Below, in pieces: positions 1-64,000 of a DNA stretch of 64,000 nucleotides; the first letter of the stretch is position 1; every line of letters begins with the position of its first letter. This DNA is from Cavenderia fasciculata (taxonomy: Eukaryota > Evosea > Eumycetozoa > Acytosteliales > Cavenderiaceae): contig NW_004457735.1 in assembly GCF_000203815.1 (NCBI RefSeq), positions 2,356,001-2,420,000 on the forward strand, given 5' to 3'. The notes beneath the pieces were generated by a model. The model worked only from the letters and a program-made list of their open reading frames with translations, was not told the DNA's origin and searched no databases. A program made the translations under genes and the position numbers.

Positions 1-647
1 ATCAAACTTATACATAAATAAAGTGTAAATAATTCCCTAAATTTTAATTAATTAATTAAATTGATTAATAAAATAAATCATTTCTACCAAACAAATGTGT
101 GTATATGGTTTAAAATTTACCTTTTATAAGGTATTAATTGATTCTTTTGTTTCTCTAATTGTATCTCTTTTTCACGTAGTTGTTGTATATCTTGTTTTGT
201 TAATGCCAATGATTTTTTCATTTCTCTATATAATCAATCAATCAATCAATCAATATAATGTTAGTATATATATTTTATAAAGTACTTTATAATCTAGGAA
301 ACAAACATTATATCATGCTCCAATTTATCGATATTAATTTGAATTGATCTTTTTTGTTCTTGATAGTGATTCAATTTTTTAGTATGTACTTCATCAGAGT
401 CTTCTCGTTTCATCTCTTTTTCAAAGCCTATTAATCGCTGTGTCATATCTTTGACTACTATATCCAACTGACTTTGTTGTGCATTGAACAAAGCTGTAAT
501 GTCATTGTGCATTGATTGTGCAGTCGTTACATTTGGAATCTCTAAATTGTTTAGAAATGATGTCTTTACTTCATCAACAACTAATAATAAATCTTCTGTA
601 TCTACTTCCATATTGAAATTGTATCTATCTATATCGATATCTTTCAA
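1..647 (-). CDS. Spc24-like kinetochore protein, 3' end beyond window
   Basis: Exons 647-307, 225-121 and 36-1 join in phase (GTTTGT and GTAAAT donors, TAG acceptors), and the gene runs off the left edge. The first 160 or so residues are acidic, then form a long coiled coil (KxxNHYQEQKRSIQINIDKLEHDI, continuing EMKKSLALTKQDIQQLREKE). The last visible stretch, KRELFTLYLCISL, sits where the C-terminal globular domain of Spc24 begins and resembles its LY-x-x-x-S-x-I segment. Spc24 pairs with Spc25 in the Ndc80 complex that links kinetochores to spindle microtubules. The family call is an inference from length, coiled coil and this short motif; other small coiled-coil proteins remain possible. 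The start is the first in-frame ATG at 647. Confidence 0.5.
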
Positions 648-758
648 AAGTATGAGATGTTTAATGATACAACACTAAACGAATGAATGAAAGATACAAA
701 AGTTAATTAAAAAAAAAAGGAGGGAAATTTTTTGAATTTCACAACCAAGGTTATTTAT

Positions 759-2301
759 TTATTTAGTAATTGCCATTACCATTGACATTGAAGTTGATAA
801 ATCAATGATTTCACCACTATTACTATTATTTAAAATTGATTTAATATTTGGTAATAAAACTGGATGATCAAATGAACATCTCTTTTCATGTGTTAATTGA
901 TAATCAAAATTTGATCCCCAACCATAGAATTCATCACCGTCATATGCAATTACGTATTTATGTTTTGCCCAAAATCTCTTGATTCCTTTAACCTCTTTAA
1001 TATGATTAAATATACCATTTTTATATTCTTTTCCAACTCCAAGCTAAAATAATAATAAATTAATTATTATCATTCATTTGACTCTATATTTTTTATTCCT
1101 TTTACTTACTTGACCTTGATCATTTGAACCAAATGAATACATTGTACCTGAACTAGTTAGAATATAATTTGAGAAACTTGCACATTGAATTTGAATGATG
1201 GTTGCATTGGATGCTAGATCGTCTGGTGTGTAAAATAGATTCTTGTCAAGTTCCATTATTCTACTATAACTTCCTTTAGAGACCATTCCTTCTTCGATTG
1301 GATGACATTGAGATTCTTGATTTCTACCCCATACAAACAATCTATTGTCACGGGACAATGCCATCGAATGAGAAAAGCCACAACTAATATCGATAATGGG
1401 TGATTGACTTAGAAGAGGATTATCGATTCGAGTAGGAACACGTTCATTGAATTCATTGTCATGTCCCAACTCGTTGAATACCGATGATCCAAATGAATAG
1501 ACGTCTCCACTGTCAGTAAGAGCCAATGTAAAGGTTGATCCACACTCTATCTTGATTGTACCAATCTCTTTCAACATTGTATTGTTGTATGGTTCAAATT
1601 GAAGACGACGGTAGACCGGCGATCCAATCTGTCCACTATTGCCAATACCCCAAAGAAATGTAGTTCCATCGTCAAAGATACATGCATTGTGGTAGGTTCC
1701 CGATGACAGATGGCGAATCTTTCTCCCCTTTACCGTATCATCGCGACTAAATGCATCACATTTCAATCTTTCAATCTCTTCCAACACTGGTTGTTTACCA
1801 TTGCCAACGATCAATTGTGCCGATCCATTATCTCCAACACCATAAAACTCTATTGGTTCCGATCTTGCAAACAATGAATAGGTAGTACCACAACTAACCC
1901 GATCAACATTACAATTGTCTAATTTCTCTATTCTCTTTGGTTGAATGATTTGTGTTGTATCTATTCCATGACCAACTAAATAGTAGAAATGATTAAAGAA
2001 GGAGGAGAGAAGAGGAGAGGAGAGGAGGAAGAAGAGTGTTGGTTGTTTTATAAATCATTTTACAAGTCTCTAGTAAACTTTAAACTTACGTTTTCCCTTT
2101 GTTCCTGATCCCCAACTATACACTATTAAAGAAAGATGATAAGTATATATATATAATCAGCTGGCTCTAGACTGTTCACATGGTACAATACATACCCTTT
2201 GTACTATAATATCTAAAGTGATTTGTCATCATCATCGTCGTAGTCATATGACTACTACTACTATAGACACCACCACCACTAACTATCAATCTATTCAACA
2301 T
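759..2301 (-). CDS. Mitochondrial RCC1-like protein (RCC1L/WBSCR16 type)
   Basis: Exons 2301-2196, 2122-2090, 1975-1110 and 1043-759 give about 429 residues, close to human RCC1L (464). Seven RCC1 blades can be read: YSWGSGTKGKLGHG, FYGVGDNGSAQL, FLWGIGNSGQIG, VYSFGSSVFNELGH, LFVWGRNQESQCH, MYSFGSNDQGQLG and FYGWGSNFDYQL. The first 35 residues begin MLNRLIV, contain no acidic residue, are rich in Ser/Thr/Met and end HFRYYSTK, which is a typical mitochondrial presequence. RCC1L is known as a mitochondrial RCC1-family protein that binds 16S rRNA and affects mitoribosome assembly and fusion; the mitochondrial role here is inferred from the leader. A small 33-nt exon carries the first blade. Confidence 0.8.
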
Positions 2302-4896
2302 GGTTCATTGATCTAATATATCTAATCTATATTCATTCATTGCACAAACAAGAACTTCATCTGCCAACCACCAACACAAATTATTTAATTTTCTTTTGTT
2401 TTTTTTTTGATCGTCATACAACCCATCAAAAAGGAGCTCCTTGTCTCATGAAACGTTTCGTTCTCTGGTCAACAACAGAGTCGATTTCGATCGTCGTCGT
2501 CGGTTTGTTGAAATTGAAATTGAACAACACACGAAATTGAATCAACAAATATGATAAATTTTATAATAAAATTTGTTGGTGCACGGAAAAAGGGTAGATA
2601 GTATTACGAGTTGAAGAGATAATTTAAAATTTTATAGGCAAGAATCGGCAAATTAATTAATTTTTTAACGTGTGCTCATAAATTTTAGCATCTGCGCCTC
2701 GGAGAACCTCGAAAACCAATTGTCTACTCGAGAACAACGTTCGTTTTTTTCCAGGGCAGAGAAGGGAAGTGGGGTGGCGGTTGGCGATGGTAGCCAAAAA
2801 AAAAAATATAAAAAACAAAAGTTTTGGAGGACCCTTCCCTTCTCTCAATATTTATGATTTTTATCAGCCTCCCACCCGAGTGCAACCAGGCGCAGTAACA
2901 AGTAGGGCTGTGATGACGATTTTGCCTTCGTCATTTGATTCATGTGACAACAAACTAGAGTATTATCAATTTTTTTAGGTCATTGTCATCGTTATTTCCC
3001 AATTGGATTCAAGTCATTAGGTGTCATTAATAATAATAATTATTAAGAAAGAGACAAAAAAGAGAGACACAGAGAAAAGAAAGAAACAGAGACAAGACAG
3101 ATAAAATTAAAAGTAATCTACCCCTCCCTCACCATCATCACCATCATCATCATTGCAAATAATAAGTAGGTCAAAAAATTTAATCTTTAACCGCTTAGTT
3201 AGATTGCAACTCACATCTCCAGATCTCCCCTACTTGGATAATAATAATAAATTTATTGTTCTTTTTGTCTCGAGACACCTCATCATCGTCATCATCCATC
3301 AATCCCTCCTTGTTTGCAAAGAAAGATAAAATTTTTGAGGGGTGTCGTGACGTGTAAGCAACAACACCAGAAAACAAAGTCATCACGCAAATCGAAGCAG
3401 AACTTATCCAACCCCAACTCGAAAGTTACACTTTAATTTTTATACTGTATCCTAGATCTAGGTCATACTTACAAGGATCGCCAACCTTCATCATCATCGT
3501 CACCACCAAGTCCACACACAACACACAGTTTCATTCCTCTTCTTCTTTGATTGTAAGTTTAATTAATTTTTGTTTATATATTAACTATCTATCATCTACC
3601 ATTATCTCTCACATCATAATAACATTCAATAAGAAGAATCAGCTAAACACAATTCAAAAGAATAGTCATTGTATTTTAAAAAAAAGCTTTTCGAGCTCCT
3701 ATCGAGATAATTAAACTTTAATCGTCATAGTGAAAAGATTCGCATCCCCTCATCACCATCATCATTTTTTTTGTACACACACGAATGTGGAGAGATGAAG
3801 TGATCTTATTGTTTGTTTGTCGCCATACACCCACATGATTTGTTTTGTTTTTAAGATCAAAACTTCGGGAAGCCCCTTACCCTTGCACAATTGTGTGAAA
3901 GCCTTTTTCCCTTACCAATTCCACTCCGACACTTTGTGCTTTTTCTCTTTGCTTATGAGCATTTTTTACGTCATACAATATCCGTCAAATAATCTGAGAT
4001 ATTCGGACTTGGGAATTTTATTTGTGTTAAATTCTCTCTTACACGTGTTAAAAGCCCAAGTCCCAGGAAAAGAAGCCGCACCGCATCACCTCCACCCAAC
4101 AAGGTTTCTTTTTTTTTTAAATCAATCGCCTTTGTCCATTCTCATAATAATAATAATAAGTAATAAGTAATAAGTAAAAAGTTATTTATTTATTTATTAA
4201 AAAGGATACAAAATGTAAATAATAATAATAATAATAATAACATAAGTGTGCACAGATAGAAAGAGAGTGTGTAATACTCTAGATACACATCCAATAATAT
4301 TAGCAATGATGTGTCAACCATCATACCCAACCCTACCCATCACACAACATGGGCTCATGTTTAATTTGTCAAAAGAGTGTGTGGTGATTTCTAACCAGAC
4401 ATTTTACTAAGTTTTGGGAAATCAAATTGGGTGGTGGTGAGATTACTCATATTTTTGGTGGTCCTTCCTTGTTTTGATAAACATGCCACCCCCAATAATA
4501 ACTGACGTCAGTGGAGATCATGATCGACGTGTATCACCCCCCCCACTCTAAACAACATTGTTATTGTTGTTGTTGATGATGATGATGCAGTCAATATTGA
4601 TCATAATATTTGTTATTCTTCTTGTTGTTGATGATGATAAAGGATGATGACGATTTATGATAAATCATCATTGTTATTGTGTCAACGCGCATCAAAGAAA
4701 GAAAGAAACCATCAACATCTGTTACTTGCTTGTTCAACCAAACCATCAATTAATTAATCAATTAATTTGAAACCTCTCCTCCTCACCCCATCCATCCATC
4801 CATTCCATTCCATTCCAATCCACATCAGTTCAGTTGTTGTACAATTTAATATTAATTCTTTTTTTTTTTTTTTTTTTCTAAAAAAGTTAAATAATC
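2302..4896. other. Divergent intergenic region, 2.6 kb
   Basis: This spacer separates the RCC1-like gene (minus) from the bZIP gene (plus) and so carries both promoters. It is A+T-rich with short simple repeats (CATCAT, AAT and TTG triplets) and a run of T at about 4859-4877 just upstream of the bZIP start, typical of dictyostelid promoters. Short ORFs here have no protein-like composition. A hairpin (ATGACGA / TCGTCAT) lies near 2913-2935. I see no tRNA or other gene. Confidence 0.5.
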
Positions 4897-5387
4897 ATGT
4901 ATAGTCCAGAATTATCCCAACCTCTATCACCTGGTTCACAATCTGATTTCGATGTACTTTCTCCATTGTCAAGTGATGGCATGGAATTTAATGTAAGTTT
5001 TCTCTTTTTTAGTTTTTTTTTTTTTTTCCAAACTAACAAATATATACATCAACAATAGATCGGAACCAATAGTGGAGACAAAACTAAAAAGAGACAAGTT
5101 AGATTGTTAAAGAATCGGCAATCGGCAGCCTTGTCCAGAACAAGAAAGAAAGAATACATCCAAAACTTGGAAGGAAGAGCACAAGAATTACAAATTTCAA
5201 CCAATGACCTAAAGAATAACATCACTGGTTTGAGCGCCGACAACCAATATTCACTTCTTCGCCTTGAACTTTTACAAAAACAACTTCAATCAGTTGTCAA
5301 TGATAACAAGGTTCTTCGATCCAAATTAAATGTTGATGATATTAGTAATAATAATAATAATGATATGGATACAACAATGATGGTTGA

Positions 5388-5435
<48 letters not shown>

Positions 5436-6003
5436 AAATAATAATAATAATAATAATATTCACAAGAGTCATCATATATCATTAAGAGTACCATCATCAT
5501 TAATTCGTGAAAATGAAATTATTATTGGCATGAACAAGATGATGAACAAACCACCATCCATTTCATCAATGGATACCGAATCCAATAACAATAATAATAA
5601 TAATAATAATAATAATAACTGTAATATTTCAACAACTCCAACAAACCCAACTTTAACCAATCTTTTATCACAACCACAATCACCATTCCTCAGTGTATCA
5701 AATCCAAATGTCAATTCTCAACCATCCTATTTATCTCGTGCTAGAGCAGCTTCGTATCATCCAACCAATGAAATCTACAAGCCATCTTCCATCAACCAAC
5801 AACCAACAATTTCCAACATTACCAATTTATCAGAGCAATCCAACAACAATAATAATAATAATAATACTTTTTCGCCTGTATTGCCCTCACTCCACCAACT
5901 TACCAAGGCAATTACTCCAACCTTGGGATCATCACCACCAGCCAGAAAGAATCTATTGGGATATTACCATTTCAACCAACAACAACAACAATCACAACAA
6001 TAA
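4897..6003 (+). CDS. bZIP transcription factor
   Basis: Two exons (4897-4992 and 5059-6003) encode about 346 residues. The basic region reads KNRQSAALSRTRKKEY, the canonical N-x7-R pattern (NRQSAALSR) of DNA-contacting bZIP proteins of the CREB/ATF type. It is followed by a leucine zipper with heptad-spaced Leu/Ile (NLEGRAQELQISTNDL, later LLRLELLQKQLQ). The basic region starts within the first 60 residues, so this is an N-terminal bZIP. The rest is low complexity: asparagine runs encoded by AAT/AAC near 5390-5460, 5585-5620 and 5845-5870, plus Ser/Pro-rich stretches and a Gln tail. It presumably acts as a nuclear dimer; the DNA target cannot be read from sequence. The short N-terminal exon has its own ATG after a T run. 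Confidence 0.88.
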
Positions 6004-6369
6004 TGATCGTCGTCATACCAAACTTTATTTTTATATTTATATAAAATGTATCTATCATAAACCAAGTAGGTTTAAATTTATTCATTTTTAAAACAAATTG
6101 TAATTGTTTTTTTCCAAAAATTGTTAACTATATCCAAATAAATAATAATAATTCTCCATCTCACCTCACCATCCTCACCTCATCATCACCATCCTCCCCT
6201 TTACTCATTTTGAATTTTAATAATTCAACAATCTATTTATATCAAATCACAACATTATCACCATCCATCCATCCATCCATCCATCATATCATACACACAA
6301 AACTTTAAAACTTGTCATTCTCTCTCTATATACAAAATATACTTGTGTTTTTATATTATTAATATTTTT
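6004..6369. other. Convergent 3' spacer
   Basis: A+T-rich DNA between the ends of the bZIP gene (plus) and the PDK1 gene (minus). It holds a CATC tandem tract near 6263-6285 and several AATAAA-like signals. No gene is visible. Confidence 0.5.
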
Positions 6370-8499
6370 TTATGAAAGAGAACCAAGTAATTTTAAATTA
6401 TTAATTAAATCAACCCATCGTTTCGAATCTTGTGTAACTGTATCATTAAAATGTCTTGTTCTTCCTCTCTTGAAATAGGAGATGAGGCGGTTTTATGAAA
6501 AAAAGAAATACAAATAAAATGAATAATTATAAAAAATATCAACCTTTTTCTCCTTTTCTTTACTTTTGTACATACAGAAGTAATAGTAAAATGTTTGTTT
6601 GATTTAATAGATGCTAAAAGTGTAAGATCTACATGTATTTCACCTTTGATTATCATTTTGGAAGAGTCTACCCAAAAGATTCTAGGACTATCTGTAATGA
6701 TAAGATGTCTTTGTTTTGAGATGAGACCAGTCTTTTTTACTATTGGTGTCATGCCAAGGATAATTTCGTCGTTTGGTAATAACAGTTTGTTCCAAACCAA
6801 AGTTGATTGTTCTTGTAATAGTTGGATCATTTTAGGTTTACCTTGTAACAATAGTTCGGTTGGTGTAATGTATATAGTTGGTTGATATGATTTTGGTAAT
6901 TCACTTGTTTTGTTATTTGATGATTGTTGTGGTGGAGATGATATTAATGGTAGAGGTGATAATGGACTACTCGTAGTAACATTTGGTCCTCGAGACATTG
7001 GACTTTGTTGTACAGAACTAGTAGTGGTTGATCTTTCCCTCTGTAGAATAGATGATATCGCTGTACCACTACCACCACCACTTGGTTGTTGAGTTGGTAA
7101 CAGTTCTTGTTGTTGCTGTTGTTGATTTGTCTGTCCTTGTACTAGTTTTAGTTGATTGATGATATTTGGTGAACCTACAGATTTTGATCTTTGACGATCT
7201 TCTTGAGGTGAGATTGGTTCAAATACGGTGACTTGAGGTGGAGTTTGATCATTGAGTGATTGCCATACTACTCCTTTAAAGAATGGGTGTGCTTTAATTT
7301 CATTAAATGAAGGTCTGTCATTTGGATCAAGACAAAGTATCCTATCGACCAAAGACCTGGCAACACCGTCAAATGATTCGGGAAACGTCAACTCTCTTTT
7401 TATGATCAATTGAAAGGTCTGGTATTCGTTGAATCCTTTGAATGGTAGTTTTCCACAAATCAACTGGTACAACAAACATCCATACGACCAAATATCTGCA
7501 CTTTTGCCAGCCATCTTTTCAACCAATAACTCTGGACATACATATTCTGCCGTTCCACAAAATGATCCTGATCTTTCATTGTGGATGACCTTGGCAGTTC
7601 CAAAGTCACTCAATTTGGTATGCATCGACTTTGACAATAGTATATTTTCAGGTTTGATATCTCTATGACATATACCTCGACTATGTAGATACTCTATAGT
7701 CAATAATATCTCTGCAGAGTAGAATCTAACTACATCCAATTGAAAACAATTTCCACTCCTTTTTAATAAATCCAATAAATCTCCATTTGGACAATATTCA
7801 ATTATAAAATCTAAGAATAAATAAATAAAAAAAGAATAGAATTAATAATAATAATATTAAATGATTTTTATGGTATGTTTAAAATACATACACAAATTAC
7901 TTTCATCTTGAAAAGTATAGAAAAGTTTTATAATATTTGGATGATCTAGTGAATCTAGAATTGTCTTTTCGCTATTGACATATTTTGATTTCTTTTCCTT
8001 TAGTATTAATTGTTTATTCAATATCTTGGCTGCATAAAGATATCCAGTACTATTTTCAATAACCAATTTTACCTTTGTAAAAAAAAAGTATAAATTAATA
8101 AAGTATTATTTATTTTTCATTCTATAAATATAATACTATCTATACCTTTCCATAAGAACCTTTACCAATAGTTCTTATAAAGTTGAAATCTTCTTTATTC
8201 TTTTTATTACTACTGAGTTGTTGCTTTGATTGTTGATTCAAATGATGTTCGATCATTTCCTCAGAATTGAAATCCTTTTCTTTGATTAATGTTACTTTGG
8301 TTGTTGTAGTCGTTGTCGTTGTCGAATCTTCTAGGTTGTCTATTATGGTTTTACTATCTACATTATTGATTGATGATTTATCTTTGATGGATAACTTGTC
8401 CATCAACTTTTGGTCAATCTCTTCTTCTTCTTCTCCTCCTCCCTCTTCTGCAATACAAGTATTTGTCTTTGTAGTATTATCAGAGGAAGAATTTATCAT
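6370..8499 (-). CDS. pdkA: PDK1-type AGC kinase with C-terminal PH domain
   Basis: Exons 8499-8146, 8072-7892, 7810-6576 and 6468-6370 give about 622 residues. The kinase domain starts near residue 107: glycine loop IGKGSYGKV, AAKIL lysine, CHRDIKPEN catalytic loop, SDFGTAK, then the activation segment SGSFCGTAEYVCPE. The latter, with LKAHPFF-like IKAHPFFKGVVWQSL and QTPPQVT, is diagnostic of PDK1. A Ser/Gln-rich linker leads to a PH domain near residues 510-615 (GLISKQRHLIITDSPRIFWV, then RWVDLINNL in the last exon). The family phosphorylates the activation loop of other AGC kinases, including PKB and PKA, and is recruited by PI(3,4,5)P3. The C-terminal exon uses another frame than simple ORF extension. 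D. discoideum has pdkA and pdkB; the symbol is my best guess between them. Confidence 0.88.
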
Positions 8500-11341
8500 T
8501 ATTTATTATTCTATATATATATATATATAATATTTAAAATGAGTTTCATTCATTCAAGAAGAACTAGAAGACTTTTTCTCTCAACCCCAACACCAACACA
8601 CCTTCCCCATTTCAAGAGTGTGTCCAATACCAATAATTAAATTTAATTTAATCTTAATCTATCATCTAAAAATTTAAATCATTAGGTTATATATTTATAA
8701 TTTATATTATACTTGGATATATATCTAACGATTAAAACTAGTTAGAATTAATCAGAATCTAAAAGTCTATTCCCACAAAATGTAAATTAAAATAAAATTA
8801 CCTTTGTTTCAAGCTCCGAGCAGCATTTATAACCCACTAATCGTGCTATTTTTGCCTTAAAATTCTGGAGATAGAGATAGAAAGAGAGACAGAGAGAGAG
8901 AGAGAAGGAAGGAAGGAAGCAAACTATTCATCATTTAGGTAAACACAACACTTAACAAAATAACAAACAAACAATAAGATAAGATATTGGCAAAAGAACA
9001 AAGACAATTATTAGAAGAAGTAATAGTAGTACGACACTCTCTCATTATCATCTCATACTCATAACATCATCATCATACTATAAAGTTAGTTGGTCACGAC
9101 AAGATAAATAGAATTTGTAAGTAAGATCATAGTATAGTAGTAGTAGTACTAAGTAGTAGTAGTAGAATCAACACCAACCAACATAGGAGTAACCGACAGG
9201 AGACATGATAATCAATCAACCAATCTATAATAATCTATAAAAAGAGTGGAAAATGTGTAGAGAGAGAGAGAGAGAGACACCCATGCAACAAACCAACCAC
9301 CTACTTTAAAGTAAAGGCTCTCCCTATTACTTGATTTAGATCGGGTATGTGTGGAGAGGGGATGGTTGAGAGATTAATCTATTGATTGATTGATCCCCTA
9401 TTTGAATCGGTGCATATATGATGTGATTGCTTTGCTTATTCTTTAACCCATTACCCCCCACCACATTTAAGAAGGAATGAATGTCTTTTGACACCGAATC
9501 GATGTTTGTGTGTGTGTGTGGTGGGTTGATGGGTTTAAAGGAGACCAACACCATTGCATCCAATCGGAATGAAGAGAGCAAACAAAAAGGAATAAGTGAG
9601 CCATCTATATAGTATACCAGTTCAGGGAAGGAAGCTGTATCTTGCAACACTAGATTCAACCCACCCTCTCCTCCCTTTGATGGTTCATTTAAAATAGAGC
9701 CCGTCAATATTTGGAAATAGTATAGTGGGGCTCCTCTACATGTATTCTATTATTGTGCGATACAACACTCTTTTATCTATTATCTTTTTTCATCTATCAC
9801 AAAGAAGGAAGGAAAGGAAGGAAGGTTCAACAACACACAAGTCAATCAATAATCATTATACAACACAATAATAATATATTAATTACACAATCAACTTTTG
9901 ACTCAATCAAATACAACTTTTTATCTCCCCAACCATTCCATTTCCATTTTACTCCTTTATAATCACCAAACTCGTCATTAATGGAGATCATGACAGAAAG
10001 AATTTCAGTCATCCACAGTGTTGTAGTAGGATGTTTTAGTTTACCATACAGTAATAATGCATCATCACTTTTAAATCACTTCCAAATGAGCAGCAAAAAC
10101 GAAATCAATACTAATAACCAATCCCATCATCGCAGTTGTAGTGGTTCAGAACAGTCATCAACATCATCGAAAAGTACCCAACGTCACCAACGTCGTCATA
10201 GTTATACATCTAAAAGGTAAGGGAATGAAAGGAAAAAGGAAAGGATGGAAAGCAGGAATCATTCTAAAAACTGTGTTTTTCATTTGCTGTCTGGTGGAGT
10301 TCCAACTTGGCAATGTTGTCTCTTGTTTTGTTGTTGTGTTGTCCCTCAAGATCAATCCGACAATGGTTGATAGGTTCTGATGTGTTTAACCTATATTTAC
10401 ATCTGTCACACAACACTACCACGACCACCACCACCACCATCCCACTATCACCACAATTGTGTTGTGTTTGTTTTTTATGTTGATTGATTTTGTTTGTTTA
10501 AATTTTCCCTCTTCTCTGCTCTCTCTACCTCTTCAAGATATATATCTATTCACTAAACAAGAATAACTACTTTCTGCTTGCCGGCCAAACAATTTATTTG
10601 TACATTTAACACTCCCACCCTTTTTGCAAGCACTTTACCAGAGTGTAGCACCCCAACGATTACAACAAGAAAAACAACAACAACAACAGCAACAACAACA
10701 ACAACAACAACATAATATCAACACATATTAGTACCAATCTATCTTTTTAAACAGCAACAACAACAACAGAAACAAACTGTTTTTTGCATGATTTAAATTG
10801 ATCGATTGATTTTTTTGATTATACTTGCTACAAGTTTATACAATAACAAGCAAAGAGAGAGAAGAAGAAAGAAGAACAAGAAAGAACAAGAAAAAGAAAC
10901 AACAGGTAGAAACAAAAACAAAAAAAAAAAAACAAAGAGTTAACTACACAACATTGATGATGAGTAATAATGAAATGCATGATGATGACAAAGTAAAAAG
11001 TGGATTGACACAAAGTGTGTAGTGTGTAGAGTAGATTATAGATAAAATACACTATACTATTGATAATTAATCAAACTATCAAAATATTTTTGTTGATGTA
11101 TTATTATTGTTGTTGTTGTTGTATCATCAACTATTATCAACAACATCATCAACATCATCACACATATAATTAATTAATTATATTTTACGAAATATTTAAT
11201 ATTAACATCCTATCTTGTTGTTCCTATCTTTCTTTTTTTTTTTTCTATCCTCTTTTTTCCCTCTTCTTCCTCTTCCATTTTCCAATCAAAAAAATATTAA
11301 TATTTTTTGATTTATAAATCAACAAACACTTATTAATCATC
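8500..11341. other. Gene-poor spacer, 2.8 kb
   Basis: Long divergent spacer between the PDK1 gene (minus) and the Rap-GAP gene (plus). It is made of GA-rich runs (8870-8915, 9260-9280), CAA/ACA repeats (10670-10760), GAAGAA tracts (10855-10935) and T runs. One candidate small ORF at 9981-10220 is listed separately. No RNA gene was recognised. Confidence 0.45.
9981..10220 (+). CDS. Possible small ORF or first exon, unknown
   Basis: A 79-codon ORF starting ATGGAGATCATG. It is more protein-like than its surroundings: a mixed N-terminal part followed by a Ser/Thr/His/Arg-rich tail (SCSGSEQSSTSSKSTQRHQR). It stops exactly at an AAAAG|GTAAGG sequence, so the last codons may instead be a splice donor, making this a 5' exon. 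I could not find a convincing partner exon before the Rap-GAP start at 11342. It may be a leader ORF, a small orphan gene or chance. Confidence 0.3.
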   Translation: MEIMTERISVIHSVVVGCFSLPYSNNASSLLNHFQMSSKNEINTNNQSHHRSCSGSEQSSTSSKSTQRHQRRHSYTSKR

Positions 11342-13945
11342 ATGTCTCAAACAATATCTAGAGTATTTGGTTTAAGCAGTTATAGTAATTCGGTTGTCTC
11401 TAAAAGTCAATTTTTTCCAACAAAGACTTTTAGTAGTAAAACAATGAACAGATCCGATGTCAAGATCAATGTTATTGATGTAAGGAAACAAAAAAAAGGA
11501 AGATAATATAATATTTATTTATTTATTTATTTATTAATTCCTTGCTCCTTTTTTTTTAGACTGTAACAAATTCAAAATTATCTGGATTACAAGTGGAAGA
11601 CGAGGATAAAAAAGCAGAGGATTTTCAAAAGATTTTATTAGATACCATTCCAATTATTATTCGTGGAACTGAATTGATTGAAGATGAAATTGAAACCATT
11701 ACATCTGCCGATACTTTGGTAGAAAAACGTTTACCTTGCCAAGTTTTAATTGATGTTTCAAAGGTAAAAATATAATTATAATATAATTTATTGTTTATTC
11801 CTTCCTTGTTTTATTTATCCCTTTATTTTTATTATTTTTTAATTTTAGATATTAAGAGATTACCCAAGAGGAATGGGATTTAAATGTAAAGGAATACCAC
11901 CAATGTTACATGGAAAACCAAAATTGATTGGATTTAGAAATAATATGGATCAATTGGGATGGGAGATTATTAGTAAATTATCGATACTTCGTGAATTTGT
12001 AGAGAATACAATGGAGATTCATAAACTTTATGTGATTGCACTCAGCATTCGTGATTGCAAGAATGCATTTATAACCAACAAGAGCGACAATTACCTCAGA
12101 TCGGCAGAGAGCCTCTTGAATCCACAGACAGAGAATGGCAGTGTTGGCAGCGGACCATCTTCACCTCGAAGAACAGCCAAACACGTCCCCATAGTCATGT
12201 CTCGTGCACCCAAACAGGTAATAGAGTCGACTCGCGATTTGGTAGATAGCGCAATCACAAGAAAGGCTTTGGCATTGTCCAAAGACGACAACTCGCACAT
12301 GTTTAGAGAAATGATATCGGAGCGTTTCAACCTGCTCAATGGCAACCCCAAGGGATATGGAATGAATCTTTTACAGCAACGAAAGACTCGCATGATTGGC
12401 AACAGCGCCGAGGCGACACTGCTGTCTGGTGACGATTCTGCAATTGGATTAAAGAATTCACCCGACAGTCACGGACGCACACATCACAGCAACTCGATCG
12501 ATATTGGGTACGCCGCCCTGTTTACACCACCAACGGCCAAGGAAAAGGCCGAGTTTAGTCCACCACGGTCACCACCAACGTCGCCCGAGATGATCAGCAA
12601 GTCGCCGACTGGCGCGTCGTCAAAGAGATTCGCAGACCTCATGATGTCGCCTCGTTCCAGCGACCGTGTGCTCAAGCACTACAAGTTGCTTTCGTCATCG
12701 CCTTCATCGTCGGCATCCAACGTAGCATCGTATGCTGCTGCGCAGCAGACACAGCAACAACAAAACCAACAACAACACCTCCAACAACAACTGCAGATAG
12801 CAGCCGACAAGCAAGACGTAGAGTGGGAAAAGTTGGACGAAACCATCAAGGCAGGATGGAACACGATGGTGTCTCAACCGCGTGGATTCAAGTGCGACTT
12901 TGGGTCGAGCTTGCAAAAAGAGTTCCAGCCGTGCTCTGCCTACCCTGTATTATACGACGAAGACGACGAATATTTGTATAGAGACGATTTTTATGACAAG
13001 GAGCATTTCAACTACCTGGGACAGAGCAAGGGCAATGGAGAAAAGAATTTGGTTTCCATCTCGGCCGTGTCGGTCCCTCTCTCGACTGGCGAGGTCGAAT
13101 TGTTGTACATTATTAGAACACCCGACAGAGACGAGCGTGTCCGTATCGTTGCCTCGAACAAGCGTGACTCCAAAGACATGATCAAGATGATCAAAAAGTC
13201 GAGACAGCAACTCCAAAACTACAAGTTTAAAGAGGTCAAGGAAAAGGCGTTCACCAACGACCTGCTCGACTTTGAAAAGAAGAATACCGTGCACAGAAAC
13301 TTTAAGTTTGGTGTCCTCTATTGTCGCGACGGTCAAACCGAAGAGAACGACATGTATGCCAACCACGAGCCACATCTCTCGGAACGTTATCTCCAGTTTG
13401 TCGAGCTTTTGGGTGAGCGTGTCGAACTCAAGGGATGGCCACACTACAGAGGCGGTCTTGACATTCGTGACAATATGACTGGTTCACACGCAATCTACCG
13501 TCGTTGGCGAGACTATGAGCTCATGTTCCACATCTCTACCATGATTCCATACAAGGAGGATGAGCAACAAATCGACCGTAAGCGTCATCTTGGCAATGAC
13601 ATTGTAATGATAGTATTCAAAGAGGGCTCGACTCCATTCGACCCTTCCATCTGTAAATCAAACTTTAACCACATCTTTGCGGTCGTCGAGTATGACGAGA
13701 CGTTATCGACACCCGAAAATCCTCTCTACCGTTTCTCAGTGTCTTGTCGCGATGAAGTCATCGACTTTGGTCCATCTTTCCCCAAGTATCATTCCTTTAC
13801 ACCATCTGAACTCAAGGAATTCCTTGTCATCAAGTTGGTCAATGGTGAAAGACAAACTCTAAAGTCTCCAGTATTTTCACAAAAGTTTAAGAGAACAAGA
13901 AGAGAATTTTTACAATCCTATTTTGATCAATATTTATCGGAATAA
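11342..13945 (+). CDS. Rap GTPase-activating protein
   Basis: Exons 11342-11479, 11560-11763 and 11849-13945 encode about 812 residues. The C-terminal 250 residues are a Rap-GAP domain: FKFGVLYCRDGQTEENDMY, FVELLGERVELKGW, then RKRHLGNDIVMIVF, whose Asn (near residue 699) is the catalytic asparagine thumb of Rap1GAP-type proteins, and NHIFAVVEY. These proteins speed GTP hydrolysis on Rap1, which in Dictyostelium controls adhesion and myosin during migration. The middle is Ser/Pro-rich with a Gln tract (QQTQQQQNQQQ). The N-terminal 200 residues are helical and unrecognised. The third exon uses markedly more C- and G-ending codons than neighbouring genes, which fits high expression or a different mutational history. 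Confidence 0.87.
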
Positions 13946-14384
13946 CAAATTAATGAAAACGACCAGAAGAAGAAGAAAGAACAATATGAATATTATTTAT
14001 AGTATAATTTTAAACAACCCAACAACAAAACACAGTAAAATAAACCAATTTTAACAACCTCTCCTTTATTGTACAATTATAACTAAAATATTTTCAAAAA
14101 TTGAAATGAGTATAGACAATCTTGTGAAGACTATATCGTGTATGGAATAATTCATATAAATTATAAACTTCTTTACTACAAAAACATATTTCATCATCGA
14201 TTACTCTACTAAATTCCATTATAAAAGCCTGGATTATTGTTATCAAATGTAAATCTTTTAATTATATTTATACTCACAACAAAATTTAAGACTGTTTTAA
14301 ATTAAAAGACTAATAATTGTTTTAGGGTTGTTAGAAAAAAAAAAGTACACCACTTTTTTTTTTTGTTAATTAATATTTATTAAT
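13946..14384. other. Convergent spacer with left copy of the repeated flank
   Basis: A+T-rich 3' spacer between the Rap-GAP gene (plus) and the diguanylate cyclase-like gene (minus). The segment 14303-14340 (AAAAGAC, then TTTTAGGGTTGTTA and an A run) recurs at 17811-17845. No gene is seen. Confidence 0.5.
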
Positions 14385-15370
14385 TTAAGCAGTAAAGGTA
14401 ACGGTAGAGTTGCCGTTTGGTAAAAGGTTCTTCTTCATTTGGTACATTCTGTTCGTCGGCACACTTGATCAACTTGTCGATTTGAGTTGATTGTGATTTG
14501 TTGAATACAACACCTCCAAAGGAAAGAGTTACTTTGATTGAGGTTGAGTTGTTGAGTTGGACAGTGTCGCATTGGACACTTGAGAGGTAGCTGGAAATGA
14601 ATTGATCAGCTTGTGTGTTTGATTCTACATTGCGTTTGACAATGAGGAATTCATCGCCAGAAAGGCGGACTGGGAGAACTGATTCGTCGGCGAATTGTTG
14701 GAAACGATCGGCAACTGATCTGAGGACAACATCACCATTGTCGTGTCCGTGGGTATCGTTGATTTGTTTGAATTTGTTGAGATCGATGAAATAGATTGAA
14801 CATTGGTCTGATGAAGACTTGGCTACAAAACTTTTGAATCTTGTTGTTGAGGTGGTATCTATTTTGGAGACCGGTGAGTGCATCGTGAGTCAAGGTGTTC
14901 TTGAGCTTCTTGAGTTGTTGTTTTTCTTGACTGTTGTCAATCATGATTCCTTGGAAGACACTGGTGGCAGCATCATACTTTCCAGTGAGACGGTAGTATG
15001 AAGAGCAGCTCTTGCTCTTGATTTGAACGTCACTTGGAGAAAATTGATTCATTGATGAGATGATATTATTTTGGAGGGTGATTGAGTCGATGAGGTATGA
15101 TTGGCAGAATTGTTCGAGTGATACTGAACTATTGTTGGATTTAACAATACGATTGTTAAAGTTGATTTCTAAAATACTGATTGATTGATTGGATGAGAGT
15201 ATTTCCATAAAGCGACTTGATGACTTCTTGTCACGCTTTTGGATGGTATATAAGAAAACAATGATACAAAAAGCAATATAGAAATAGTTGGTTGGGAATA
15301 GAGTGGTTGGGAATCTATCCAAAGATTGTCTTTGGATGAGTTGGTTAAAGTTGATGATTTCAATTGCCAT
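14385..15370 (-). CDS. dgcA: GGDEF diguanylate cyclase (DgcA-like), two apparent frameshifts
   Basis: About 328 residues when read across three frames. The N-terminus has one membrane span (NYFYIAFCIIVFLYTI, residues 28-43) and then a GGDEF domain: LTHDALTGLQNRYHL, FIDLNKFKQINDTHGHDNGD (metal-binding Asp and nucleotide-binding Asn) and RLSGDEF in place of GGDEF; SGDEF occurs in active cyclases. The domain ends CADEQMYQMKKN. GGDEF enzymes make cyclic di-GMP from two GTP. In dictyostelids the enzyme DgcA makes c-di-GMP as the stalk-inducing signal. The reading frame shifts by one extra base near 14827-14835 (AAAA/AAAG runs, gene strand CAAAAGTTTTG) and again at 14447-14448. No intron fits either place. 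So this is either a decayed copy or a gene with two sequencing errors. The family entered dictyostelids by transfer from bacteria. Confidence 0.8.
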
Positions 15371-16221
15371 TTTTTAATATTATTATTAGTGTGTATGTAT
15401 GGTAGTTGTTGTGAATTTAATTAGTTGTTAAACTGTTGATTGTTTTGATTTGTGATTTAAATAATGAATCGAAAGTTGCTCTATTTATACTAAACGGTTG
15501 AATAACAGCTCAATTTATACTAAATGGTTGCACTGTAAAAGGAAAGAATGAGCAAATTAATATTTAATTCAATTATTGAACTTGATGATCATTACCATTT
15601 TTAAACATCTACTAGTTTTGGGTAATGATAATATTCCAATGATTACCATTTTAAAGCATCTACTCGCTTTGGTAAATGATAATATTCCAATGATTACCAT
15701 TTTCATCCTACTTTGATGATAACAATGATTGATGAATTGTGTAGTTGAAATGATCTCCAATGCCTGATGATGATTGATTATTCTACTCCAAAACTGTCAT
15801 CAACTACAATTTGATTGGCACAGATCATTCAGAATGTACTTAGCAATACAGATTTTTAAAACAATGAATGATTCGTTGTTGTTTTAAAATACACCCAAAC
15901 TTAAAATGGAAACTGTTATAGTTTTAGCAAAAAGAGGGGGGTTGGTGTTAATACTATCGAAATTGTGGTAAGTTCAAAAATCGGTGGATGTGTGCGTGGT
16001 TGCAAGAGAGAGAGAGGGAGCAAGTATGAGGGGTGGAATAATTAATCTAAATTGTTTATTTAGGAATAAATAGAAATACTACTATTATATGTGATTGCCA
16101 ACTTGTCCCCTAGCTCACTCGGTTGGGTGTTTAAAAAAATGGTACATACCAGATATACGGGTTGGTATTGATAAAGACTATCTTGATAAAATCAAAAGCG
16201 GTGGTTTGTTGTGGCCTATAA
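15371..16221. other. Spacer with tandem repeats and right flank copy
   Basis: Upstream region of the cyclase-like gene and 3' region of the ankyrin gene. It holds two 30-bp imperfect repeats (15478-15540), the 51-bp tandem array and, at 16093-16170, a stretch resembling a tRNA A box (TAGCTCACTCGG) without a convincing B box. No intact gene is seen. Confidence 0.5.
15578..15735. repeat. 51-bp tandem repeat array, copy 1
   Basis: Units begin ATTACCATTTT at 15591, 15642 and 15693, an exact spacing of 51 bp; the third unit is truncated. Each unit contains GGTAATGATAATATTCCAATGATTACC (read GGTAAT ... ATTACC, an interrupted inverted repeat). The same unit with the same period occurs at 17903-17997. 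The upstream element TAAATGGTTGCACTGTAAA (15521-15539) is also shared with the second array. Confidence 0.85.
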
Positions 16222-17758
16222 TTATTCTTGATGATCTCTCTGCTGCTGCTGCTTCAAATAAGATTCGAGTAATTGAATGATCTCGGATTGAGGACTCGTA
16301 CTAGTACTCATTTGTTGAATGACATTTTCAATTGATTCTATTCCTATTTGATGGCCATATTGCTCAAGAATGGATTTGACAATATCATAGAGCCCACTAG
16401 TTGATGCGGCCATAAGTACCTTTACATCACATTTCTCTTTTCTAACATTGATGAGAAAAGATGCTATTTCAAGCAGCCCACTACGACAAGCATTTCGAAT
16501 AGTCCTTTTCGGGCAACCTTCACTTCGATTAAAGTGTAAAAACTATATAATAAGGAAACAAATAAATAAATAAAATTATTTGTCAGTCTTTGGAATACTT
16601 ACTTTGACTACTTCAATGTGTTTATTGCAAGCAGCCCAATCCATAGCACTGCTTGTTGCACCTTCACTACGATGCTCATGAAGATATCTGACCACATTCA
16701 AGTGGCCTTTTCTTGAGGCATGATCCATAGCCACTTTGTTGCATCCTTCTTGACGATGTTCATGTAAGAACTTTGATAAAGAAAGTTATGATGATTGATT
16801 AATTGGTTGGTTGATTTTGATGTTAAAATACATACTTTGACAATCTCTAAATGGCCATTCGTAGCTGCATTATCCATAGCATTCTTTGAACAACCTTCAG
16901 TTCTATTAAAATGAAGAAACTATTATTATTTTTTAAAAAATGATGTTGTTAATATTGAAACATTTCTTTCACAATTTAAATTGTATATTGTATCTAATGA
17001 GACTAACCTTTACAATATCTAAACGACCATTACTTGCAGCATTGTCCTACATCAATCATTACATAATATTAGAAAAAGATTTATAATTAGTAATCTCTTT
17101 CTTTTTTTTTTGGCAATAATTAATTCTTACCATGGCATAATGACTACAACCTTCAGTTCTATTCTCGTGTAAATACTTTACAATTTCAATTGATACTCTA
17201 GCAGCTCTGTTCATTGTTGTTTTATCTAGTTTTAAACCATCGATAGAGCCTATCAATTTGACAGTCGAGAGATATCCATTATTGATAGCGCTGTTCATTG
17301 CCCAAACAAGAAAGTCATTCGACGAATCTCCACACCTCTTGATGAGATATTCCAATATCTCTTTATTTCCTATATCACGACCATTGCTTTTCAAGTACTG
17401 CCATTCAATTTGAACGACTGGAGACCATTCCAATAGATGTACGAGTGTATCCAATGTTGCATTATGATGTTGACAGTATTGAGTAATCGCTCTTTTTCTT
17501 TGTTTGAAATGTTATTTGATCAACATTTGTTGGTAGATAATGACAAATATAGTTCCATGGCATTGCAAACCTTGATACCATTTCAAGTCGAGGTAATGTT
17601 AACTTGATGATATCTCTTCCTTTTGATGATCGCTCCCTACCATCAAAAATACTACCTTTGTACAATTGATTTGATATATCATTAATATGATTGAATATCA
17701 ATTGTCTAATGTATTTCATTCTATATATAGATTGAAATGTAATTATTGTTGTAGCCAT
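16222..17758 (-). CDS. Dictyostelid ankyrin-repeat protein, one apparent frameshift
   Basis: The gene starts with a non-repeat head (MATTIITFQSIYRMKYIRQL) typical of dictyostelid ankyrin families. It then has modules of the form FLHxNRTEGCSxxAMDxAAxxGHLxIVK at about 17160-17200, 16995-17050, 16840-16920, 16620-16790 and 16480-16550. Short phase-0 introns separate the half-modules after AM (17127) and after IVK (near 17010, 16836 and 16603), so exons correspond to repeat units. The tail is helical and Gln-rich. One extra base in a T run near 17508-17512 breaks the frame between VDQITF and KQRKRAITQYC; restoring the frame gives continuous family-like sequence. Ankyrin repeats bind proteins, but no partner can be named. 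Neighbouring pseudogenes suggest this copy may also be decaying. Confidence 0.7.
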
Positions 17759-17810
17759 TATATTAATAGAATAGTTTGAGTATGTTCACAATCAAAAAAT
17801 ACAAATAAAA

Positions 17811-17880
17811 AAAAAGACCAATTTATTTTAGGGTTGTTAAAAAAATGTAGTATAAATGGTTGCACTGTAAAGGAAAATTT
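17811..17880. repeat. Second copy of the cyclase-gene flanks, joined
   Basis: 17811-17845 matches 14303-14340, the sequence just past the 3' end of the cyclase-like gene. 17849-17880 matches 15517-15550, just upstream of that gene. Here the two flanks abut, whereas at the first locus about 1.2 kb containing the cyclase lies between them. Confidence 0.7.
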
Positions 17881-17902
17881 AATTCAATTTATTCTATGAC
17901 CT

Positions 17903-17997
17903 GTTTTGGTAATGATAATATTCCAATGATTACCATTTTAAAGCATCTACTAGCTTTGGTAAATGATAATACTCCAATGATTACCATTTTTAAACTA
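17903..17997. repeat. 51-bp tandem repeat array, copy 2
   Basis: Units begin ATTACC at 17929 and 17980 (51 bp apart), with the preceding partial unit from 17908. The sequence is nearly identical to 15591-15706 and lies in the same orientation, so the ankyrin gene is bracketed by direct repeats. Confidence 0.85.
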
Positions 17998-18002
17998 CTT
18001 CT

Positions 18003-18278
18003 ATGTTTGATCAGGAAGAAGAGAGCAAGCTCGAGCATTGTAACAAGTCATCAGGGATTTCCCAAAAGTTAACCACAAATCAAACAGATGGAAATTTAAC
18101 TAATCTTTTCAGATATTTTAGTGGAGATTCGCAACCACCTATGCAATAAGAGTTTGTAGAAACTTTTTCAGGAAAACTCATTGTGAAGACCCAAGACAAG
18201 TTCAAAATTGATAGCACCCATTTTGATCATTTTCTAATCTTTTTGCATTACATTTTAATTAGAAACAGAATATTCTAA
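18003..18278 (+). pseudogene. Decayed ORF with internal stop, unknown
   Basis: An ATG-initiated frame runs for 91 codons with one in-frame TAA at 18147-18149. Composition is protein-like on both sides of the stop (SKLEHCNKSSGISQKLTTNQ, then EFVETFSGKLIVKTQDKF). It starts right after the second 51-bp repeat array. I do not recognise the family. It reads best as a gene remnant. Confidence 0.4.
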
Positions 18279-18321
18279 TTCCATTTACTTTGCAATGAGA
18301 GACATGTTTGTGTGTTTACAG

Positions 18322-19010
18322 TGCTACTATGGCTGCAGGTATATCAATAGTAGTATGTATTGTTATGCTCCCTCCCAACTTTATACTGGTGTCTTACTAC
18401 AATCGTCACCTGGTGATGACTTTCTAATCATTTAAGGTAATATTACTGATGTTGGTAGATCTTATATTCCAATCATTTGGTCATATAATGTACAGACCAA
18501 CATTCTTATTCAAAAGTCATTCATCGATATCAAGTTTCCTCAAGTCGATTACTCATGGGGTATTCATTAAATTAGATGTCCCTGATATTTGTTACTATGG
18601 AACATCTATGTTTCAATATAACTCCCAGTTCTTTGCTGGACTAAATTCTGACCAGGCACCTTGTGGAGGTTACATTTTTCACGTGGATCCTGTCAAAAAC
18701 ACTTCGACAATGTTGGCAACTGTCTCATTCGACAGTGAAAATATCAACTATTTTACAAGTTTTGTATTCGATAATATCAATGGCTATCTGGCCTTAATTT
18801 CTACCAACGTAACAAATTATAACAATCTTGAAATTTGTATGGTCAATCTCAACACCTATGAGGTTAACCAATATGCTATACCCAACAAAGTGGAATCGAT
18901 CATTACTTTATTGACCATAGGAGGATATTATTATTATTTAAAATTGATGGGGAGAAAGGATTAGTAAAAGTATGTTGGAAATCTGGACAAAATATATCCA
19001 AATTATAAAG
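18322..19010 (+). pseudogene. Remnant of a dictyostelid surface/secreted-protein gene
   Basis: Continuous protein-like sequence is spread over frames: Cys/Tyr-rich start (YINSSMYCYAPSQLYTGVLL), in-frame TAA at 18433, then ITDVGRSYIPIIWSYNVQTN up to a TAA at 18568. A frameshift follows into the long frame LDVPDICYYGTSMFQYNSQF through 18920, then another shift into KIDGEKGLVKVCWKSGQN. Repeated short beta-like segments with Asn glycosylation sites suggest an extracellular beta-propeller or lectin-like protein, but I cannot name it. Two stops and at least two shifts mark it as a pseudogene. Confidence 0.55.
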
Positions 19011-19610
19011 AAAATATTGGATCTTTGATCTTTAATATTCATTGTGTTTAACAATTATTTATTAAATTCAAGGATGAATGTCGTAAGCAGTGAAAAGAGA
19101 TTATAGATCTACATTTTCAACTACCCTTATAAAGGAGGTAAATGAAGTGGATTTGGCAATGAATGTGGTAATAATCCAATTCTTAAGTTTCTACATAATG
19201 TCGAAAATTGGTCAATAACTATAAGTTTTGATTGATGATTTCTAATATTCGAATCCAAAGTTATAAGCTATTATTAATTATTATTATTATTATTTCTAAA
19301 CATTGATTATTAGGGAAAAATTACAAATATACACAGTGGAAAAAAACAGGGATAATACTGGTAATACTATTCTTGTTATTATTATTATTAATACTACTAT
19401 TAATATTATTAATATTATTATTATTATTATTATTATTATTAAGCTATTTATATTATTATTACTGTTGAACTTTTACACAAAATACAACTATATAATGTAT
19501 AGATGGTGGAAAAGGAATGAAGAAAGGAAGGATTGTTTGAAGTGAATAGACCTGTCTGTACATTTAAAAATGTGTGAAAATATATTTTGAATATGATATG
19601 GTGCCTCTTT
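18965..19610. other. Spacer with ATT/TTA microsatellites
   Basis: Sequence between the pseudogene (plus) and pkaC (minus). It is dominated by ATT/TTA triplet runs at 19270-19295 and 19370-19442. No gene is seen. Confidence 0.5.
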
Positions 19611-22104
19611 TTAAAACTTTTCAAAAAGATCAGCTTTTCTCTTCTTTTGGTTGGCATCGTTCGAGTCATACGTTGAATCATTATCATCGTCCAACGTGTT
19701 GCTTTCATCGCTATAATTGATGGCGGTTGGTTGAGCGTGTTGATACAATGGTCCATAGTGTCCAACAAAGGATGGTAGTTTGTCCCATTGGACATCTTTA
19801 AAGAATGGATGATTCTTGATATCGCCGACACCACCCTCCATACATCCGATTCTCTTCTCGACAGATATTGTGACGAGCCGTGAGATGAGGTCTCTGGCAT
19901 CGGGTTGTATATAGGGAGGGATGAGGTCGGCGATACTTGCCTCCCGAACCTTTTTAAAGATATCATTGTTTTGATCGGCCATGAATGGTGGGACACCTGT
20001 GAGCATTTCATAGATCAGAATACCCAGTGACCACCAATCGACAGATCTTCCATGTCCATTGCCCTCCAAAATCTCTGGTGCAATATATTCAGGTGTTCCA
20101 CACATACTCTTTGTATCTTGTAATATACGTTTGGCAAATCCAAAATCTGTTAATTTAATATGTCCATCCTTATCAATTAATAAATTCTCTGGTTTTAAAT
20201 CCCTACAAAAAAAATAAAATAAAAATATGAATACAAATTACTTTTGAAAATGAATAGATTACTCTCTCTTTCTTTCAATCTTACCTATAAATAATATTTA
20301 AATTATGTAAATATTCCAAAGCTGAAATGATTTCAGCTGCATAGAGTCTTGTTACTTCAGGACTCAACCGTTTTTGTGTTCGAATGTGATCAAATAATTC
20401 TCCACCTGGAACATATTCTTGTAGTAAATATAATGAATTTTCGTCTTTAAATGTTGCATATCTTCAAATCATAAAAAAAACAAAAAGGTTAGTCATCCTT
20501 TGGTAATATTATTGATATTATATTATAACTTGTCTTGTTTCTACATACAATTTAACAATAAATTTATGATCAATACTCATTAAAACTTCCTTTTCACTAC
20601 AGACATGAGCCTCTTGACGTAAACGAACTATTTTGTTTTGATTGAGGATTTTCATACAAAATAGACGACCTGTGGATTTGTGTTCGACCAACTTTACACA
20701 TGCAAATGATCCACTACCAAGAAGATTGTGAACCCTGAAATCTGCCAATGTACAGGAACTAAAATCGATTGGTTTCTTTGTAATATCTTCTCGCAAGTGA
20801 TCGCGTACAAATGATTTGAATCTTTCCTTTTTGATGTCCAATTCGCTTTTTGATGGAAAATCGTTGGTCGACTGATCGTTTGTAGTTGGAACAAGTTTTT
20901 GGTAATACTCTAATTGATTGTAAAATTGATTTAAATCCTTTGGATCCAATTGTTGATTACTTGAAACATTATTATTTTTAGCTAATAAATTTTGTGCAAT
21001 TTGTTGGTTAGTATTATTATTATTTTGATTATTTTGATTATTAGTATTATTTGTACTATATTGAATATTATTTTGGTTATTATTATTATTGTTTTGGTAA
21101 ACGGTTGGATTATTATTTTGATTATTATTTTGATTATTTGGATCGAGTGGATTGATAGGTAAACTCTGACTGGCATGAGTTGGAGGTTGAGGTTGTGGTT
21201 GGGCATGCGCCCAAGATTGTAACGAATTGTTTAATGTATTGTGTAGTCTTAGTATTATATCACTTGCCACAGGTATTTGGCTTTGTGTAAATAATGCCCT
21301 TGTTCCATCATTTGAATTAACTAAAAACTAAATATATGTACAATTATTGTAAGTATAAATTATTGTTGTTCGGACCATCAATGAATCGAATCACCTGATG
21401 TTTGAACATACATCTGTTAATTGTTGAAATCTATGTGTCAGGGAAAGTGTAATATCTAATATATATTTAATATGAATAGGATGTAAACTAATTTGTGATG
21501 AATTATTTTGTTGTTGTTGTTGTTGTAAAATTTGTTGTTGCTGTTGTTGTTGTTGTAACGCCTGTTGTTGTTGTTGCTGCAATGCTTGTTGTTGCTGTTG
21601 CTGTTGTTGTTGTTGTTGCAAAGCATGTTGTTGTCGTTGTTCTATTTGTTGTTGTTGATGTTGATGTTGTTGTTGAATAGTGATCTTTTGTTGCTCGGTT
21701 TGTTGTTGTTGTATGATTGAATCAATATTTTGTTTTTGTCGTTGTTCTATTTGTTGTTGTTGCTGTTGTTGCTTTTGCATGTGTAACAGCTGTTGTTGGA
21801 TGTGGTGCTGTTGTTGCAGCTGCTGTTGAAGGTTAGAGTCTTTCAAGAGGTTATTCTTGTTGTCGTCCTTGACAAACTTTTGGTAGTATTTGAGAGGATT
21901 TTTACGGCTTTCATCTTCCTCGTCGTCTTCGTCATCTTCATAGAGATGTTTGCTATAATATCCAGTTGTATTTTGTAGGGCCGACCGAATCGCCTGTGGT
22001 CGCATGCTATTGCTATCGTCATATAAATTGGGCACGGCACCGCACTGAGAAATGGCACCACCATTGTTGTTGGTGTCTCTTCCATTGGATTGTTGATGTA
22101 AAGC

Positions 22105-22142
<38 letters not shown>

Positions 22143-22539
22143 GGTGTAAACCATTGTGAAAAGATGGGTCATCAACCTTTTGTACCTTTTTTGGATGTTG
22201 TTGTTCAATCGCCGTATCAGGTTGGTTCGACACAACAGGTAAAGACAAACAACTACTATTGTTATTATTACTATTATTATTATTATTGTTAGGATGACTA
22301 TTACGAGGTGATTGCTTTTGATTCAAAAATGTCGGCTCACTACCACGCAGGTCGCGTGATGGATCTGCAGGTAGTTCCGACCCATACATCTGTAAATGAT
22401 GGTTTGGATTATGATGATTGTTGTTGTTGTGATTGAAAATGATGTTGTTGTTATTATTATTATTGCAATGATGGTGTAGAGAAGATATGGATGAAGTCGG
22501 AGATGTATATGTTGATGAGATATCCAAGAGGTTATCCAT
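19611..22539 (-). CDS. pkaC: cAMP-dependent protein kinase catalytic subunit
   Basis: Exons 22539-21412, 21327-20549, 20461-20285 and 20202-19611 give about 891 residues; D. discoideum PkaC has 648, the excess being a longer Asn/Gln/His-rich leader (poly-Q runs at 21500-21660 and 22110-22145). The kinase begins near residue 578: [52 protein letters not shown] and [12 protein letters not shown]. The PKA signature [11 protein letters not shown]-like [16 protein letters not shown] follows, and the chain ends LFEKF, the hydrophobic motif. The activation-loop phosphoacceptor (Thr197 in mammals) is Ser here (KSMCGTPE). PKA drives dictyostelid development and terminal differentiation. The ATG at 22539 is the first in a frame that stays open upstream to a possible acceptor at about 22560, so a 5' UTR intron is likely. 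Confidence 0.93.
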
Positions 22540-24728
22540 ATTAATGTCCACGTGATCTAATCTATCAAGAAATGATATGATGATTTGATACTATAAACCA
22601 AACCTGTGTCAGAAACGAGGTAGTGCACTACCTCTACTCTTGTTGTTGTTGTTGTTATCGCAGGCTGTTTGTTCGCGCGCGTCAAGACTCCACCAACTAC
22701 TACGATCGTCAACTTTGAGAAACGCCAGAAACTCTCTTCTCTCTATCTAATCTACTCTACAACTATAGTTAAACGCTATAATAATAATATATTAATTAAA
22801 ACAATAATTAATATTTTAAATTAATTAATGTACGATTGATGATGATGATGATGATGATGATGAATGGATTGGAGTGTTGTTTGTTGGTTGGTTGGTGGGT
22901 GGGTGTTTGTTGGTAGGTAGGTTTGATGGGTGATTGGTTGGTTGGACAACCCAAGATAGTAGTCGTACTTTAGTGGGAGGAGGGTAGTTGTATGATATTG
23001 AATGATAATAATGTGGTTGGGATCAATATCTCTTTGCTCTCTTGTCTGTTATCCTTAAATGCCTATATCGCAGTGAGCCTCGATGATATTATAATATATA
23101 TATATATATATATACTGTTGTTTATCTAGTGGTTCGAAGAGGAGGGGATAGTGGTGCAAGCTTGCATGCAGACAAGTATAACAGGGAAAAGATAGATAGA
23201 TTCTTGTCCTCCTCAAACCAAAAAGTTAAAAACATGTGCACCTTTTAATAAAATTAACTTTTTTTGTTTTTGCTCCCCCCCTCCTTTTGAGGTTTGCGGT
23301 TGGAGGTTTGTGCAAAAGTTATCTAAGTTTTTGTTTGTTGTTTGTTTGTTTGGTTCGTTTGTTCATTCATTCATATTCATTCATCGATCAATGAAGATAT
23401 GGCTAGGTGAGGTGATTCCAACCCAACCCAACCCAACCCATTGATAGACTACTAAATGCTACTGTTGCTGTTGCTGTGTCACTTTAGTTTGACTTTTGTA
23501 GAGTAGTGTTAAACTTAACTCCCTCCTCCTCCTCCTCTTCATACACTACTCTACTACTCTACTACTACTTTTAGATTTCTGCTGCAAAGAAAGAAAGAAA
23601 GAAAGAAAGAGAGATAATGTTTTTTAAAACAACTTACCAAGCTTAAAATTAGAATAATAATAGTGATGATGGCTGTGGGTGTTGATGTCATAGAGAGAAT
23701 GAATGGAATACAAGTAATTACTATTCCTTTAAACCTAGCTAGAGAGAGAGAGGACGAGAGAAAAAAAAAAAGGAGGATGTAATAATAATAATAATAATTT
23801 ATTTAATATGATTGTTGTGTCAACATCATCATCATCAACAAAAAGCGAGGAGTACAAAATCAATTTCCATGCATGCGTGTGCACTACTGTAGGATATGCG
23901 GAGAAGGAGCCTTTTAGCAGCCAGCATTATATAAATACCAACATCCTCAGAATAATCAACACATCACCACAGACAGCAACCAAACAACCAAACAAACAAA
24001 CAGCAGAAGAGGAGAAGAAAGAAGAAGAAGAAGAAGAAGAGGAGGAGAGGATGAAAAAGAAACAACAATACGATTTACCTAATTGATTAATTTAATTTAA
24101 TTGATTGATTGATAATCAGCATAGATGGTGAATGGGTGGATGCGTGGGTAACGAGTGTCAGCCAGACTGTTACCAAAATTTCCCTTTCCCCCCCCTAACC
24201 CTTACACCCCCTCACCCTAACCCGACTGAACTGAACTGACTGATCAGTGTTATCATCGAATGATAATTTTAGAGTGGGTCGATTGATTAATGAATAGAAT
24301 GAATGTGGATTGATATTAGAGAGAAGTTTCTTACACGCGTCTGAAAGACTTTTATATAAACAGGAATATTAATGTATCACGAATAAACTATACTCTATTA
24401 TTATTATTATTATTATTTATTATCTATCTTGTTTCTAATGGAAATCAGATGACTTGTTCCAAGTTCCCCAAGTTTCCAGTTTTTTGAGGAGACTCTCTCA
24501 CTCTTTCGGAACTGGGCTCAAGCTCGAAAGTGAAAAAAAAAAAAGATGAATCTTTCGCAAGAGATTTCTCTCATCTCACTGCTGCTTTTGATACTGTAAT
24601 ATCCAAAAGTGACCTTTCATTATACATATTGTAGTTTTCATCTTCTCTCTATTATCTCTTTCATTTATTTTAATTTCAACCTAAAGAGTCGTAGTTAGTA
24701 GTTAGTAGGAGTAAACAAACAAACAAAG
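22540..24728. other. Divergent spacer between pkaC and strumpellin genes
   Basis: Contains the pkaC promoter and probably a non-coding 5' exon (candidate donor after 22614 and acceptor near 22560). Simple repeats include TGATGA at 22838-22863, TA at 23095-23113 and GAAGAA at 24010-24055. Near 24185-24225 are C-rich CCCTAACCC-like words. Short ORFs are not convincing. Confidence 0.45.
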
Positions 24729-27700
24729 ATGGTTAAAGATTTCTTAGCAGAGGGAAGTCAAGCAGGTCAAACTTTGCTTAGACTTGTCAGTCGTGGTAAT
24801 GCCATCATAGCAGAGTTGTTGCGTTTGAGTGCTCACATCCCATCGGTATTCAAACTCGACGATAGAAATGAAGCAAGAAAGTATCAAGACATTCTCATGG
24901 ACTTTAAATATCTCTCCAATCCAGATTACTTTGAAGCAAAGATTGAAGATAATAGAGTATGTCTTACACAGACACACAACATATCACTGAATAGCTAGTT
25001 AGCTAGTGTATATACTTATATATATATATCTCTACACTCTTATTTAGGAATTAGTTGATTTAGAAGCAGAATTTAGAGAGAATCATATTGATATATTGGT
25101 TAGATTCTATCATTTATTCGAAAGTGTCTACAAGTACATTAAAGATTTAGAGAAATATCTTATCGATGTTGAAAAAGGTTTCTATATTCATCTTACTGTT
25201 GAAGTATGTATACAAATAATATATATGACATAGACAACATGTGCATAGACTTATTTAATAATCATTGATTTTAGGGAATTTTAATGAATGGAGATGGAAA
25301 ACAATTAGTATCCGAAGCTATTTATTTATATGGTGTCATGTTGATATTGATGGATAATCTTATTGAAGGACCTGTTCGTGAACGTATGCTTATTTCATAT
25401 ATGCGTAACAAGGGTCCAGTTGATTTACCATTCATCGATGATGTATGCAAACTTTTCAAGAGCACTGGGTATCTCCCCACCAACCCAAAGAGACCAGCCA
25501 ACTATCCAGAAGAGTACTTTGCTCGTATTCCCATCCCACAAACCGTTTTATCAATGGTTGTCGGTCGTTTAACATCCGATGATATCTACAATGGTACACA
25601 ATCATTCCCATTGCCAGATCATCGTAGTGTTGCTCTATCAACCCAAGCTTGTATGCTCTATGTTATTCTTTATTTTACTCCTGATGTTTTACAAAACAAA
25701 ATGGTATGTAAACTTGAAGCATTAACATGTTAATGATCATCAACCTAACCTCTTCTTTCTTTCTACTATATAGTCAACAATGAGAGAAATTGTAGATAAA
25801 TATTTCCCAGACAATTGGGTGATTGCATACTTTTTAGGGTTTACAGTTGATTTATCGGTTGTATGGGAACCATACAGAGCAGCCAAGACTGCTTTGGCCA
25901 ACACGACCACTCCCCAAAACATTACCTATCAACAACAAAAGTTTTGGAAGGATGTTGATATTTTAAATAGACAAGTTCAATCACTTCTTGTCGAGGGTTT
26001 ATTGGTTGAAGAATATATTATGGATAACATTTCAAAGATTATTGGTACAATTCGTTCTTGTAATGTTACAATTAGATGGTTAATGTTACGTATGTATTTA
26101 AAAAAAAAAAAAACAATATATTATATATTTGTATTTATTTATTTATTTTTCCTTTTTTTTTTAGATACTAATGCAAGTACAAAGAAATTAAGAGATTTAG
26201 TATCAAATGGATCACAAGATGAAGTTTTACAATTATTATTAAATACAGCACAATTGGAATTTGTTTTCAAGAATATATTCCAGTCGTTGCTCGACACTAA
26301 ACAAACTAGATGGGAAGAGAATAAGAAATTGGCAAGCGAGAGTATGAACGAATTGGCAGAGTATTTCTCTGGTGAAAAGGCATTGACCCGTGTCAAAAAG
26401 AATGAAAATCTACAGAAATGGTTTGGTGAAATCTCGGCCAAAGTCAACTCTCTCGACTATGAAGACAACACTAGTACTGGTAGAAAGATTCAACAACTCA
26501 GTCTTGCACTCGAAGAGGTTGAACAATTCCAAGAAATCGATTCATCCATCCAAGTACGTCAGTTCCTCGTCGAAACCCGTTCCTTTTTGACAAAGATGAT
26601 CAAGATTGTCAACATCAAGGAAGAAGTGTTGGTCAACCTCTCGGTTTGTGCCGATATTTCATATGCATGGGACATTATCAACAACTATGTCGAGCAGATG
26701 CAAAGAGGTATCAAGTCGGATCCAAAGTGTGTGCTCAAGCTCCGTGCCACTTTCCTAAAGTTGGTATCGATTCTCGATCTTCCACTTGTTCGTATCTCCC
26801 AATGTGCCTCACCAGATCTTCTATCCGTCTCAGAATACTACTCAAGTGAATTGGTTGGTTATGTAAGAAAGGTATTGGAAATTGTTCCAAAATCAATGTT
26901 TATCATCTTGAAACAAATCATTGATATGCAAACAAATTCAATTCAAGAATTACCAACTAAAGTTGAAAAAGAAAGATTAAGAGAGTAAGTTGAAAACAAA
27001 AACAAAAAAGAAAAAAAAGAAAAAAGAAAACAAAAATTAATTACTTTCTTTTATTTTATTTTATTTTATAGTTTTGCACAATTAGATCAAAGATATGAAT
27101 TAGCAAAAGCAACCAATTCAGTTTCAGTATTTACAGAAGGTATTTTAGCAATGGAAACCACTTTGGTAGGTGTGATTGAAGTTGATCCCAAACAATTGTT
27201 GGAAGATGGTATTCGTAAAGAGTTGGTATTACAAATTTCAATGGCAATGGACAAGACATTGGTATTTAGAAATCAAAAGAATTCAAACGATGAGTTACAA
27301 TTGAGACTCAAGGAATTGGCCAACATTTTAGATGGTTTCCGTAGATCCTTCCAATACATTCAAGACTATGTCAACATTCCAGGTCTTCGTATTTGGCAAG
27401 AGGAATTCTCACGTATCGTAAACTACTATGTCGAACAGGAATGTAATCAATTCCTCAAGAAAAAGGTATATGACTGGCAATCCAACTATCAATCTGTTGC
27501 CATTCCAATCCCACGTTTCCCAACCGTCGATGCAGCATCAGTCACCATGATTGGTAGATTGGCTCGTGAACTTTTAAATCAAACCTCTTGTCGTACCACT
27601 TTGTACCTCAACCAAATCGGTTGGTTCGAACCTCAAACCAGCAAGGAGTTGGTTGGTATCAACACTTGGTCACTCTTGCAACAATCGGTTGGTATCTTTG

Positions 27701-28640
27701 GTTTGACCGGTCTCGACAAACTCTATTGTTTCATGATGGTCAAGGATCTCCAAGTATTTGTCAATCAAATCCGTCAATTGGTTGAAAAGAGTCTTAAAGG
27801 ATTCATTGCTGAATTTGAAGAATCTCTTCGTCCAACTACCTCTATACCTGATAATATTCAACGTTATCAAACTGCTCTTGATAAAACAAAGGGATTATGT
27901 CCAATTTTCATTGGTATGAAAAAAAACAAAAAGAAACCAAAAACAAATGAATACTTAATAATTCTTTTTTATTTTATTTTATAGATGTATTAACAAAAAT
28001 TGGACAAGTACAATTACTTAGAAGACAAATTTCAAATCAATTAAATTTCCATTGTAAAATAGATAGTAATATGCTTTTCTGTGCATTGGATGTCATGAAC
28101 ACATCGTTGATTAATGATATTCAAGCACATTTCCAAAGACCCGATGTTGCACCATACCCAGGCGAGGACAATACTCTTTTGTTTGATTTGGCTCAATACT
28201 TGGATACTGCTGGTATCAATGACCCATACACCAAGATCTATATCACTACTCTGCCACTGGAAGCATTCCCATGTCTATTGTTCTTGTTTGTTTTGTCACA
28301 GGTCACTCAATTCACCTACAACAGCAAGTTGTGTGTCATGATGGCCAAGAAACAAAAGAACAGCTACGATTGGACACCATTCATCGTTGGTGTCATCACC
28401 ATCCTCAAACAATTCCACTCACTTCACACTCAAAAGTTTTTATCGTTTGTCGGACAATACATCCGTTGCCAACTCAATACCGCCCTCGCCAACCCCAAGG
28501 ACGGCAAGGACGAAGACTACCCAGAAGATGTCATTGGTCTCCTTCGTTTCCTTGACGATTTTTGCAAATATAGTAGTACTCCAAGAAAAATAGTTGAAGG
28601 TTATGTTCCTTCTTACATTTTCGATTATTATAACCAATAA
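24729..28640 (+). CDS. washc5: WASH complex subunit strumpellin
   Basis: Seven exons (24729-24956, 25048-25203, 25275-25703, 25774-26089, 26165-26984, 27072-27913, 27985-28640) encode about 1148 residues, against 1159 in human WASHC5. Identity is visible throughout: VSRGNAIIAELLRLS, EFRENHIDILVRFY, GDGKQLVSEAIYLYGVML, MREIVDKYFPDNWV, KVDPKQLLEDGIRKEL-like EVDPKQLLEDGIRKEL, and IQDYVNIPGLRIWQEE, with the C-terminal LRFLDDFCKY ... YIFDYY. It is a large helical scaffold of the WASH complex, which activates Arp2/3 on endosomes. In Dictyostelium WASH drives V-ATPase retrieval before exocytosis. All introns are short with GTATGT/GTAAGT donors. No odd features. Confidence 0.96.
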
Positions 28641-28766
28641 AAACTACTCCATACAAATAAATAAAAACTAATAAATTATAATTGAATAAACAAAATTCTA
28701 TTATTATTTCCAAATCATTGAATTCATCAATTTTGATTTATTTATTTATTTAATTATTTTATCTAT

Positions 28767-29609
28767 TTATCTACTTTTTCTCTTTATATCTTCAATTGAT
28801 TGTTCATTCTTTAGACGATATACAGTCATTTCCTTTTCCAAAGCAACAATTTTTTGGTCACACATGGAACGGTCATTATGTCTTTTTTTTTCACAATCGA
28901 TAATCGTTTGTTGATTCATCATATAGTACTCTTTTATTTCCTTTTCCAACTTTTCAATCATATCTTCATACTTTTGACGATCCTTTTTCTTTTCCAATTC
29001 CAAAGCATCGATTCTTTTTTGGTAGATCAAATGGTCCTCTTCACCTTCCTTTTCTGTCTTTTCAATAATTTCTTCATAGATTAGAGTGTTCTTTTTCATT
29101 TCGTTTCCAAAGCATCGATTCTTTGTTGGTGGATCAAATGGTCCTTTTTCTTTTCCAATTCCAAAGCGATAACCTTTTGTTCATACATTTGACTGTTTTC
29201 CTTTTCCTTGCCAAAAGCAAGAAACCATTTTTGGCCCAAAAGAATGTCATCTCCCATTTCCTCTTCCAATTCTACAATCTTTTTTTCAACTTGGCTCTGA
29301 GGAACTTGAAAAAAAGATTGTTGTTTGTTCCAAGTTGTTTTTTTATATCTTTGAGTTGCTGATTGATTGCTATAAGTAGTTGAGACTGTTGTTGTATAAA
29401 TGTTTCATCTCATTGTTGTCTTGTTGTAATCTAATAATCTGTTCTGTATGTTGTTGTTGTCGCTCTTGGTCGTTGATGCCATGAAAAGTGTGCGACACGT
29501 CTTGTTGTTGTTGTTGGCTACCAATATAATTACTTGTTCTACCCTCTAAAAGAATAGATATCGCAATGATCAACAATGCAGATACAAACAATCTTTCAAC
29601 TTTCATCAT
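28767..29609 (-). pseudogene. Secreted or membrane coiled-coil protein with three frame breaks
   Basis: The N-terminus is a clear signal peptide or anchor (MMKVERLFVSALLIIAISIL), followed by Gln-rich sequence and a long coiled coil with repeated RIDALELEKKKD, QKVIALELEKKK and QKIVALEKEM blocks of about 35 residues. The frame is lost at about 29402, in a T7 run near 29293, and at about 29100; each break looks like one missing base, and no introns fit. It may be a pseudogene or a real gene in a stretch of poor sequence. The family is not recognised; function unknown. Confidence 0.5.
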
Positions 29610-30110
29610 CGTGTATCTCTATTTGATTGAGTGAATGAATTGGTCATCATTGTAACAGATCTATATTCTTTATTTGGCTGTTTCATTTTAAAAGTTGTAC
29701 TCAAATTTTGGGTTGGAAAAGATCTTATCATAATAATAATAATAAATTATATTAATAATAGACAATGCTCCTCAACCTCCATCCAAGCTCAATCAATTTG
29801 GAATAATAATAAATTATTATTACAACCATGGTGCTATTATGATCATGGACGTCCAAATAAAGAATAGAAACAAAATTACTTTAATTAATTTTGTCGTCAC
29901 TAAGTAGACAAGCTTCGAAAGCATTGAGAGCCAAGACGAGATTTCTAGTATAAGCGGAAAAATGAATAATTCTATTTTTAATAGATCTGTCGTGTATGTA
30001 TAAAAGGAAATATTACCTTCCTTCTCATTAATATCAAACAAATAACAAACAAACAAATACAAACAAATACATTCAATTATATATTATATTTAACAAAGAC
30101 AACAAAAAAG
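29610..30110. other. Spacer with possible coding remnants
   Basis: 500 bp between the coiled-coil gene (minus) and the oxidoreductase (plus). Stretches at 29745-29865 (plus) and 29878-29990 (minus, KNRIIHFSAYTRNLVLALNA) look protein-like but have no start or splice context. The 100 bp before 30111 are A+T-rich promoter sequence. Confidence 0.35.
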
Positions 30111-31343
30111 ATGAAGCAAATAGTTATCACTAAAAACGGATCATATGATGTATTAAAGGTAAAGGAATCGGCTGACCCAGTAACAGGTGAGGGTCAAATC
30201 AAGATACAAGTAAAAGCTGCTGGTTTAAACTTTGCTGAAATTATGGCTAGACAAGGACTGTAAGTTGATTTGTAGTATTGGATCATATATATATTTTGTT
30301 ACTGACTCTAAAGTATTGCGTTGCATTTCATTTTAGATACCCAGATGCACCACCACTTCCATGTGTAGTTGGATATGAAGCAGCTGGTATTGTAACAGAG
30401 GTTGGACAAGGTGTTGATAGTGTTAAAGTTGGTGATAGAGTTATTGCTCTTAGTAAATTTGGTGCACACTCTGACACCATGATCATCCCACACTATATGG
30501 CTGTTCCAATGCCAGAACATATGTCGTTTGCTGAAGGTGCTTCGATTCCAGTTAACTTTATCACTGCCTATCATATGTTGTTCAAGGTGGCTCGTGTTCA
30601 ACCAGGTGATAGTGTACTCATTCATATGGCAGCTGGTGGAGTTGGTGTTGCTGCCATCCAACTTTGCAAGACCATCAAAAACGTAACCGTCTATGGAACT
30701 GCCTCTGCTAGCAAACACGACTTTATCAGAGAATTGGGTTGTCATCATCCCATCGATTATAATACCAAAGACTATGTCAAAGAGATTTATGAAATCAATA
30801 AGGATTTACCAGAGGGTAGAAGAGGGATTGATATCATCCTGGACCCACTAGGTGACTCCAAGAAGAGTTATTCACTTTTAAACCCTGCTGTTGGCAGACT
30901 TGTCACATTTGGAGCTTCAAATTTCCTTTCTGGTTCTACAAGATCCATTTTTAATGTTTTAAAGAATTATTTTAAGGTACTGTAAACCAAAACAATACAA
31001 AACAAGACAAAATATTAAACTATATATTATTAATCAATTATTTTCTTTTTTATTTTAGATTGCATCATTTAGTCCATTATCATTAATGAGTGATAACAAG
31101 ATGGTTGCTGGTGTTAATATTGGACACATGTTCCAGCCAGAATCATTATTACATATGTTACAAGAAGAAATGAAAGATATAATGCAGTTGTGGGTAGATG
31201 GTAAAGTTAAAGCTATTGTCTCAAAAGAATTTACATTTGATGATGCAGGTGAAGCTCATCGTTATATGGAAGAAAGAAAGAATATTGGTAAAATTATTTT
31301 GGTTCCAACAACTGCTGATCTTACTCCCACATCATCTCAATAA
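30111..31343 (+). CDS. Quinone oxidoreductase-like MDR protein (VAT1/zeta-crystallin type)
   Basis: Exons 30111-30259, 30337-30976 and 31059-31343 give about 357 residues, the usual length for zinc-free medium-chain reductases. The catalytic domain has AGLNFAEIMARQGLYP and GYEAAGIVTEVGQGV. The Rossmann domain has the NADPH motif AAGGVGVAAIQLCK (residues near 155), preceded by GDSVLIHMA, and then DPLGDSKKSYSLL. No structural or catalytic zinc cysteines are present. The sequence around KYADLS is absent and the C-terminal part (GVNIGHM, DDAGEAHRYMEERKNIGKIIL) fits VAT1-like members. These enzymes reduce quinones or enones with NADPH in the cytosol; the natural substrate is unknown. The 3' end faces the decarboxylase gene with only 90 bp between stops. 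Confidence 0.88.
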
Positions 31344-31433
31344 ATAAGAAATATTATTATGTATATTAAATATATAAAACAATAATATTATTGTAGTACA
31401 GTGGGACGTGATTTATTAATATTAATCTTTTGA

Positions 31434-32895
31434 TTAAGAGAAAAAGGCAATCTTTTGTTCAATAGTTTCACCCTTTTTAATTTGTTTGATGGAATCGTAA
31501 GTCTTTCCATCGACACTTTCAACGGCAAAGATGGGTGGAGCAAGTCTGAGATTGTAATGTGAATAGGAAGAGTAGAAATAGGCACCAGAGTCGTGGACCA
31601 TGACATAGTCACCCTTGTTGATGGTTGGAAGGAGACGTTCCTTGACGAGGAGATCAGCAGCAAAACAACATGGGCCAGCAAGATCCATGACCGAAGCACC
31701 GTCCTTGCCGTCTTGGTAGACACCAGTCGAGTCAAATACGGTGACACGGAGCTTCCAGAGTGGGTGTTGGTAGATGGTACGGATGTAGAGGTTGGCACCG
31801 GCATGAACGACGGCAATATCACGACCGCCAGACTTTTTGGCATATTCCACTTGTGAAATAACGACACCGCACTTGGCCCAATATGAACGACCAAATTCAG
31901 AGATCAATGTAAAGGAACCGTCAAAGAGCTCTGGAATACGTTCCTTGAGATGAGTGGAATAGTCGGTAAAGGTTGGCTTGTCTTGTTCAGTGTCAAAGTT
32001 GACCGAGAGACCTCCTCCGACGTTGACGTGTGTGATTTGATTGTTGGTGAGACCGTTGATCTCCTTGACCAACGACATCACCTTGACGACGGCGTCACTG
32101 GTTTGGTACATTTCAAAACCTTGTGAACCGACGTGCAAGTGGACACCACGCATCCAGTTGTATTGTGTATAGTAAGAGATGATTCTTTCACGACTGTCAT
32201 CCAAACCAATACCAAACTTGGAGGTTGGGACACCAGTGCTCAAATCTGCATATTTGCCAGCTTGTACTTGTGGATTGACACGAATACCAATCACCAAAGT
32301 TGATTTCTTCTTTTCATCCAACTTTTCAACGATCTCTACAACTCGATCCATCTCTTGAAAGTTATCAACATTGATTACAACTCCCAAATTAATGGCATAT
32401 TCTAATTCTTGAATGGTTTTAATTGGTGAATCATAAATTATTTTCTATTAAACAAAAAAGGAGGTTGATCAATTAATTAATTAGCGCGATAGTCAGTTGA
32501 CTTGTTTAATATTTATACTTACATCTGGTGTAAAACCAGCCAATTCTGCAATCTTTAATTCTCCAAATGAAGCAACTTCAGCACCTAATCCACTCTTTAT
32601 AGCTTCCTTTAATAAACTCTAAAATAATTAAATGTTATGTTATGTTATGTTAGTGACATGATTATTAATGTTTATGATTGTATTGAATAGGTACCATAAC
32701 AGGGTTTGATTTAACAGCCATTGTTTGAATACCATTGAATCTATCGTTTGATTCCTTTGCCAAAGCTCTAAAGTGATCCAAGTTGTATACCATGATGAGT
32801 GGTTCATCACCAAAGATATTATTCTTGATTGCAAGATTCATTGCATCCTTTTTCCATTGTTTACAATCAACTGATTCTGAATAGGTTGTATCCAT
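31434..32895 (-). CDS. PLP-dependent decarboxylase, DAP/ornithine decarboxylase fold
   Basis: Exons 32895-32695, 32618-32523 and 32444-31434 give about 435 residues. Fold-type III features: MAVKSNPV with the PLP lysine, GAEVASFGELK, INVDNFQEM, IRVNPQVQAG, STGVPTSKFGI, GVHLHVGSQ, NVGGGL (phosphate loop), EFGRSYWAKCG, the catalytic-site GPCCFAADLL (CxxxD-like cysteine from the partner subunit) and DSGAYFYSSYSHYN. HVGSQ, TSKFGI and the SGAYFYS pattern are nearer diaminopimelate decarboxylase (LysA) than eukaryotic ornithine decarboxylase. The product could be a diamine or lysine-like compound. Which substrate is used cannot be decided. It probably acts as a cytosolic homodimer. The start MDTTYSES follows an A+T-rich leader. 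Confidence 0.82.
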
Positions 32896-33547
32896 TTCTA
32901 TATCTCTCTCTATTTATTTATATATTTATCTACTTTTTATAGATATACAATTGTTAAACCAAAACAAACAAAGAAAGAATCAACACACCCTCTCACCTGA
33001 CCTGATATTTCTCAAAAGTAATTGTAGGGAATTTCGATAAAAAAATTAAATTCGAATACCGACGCGGGTCCCGAGACAGTGATCCCCAGGCAAGCTTTGA
33101 TCGAAAGGTCATGACTGAAGCGAAAAACATTGTGTCAACCCGAGATTGAAAATATCTTGGTATCATAGATACGTAAGTATTTGTTTGAAAGGTTTTTAAA
33201 AAAAAGTATCAACAATAACTATTGATGTACCTTTTTTTATTTTTATTTGTTGTTGTTAAATATTACAATTTTAATGATCGTGTTTTGGATCAATGATTAA
33301 ACATTTGGGTGGGAGGTGAGGAGGCAACTATTATAATAATACGATGACAATATATATATTGGAACGATGATTAAAAAAAAAAATAGAGAGAATTTAAAAT
33401 ATATAGGGGGTGCCCGACGGAGGCTCTCTTTTTCTTTTTCTCTCTCTCTCTGTTGTTGTGTTGTTGTTGTTGTTTTTAGTTGGTTATTATATTTGTTTGT
33501 TATTTGTTGTTTGTTTTTCTTTTCTCTCTTTCTCTATCTCCATTGTT
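32896..33547. other. Spacer containing a structured G+C-rich island
   Basis: Between two minus-strand genes. Most is A+T-rich, but 33055-33175 is strikingly G+C-rich (see the ncRNA candidate). A pyrimidine-rich tract follows at 33420-33460. Confidence 0.5.
33060..33173. ncRNA. Candidate structured RNA
   Basis: A G+C-rich block in an A+T-rich spacer with nested complementarity: CGGGT (33065-33069) pairs with ACCCG (33138-33142). Inside is TGATC-GAAA-GGTCA, a 5-bp stem with a GNRA tetraloop (33098-33111). Just outside lies GTATC-ATA-GATAC (33160-33172). No ORF explains it. The family is not recognised, and the strand cannot be assigned. Confidence 0.35.
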
Positions 33548-34939
33548 TTAGTTTGTTTTTGATTTAACCCAATCGACATATTCATCTAAAAGGACTGGCC
33601 AAGCTCCATTCTCATCATAGTTTGAAGTATCTGGTGCAATAACCTTTGCAAATTCAAATACTGAAAGCCATTGATCCATATTTAATCCTCTATATGTTGT
33701 TTGCTAAAAAAATATAATAACAACCATTAGTATTGATTATTTGTTTGATATTTGTGATTGATTCACTTACATGATTTAATAAATAATCTACAAGTTTATC
33801 AGCATGTGGATATTTAAGTGTCAATATAAGTGACATCATACTGCAAGCACTCTCAATTTCCAGAATTTTGTTTTGTGGATTCTCTTTGGCAAACAAGAAT
33901 GCAAATCTATAAATCTCTTTAAAGTTATTTTGATCTTCCAAATCCTTTTTAAAGTTTGGTAAGTATGTTTGTAACTTTTGTAATGAATCGATTCTAAAAA
34001 ATAATATATATATATTAGTAATCAAAATGATTATAACCATTTCCTTTCTTTTTCTTTTTTTAAATTAAATTACCCTAATTTTAATAAACCGGTTGTAAAT
34101 TCCTTTTTAGAAAAGAAACCCATACTTTGAGCATTAAGGTGCCACGCCAATACTAATACAATAACATCTTCAGGTTCAACACCCAAATCTTTACACAATC
34201 TTTCAATACCCTCTGGTCCAATATTTGTTGGATCTTCTGGGTCTGCATACTGATCATAAAATTCTTCTATTCTCTTATTTTTATCTCCTCCATCCTATCA
34301 AAAATTAAATTAAAAAAAAAAAAAAAACAGTTAATATTAATCCTTTAGTAATGTTTAAATTTTATAGCTTCTCGTTGTCGTCGTTGTCGGATTGCTATAA
34401 ATAGAATCTATTCTATTGTCTATTTCTATTAGTATGCATACAGTATTCTTTTGTACCTTTTCATTTGATGACTTTGGTGATGTAGCATTGGTGTTTGATG
34501 TGTTTGGCTTTGATACAGGGTTTGCAGCAGCTGCAGTTGCAGGTGTGGAGGTATATGCAGAGGAAGGTGATGTCGTACTGTCTTTTGTATTGTTATTTTT
34601 ATAAGATGATGATTCTATTGTTACAGTATCTTGACGATGTGATGTTGTTGTCGATGGTGTACTATTTGTTGCTGGTGTTTCGTCTAGTAGTAGTAGTAGT
34701 TATCAACAATAAAAAAAGGTTAGTAATCGAGATTAAAGTTCCTTTCAACTAAAGGTGTTATTGACCATCTCTGTCTATCCGTCTTCCTCCTATTCCTCTT
34801 CCTATTTGTGACGCAACTCAAACTCTTTTCTATAATCTGGAGAATGAGTAATGTGTATTCAATAACTACCTTTAGTTTTACTAGCTTTACCTTTACCATT
34901 TTTCTTTTGTGATTTCGACTTTGATTGTCCTCCTCCCAT
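33548..34939 (-). CDS. Dcn1-like cullin neddylation factor (DCUN1D3-like)
   Basis: Exons 34939-34870, 34683-34457, 34294-34074, 33993-33771 and 33703-33548 give about 298 residues. The C-terminal 190 residues are the PONY/potentiating-neddylation domain: DKNKRIEEFYDQYADPED, IGPEGIERLCKDLGV, VLVLAWHLNAQSMGFFSKKE, FTTGLLKLGIDSLQKL, and the diagnostic NYDENGAWPVLLDEYVDWV. Dcn1 proteins act as scaffold E3s that help Ubc12 attach Nedd8 to cullins. The N-terminus MGGGQSKSKSQKK is a textbook N-myristoylation signal plus basic cluster, as in human DCUN1D3, so membrane location is inferred. Between lies a Ser/Thr/Asn-rich linker of about 90 residues. The first exon holds only the lipidation leader, joined in phase 1. 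Confidence 0.88.
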
Positions 34940-35292
34940 TTTATCTTCTTCTTCTTCTTCTCTATTAGATAGACTATATATATATCGGTATAAGTTGTTT
35001 GTTGTTGTTGTTGTTACTCCGAAAGTGTAATAGTAAATATTTATTATCCTATTTGATGATGATGAATCTTTAAACTGCTTCTATTGTCGATTATGCGCAC
35101 TACTACCTATCCTCTTCAGTGTAACTGTTATTGTTGTTATTGTTGTTGTGAATGAATGCTAGTTTATCCCTTGCACTGATATTACCAATTCTACGATTGA
35201 TTGTTGTTGTTGATGGTTACCCAAAAAATAATTTTAGTGAATAATTTTCAATGATTGGTTACACCAATAATAACTCTCATTATAGTATCACG

Positions 35293-35323
<31 letters not shown>

Positions 35324-35714
35324 TCATATGTACGACGACGATAAATAAGCAGCTGATGATTGATTGATATCATATTTGTCAAATTTATTAATTGAATGAA
35401 TTGAAGATGATCGATAACATTGCATAGATTGAAAAAGTCAGTCTTAAACAACAAGATAGACAACACTCATCATTCACTGTTGACTGTTTTACTGCCTATA
35501 GACAAGTGTCTCATTGAGTATTCATTATTCGCTATTCTGTTTTACTACTAGTGTTTTGTTATTCAAGAAGAGGAGAGTTTTAAACACATGTTAACTTTTT
35601 AAGAGAAGAGGATGAGGAGGACATTGTCATCGCAATCTAGATTCATTTCATTGGTGAAGGTTGTGTTGAATTTATTTATATATGGTGAATGGATGAAGAA
35701 CTAACTGAATTAAT
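34940..35714. other. Spacer, no gene seen
   Basis: Promoter region of the Dcn1-like gene and 3' flank of the copper chaperone gene, both on the minus strand. It contains TTG and AAT triplet runs (for example 35298-35321). Nothing else is recognised. Confidence 0.5.
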
Positions 35715-36113
35715 TTAATCATTCTTGATTGAACTCTTCTTTCCAGTCTTTTGAATAGATACAAGTAATTCATCGGCATTGAATTTGGTAGAGTTACAGG
35801 TGACAACCTTGGTAGTAAGATCAGCATTAATATCTGAAACACCCTCTATTGATATGAGATATGATATGTATTTATGTATAAATGATGTTAGTATCGATCT
35901 AATTCAATCGAATCAATCACACCTATCCTATGTTATAACATACCAAGCTTTGACAAGATGGCAGTAACAGCCTTTGAGCAACCTCCGCAGGTCATATCAA
36001 CGTTGAATTTGTACTATTGTATCATATGATAGGAAGAAGGATTAAATTAATATCGTAGTCATTTTAATAATCTTTGTTTGTTTGTTTATTTGTTTGTTTC
36101 TTACAGTAGTCAT
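35715..36113 (-). CDS. atox1: Copper chaperone (ATX1/ATOX1 type HMA protein)
   Basis: Exons 36113-36105, 36013-35944 and 35845-35715 encode about 69 residues, the size of Atx1/ATOX1. The metal site is DMTCGGCSKAV, the MxCxxC motif binding one Cu(I). Beyond it come the expected beta-alpha-beta-beta-alpha-beta elements (KLEGVSDINADL, TKVVTCNSTKFNADELLVSIQKTGKK), with the conserved KTGK loop lysine that stabilises the copper site. Such proteins carry cytosolic copper to P-type ATPases in the secretory pathway. The first exon is only 9 coding bases (MTT), so simple ORF calling misses the gene. The tail KSSIKND is slightly longer than usual. Confidence 0.9.
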
Positions 36114-36661
36114 TTTATTTATTTATTTTGTTTGTTGTAGTATTAATATTGAAATGAATCGATTTCCTTTGTTGTTGAAAAGGTGTCCATCAAAAAAAAA
36201 AAGTTTTTTAATTGAATTGCAGTAATTAAATGATTCTCTCTCCTAACAACAGTTGTTCCAACCAACTTTAAAGTTTAACTTCTACTTCTAAATGTAGTAG
36301 TGACAAGAATATTTTATTTTATTTTAATAAAGAGAGATTCTCAAAATTTCAAGTGCCCCCTATTTTTGATTGTATAGAGGCAGCGTTGTTTGAACCTACC
36401 TATCTGCCGTGTGCAGCTTGCACATTTTATTATTTTATTTAATTTTATTATTGTCATGATTAATTAATACTTAAACTCACTCAACAACACTCTCCTATTA
36501 TTATTTTTATTATTATTATTTTTATGTGTATACTAGTTATTAAAGTTATGTATTTGTATTTATTTAGATTCTGGTGACATATATATTTATAATTATGACG
36601 TGATCATCATAGATAGAGTATTATTATATTATATTTTATATTTTAAATTATTATCAAAAAA
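36114..36661. other. Divergent spacer with hairpin island
   Basis: Promoter region for the chaperone gene (minus) and the RING/GTPase gene (plus). It is A+T-rich except for 36350-36425, listed as an ncRNA candidate. Confidence 0.5.
36350..36426. ncRNA. Candidate small RNA with two 3' hairpins
   Basis: TATTTTTGAT (36361-36370), resembling an Sm-binding site, is followed by a GGCAG/CTGCC stem (36379-36383 with 36404-36408) and immediately by GTGCA-GCT-TGCAC (36411-36423), then A+T-rich DNA. The order recalls the 3' part of a spliceosomal snRNA, but I cannot match it to U1, U2, U4, U5 or U6. Confidence 0.3.
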
Positions 36662-39547
36662 ATGAAGTGCGAAGTGACAACTTCCACACATAATAATCTG
36701 TTGTGTTTGAATACAGATTCACCTCTTTATTGCTGTGGATGCAATATATTTATTTGCAAGAATCATTTTGATTCCGAGTGCCTTAGTATTGGTCACCAAT
36801 GCCTTGACTACAAAGAAATAGGTCCGATACAACAGTTCTTATTACCAGCACACCAACAACTACTCGAAAGTGATGATTCAACTCGTCGTGAGGTGAATGC
36901 ACTTGAGAAACAGAAGTCTGTAAGTGTTTCACCTGGTGGAGGTAAAGAGGTGTCCTGCACTGAGAAGGGACGTACAAGAATGGTCAAGATTGGAGTCATC
37001 GGGCCATCAGGCGCTGGCAAAAGCAATTTCATCCACACAGTATACAAGATCCTACGGGATGATGGATGGACAACCTCCGACAGACCACCCATTGTCAAGA
37101 GATCTCACACATCATCACTATCAACCACAAGCGATATCATATGTTACGAGTTGGAACTAAGTCACATGAATGGAGATGTAAATACCCCTATCTATTTAAA
37201 TATAAACATTACATTGGTCAATGATTAACTTGGTATACTTTTTTTTTTTTATTATAGCATAGATATATTTCTATTTTCGATACAGAAGGAACTGATGGTA
37301 CCGATTCGAATCTACTATTCAGTACAATGACACAAGCCGATCCCAATAACCCAGATTGGGCCAAGTCCATCAAAGATAGGAAGGTTTTTGTCGATCAGTG
37401 GTTCTCAAAACTTATTTACCTCGGCAGTAGCGTTGTTGTGTATGTTTTTGACAACCCGAGAGAGCTAGAGACACTGTTCTCAGCATTGGCAAGCATTGTA
37501 TGCCCACTTGAATCAAGAGCAATCAACAACCCATATAAACCACATCTAGTTATATTATTCAACAACCAATGTAGCCTTGTCAAAGGGGATTACTTTAAAA
37601 GTGTTGATTACCTCGAAAAAGCAAGTGATAACATTAAAAAGGTTGCCTCATTTTTCATGACCTGCCAGTCCTTTTCCTTACCAAATGTTAAAATGGATCC
37701 CAAAAGCTATATCGACACTATGAAGGAGGTAACAAAATGTTTAATCAGCAAACAACTGGTCGACATGGACTTGTATATTGAACACAAGTTAGCCGAGTTC
37801 GTTGGTATGATCAATCAAGACCCACAACGCACCATCCTTGACCACTTTTCTATAATGAAAACAAAACCAACGGCCATCTTTCAATACTTTGAATACTTGG
37901 TTCGTTGTCTTGAAAAGGAACAGTCTCTTAGGTTGAATTTGCACCAGTCAACAGAAAAGCCACAGTGGGTTGAAGTGTACGAACATGCCCTCGACCATAT
38001 CAAAGATTGTTTGGACTTTGAGGACCCAAAAATAAGACAAGATTTGGTTTGGACTGATTTCCTTATTTTCCAAAAGATTACTTGTTGTGCAAAGAATCCA
38101 GACGACGGTTATTCCTGCGAACTGTCTCTCCCCCAACATGGTCGTAGTCACATTAACTTCAAAACAAGTTGGGAAGGAAATTTTGAATTTCCATGTAATT
38201 GGGAGAGGGTTGCTCTTCTCACAAATCATTATGACTCATATCATCTACAACAACAACAACAGCAACAACAACAACAGCAACAACAAATTTTACAACAACA
38301 ACAACATACAGAGGATATAAATTCTTTGCCTGTCTACAATAATTCACCCAACATAAAAACAATTGAAAAAGAACTTCATTACATCATCATAATCGAACTC
38401 CCAGGGGTGGACATTAAAGATATTTTGGTGGTCAAAAGGGGTAGCAAGTTATCTATATCTGGTACCTCGAGAATCGACCTTCTTTTACTTGGGGACATCC
38501 AATTGGATTTATCTTCATACCCCCAAACAATATATAAAAAGGAGATCCAGTTGCCCAGATTTGTGGGCAAGGAATACCAAACCAAACTCCAAGATGGATT
38601 GTTCTACCTCTTATTCCCAAAAGCCCACTCGTCTGTCCCCCTTGAAACCTTTGTTTCAACCTCGAAGAAGGACTTTGTCGACTACCCAATTTGTACTCTG
38701 GTGTGCGCATCTTGCATTTGGAGAAGGCCAATCGACATGAGAGCGTGCGGACATTCTTTTTGCGATGATTGTTTCAAGCGCTCAAAAGACTCGGAATGTT
38801 TAATGTGTAGCTCTTCCAACGATTGGATCTATCATTCAGTGTCTCCGTTTTACTACAGCAAAAGCAAGGGACTAGTCCCAAAGAAGGATTTCAAATTTGT
38901 AGAGTCAATAGAGATGAGTCTAAGAAAGGAATGTAAAAAACCGATCAAAGCCTACCATTTCTTTGACTACTTTGAGCTCGAATTTCGAGAATATCCTCTC
39001 CATACAATCTTATCAATAGCATTGGCTTTTGGTCAAACAGATGGAGTCATTTCCTATGTAAAAAATAAAGTGCCGTGGGATATGGGCCACAAAGATGTGG
39101 TCGATTCACTCATTAAGATCATACCCGACCAACCTTTGTGTAACGCCAAAAAGCCTTTGTTGTTCCTACAAGCTGATGGTCATGGTCACAGGCTCTACTT
39201 GGATGGTTTTAAAAACATTTCTGTTCTTTCAAACAGTCGAGATGTTGTTCGAGAATTATTTACCCAAGATTTGTTTGACAGAATTAAAACCAAGAGCGAG
39301 GTGAAAACCTTGCTCAGTGGTCAGATACAACATCACCATCCAATGTCCCTCATGTTTTACTTTAACATTGAAGAAATATACTTGGATCATATTAATACTA
39401 GCATAGAGAATACTCCTATTAAGGTTTCTTTTGCAAGGTCAATTCAATCGGTCGTCAAAAAATGGTTCAAAAAGAAAAGCAAACAAAATCATCGTAAATT
39501 CAATCACTTAATCAGTGATGATAATATTATTAGCAGTAATAATAATG

Positions 39548-39643
<96 letters not shown>

Positions 39644-39981
39644 GCATTATTAATAATGATGAAAATAATAATAATTTGAAATATCCCATTATTACGATTA
39701 GGAGTAAAATACCATTTTCAGATCTCCCCAAACATATAATTTGCAACATGATCAACTTTTTACCAACATTTGGATTATACAACCACAGGAAAAGGGAATT
39801 TGAGGCCACATCAATTCACGAGCTTGTTCCCTCCTCGAATGGCCAAATCGTCCAAAAATTGCGACTTCACAATATCAGATCGTATGATTACGAATCCTTA
39901 ACAGTGACTCCAATCAGCAAGCACAATAACAAACCAGAATCTTTATTTATTGGAGCAAAGCAGTTCCAAAATATTCATTAA
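36662..39981 (+). CDS. B-box / P-loop GTPase / alpha-crystallin / RING multidomain protein
   Basis: Exons 36662-37177 and 37258-39981 give about 1079 residues. Order: (1) N-terminal B-box-like Cys/His cluster (CCGCNIFICKNHFDSEC, residues 23-40). (2) P-loop GTPase-like domain with GVIGPSGAGKSN (residues 112-124) and IFDTEGTD (switch II, near 178). (3) Gln run, then an alpha-crystallin/Hsp20-like domain (YIIIIELPGVDIKDILVV ... LSISGTS ... DGLFYLLFPK, about residues 550-640). (4) A RING finger, CTLVCASCIWRRPIDMRACG then HSFCDDCFKRSKDSECLMC (about 655-700). (5) A 380-residue C-terminal region with a long Asn run. RING and B-box together suggest a ubiquitin ligase; the GTPase and chaperone-like parts suggest NTP-controlled handling of damaged or foreign proteins. 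The NKxD base-recognition motif is not evident. Function unknown. Confidence 0.85.
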
Positions 39982-40061
39982 AGAAAGTAGTGAGCTAAGC
40001 ATTTTAATCCTAAATATAATTAATAATATATTTCATTTTTATAATTTATTTGAGTACATGC

Positions 40062-40765
40062 TCAACTCACCCTTAAATTAATCCCAATTTCCATTTGGAA
40101 CTCCCATACCTTACGATATTGAAAGCTTTCTTTTAGATAGCTTTCTGAGATTCCACCGTTGGGAGATTTCAATTCCTTTAAAAGTTGTGAGTAGAAATCC
40201 TCTTCCTCCATATCAACCAAAACTACCATTTGCAACTGGTTTAATGGATTGATAAACCATCTTGAAACTTGAAAAGCTTGGAATGCATCCAAAACAAAAT
40301 CCTCAATTACGTTTCCATCAAACAAAAACATGTTGTTTGGTCCTTCTTTTTAGTGTTTGAAGAGAATAAAACTATGATTGATTTGCTGGACCAGCTCTAT
40401 GATTTCGATTCTATCTTTTTTTGGAATAAATGTTCCTTGATAGGGATCCGAAAGTAAATCTATAAACTTGTATACTATATTTATGTCTTGATTGGATTCA
40501 TATTGTTTGGTTGATCTAAGGACACGTAATAGGGAGTCCTTTCTTTCTTTGGGTGCATATGCACTATCGATGAATGATTGTGAGAATCTTGATACTCTTC
40601 CTAAAGAATTTCTAATCTTTTGGATATTTCTAGTTTGGGCTGAAAGTAAAAAATGAGCATATTATAGCTATATTGAGCTCAATATTCTGATGGAATGGTC
40701 AACTTACCTTTTAACCGTTCGAGATCTTTAGATTGGTCTCCTTTTTCAGAGCTTGTCTGTGACAT
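40062..40765 (-). pseudogene. Unknown gene interrupted by one in-frame stop
   Basis: Exon 40765-40708 (MSQTSSEKGDQSKDLERLK) joins exon 40639 onward in phase. The frame reads helical, charged sequence (NSLGRVSRFSQSFIDSAYAP, KDRIEIIELVQQINHSF) to a TAA at about 40350. It continues in the same frame after the stop with equally protein-like sequence (KEGPNNMFLFDGNVIEDF, FQAFQVSRWFINPLNQLQMV) to 40062. No splice sites bypass the stop. So it is a recently broken gene, a read-through case, or a base error. The total would be about 215 residues. Family not recognised. It converges on the 3' end of the RING/GTPase gene. Confidence 0.5.
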
Positions 40766-40958
40766 AGAATATATGTTTAATTAGATTTATAGACTATAGT
40801 CTAGATGATTTCTCTCTTTATCTTATCTTTCGACTTTTCTAAAAAAATAATATATTAAAATGCGCTAGTGAATTTAATAATTATAATAAAAATATAAATA
40901 TTTATAAATTAAAAAACAATTCATCCTTCATTCTGAGAGTGACTACCGTTCCAGTTTA

Positions 40959-43900
40959 TTATTGGTTATTTGATATTTGTTGTTGTTGTCTATTTTTAAC
41001 GATACCTTGTTTTGTATATTCATACATCATAATTGAACCACTGACATGAACATTCAATGAACGAAGTACACCCAGTTGTGGGATTTCAATGCATTTGTCT
41101 AAAAGGTTGATATATTCTGTGGGAATACCTTCCTTTTCCTTGCCAAGCAATAATACACACTTGTTGGGGAACTGGAACTCGGTGATACAGTTGGATGTAG
41201 AGGTTTGTTCAATACCAAGTAATGAGTAACCTTCTGATTTCTTGGACATCAAGTAGTCCGTAAGGTTCTCTTCGCTAACCTCTTCAATTGGCAACCAACG
41301 CTCGGCACTTACTGAAATCTGTTGGAACATTACTTCCTTCATGATTCTTCGGTTGGAAACAACCAATGATTCAATGTTGAAAATTTCACCAGTACGTGCA
41401 ATACCTGCCAAGTTTGGAATCTTATCGACAAAAGTGGCAACGATAATGATACTCTGTCTAGAACGTTGATCCATCAAGTTGTGACGAGTTTCTTCTTCAA
41501 TATCAGCCCATGGTAAAATCTTCTTTTGGTATCCAGTTGGTTGACTCTCTATGAAATCATCGGCATCTACATCCGACTTGTTATCCTCTTCTGTTTCTTC
41601 TGCCTTGTCAACTTCAAGAGCCTCTCTAATTGCATCTGAAATCTCTGGCATCTTTGATTTCTCAAACAAGTATTCACGTAATTGTGCTGTCAATGGTGAT
41701 TTTCTCATTACATCATCAACTAAATATTCAAATATTCCCTAAAAAAGAAATCAAATATTAATACAAGTATTATTGTGATTATTATTTTTTCTATAACATA
41801 CAGGAGCACAAACTTCATTATGATTTAATTTTTCAATTAATGGAATATCATAATACAAATTCTTATAGTCACAGGCAGTTTTAAGGTCTTCAGCTTCATC
41901 AGTAGTAGATGTGGAGATTGAAAGGGCAGATGCAAGTCTTGACAATGACTTTGAGGTTTGTGTATTGTGGGTGATATACCATTCGAAATAATTGAGGTAT
42001 TCCATAAGAGGAGCATCAATTTTTTCGGCCAAATGCTTTGAACCACGTAATCTGAGAACTAAACTGATCGATGCACCTCTGACAGACATGTGATTGGAAC
42101 AACACAATGCCATAATCTTTTTAAATATCTTATTACATTGTTCCTTGTCATCTAGATATAAAATCATTGTACCTGCTGTAATAACTACACTTGTTACAAT
42201 ATCACCTCTTAAATTAATTTCATCCAATAATCTAAAGATAAATAAAATAAAAAAAGAATGTTAAATGATGTAAAGAAAGATTTGATTCAACTTGACATAC
42301 GGTAAAAAGTGAGATTGAATAGTTTGAGGATATCTTGTAATGAAACGGATAATGAAAATATTGATATAACGTCTGGTAGATGGTAAATTAAACAAACACA
42401 TAACATCAACCAATTTTTGAGCAAATTCAGTAACCTCTTGTTCATTTGCTGGTGTTACATAAGGAGATAATAATGCCAATGCTTGCCATAATCTAATCTA
42501 TTAAAATTGGAAAAAAGGAAATAAATTAATATAATTAATAAAATTAATGAATGTTTTAAAATTGTTTGACCTACTCTTCTTCTATGTGGAATAGTATTAA
42601 TTAAATGACGATCTGATCTTTGGAATTCTTTGGAGAAAGCATATTCCAATAACTCAAGAATAAATGAATTGATAAATTCTTTGTATTGGCTTTGATTTGA
42701 AAGAGATGAATCCAATGCCTTTGCTCCCATTGATTTTAAGAATGTACCAACCACAGCTCTTGAGAAAACATCCTTTAATGGAATACTACCAACACCAAAT
42801 TTAGCCTCATCTCTATCATTTTCATATGATGAATCAATTGAAAAATCAAATACAAAACTATTAAATGTTCTGTTGAAAGAAATAGAAAAAAAAATAGTTT
42901 AATATATATACTTTTTGTTTACTTTTTTTTTTTTAATCTACATACACAATTGGATCATAAAATGATTGATCAGATTGTTCCCAATCATCATCCTTTCTAA
43001 TTGGACCATAAAGAATTGATTGTAAGATTTCATCTTTGTAATGTGAGGCAATGGTTGGCATTTCATTCCAAACAAGAGTTGTTTTCATTGTCAAGAGATT
43101 CATCAAACCGACGGCACCATCAGATTTACCCAATAAAATGCTATAATAATGTTTCAATAGGGTGTGATGATTTAATGATTCGTCGTCCCATGAGGATGGC
43201 TCGACGGAAAGAAGATTTGGTGAGAATGCAAATTGAACAAATGCAGTCATTGATGTGACGTTGGTGTCGTTGGCAGCAGCCCAAGCACTCTCCATCAAAT
43301 TAGAAAGAACATCGACACGATAGTCTCCTTTTTTGTTAAACTCTTGTCTGACAAATGGTAACAACATATGTGCACTGTTGAGAATTGGCTTGATGAAATA
43401 GACATTGGCACCACCTACTGCGTCAATAAGTGATTCAATGATTTCATTGGCCTCATCTTGATCCTTTGCAATTGATACAATGCCATCAACTTGTTCCAAC
43501 ATTGATAAAATATTACGAACCAATCTCCACTTGTTCTTCATAAAATATTGTTGAACTGCTCCCCATGATCGGCTAAAAAAGAATAATTAATATTTGTTAT
43601 TTTTCTTTGTCCCTCATCTCTTCTTTACATACGAAGTAATATCATTTGAAGTTTCAATATCATTTGGACGAGTACAAGTTAAACTATAAATTGATTTAAA
43701 GAGTGATTGTAATTGATCCTTTTGAACGACTTGATTTCTAAATTTGAATACTCCATAGAATGATTGTAAAACATTGATACGTTGGATCTGACTCTTGAGT
43801 GTACGTGATGATCTACCAACACTGTCCAAACGTGCAGTTAATACTTGAATATATTGGTCAATCTTTGGTGCAACATCCTTGTCAGTGTTGAATGCATCAA

Positions 43901-46516
43901 CAATAAATGCAACCAATGAAATCAAAGAATCTCCAAGTTCCAATTTAACAATATGATTTTCAATTGTCTCCAAAATATCATTCTTTATCAAATATTCAAT
44001 AAATTGATTCTTGAATGAAATAAATTCATTTGTAATAATTGTCTTTTGTTCTAAATAGAAAATAAAAAATAAAAAATAAATGATTTAGTACCAAATGAAA
44101 TGTTTTAATCTATTCATTGTCTTTTTTGTTTTGTTTTTTTTTTGTTTACTTACCAAATGAAATTGAAAAAGATAATATAGAAGATAAAAGAATAATAGTT
44201 GAAATTGAATTTGGTAAATCCAAAGATGATGATAAAGATTGAATTAATTGTTTAGAGATTGGTTCCAACTTTTTGTGAATTAATTTTTGGAACTCACTGT
44301 CTTGCAAATAGGTGGATTGTCTTGCCATCATGTAAAAGGAAGTTTTGAGTGTGATATAGGCGTCGCCATTATCAGTCAATGCAGCATACGACGATGAATT
44401 GATGAGTTGGTCTGTATGTGTGTCGATATTATTCATCAACCATTGATCACCAAATGAACTCAACCATTGCTTGATCAAGTTTGCGTATTTTGGCAACACA
44501 TGAATTTGAACTGGAAGTTGATATAAAATCTTACTAACATTGATAAAATCCATATCCTTTTTATCTGTCAATTTTGTAATAATTTTAATAATATATTTTA
44601 ACATTCTAAATCTTGTTGTTTGATTTCTATAAAAAATAAACAAAAAATATATATATATATTAATAAATGATTATTCCTCTATTTTCTTCTATCTATTCTC
44701 TTGTATCTATTTCTATTCTCTTACAATCTACGACAATGATCAAATAAATGATTAACTTTATCCATAAAAGAATTATTGATAAATTCAATACCAGGAGTTG
44801 AAGAGATGGAATGAACGAAATCCAAAATACAAAGAGTAAACTCTTTGAAACGTTCCTCTTTGGCCAAAAAGGTGAGAAGAGTGCTGACAAAGTCACTCTT
44901 GGCCTTGGTAGAGGTTAAAGAGTTAAAGTAGGTGGTGAAAAAGTTCATAATAGCTTGATGGATGGCACTCTCGGTGATACCACGATAAAGAATGGGTGTG
45001 ACAATAGCATTGATCAATGTACCAAAGATAAAAGATTGTGGTAAACATGCAATGTATGGTGAGTTCATAATACCAATACATTGAGCCTTGATGACAGCTG
45101 GATTCTCGTGATTGATAGTTCTTTGAAAGAGAATGTCCAACCATTCAAATGCCAATGCCTTTTTGTTACCTTTGTGTGATTCAATGACCAATGCATCGAT
45201 TTCCTTCCAAACGGGAAGAATCAAATGAAGAGTAAATTCACCCAATGTTTCATAGATGAGAAAGTATAAATCCCAATACTTTTGTAACTCTTTACTATCA
45301 CTCTTACTCCAATTGAAATATCTAGTCCATTCTAAATGATCATCTAAACCTTCTCTTTCAATTGATAATTTAATAATACGTTTTAATATATATCCTGAAC
45401 GTTTACGAATTAATCCATCATTATCAATAAATCCATTCTACAAATAAATTTGGTAAGTTAATTAATATCATCTAATCTCAATCGATTTATATATATTTAT
45501 ATATTATGACATACAATTAAATGTTTCCAGAAAATAGTATTTAAACGAAGATCCATTGATGGTTGAAAGAATACTTTAAATAATTTGGACAAGATTTTAA
45601 AGGCATCTGAACGAATGTTAAACTCTGGTTGAGTCATCATTAGATCGAGAATGGTGTCTCTAACCAATTGATGCTGTTGAGATGTAGACGATTGGATAAT
45701 GGCAAGCAAGAGTGAAGTGATGACAGAGTGTCTCAACTCTGAGTTTCCAGACAATAAGATCTTGTTACAAGTATCAAACAATGCTGTATGGAATGGAGTA
45801 CCAGACAATTGTTGTCCCTTTTCTACTGAATCTTCTAATAGTATAGATCCCAACATACATGCAACCATATGATTAATATATTGTTTTGTTGATGAAGTTG
45901 ATGGAGTAGTGGTATTGGTGGTAGTGGTGGTAGCGGTAGAGGTTGATGGGATATTATTGGCAATCTCTAAATTGAATTGTAATGATTCCAATACTACTTG
46001 TTGAAGTTTTTCAATGTTTACATTCTCTTTGGTTTTAATTAAATCTTTGATATGTTGACATAATAATGTTACCAAGATTGACATGTCACTAGATGAAGAT
46101 GAGTCATCTGATGATACTTGTTGTTGTTGTGGTAAATCATCATCACCAGACAAGAAAGATGTTGAAGATAAAGAAGAGATGTATAACAACTTGATGTAGA
46201 TATTTTCAATTGAACGGTTGATAATAGAGACATCAACGATCTTGTTGTCAGATGTAGTAAGCAAATGATAAGCACCATGTACGAGTAGTTGAATGTACAA
46301 TGGATCTGACTTTTGACTACTAGCTACTTGTTCACTGATAGCATGTTCGATATCAGTGAGCAGAGTAATAGGCGAGTCATTATAGAGTGCAAACGTAGAT
46401 TGGATATAAGGTGTTTGGATGATATTGATAGTTGCAGAGTCAACTTTTTTAAGATTGTATTGAGTAGTTAAAGAATCTGCGAATTGCTTTAGCAATCCTA
46501 ATATCTTGTTACTCAT
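40959..46516 (-). CDS. tRNA (guanosine-2'-O-)-methyltransferase, TRM3/TARBP1 type
   Basis: Nine exons (46516-45515, 45437-44725, 44626-44154, 44050-43633, 43572-42946, 42869-42575, 42497-42301, 42231-41802, 41738-40959) all join in phase to about 1644 residues, like human TARBP1 (1621). The C-terminal 170 residues are a SPOUT methyltransferase with its three motifs: NLAGIARTGEIF (motif 1, catalytic Arg), CVLLLGKEKEGIPTEY (motif 2) and IPQLGVLRSLNVHVSGS (motif 3). The remaining 1400 residues are helical, HEAT-like repeats. Trm3 methylates G18 in the D-loop of tRNAs; the long helical part binds substrate. No poly-N tracts interrupt it, except Ser/Thr-rich sequence near 45900-46130. It lies 448 bp downstream of rps26 on the same strand. 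Confidence 0.93.
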
Positions 46517-46963
46517 CTTTTAATCTATTCTATATATCTCTATATATCTCTATCTATTTAACTACTCTATAAATAAATAAAACGAATGATTTCTTACTCG
46601 TTCGTCTTTACTTTTTTTTTTTAATAATTTCCTTTTTGTTTTGATTTAAATAATAATATTAATATTATAATCCAATCAAATATTAACTTTAAACTATATG
46701 ATTCATTGTTCTGATATATCGTAGTATGATATCTTCGAATTTGAGTAATACTAAAGAATCATGTGAATTTACCACTTTTGTTTCATCGTGTGTATATCTT
46801 CAAAAAAGAAACTGGCTGGACAATGAAACAAACGACGTCTAGTCTACTCTTTTTACTCATAATAATATGTGTGATGTGATGTGATGATCTAGATCAAAGT
46901 ACGTAGAGTGAGATGCGACTGTTTTCTATAATTTATACTCTAAAACAGGTTGAGACTTTTTAT
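46517..46963. other. Spacer, no gene seen
   Basis: 447 bp of A+T-rich DNA between rps26 and the methyltransferase gene, both minus strand, with T and AAT runs near 46610-46670. It must hold the rps26 3' end and the methyltransferase promoter. Confidence 0.5.
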
Positions 46964-47434
46964 TTAGTTGTTGGTTGGCTTGATTGGCTTTCCACCGATG
47001 GTCTTCATACCTGGTCTTTGTGGACGAGTACGGATCTTACGATCTTCGACTGAACGAACACGGACGATGTGAGAGTGAATAGCACAGGAGATACAGTATT
47101 GGGACTTGATGTAAGTTCTTGGGAACTTGTATCCCTTGGCAGTGAAGACACCGACATCAGAAATATCCTTGACAGCAGCGTTTTCAACGATTGGACGAAT
47201 GTAGAATCTCTTTACAGCCTTGTCCTATAAGAGTTTAAGTAATAATGTGTATAGGTTGTAGTGGAGGAATATAGTCAGTATATAGTTCTATCTCTGTTTT
47301 GCTGTTTTCTATGCTGTTTCATCATTATTTCAATGTACCTTTGGAACACATCTAGCACAGTTGGTGCAACGGATGAATTGGACATGTCCACGTCCGTGCT
47401 TGGATCTACCGTGATTACGTCTCTTTTGAGTCAT
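46964..47434 (-). CDS. rps26: Ribosomal protein S26 (eS26)
   Basis: Exons 47434-47339 and 47224-46964 encode 118 residues; eS26 is 115 in human. The N-terminus [20 protein letters not shown] and the zinc-binding cysteines CTNCARC (residues 23-29) with [18 protein letters not shown] are unmistakable. The C-terminal tail is Lys/Pro/Arg-rich. eS26 sits at the mRNA exit channel of the 40S subunit. Short N-terminal exon and codon choice (many C-ending codons) fit a highly expressed gene. It shares a 420-bp divergent promoter region with the zinc-finger gene. Confidence 0.97.
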
Positions 47435-47855
47435 TTTTCTGTTGTTGAGTACCAAGTAATAATTGATGATTGTAGAGATTGAAGTTTGATAGATTGGATT
47501 GATTAGATTTGTATAGTATAAAGAAGAAGAGTTAGTTAGTATACTGTCACGTACTGTGTCTGCTTGTTGTGTCTTTCTCTTTCCTATATGCACATACAAA
47601 TTCTCGTTGGTCACAAAAAGGAAGAAGCAGATTCAGGTGTATGCTTCATAAAGACAGACACAGAGGCAGAGACAGCTCACAGACTGCGCCTTGCTCAGAC
47701 GGCATCATAGTGAAAAATTAAAAAAATTAATCGTTATTTGAGAAATGGATTTGAAATTTTTGCCCTTCACATCTTGTGCTAAAAAACATCAAAGTGTGTG
47801 ATCATCGCTGCTTCTAATATATTAAAAGAGAGATAGGACAGAGAGGAGAGAGTAG
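47435..47855. other. Divergent promoter region
   Basis: Between rps26 (minus) and the C3HC zinc-finger gene (plus). It contains a G+C-richer part (47640-47710, CAGACACAGAGGCAGAGACAG and GCCTTGCTCAGACGGCATC) and an A+T-rich part close to 47740. No gene was recognised. Confidence 0.45.
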
Positions 47856-49610
47856 ATGGAGGATCGTATTAAAAATGCATTAACTAGTCTTGACAATGTT
47901 ACATTGATACATACACCATTAAATACAAATAATGTAGATGATAATGCTACTCATCAGCATGCTAGTAGTAGTAGTAGTTCTACAGTCGACAAACAAGATT
48001 CGTCATCGTCATCATCAACATCTAATAATAATCAAATATTAGATGATTCATCAAGTATATTATTTAGACCTTGGGATAGTAATGATTACTATCGTAGAGT
48101 AAAATCATTTACCATCTCTAGATGGTTTGCTAAACCTGTCTTGGTAGATCCACTTCAATGTGCTCGATTTGGTTGGATTAATTGTGATGTTGATATGTTG
48201 GAATGTACAATGTGCAGTAAAAGATTATACTATAATATTGCTCCTTCTCTATCTGCTTGTCAAAGTATGTTGTTATTATTATTATTATTGTTGTTGTCGT
48301 TGAATGATAAATATAAAAGAGTAATATTGACATTCATTTTTGATTATTATCATTTTTTGAAGCACAAAAAAGAGTGATAGACTTTTCAAATCAAGTAAAG
48401 ACAACTGGACATCGAGAGACTTGTCCATGGAGAGATAATGGAAGTCCATCGTTTTATGCTCGTTTAATCAATGTTCCTTCAAAAACATTGATTGAAAGTT
48501 ATATGGCTCGTGTAAATAATATCTACAAGAATTTAAATAGGTTTCCAGACATTGATACAACATTTTGGGTATGCTATACACAACAACAACAACAAACATT
48601 AGACATTAGTTATTAATTATTAATTATTAATAATTAATATTTAGGGAATAGTTCAAAAAAAAGAAAATAATAATTTATTGACAATGATTATAAAAGAGGC
48701 TGGTATATTGACAGATAGTAATAATACAAAGGATATAAAATTAAAGGTTGCTTGTATCATTGCTCTATGTGGATGGGATTATTATAAAGGTGATGACCAT
48801 AATAATAATAATAATGCATCATCATCATCGTCGACAACAAGAGAGGATAGTGTTTGTTGTTCATATTGTCAAAGAGTTTGTGGAATGTGGAATTTCACAG
48901 AGCTTTCAACAGACCCATTCAAAGATATATACCCCCATTTGTCAGATAAAACGATATCTGACAACAATTCAACAACAAGTAAATTCAAAAGAAATAGAAG
49001 TTTATTTGAACAAGAAGAAAGAGTTGAAACAACAATGTCAAGTGTCATTGATAGAATATTATCATTTAGTGGAAACAATAATAATAATAGTAATAATAAT
49101 AATAATAATAGTGGGTTTAATGTTACAAATAGTGAAGGTGTTTATACTGGATTTAGTGATACAAAGAGAACAAAACCACCATCAGATTTGGGTTGGAGTT
49201 GGGGAACTTCCTTTTCACATCAATCAACATCTCTCAGCTCAACCATAGAGTTTAATCAAAAAAGATTAAAACCTTTTTCACCAATTAATGAACATCGTTG
49301 GTTTTGTCCATGGATCATATTTTCAAAAGAAGAAATTCAAGACGAACAACATCAACAACAACAACAACAACAAACTAATCAGTCATCAACTACCACGACA
49401 ACTTTAACAAATAATAATAACAACAACAATTTAAATGAATCACAAGAATCGGAACAAAAAGAAAAAGAAATAACTAAAACTCAACCAGATGAAGAACCAT
49501 GTGGATGGGAAAGTTTATTACAGTTATTGACAAAGAAACAATTACCTGGTCACACTGAAAGAAAAATACATGATATTGACGTTAGAGCAACATTAAAATT
49601 ATGGCAATAA
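47856..49610 (+). CDS. C3HC zinc-finger protein (ZC3HC1/NIPA, Rsm1 family)
   Basis: Exons 47856-48264, 48363-48568 and 48645-49610 give about 526 residues. The first zinc domain reads FRPWDSNDYYRRVKSFTI, CARFGWINCDVDMLECTMC, then GHRETCPW, matching the C3HC (BIR-like) finger. A second, Rsm1-like domain follows: ACIIALCGWDYY, SVCCSYCQRVCGMW and, after a low-complexity insert, NEHRWFCPW and EPCGWESLLQLL. NIPA/ZC3HC1 is a nuclear-basket protein in animals and Rsm1 acts in mRNA export in yeast. Asn, Ser and Gln runs interrupt the second domain between its ligands, as is common in dictyostelids. The acidic N-terminal 60 residues are disordered. Confidence 0.88.
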
Positions 49611-49639
49611 ACTAATCTATCTATATATATATATATATA

Positions 49640-49860
49640 TGGCAGAGCAGATTAATCAATAAGCTCCCAACCCATCACGGTGTCGTTTTACAAAAATCGG
49701 GGCACTCGATGCAAAAGACGAGGCTAGGTCGTTATTTATCCTTTTTTTTTTTTGGATTCCCGACGAGACTCATCGATGAGAGGACGATCACCTCCCCATG
49801 TTCACCTAGTTGGGGTTATGAGAACGGTGTATCATAGTTACGCGTCCTATAAATCGCATT
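49640..49860. ncRNA. Candidate structured RNA, about 200 nt
   Basis: A long G+C-rich stretch with no ORF, containing the perfect palindrome CTCATCGATGAG (49769-49780), a CCCCA/TGGGG stem (49794-49798 with 49811-49815) and an oligo-T run (about 49742-49753) that could end a Pol III transcript from the plus strand. I could not match it to known RNAs such as SRP, RNase P or U3. Confidence 0.35.
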
Positions 49861-49944
49861 TAATTTTATTTAAATATGTTTTTTCTAAAAGTCCCAAACT
49901 TCCCAAGCACGCCTACATAAGAGCTTGAGAGATCACTTTTTTTT

Positions 49945-50035
49945 TCTTTATCCTCTTCATCCTCTTCATCCTCCTCTTCATCCTCTTCATCCTCCTCTTC
50001 ATCCTCCTCATCCTCCTCTTCTTCCATCCCATCCT
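49945..50035. repeat. CCTCTTCAT/CCTCCTCTTCAT tandem tract
   Basis: Imperfect pyrimidine-rich 9- and 12-mers repeated about eight times, entirely T/C/A on the plus strand. Located directly upstream of the gene at 50063, likely part of its promoter or leader. Confidence 0.8.
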
Positions 50036-50062
50036 CCTCCCCAAATCAATCATTTATAAATA

Positions 50063-50520
50063 ATGAAATTTACTTTAATCTTTTTAATTGTTACTTTATT
50101 AGCTTTGGCTGTTACCAATTTCAAGGAGAAGTTTCTCAAGTAAACCATGGTAATCCACCAAGTGGTTCTGTAAACTTTTGTATTATGTATGACAACTCTA
50201 CTCAATGTGCTCACGGAACAAAACACAACTGTGTCGACGTACCATTGGAAACCTGTACTGTCGTAACCAATACAAGCGACAATTCCACCTTTGGTGTATT
50301 AGTTCAACAAACCAACAATTCCATTGAAGCTACCACTTTCACAAATGGCAGCTGCACAGTGGCATTGGAAAATGTGAGCAACATTGAGTGTGGTGGATGT
50401 TCAACCAGTGGAAGTTATCAAGTACTCTGTTTTAATCAAGACAGTTCTGCTATGACTATTTCCATTCCATCTGTTTTAGTTTTAATGTCCATCATTGCAT
50501 TGTTCATTTCATTACTTTAA
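50063..50520 (+). CDS. Small GPI-type surface protein, frame break after signal peptide
   Basis: The ATG at 50063 opens a signal peptide (MKFTLIFLIVTLLALAV) that hits a stop at 50140. From about 50113 the next frame carries QGEVSQVNHGNPPSGSVNFC and the mature protein to 50520, so one base seems to be missing near 50110-50124. The mature part is Cys-rich (CAHGTKHNC, ETCTVV, NIECGGCSTSG, YQVLCF) with several Asn-x-Ser/Thr sites. It ends in a hydrophobic tail (SIPSVLVLMSIIALFISLL) with no charged end, typical of GPI anchoring. The family is not recognised. No intron reconciles the two frames. Confidence 0.6.
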
Positions 50521-51052
50521 ACTAAAAATATGATTACATCACTCCTATCCCCCCTCCCACCATCCTCCCATTCTCCCATCCTCATCCATCCTCTTACATC
50601 TTCCTACTCAACATTTAAAATTAAGATTTAAATTTCTATATTTAATATTTATTTTTTCTTTTATCTAGATAATAATAATAAAAGTTTTTTTTTAAAATAC
50701 AAACACATAATATTTAATAATTATTTATTAATATTTAATATGTTTACTTTGTTTTGATTTAAATGACTAATAATAGATCAACAAAATTATTAATTCTACA
50801 TTTTATTTAAATATATTATAAATAATTGGTTTGCAAATGACTCTATTTTTGAAAAAGTATGTGTACTGTGTGTATCGTTGTTTTGTGATTTGGGAAAAAA
50901 AAATGGGCATAATTATTCGGAGGTTGGATTTGATTTTGATTTTGATTTGAATTTGATTGATTGATTATTATTTATAATGAATGAATAAACTAGTGGTAGG
51001 TTATAGTTGGTTTGGTTTGGTTTGGTTTGGGGAGGGGATTGATTATATGTTG

Positions 51053-51098
<46 letters not shown>

Positions 51099-51112
51099 AT
51101 TATTGTTATTGA
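50521..51112. other. Convergent spacer with long TTA microsatellite
   Basis: 3' flanks of the surface-protein gene (plus) and the membrane-protein gene (minus). A+T-rich, with AATAAA-like signals and a TTA/ATT run at about 51050-51094. A TTGG repeat lies at 51008-51030. Confidence 0.5.
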
Positions 51113-53035
51113 TTATTTAATAAAATTTTGAATAATATTTGCAATAAGGGAATTACTAATGGTATCATCGGTAGAGGAGAAATCAACATTATCATTGTAA
51201 ATGACTTGGGCGTTATAGACGTCCATGAGACAATACAACAAAAAGAAGGTGTAGATGAATCTAGTGGTAAAATGAGAGATGGTTTCGTTTCTGCCTCTGT
51301 TGGAGATATCAATCTTCATGAATCGACGAGCAAAGAAACGAATGCCAAGATCGTATGCCATTTCAAAGCAGACGAGGTAGAGGTATCGGAAGAGGAGTTG
51401 GTGGAATGACTCGGTGTCTAGCTCCTCAAAGCTGGGGTAGTACGAGATCTTGTACTTTAGTGCACGGATCAGTGACAAAAAGACGACCATTGTGACAATG
51501 CTAGTGTACTCGGCCATCTTGTCATAGTAGTATTCGACGGACAACTTGCAGATATGTTGTTCGTAGGAAGGGTTGGGATCGTCGAGTGCGACACGCAACC
51601 ATCTAAAGATGCGACTGGTGGTACCACGCTTCTCGAGGTAGATGGCCAGCTGCTGGTGACGGAAGATCCAGTAACGCTTGGTCATGTGCAGCGGATAGTA
51701 GGCAATGTCAAAGACAAAGAGTACGAGCGACACGAGCACCGTGATACCCCAACTATTGATATTGAGAAACAGGTTACGATAGTAGAGGAAAAACATGAGT
51801 GGGAATTGGAAAAAGGTAAAGTAGGTGAGTTCGCGGGGACTGAGCAGACGATTCAAAATGTTGCTGACACCCATCAACATGAGACGACTGGCGTGGAAAA
51901 GCACAATCGAGAGAAGCGCAAGGAACGGCGTCGAAAAGAGATCCTTTTCAATAACGAGTGTCGCAAAGTTGTGCAACCAAAACCAAGTTGCAACGACTGC
52001 AATCTGGTAGACTACAGTGCAAATGTAATTTCTAAATGATGTTTCGTATTTGGGCATGAGTTCATCCATTACAGATGGTGATATACGTAGTTGTCCAGTG
52101 TATTGTGTACGCGAACTAATGTCTCCTCCCGTCTCGCTAGCTCCCTTTTTCTTTTTGAAAAATTCAGTCTGTGCATCACGCTCTTGTGACGATGTCAGTG
52201 TAGACGACTGGTCCTTGATGGTAGCCATCTCAATGCCTCCACCTTCAAATGTCTTGAGCACGTGTTTCTCCTCTCGCGGAGCATACATAGAGTGTCTAAA
52301 AAAGTTTGGATCCGATGGGTTGCCGCTGGCCTCGGTCACATTGACCGAATTGTGGTGTGGCAGACTGGCATCACGTGCATTTGTGACGTCGGTCATAATG
52401 TCTCTTGCTATTTGGTTCTTTTGGTCGTCTTCATCCATATCGATGAGTTTGTAGTAGCACAGAATCTTGCTTAACCGCTTGGTCCATGGCTTGGAACGAC
52501 GTTTGCGACGTTTGACACCACGCTCGTCCACTACAACATCGTCGACACCATAGACATACTGTTTCTTGAACTTGTGTATAATCACATGAATCAAATAACA
52601 TACGGCACAAAAGGCAATGACAATGGCATCGATAAACGAATATGCCAATCGATTATCCTCCTTTTTAATCTTTGTCACTACACTCAACCATGCAATCGAT
52701 ACTCCAATATAACATAAGAAAAAGAATATAATTTGAATCTTTGAACATCCTAAAAAAAAATAAAAGAAAAAGAAATAGAAATAGATTATTAATCATCATA
52801 TATATATATAATTATCTATCTATCTAAACATACCAGGTAGATTTAAATCATAGAAAGAGATCCAAGTGAAAAACATGACGATAAAGTATACCATGCTAGT
52901 CCCTGAAAAAGCCACGTACGTGTTAATAGGCAACAACAACCAAAGTAGGGTCAAAACGAATGGAATGAGAAGAAAGTTTGCATAGATGATAAAGCTTCTC
53001 GATGAGAAGAACTTGGGCATGGTTAGACGGACCAT
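51113..53035 (-). CDS. Multi-pass membrane protein, family unknown
   Basis: Exons 53035-52834 and 52749-51113 encode about 612 residues. About eleven hydrophobic spans can be read: FIIYANFLLIPFVLTLLWLLL, MVYFIVMFFTWISFY, IIFFFLCYIGVSIAWL, IDAIVIAFCAVCYLIHVII, then after a 140-residue charged loop ICTVVYQIAVVATWFWL, LALLSIVLFHASRLMLM, FTFFQFPLMFFLYY, ITVLVSLVLFVFDIAYY, IVTMVVFLSLIRAL, YLYLVCFEMAYDLGI and FIYTFFLLYCLMDVY. The large loop has a basic patch (KRRKRRSKPWTKR) and Asp/His-rich stretches and is probably cytosolic. I do not recognise a transporter or channel signature. Coding sequence is G+C-richer than neighbours. Confidence 0.8.
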
Positions 53036-53930
53036 GGTTCTAGTACTACTACTGCTTTGTGAATGTGACTACTAGTGTGTTGGTCAGCTGAACTGTATTT
53101 TGTTGTTGTTGTTGTTGTTGTTGGGGGGAGACGAAAGGCGATCTTCACCAAAAGTCGATCTATTCTATCTATTCCTCGTGTCTTCTCTACTAATATAATT
53201 GCTTGCTACGTTGCTGTTGTTGTTGTTGTAACTAAGAAGATATCGTCTTTCCAGATTATTTCTAACCTAACTTAGCAAAGAAAGAGAGAGAGTTTTTATC
53301 CTTTTGAAACCAACAAAATCTCTGTGTCGTTTTGAAAAAATCTAAAAACTAATGCTCTAAAGTGGCTTGCGTAAGGGTAAGGTACTAATCCTTGAGAAAG
53401 TATGAAAAGAGAGGGAAAATAACAATAATAAATAACTCTAGAGGGAACCTAGGATATGTGTGTATGTTGTGCGTCAAGGTTAGGTCATAGGAGGAGGAAA
53501 TTCACTTACACAGACAAAGTGTCCTTGAAAAAAATTTATAAAACGTTGTCAAAAAAAAAAAAAAAAAAACGATCGACATTGCGATCCTCTCATATCTGAC
53601 TTGACAGGAATCGGGTGGCCCAAAAGGACAAAGTGCGTGTTTAATTGATGCCCCGACGTGCCAACATCCCTCATTTGCATTTACAAAAACTCTTGATTTT
53701 TTATTATGTTCATCGTTTTTTTTTATCATAATGAACGATAATGAGGACGAGGATAAAAGAAGAGAAGTGAGTGCAGAAGCTTTCTGAAGAAGCCTATGAG
53801 ATGATGAGGTTCTTTTAATCTCTTGTCTTTTAACGAATTAATTAATTTGAGGTAAGGTTATTATTCATTATTATTTTATTATTTTTTGTGGGTGTGGATG
53901 ATGATAAGATATGATATGCATATAGATTAT
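53036..53930. other. Spacer, no clear gene
   Basis: Promoter region of the membrane-protein gene and 3' flank of the next minus gene. TTG repeats (53100-53122, 53212-53230), an A18 run near 53551-53569 and a G+C-richer block at 53572-53660 without a convincing ORF. Confidence 0.45.
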
Positions 53931-54541
53931 TTATTGAGATGGAGTACCATGTTCAACATCAGGAGTTTGGACATTCTTATCTTTTTTATCTGATGCAGGT
54001 GGAGGTGGAATATTGGTAGCATATTTAGAGGCTAGTTGTTGGAGTGGTTCACAAATGGATGTCTTGTTGGATGCCAATTCATTCCAATAGATGTTTTTAA
54101 TTTGTTTGTGTCCTTTGAAATGGAATACTGCTTCGTAGATGAATGCATCGGCTACTTGATGATCGGGTTCGTAAACACTGTGTTCTGGGAGGTCTTTGAA
54201 TTCATCGGATTTGATGTTATCATTGAGACTATCCAATAGTTTTTTATCAATCTTTTTGCCAGTTGCTGTCTTTCCAGTCTTTAGGTCCAACGACACTGTC
54301 TTGTGTACTCCTGCAAATCCTCCTGTCTAATTATAAATATATAAATATATAAATAAATAAAGAATTGGACGAGTTAACAAACAAAATATTATAAAGGGTA
54401 TAGAGAGTGATTCATGAATAGATCTTGGCTACATACCTGAGTAACAGTGACACCAGTTGGAGATGATGATTTAGGTGAATTAGCCAATGTCAATGCAACA
54501 ATAGCCACCAAGAGAATTAATATAGTTGATAATAATTTCAT
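53931..54541 (-). CDS. Secreted protein, family unknown
   Basis: Exons 54541-54437 and 54326-53931 encode about 166 residues. Residues 1-20 (MKLLSTILILLVAIVALTLA) are a signal peptide. The mature chain starts NSPKSSSPTG, then GGFAGVHKTVSLDLKTGK, a mixed helical part (KLLDSLNDNIKSDEF, QVADAFIYEAVFHFKGHKQ) with few cysteines, and a Pro/Lys-rich tail ending HGTPSQ. GGFAG followed by beta-like HKTVSLDL and a central QVADAF recall small cystatin-like inhibitors, but the match is too weak to call. There is no membrane anchor. Confidence 0.72.
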
Positions 54542-55437
54542 TTAAGTTAAATAATTAATTAAATATTACTAGTTTAGTTTGACAAAAAAGTAAAAGAAGA
54601 AATATAAATAATGAATTGATGTTGATCTCTTCTTCTTCTTCTTCTATACTTAACTGCCTTTTTGCTTGTCTTCAATACATACACATTCCCAAATATTTAA
54701 ATCAATCACCAATACAAGATGGGTGCATGAATGGATGGATGCATTGGTTGGGTTAGCCAATATAAACACACCACACAAACAACACGATAGTTGGAACCAC
54801 ATCAGCATCAAGAGGGTGCATCATCCAATAAGAAGGGGTCCTCCTACCCACCATATTCTTTTTTACAAAAAGAGAGAAAAGAAAGAGATGTGTAGTGATG
54901 TACACTACAACCCAAGTTCAAATCGGGTTAAATCATATCATCCAATACACATGTGTGATCTAATCTAGTACCTGATTTGACAAAGTTGTAACTTCACCAA
55001 TGCGTAGTACTCTAGAAATACTAATATAATTACTACAAAGCTAGAAAGAAGTGATAACAACTTTACCTTGGTAGACTCATACAAGATTTAAAGATAGAAT
55101 AATCTCAGCTCGTTGCCCAATATTTGATAATAAAAACTAATAGTTGCATAGATTTTTTTCTTTCGACCTGACTTTTGTCGATAGCTTGGTAATCACAAGA
55201 CGTCACTTGCCCTACGATCCTCATTTTTTATTACCTCTCACCTTTTCTTTGTACAAATAACTTTACACATTACATTGTATACATCTTCTTTTCTTTTTAA
55301 AAACACACAAAAAATAACAAATACATTCTCGATCGAAATAGATTAGATATACTGCTGTATATATATTTTATTTATTGTACATACACTTCACAACAACCAA
55401 TTCTTAGATAAATCTTTAAAAACAAAAACTTTGTTTG
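54542..55437. other. Divergent spacer, no gene seen
   Basis: Promoter region for the secreted-protein gene (minus) and the BTB gene (plus). CTT repeats at 54630-54645. No RNA gene or convincing ORF. Confidence 0.5.
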
Positions 55438-57521
55438 ATGTTAGCATCACAACAACCATCAAATAATAATAATAATAGTAACAACAATAATAATAATAAT
55501 AATAGTCAAAATGTAGCATCATCTTCCTTTTTACCAATTAATGGGCCAACAAGTAATAGTAGTAGTAGTATCTTATCATCACCCTTGACTAGTACTACTA
55601 CAACAACAACAACATCAACAAGTTCAAATAATAATATTAGTAATTTATTAAACCCAACCAATTCAATATTTAATAATGGATTTAAAGATTATATTGATAG
55701 TAAGAGATTCTCTGATGTAAAGTTGATATATGGATCTAAAATGTACGATACACATCGTATCATCTTGGCGTACAGTTCAGAGTTTTTCAAGAGATTGTTG
55801 TCGTCAGAGTTTAGAGAGGCTAGTCAAGCAGTCATCACTCTTCGTCAGCCAGACCCATACAACATATTCCCTCAAGTACTCTCGTTTATGTATGATGGTC
55901 GTGTTTGGATGTCACCAGACAATGTCGTTCCTCTCTTGGCAATGGCCGATCACTATCTAATCCATGCACTTCAATCTCTATGCAACAAATATCTCGACAC
56001 CAATCTAAACAGAGAAAGTGTAGTCTCTATCCTTCGTACTTCCATCTCTTTTCATTTTGACTTTATCATTGATAAATGTATTGGTATCATTGCAAAGAAT
56101 TTTCCTTATATTTGTGAACAACAACAATTATTTAAATCAAACAATAATAATAATAATAATAACAGTAATAATAATAGTAATACAAATAATAATAGTCATA
56201 ATAATAGTACAGAGAATCTAAATAATAATGATTTTGATTTAATGTTTTTACCATCATCAATATTTATAACTTTACTTAAACATCCTTATTTGGTTGTAAA
56301 GAATGAATATACATTATATCAAATAGTAATTAATTTTATTAAATATAAACAACAAGAACAACAACAACAAACCGACAACACTACCAACAATAATAATAAT
56401 AATAATAATAATACACCAAACGAAACAAATAATAATAATAATTGTATAATAGATAATAATAATATTAATGAATTAATGTCACATATAAGATATATCTGGA
56501 TGACATATGATCAATTAATAGAAATATCAAGCAATCCACTGGTACCAAGAGATATCCTAATTGAAACATTTATGGAACGTTTAAAGAAATACGAATCTTC
56601 TTCATCAACATCATCAACCATTTCAAATATCCCTTTACTATCAGTTACTAATACTATCAATAATAATAACAATCATACCGATCAACAACAAAATAATACC
56701 GATTCTACTAATAATAATAATAATAATAATAATTTTAACAAGTACCCTATCACTAATACTAGGTAATTAATCTTGGTCAATATAGTATTTATTAATTATT
56801 AAAAAAGAATATATTTACTAATTATATTTTCTTTTTTTTTTTTTTAGATTCTTACCCAGACCACCACAGTCAATACCTTTTGAATATAATCATGATTTTG
56901 ATCAAAAGGGAATTTTATATTGGATTGCAACTAATTGTTATAGAGAGAAATGGGCAAACCCTCATACTTCTTTAAGAATTAAAGTAAATATAAATATTTT
57001 AAATAATCTCATTATATACTTACCCTTTTCTCTTTTTTTTTTTTTAGATTACATCATCTAGTATTGATAAAGGAAATTTACAAGATGTAGTTGAATTGGC
57101 ACCATTTGAATTTTGGACAAAGGATGTACCAGCATCTTGGGTGACTATAGATTTGGGTCCAAATCGATCAGTCATTCCAATGTGTTATACAATTAGACAT
57201 GGTCTCAGTTTTAAATCAGACAGTCTTAGAACATGGGATTTCCAAGGATCGACAAATGGTGAGCAATGGACTGTACTGAAACGTCACACAAACGACTCTT
57301 CACTTAATTTGAAATACGCTACTCATACATGGAACATTCCAAATGTCACTGCTGCCTATCGTTATTTCCGTATCCTTCAAACTGGAAAGAACTCAAACAA
57401 TCGAAACTTTTTGGTGATTGGTGGTATCGAACTTTATGGTGAATTATTACAAAGTAATAATGTTATCAACAATGACAACACAACTACGACGAAAAGCCCG
57501 ATCAAATGGATTCAAGAATAA
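55438..57521 (+). CDS. BTB-BACK protein with C-terminal F5/8C-like domain
   Basis: Exons 55438-56762, 56848-56983 and 57048-57521 give about 644 residues. A Ser/Asn-rich head leads to a BTB domain at about residues 80-190 (FSDVKLIYGSKMYDTHRIIL, SEFFKRLLSSEFREASQ, LSFMYDGRVWM) and a BACK region (NRESVVSILRTSISFHFDFI, FITLLKHPYLVV) split by Asn runs. The C-terminal 170 residues resemble a discoidin/F5/8 type C domain: FWTKDVPASWVTIDLGPNRS, YTIRHGLSFKSDSLRTWDF, STNGEQWTVLKRH and YRYFRILQTGKNSNN. This order occurs in BTBD9-like proteins, which act as Cul3 adaptors. The upstream TTG codon is ignored; ATG at 55438 is the start. Confidence 0.87.
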
Positions 57522-57677
57522 ACGAAAAAAAAAATACAAAAGAATCATATCAACAAACCAAACCAAACCCTTGGTATACAAATAATATTAATAATAATAA
57601 TATGTTATAGATAAGTTTATTTCTAATAGAACAATACAACACTGTAGGTAGGTAAGTAAGTAATTAATTAGTTTAGG

Positions 57678-58949
57678 TTATAATGAATAATTTAATTGAT
57701 TGGAATAATTAATGGTTGGTCTCAAAGTCGATGGAGTTGGTTGCATCATCATATTGTTGGCCATATTATTATAGTTAAAGCGCTGTTGTTGTTGGTTGCT
57801 ATTATTATTATTATTATTCACTGGTAATGTGGCAACAGATAGATGATCATCCGATTGAATGGGTGAGGTGTTGGAAGAAGAGGATGGACCTCCTGTAGAT
57901 TGCTCAATCTGGTGACTTGCAACTTGCTCCTTTAGCTTTTCAAGACTTCTACGTCTAAAATTAATGAACCAATTGGAAACTTGGGCAATGGATTGACCAG
58001 ATTCTGCAGCCAATTGTCTTTTGACATCCATTGGTGGATATGGATCATCGAGATGATTGATAACCCATTGCAATAGAACAGACTTTGATGATTTGCTAAG
58101 AGCACCAGAAGTGGTTTTAGTCTTTGAACGGACGGATCCAGAGGTTGCAGGTTCGTACGACGACATCTTTAAAACAGCAATATAACGTCCAGAAAAGTGG
58201 TCTACCTCTGAAAAGAGCTGTTTGGTGAGTGCAGTGGTGGTGGCAAGTGCATGCATATACTTTTCCAAATACTGCTTAACAATGATGTTGTTGTCTGGCG
58301 AACCCATCATTTTAAGGAACAAACTTTTAAACAATGCATAGTCTGGTAGACTCTTTGCACTAAAATGCTTTGGATCAACAATAATCGAATCCCACAAAGT
58401 ATTGAATAATCTTTCAATAATGTCATCTTGGTATTCATTTTGATTGATGTTTTGTTTTTTAACAGTTGGTATTGCCATTGGAGGTTGTTGTTGGAATGGA
58501 GATGATGATGGTGACGATGATGATGATTGGTAGTCTTGTTGCTGCTGCTGTTGTTGATAAAATGAAGAAGAACTGGTTGGTAATCTGGTTGATGCTAATA
58601 CAGAAGAAGACATTTGAAATGGAATAGGTAATTGTGGATGTCCACTAGTACTACTGTTGGCTCCATTAGAAGAGAATACAAACATTGGAGGTTGATGTGA
58701 ATTGGTGAATGGTAACGATGACTCTGTTTGAAGAATCGATGGTGTAGGAGGAGTCATTTGTGTAAAAGAGGATGACATAGGCACTGGTAGATGGATCTGG
58801 GAGAAGGGAATCAAAGGGGAATTACGAGTAGGAGTTGACGATGACGACGACGAAGGTAATGGCAAAAATGGACTATTACTATGAGTTGTAGTTGAAGTAG
58901 TAGAGGAAGTAGATTGTTGATTTTGTAATTGATATAAAATTGACTCCAT
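57678..58949 (-). CDS. TALE-class homeodomain transcription factor
   Basis: A single exon of 423 residues. The homeodomain is at about residues 285-345: KSVLLQWVINHLDDPYPPMD, KRQLAAESGQSIAQVSNWFI, NFRRRSLEKLKEQ. The PYP between helices 1 and 2 is the three-residue loop extension of TALE proteins (KNOX, PBC, MEIS, TGIF), and WFINFRRR is recognition helix 3. An upstream helical region (DDIIERLFNTLWDSIIVDPK ... LKMMGSPDNNIIVKQYLEKY) may be a KNOX/MEIS-like dimerisation module. The N-terminal 150 residues are Ser/Pro/Gln-rich. It is presumably a nuclear developmental regulator. Confidence 0.9.
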   Translation of the reverse strand: MESILYQLQNQQSTSSTTSTTTHSNSPFLPLPSSSSSSTPTRNSPLIPFSQIHLPVPMSSSFTQMTPPTPSILQTESSLPFTNSHQPPMFVFSSNGANSSTSGHPQLPIPFQMSSSVLASTRLPTSSSSFYQQQQQQQDYQSSSSSPSSSPFQQQPPMAIPTVKKQNINQNEYQDDIIERLFNTLWDSIIVDPKHFSAKSLPDYALFKSLFLKMMGSPDNNIIVKQYLEKYMHALATTTALTKQLFSEVDHFSGRYIAVLKMSSYEPATSGSVRSKTKTTSGALSKSSKSVLLQWVINHLDDPYPPMDVKRQLAAESGQSIAQVSNWFINFRRRSLEKLKEQVASHQIEQSTGGPSSSSNTSPIQSDDHLSVATLPVNNNNNNSNQQQQRFNYNNMANNMMMQPTPSTLRPTINYSNQLNYSL

Positions 58950-60441
58950 TTTGACTAAAAATAATAATTTATCTCTATAAATAGATAAAGATAGAGATAG
59001 AGATAAAACAACACCTAATTATTTGTTTGGTTTATAACTAGAAAGGGATAGAATATTTATATTTTATATAATTAATTAAATATTGATAAGAGGAGGAGAG
59101 GAGAGAGGAGAGGAGGAAAGAATGATGGAATGATAGAGTGAGGGATGAGCATCTCTTTATAAACACATAGTATTCAGGGTGACTGACAGACTCGAGCCCT
59201 CACCATCCCCCAATATAAAAATATCTTTACTCTTTTTGGGGGGAGGGATACACATTTTTAAAAGAGTGAGTTTCTTTGTGCGATTGTGGTGGATCGATTA
59301 ACCCTCTATCATCTCCTCCTTCCTTTTAAGGTGATTATAGTTTAACAAATGCTATCAATACATCTTTCAAAATAATGTGTATTTATAACTCAATAAACCC
59401 GACCAAGAGTTATTGAGATGAATTGAAATAATATTTATAATAACAAGTTCTCTTGAGATGTGAACTTCAAAGATTGACAGCAATCTAATAATCCCCAAAA
59501 ATACAAAAAAACAAATGTAATTTCTCTATTCAACCTTCGCTATACTATACTTCATTCCCCTTCCTTTGAAGAGAGAAAGAGGTAGAATAGTATGATAAAG
59601 GGTTCCCAATTCTATTATATTATTATTATCATTATTATATAAAATCAAGATAATATATATAATAATAATAATTGTATTGTAAATCGAATCTTTATTATCA
59701 TAATGACCTGAAAGTGGAATACATTAATGTAATTTATTTGTGTGTACATATACATATGTATGTGTATATGTTTTGGTTTTGACACCAATGTACACAACAG
59801 TTATCCCCCTCCCCCCACTCTACCCTCTTAGATAAAACAACAGTAGCAAGCAGCATTGGATAGGAGTGAGTGTTGGCGGATGAGGGGAGGGGGGTGAGGT
59901 GTGTCAATTGTCGACTCCCACCTACCTTACCTTACCTTCCCTTGTCTACAGACCGCTACTGCTACTACTATGTTGTTAACGGTGTAACAATAAACAACAA
60001 TACTACTGTTTCCAATTGTTTATTTTATAAGATAGAAACAGTAAGGTGCACATTCAACAGATAGAGAGAGAGAGAGAAAGAGATAAAGAGACCAACTACT
60101 ACTTCTACTATTATCAACAACAATTATTTTATATTACCCTTTTGATGATAACAATATCAACTACAATTCAAAAACAAAGAGAGAGCTTGTTCATAATTGA
60201 ATAAATCCTCCTTTTTAATACCAAAGAATATATTTATATTCTTTTTTTGTATACAAATCCCTCCTCCCTTCTCTTTCCATCAACACTACCAACCAACCAA
60301 CCAACCACCAAAAGTTAGTAAAGAACACCTTCTTCTTCTTCTTCTTTTGTGTTTACTCGCTCACTTTGGCTACAAAATTAACATTTACAACAAAACTTAA
60401 ACCAAAAGACAAAGTCTATCCAACCAACAATCAAACCCACT
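58950..60441. other. Divergent spacer, 1.5 kb
   Basis: Promoters of the homeobox gene (minus) and the small PH-like gene (plus). Contains GA-rich tracts, alternating TACATATACATATGTATG near 59745-59770 (nearly palindromic) and CCAACCAACC repeats at 60290-60310. No gene seen. Confidence 0.45.
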
Positions 60442-61034
60442 ATGACAATGAAATTAATAAGTAGAATTACAAAACCTTTTAAAAAAGATAAGTCATCAAG
60501 TAAATCAAATCAAAATAATAACAAGAATGGAGAACAAGAAGAATCTACCAATGGTCCATTGGAATTTGTTTATAAATTACAAGTATGTTTTAAAAAAATA
60601 ATGATGAGAAATGAAATTAAATATGTATTAATTTTTATTAATAATAGTATAGAGTAGTTGATAAATCAAGTGGAGCATCAACGGAACATAAATTTGAAGA
60701 TAGAACATTAAAAATTAACGAAGAAGGTGTATATTTAGGCGACAAGATGGGGAAATTAACATTTATTGATTTCATTTTGATTAAAGAGTTTTCTTTGGAT
60801 CAAAATTGGATGGATTGGGCAATCATCATGAGAGATGGAAATTCACATCATTTCAGATCTTATGAAGTATGTATTTAAAACTAAAAAATGAAAAGGAATC
60901 ATATCATGATCATCTCCACGCTCCAATATATTAACTTATTTATTATTATTATTATTATTATCAAGTCTTTACAAGTTCACTTAAAAGTGAATGAGGTTAT
61001 TAAAAAATTGGTGAGGACTTCTTCATCATTGTAA
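60442..61034 (+). CDS. Small PH-like protein, unknown
   Basis: Exons 60442-60582, 60648-60866 and 60966-61034 encode about 142 residues. A Lys/Ser/Asn-rich head of about 35 residues (KPFKKDKSSSKSNQNNNK) precedes one compact domain: FVYKLQYRVVDKSSGASTEH, DRTLKINEEGVYLGDKMGKL, FIDFILIKEFSLDQNWMDWA, MRDGNSHHFRSYESLQVH, and a final amphipathic helix (LKVNEVIKKLV). The pattern of seven strands closed by a helix is that of a PH/PTB-like fold. Phosphoinositide-binding residues are not obvious. No family name can be given. Confidence 0.72.
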
Positions 61035-61370
61035 ATAATACTAACAAAACAATAATCAACAAACAATAATTAAAACTGAATCATAATAATTTATTAACAC
61101 AAATCATTAAATCCAAATCATCTTATCCTAAATCAATATAAGATGAACAAACCAAAAAACCAATTAATAATAGTAATAATATTATTAAATCTTAAACCTA
61201 AACACCCAATTTATCTGTAAATTTGTAAATGAAGAATATTAATAAAAGGGTAAAAATATATCTACAAAAAGTTTGGCGAAAGAAAGAGATCTCTTTCTTT
61301 GCGAGACCATGTCTCTTTCTTTTTATAGTTTCAAACAAAAGTTAAAGAGATAATTGTATACATAATAGAT
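61035..61370. other. Spacer with a 22-bp perfect palindrome
   Basis: Mostly A+T-rich. AAAGAAAGAGATCTCTTTCT plus TT forms a perfect palindrome at 61279-61300, about 70 bp ahead of the next ATG. Confidence 0.6.
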
Positions 61371-61702
61371 ATGGATATTGCTAGTTATGAAGATAGAGCT
61401 GTCAAGGCTGAGAATATGATTGAGATTCTTTCAAAGAAGATTGCTGCTTTGGAAGCATCTTCATCATCTTCCTCATCTAATTCTTTGGGTGTTTCTGCAG
61501 AAGAATTCAAAAAGGTATATAACACCTCCCGCACATACGAACAGATCGATCTTTTTGAATATCTTATCTTATTATTATTATTATAATTGTTCAATCTTAG
61601 GTTCAAGATCAAAACAAGGAATTACAAAAACAACTAGCTAGTAACACATATAGAATCAATCATTTGGTTAGACGTTTAAACGAAACACAACAAAAGCAAT
61701 AA
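61371..61702 (+). CDS. Small coiled-coil protein, unknown
   Basis: Exons 61371-61514 and 61601-61702 encode 81 residues. The start MDIASYEDRAVKAENMIEIL leads to a heptad-patterned helix, a Ser run, then VSAEEFKK and, in exon 2, QDQNKELQKQLASNTYRINH followed by LVRRLNETQQKQ. It reads as two coiled-coil segments joined by a flexible Ser linker. The RINHLVRRL end resembles tRNA-synthetase-complex helices only loosely. No family assigned. Confidence 0.7.
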
Positions 61703-61878
61703 GTGTATATTTATATTATAAAACAACAAAAAGGTTTGAAAACAATACTATCAGAGTTTATATACTGGAATTTTGGTTTGGTTTGGTTTGGTTTATCGAT
61801 AAATTATTATTATTATATTATATGGATATCTTATTATCATATAATTTTGTTGTTTTTTATAATATATATATGGTTGAT

Positions 61879-64000
61879 TTAATTAAGGTAACCTTTACAT
61901 CTTGTAGATTGACATAAACATTTAATCTTCATCTTTTCTCTAGGGAATTGATAGTCGTATGTGATTTCTTCATTTTTGGCTATATCTTTACTTGCTACTA
62001 TAATGATCTTTTTAACTCCATCAATAGATATAATCTTGGTTTTTGCATTTGGCTATAAATATTGGAAAGAGAGAACACAACTTGGTTAGAATCAATCAAT
62101 CAACTATCATCTTTCTTTTTTTTTTTTTTTTCTTTCATACCTCACAACTATGATTTGCAAATCTAGCTCTATTTCCTTTGAATGTTGCATCTACAATAAC
62201 ATCCTTTTCAATGGCAAACATAAAACAGTCTACACCATCGTTTTGATACTTTCTTTCTCTTTCATCTGCTATTTTCTGTCTAATGATTTCTCCGACATAC
62301 TCTATTATAAACTCTCCAGCTACAATTGATTTCTTTGCAAATGCACCCAGAGAATGGATGGAAGATGGTTTGACGACAACCCGAGAATCTTCACCTTTTA
62401 ATAACAAATACTGTGCATTGTCAGACAGCAAGTGGTTATGGATACCACTATTTGTTGAGAATCCCAGCACATCTTTTAGTCCTGGAATGCCAATTTGATT
62501 AATCTTTTCCATACTGTATACAGATTGTATTTTCTTTGTCAACAATGCAATGGTTCTTTCTCTAGTCTTGAATGATATAATCTCGGATTTTAATCTTTCT
62601 CGTTCTATCATTATCTTTCTTTCTCTTTCAGTGTCGGCTGGATTACCACTGGTTGTTTGTATTGGTGTTTTACGATTGAATACCGTAGTTCTTGCACATC
62701 CATCAAGTAAACTTTTACTCTTCAATACCAACTGTTCTACCAAATCTTTGGTATCCAAAATATGTTTTCTAGTGTACCATCTACACTTTATAGACTCTGG
62801 AATGCTTTCCAAACTCGATACTATACTTTTTTCATTGAATCCAAAAAATGTAGATACAGGCATCACGATTGATCTACGTGCATTCAAACGAACTTGATTG
62901 ACTGCAGTAATAAATTGACTCCAAACATGAGTCAAAGATGTTCCATAAAAGAGGTATTTGGCTCTTTCTTTTTCATCTATCGAATTTGGACATTCAATAG
63001 GTACAATGATAAAGATTGGTACATTACCATGTTGTAACACTTCAACAAGGTAATCAATTCTAGAGTACTCGTCAAAAACACTCCAATATCTTCTAATTGC
63101 TTTGTATCCAGAAGGATAAATATGATCCACTGAATGAAATAATGGATTTTCATCTATAATTTCTCCTAAATTTAATAATAATAATGATCCAAATCTAAAT
63201 AAATGAATTAGTAACTATCTCTATCTATCTCTATCTATCTATTTCTTTATCTTTTTTTTTTATATATTTACCTTAACATATCATTTGATGAATCAATATC
63301 AATAAATTTATCACCATGAGTACTATCAATAAAACTTTCCAAAAATATTTTCCTATTTTCAAATTGATTTAAACATTGCTTAATATCTTTGAATTGATTT
63401 GATTGTACTACTATTGCAGTAAATTCTTGGGACACTTGTTGTTGTTTTTCTTCTTCATCTTTTTCAACTTTAACTTTTTCAATCTTTACTTTTTGTTTGG
63501 GTTGTTTTTCTTGTTTTTCCAATTCTACAATATGTTTATGACATCTAAGAGTTCTATCGTCTGGATGTATTCTACCTTTGTTTTTGATTGCACACTCCAA
63601 ATGATAAATATTTTCGCACGTTTGAACAATACATCCAATTGAGGCACCATTCTTGTTGCAAAGACTGCACTTCATTTTCTTTGCATATTGGATGATATTG
63701 TTAGAGTGAATGAGAATGGAATCCTCTGATACAAATATTCCACTACTCCAATATATACAATAAAGATGGACAAACTTGTCGAGTGTATGATCCAAAGGCA
63801 ACAATCTTCCTTGGACACCCATATTTCCTTTGGTGTGACATAAAAGACAAGCAGCCAATTGGTCACGTGCAGGTACTGGTGGCTTTTGTGATTCCTTGGT
63901 TGGTCTAAGAAGCCATTTCTCCTTGACAGTTTCCACTTTGACATCTTGCTCATCACCATTGCTCTGGATCTTTGAACAAGATGGACAAACCCAATCGTCT
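61879..64000 (-). CDS. Trithorax/MLL-type PHD-FYR-SET histone methyltransferase, 5' part beyond window
   Basis: Exons 64000-63272 (open at the window edge), 63194-62141 and 62052-61879. Domain order: the end of a PHD finger (DDWVCPSC), an extended PHD (AACLLCHTKGNMGVQGRLLP, FVHLYCIYWSSGI, KMKCSLCNKNGASIGCIV, IYHLECAIK), a coiled Lys/Glu linker, FYRN/FYRC (HIYPSGYKAIRRYWSVFDEY ... YLFYGTSLTHVWSQFI) and SET (VKPSSIHSLGAFAKKSIVAG, FIIEYVGEIIRQK, NRARFANHSCEPN, EEITYDYQFP). A post-SET CLCQSTRCKGYLN ends the chain. ePHD, FYR and SET together define the MLL/trithorax branch of H3K4 methyltransferases, distinct from Set1. The catalytic Tyr (YDYQF) and NHSCEPN cofactor loop are intact. Confidence 0.92.

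What the first reader, a model, noticed from the sequence alone, without database searches (positions are those of the whole stretch)
36662..39981. Unusual fusion: B-box, P-loop GTPase, alpha-crystallin/Hsp20 and RING in one protein
Seen directly: Cys/His B-box-like cluster, GPSGAGKS P-loop with DTEG switch II, an Hsp20-like beta-sandwich (ELPGVDIKDI ... DGLFYLLFPK) and a C3HC4 RING in that order. From knowledge of the families, B-box plus RING means TRIM-like ubiquitin ligases, and Hsp20 domains bind unfolded proteins. I know of no described family with this exact set. Inference: a nucleotide-controlled, self-contained unit that recognises aggregated or foreign protein and tags it with ubiquitin, possibly a cell-autonomous defence or proteostasis system of amoebae.
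Basis: partly seen in the sequence, partly recalled or inferred. Interest (0 to 1): 0.8.

Follow-up and report, generated by a model that had tools for sequence, protein, structure and literature searches.

The report
Amoeba GBP-GTPase, chaperone and RING fusion
A social-amoeba gene encodes one protein that joins a GTPase resembling the immune guanylate-binding proteins to a zinc finger, a small-heat-shock (chaperone) domain and a RING finger of the ubiquitin-ligase type, and it is one odd member of a gene family that occurs many times in the same genome.

Summary
The gene at 36662-39981 (one 80-base intron) encodes 1,079 residues with a Cys/His cluster, a P-loop GTPase, an Hsp20/alpha-crystallin domain and a complete C3HC4 RING, in that order. 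Hsp20 is supported by four comparisons (HSP16.5 E=8.4e-6; NCBIfam 1.1e-5). The genome is almost certainly Cavenderia fasciculata.

Best reading: a GBP-type GTPase/RING scaffold, akin in design to RNF112, with a built-in holdase that catches misfolded or foreign protein for ubiquitination. Anatomy and family are shown; every activity is inferred. The G4 motif is eroded (NNQ). Other dictyostelid genomes could not be searched. New variant of a known kind.

The parts
36662..37177 (+). Exon 1 (172 codons): Cys/His cluster, linker, GTPase G1/G2
   Evidence: open frame and splice site seen directly
37178..37257 (+). Intron, GT...AG, 80 bases, phase 0
   Evidence: exact in 4 of 8 paralogue-guided spliced alignments, overlapped in the other 4
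37258..39981 (+). Exon 2 (907 codons plus stop)
36689..36796 (+). B-box-like Cys/His cluster; my pairing H10-x4-C15, C24-x2-C27, C32-x2-H35, C40-x4-H45
   Evidence: residues listed; family members at the same place match B-box models; no Pfam B-box match in this gene
36977..37776 (+). GBP/atlastin-type GTPase domain, about residues 106-345 (interrupted by the intron)
   Evidence: own exon-2 half; paralogue, whole domain
37001..37024 (+). G1 / P-loop GPSGAGKS
37279..37290 (+). G3 / switch II DTEG
37777..38241 (+). Helical stretch and C..C..H..H module shared with sister paralogues and with a canonical GBP of the same genome
   Evidence: alignment; BLAST against 24 family proteins, (window E=0.002, sisters L033 1.8e-10, L031 5e-10)
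38247..38306 (+). Gln-coding triplet repeat on the 5' side of the Hsp20 segment
38341..38661 (+). Hsp20 / alpha-crystallin domain, residues 534-640; absent from the paralogue rows that reach the RING
   Evidence: absence
38704..38808 (+). RING finger C3HC4, residues 655-689
38842..39381 (+). C-terminal region at the place where some paralogues carry patatin; shared with L037; patatin kinship not shown
   Evidence: negative tests
39537..39675 (+). Asn-rich triplet repeat in the tail

Best explanation
The gene encodes a GBP/atlastin-type GTPase with an N-terminal B-box-like zinc finger and a C-terminal RING, with an alpha-crystallin (Hsp20) domain inserted just before the RING. Most likely the GTPase and zinc finger make the protein self-assemble, perhaps on damaged membranes or aggregates (inferred from GBPs and atlastins); the Hsp20 domain holds exposed or unfolded protein (inferred from Hsp20 proteins); the adjacent RING then ubiquitinates what is held, or the protein itself (inferred from RING proteins). 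It is one member of a family whose members share the zinc finger, GTPase and RING and differ in the part that goes with them (patatin phospholipase, Hsp20, or neither), which suggests a common sensing/assembly core with exchangeable client or effector modules. Shown: the anatomy, the family, the GTPase class, and that Hsp20 is absent from the paralogues read as far as the RING. Inferred: every activity.
Against: G4 of the window is NNQ, where L041 keeps NKTD, so guanine specificity or turnover may be weakened. The RING lacks the hydrophobic residue between its first two cysteines and the Arg after the last one that many active RINGs have (recalled criteria; residues), so E2 binding is unsure. 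Pfam GBP does not match the window. In Foldseek the window model has no match at E<=0.001 (best 0.036). The Hsp20 stretch was not resolved by AlphaFold (pLDDT mostly under 30; no other row covers it). No I-x-I tail motif follows the Hsp20 domain (motif recalled). The search also failed to find the genome's ordinary Hsp20 genes, so it could have missed a diverged Hsp20 in a paralogue. No expression or activity data. In RNF112 the ligase and GTPase activities were found unrelated, although efficient self-ubiquitination needs both parts in one chain (PMC12012479, passages); that argues against simple nucleotide control.
Confidence: 0.45

Rival explanations
1. Cell-autonomous defence factor: a GBP-like GTPase coats microbes or broken vacuoles and the RING tags them; the Hsp20 domain binds microbial surface or proteins rather than misfolded host protein.
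For: GBP class of the GTPase; many, divergent and partly tandem family members, a pattern often seen in genes under conflict (inference); patatin lipases in some paralogues. TRIMs and GBPs are named as likely restriction factors in D. discoideum (PMC5758549, passages).
Against: No infection or expression data. The likeness of the patatin part to a bacterial defence lipase is not specific: three of four ordinary patatins of the same genome match the CBASS lipase model too (L060 1e-49, L062 9e-26, L061 4e-24; L059 only 2e-4) against 7e-23 to 9e-35 for L039, L041, L042, L043. No SMODS-family cyclase was found in the genome.
Confidence: 0.25
2. A decaying family member: a pseudo-GTPase / weak RING scaffold in which Hsp20 serves only for oligomerisation, with no enzymatic role.
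For: Eroded G4 (NNQ), atypical RING contact residues (criteria recalled), no recognisable patatin domain, long end branch of 1.43.
Against: 907 codons without a stop, all eight RING ligands, P-loop and DTEG kept. Long branches are usual in this family: the median end branch is 1.38.
Confidence: 0.2
3. Membrane-remodelling GTPase (atlastin/RNF112-like) with the RING and Hsp20 as regulators of its own turnover.
For: Atlastin, Sey1 and RNF112 stand close behind GBPs in the structure lists; the canonical GBP frame in a family cluster has a long hydrophobic stretch (seen directly).
Against: I noticed no transmembrane stretch in the window protein, but ran no predictor.
Confidence: 0.1

Closest known systems
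RNF112 (ZNF179, neurolastin)
   Different: RNF112 has an N-terminal RING followed by GTPase and middle domain (PMC12012479, passages); no B-box-like finger and no Hsp20 (recalled); the window RING is C-terminal to GTPase and Hsp20
Guanylate-binding proteins (GBP1, 2, 5) and atlastins
   Same: Fold of the GTPase domain; DxEG switch II (motif of GBPs recalled)
   Different: Pfam GBP does not match the window; G4 is N[KNR]x in most family rows instead of RD (RD recalled); extra zinc fingers, Hsp20, RING
TRIM proteins, TRIM23/ARD1 in particular (recalled)
   Same: B-box-like finger, RING and a GTPase domain in one chain
   Different: Order differs, no coiled coil shown, GTPase is GBP-type and not ARF-type; D. 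discoideum is said to have a single TRIM, a TRIM37 orthologue (PMC5758549, passages)
Small heat-shock proteins (HSP16.5 type)
   Same: Alpha-crystallin domain over its whole length
   Different: Embedded in a large protein, no I-x-I tail; below the NCBIfam cut-offs, no PF00011 report
CHIP/STUB1 (recalled), a ligase coupled to chaperones
   Same: Idea of coupling client holding to ubiquitination
   Different: CHIP borrows Hsp70 through TPRs and has a U-box; here the chaperone domain is built in

Membership tests
GBP/atlastin (GB1/RHD3) GTPases | G-domain fold of the class | tested here: met
GBP/atlastin (GB1/RHD3) GTPases | Pfam PF02263 match | tested here: not met
   not among the 25 listed of 61 families; 17 matches in the genome, none at the window
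GBP/atlastin (GB1/RHD3) GTPases | G4 motif RD (recalled) | tested here: not met
   NNQ in the window; NKTD in L041
GBP/atlastin (GB1/RHD3) GTPases | GTP-dependent dimerisation and hydrolysis | not testable with these tools
   needs protein
TRIM family | RING, B-box, coiled coil in that order | tested here: not met
   Zn finger at 10-45, RING at 655-689, GTPase between
Hsp20 family | Alpha-crystallin domain by sequence | tested here: met
Hsp20 family | Alpha-crystallin fold in a structure model | tested here: inconclusive
   segment not resolved, pLDDT mostly under 30
Hsp20 family | Pfam PF00011 over its cut-off | tested here: not met
Hsp20 family | C-terminal I-x-I motif (recalled) | tested here: not met
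   residues after 632 read directly
RING finger proteins | Eight zinc ligands C3HC4 with proper spacing | tested here: met
RING finger proteins | Ubiquitin ligase activity | not testable with these tools
   needs protein
RNF112 family | N-terminal RING followed by GTPase and middle domain | tested here: not met
   RING is C-terminal
Patatin-bearing subfamily of the same genome | Patatin domain after the RING | tested here: not met
   hhalign probability 0.1; profile score -2.9 bits, best of 200 shuffles 2.9; no NCBIfam lipase match at E<=0.1

The most novel reading that the evidence does not exclude
This amoeba has evolved its own TRIM-GBP hybrids: a family of B-box/GBP-GTPase/RING proteins with exchangeable modules, and in this gene the exchangeable module is a small heat-shock domain, giving a one-chain machine that assembles under nucleotide control, catches damaged or foreign protein and ubiquitinates it.
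Probability: 0.3. Interest if true: 0.82.

Novelty: new variant of a known kind. Interest (0 to 1): 0.62.

Why it matters
GBPs, TRIM-type ligases and small heat-shock proteins are separate players in animal defence and proteostasis, and dictyostelids are used as a model for how these began. A review seen here in passages credits D. discoideum with one GBP and one TRIM. A related amoeba with 24 GBP-like GTPase modules, RING and patatin partners and one Hsp20 fusion would be a separate natural experiment in joining the same parts, and gives a single polypeptide in which holding and tagging can be tested directly.

Tried and rejected
Degenerate patatin in the window gene: suggested by position and by the alignment, but hhalign and a profile with shuffles do not support it for the window; L037 scores 7.0 bits against a best of 4.6 in 200 shuffles, which is weak. 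My notes call it a pseudo-patatin; that was before these tests. I now call that region 'of unknown kinship, at the patatin place'.

CBASS-type lipase: paralogue L042 matches the NCBIfam CBASS lipase (E=9.4e-35) and PADLOC effectors (best 3e-42), but three of the four ordinary patatins of the same genome that I tried match the NCBIfam model in the same range, and none of them or of the family reaches its cut-off of 200 bits; rejected as evidence of defence. PADLOC was not run on the ordinary patatins. No SMODS cyclase at E<=0.1.

Protein-database searches with the window protein returned nothing at E<=10, not even the protein itself or its paralogues, so they say nothing on distribution; the first was probably swamped by the Gln run. 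A search with the L038 core returned three proteins, all C. fasciculata, among the 7,995 candidates scored. Other dictyostelid genomes were not open to me. I made no call to the search for related loci.

Literature: none of the titles listed in eight searches is about this fusion or family (6 of 6 papers listed; 18: 20 of 50; 19: 20 of 172; 34: 20 of 37; 67: 10 of 15; 68: 15 of 43; 95: 12 of 27; 96: 6 of 6). The library lacks most subscription journals and holds no preprints. I saw passages of PMC8535579, PMC2474670, PMC8565484, PMC12012479 and PMC5758549 and listings only of the rest. Rfam over 30000-46000: no match.

Left out of the tree of 24 modules: two weak matches on C14 (709.7 kb and 1521 kb; E about 0.2), the degenerate middle module of P0001 and P0003 and the degenerate first module of P0002. 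The count of 11 places is my grouping of the loci; the searches score only their best candidates, so the family may be larger.

Full report
What is there. The gene runs from 36662 to 39981 on the + strand with one GT...AG intron at 37178-37257 and encodes 1,079 residues. Its long exon has 907 codons without a stop; the best of 300 shuffles of the same region gave 142. Guided by eight paralogue proteins, a spliced-alignment script puts an intron there in 8 of 8 cases, with exactly these borders in 4 of 8, two of which (L038, L039) come from unspliced frames. The two exons must belong together: the P-loop (residues 114-121) is in exon 1 and DTEG (180-183) in exon 2, and L038 and L039 carry both in one unbroken frame.

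RING: all eight ligands, C655 to C689, with C3HC4 spacing, although Pfam stays below its cut-off (E=0.0017). Hsp20: residues 538-632 match HSP16.5 at E=8.4e-6 across the alpha-crystallin domain, NCBIfam's archaeal Hsp20 and Hsp14 match at 1.1e-5 and 5.7e-4, below their cut-offs, and a profile of six Hsp20 reading frames from the same genome gives 18.3 bits where the best of 1,000 shuffles gives 6.1. hhalign agrees more weakly and for the first half only, Pfam PF00011 does not report it, and AlphaFold left it unresolved because no other row of the alignment covers it. Zinc finger: eight Cys/His at 10-45 by my pairing, but no Pfam B-box match for this gene at E<=5; one L040 frame is over the ANCHR-like B-box cut-off (5.3e-7), 4 of 26 rows match that model at E<=1, and one frame of the L044 gene is over the PF00643 cut-off. 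GTPase: P-loop and DTEG as described.

The family. Whole-genome searches with this gene and two paralogues found the same core many times. The three proteins found by name are from Cavenderia fasciculata, a dictyostelid, and their contig lengths (656888 and 3408800) equal those of contigs C10 and C21 of the window's genome, so that is almost certainly the genome. I put 24 modules from 11 places into a tree: the window falls in a clade of seven (100/99) with L037 as sister (95/85) and L031, L033, L034, L035, L036. Some genes hold two or three modules in a row (P0001, P0003). After the RING, four of the eight paralogue frames scanned carry a patatin phospholipase over Pfam's cut-off (L039, L041, L042, L043; E from 1.9e-11 to 1.2e-24). 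In the window and L037 that place is taken by a region they share; I could not show that it is a patatin.

Hsp20 is the odd part. In the alignment, 11 paralogue rows reach the RING and none has anything like the Hsp20 block; there the Cys/His module is followed by a spacer and the RING. L035 and L036 do not reach the RING in the frames I read. A whole-genome search with the Hsp20-RING-tail piece at E<=10 gave 7 matches, and the Hsp20 part matched only the window; that search also missed the genome's ordinary Hsp20 genes, so it is a weak test. The 24 PF00011 matches of the genome lie at none of the family's places. A Gln-coding repeat lies on the 5' side of the insertion.

A bridge to canonical GBPs. 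The genome has 17 matches to Pfam GBP at E<=1, at about ten places by my grouping; D. discoideum is credited with one GBP (PMC8565484, passages) and with one GBP and one TRIM (PMC5758549, passages). One canonical GBP (first part E=2.2e-20; second frame 8.9e-7) lies inside a family cluster on contig C10, and its C-terminal part is the same helical/Cys-His module as in the window's clade: of 24 family proteins, six match, L033 1.8e-10, L031 5e-10, L034 2e-9, L035 and L036 about 2e-6, window 0.002. This fits a local origin of the family from, or mixing with, a GBP gene.

How it may work. From established knowledge (recalled): GBPs and atlastins dimerise and assemble with GTP; Hsp20 domains hold unfolded protein and oligomerise; RING fingers recruit E2 enzymes. 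Put together, the most likely action is assembly through the GTPase and zinc finger, capture of clients by Hsp20, and ubiquitination by the RING some twenty residues further on. Each step is inferred. RNF112, the nearest known design, ubiquitinates TDP-43, and its ligase and GTPase activities were reported as unrelated, though efficient self-ubiquitination needs both parts in one chain (PMC12012479, passages), so nucleotide control of the ligase should not be assumed. Whether clients are host aggregates or microbial cannot be told from sequence; the lipase link to bacterial CBASS is not specific.

Verdict. A real and unusual fusion, in a family that seems more interesting than the single gene. 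I rate it a new variant of a known kind: each part is known, RING plus GBP-type GTPase is known from RNF112, and the built-in Hsp20 and the family's exchangeable parts are what I did not find described. Novelty is limited by the searches I could run: no other dictyostelid genome was open to me.

Noticed in passing
L041:2174-5533(+), L042:1479-4835(-), L043:3144-6311(+), L039:1953-5216(-): Paralogues with GTPase and RING followed by a patatin phospholipase; L041-L043 keep GGGx[RK]G and GTSTG.
   Followed up: partly
L038, L040, L044, L058 (contigs C10 and C21); P0001, P0003: Genes or clusters with two or three GTPase modules in a row, some modules degenerate.
   Followed up: partly
L064 and L040:5825-6766(-) (C10:535.3-536.8 kb): Canonical GBP gene with a long hydrophobic stretch and the family's Cys/His module at its end, inside a family cluster; about ten canonical GBP places in the genome.
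   Followed up: partly
L055:4618-6080(+) (C14:709.6-711.1 kb): A similar N-terminal Cys/His cluster next to protease-like frames (serine-protease look, by eye) that occur as several neighbouring copies; perhaps another family using the same finger.
   Followed up: no
L037:3578-5458(+): Sister gene: no DxEG is visible in the frames read, so its G3 may be lost or lie in a missed exon.
   Followed up: no
window 11873-13945(+): Rap/ran-GAP gene (E=5.5e-59) in the most GC-rich 2-kb bin (0.465; other bins 0.27-0.37).
   Followed up: no
window 25780-26988(+), 31434-32387(-), 40959-41708(-), 55435-56766(+), 57678-58949(-), 6405-7775(-): Ordinary neighbours by Pfam: strumpellin, Orn/Arg decarboxylase, SpoU methylase, BTB/BACK, KN homeobox, kinase with PH_3 domain (three of ten frames scanned had no match).
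   Followed up: no
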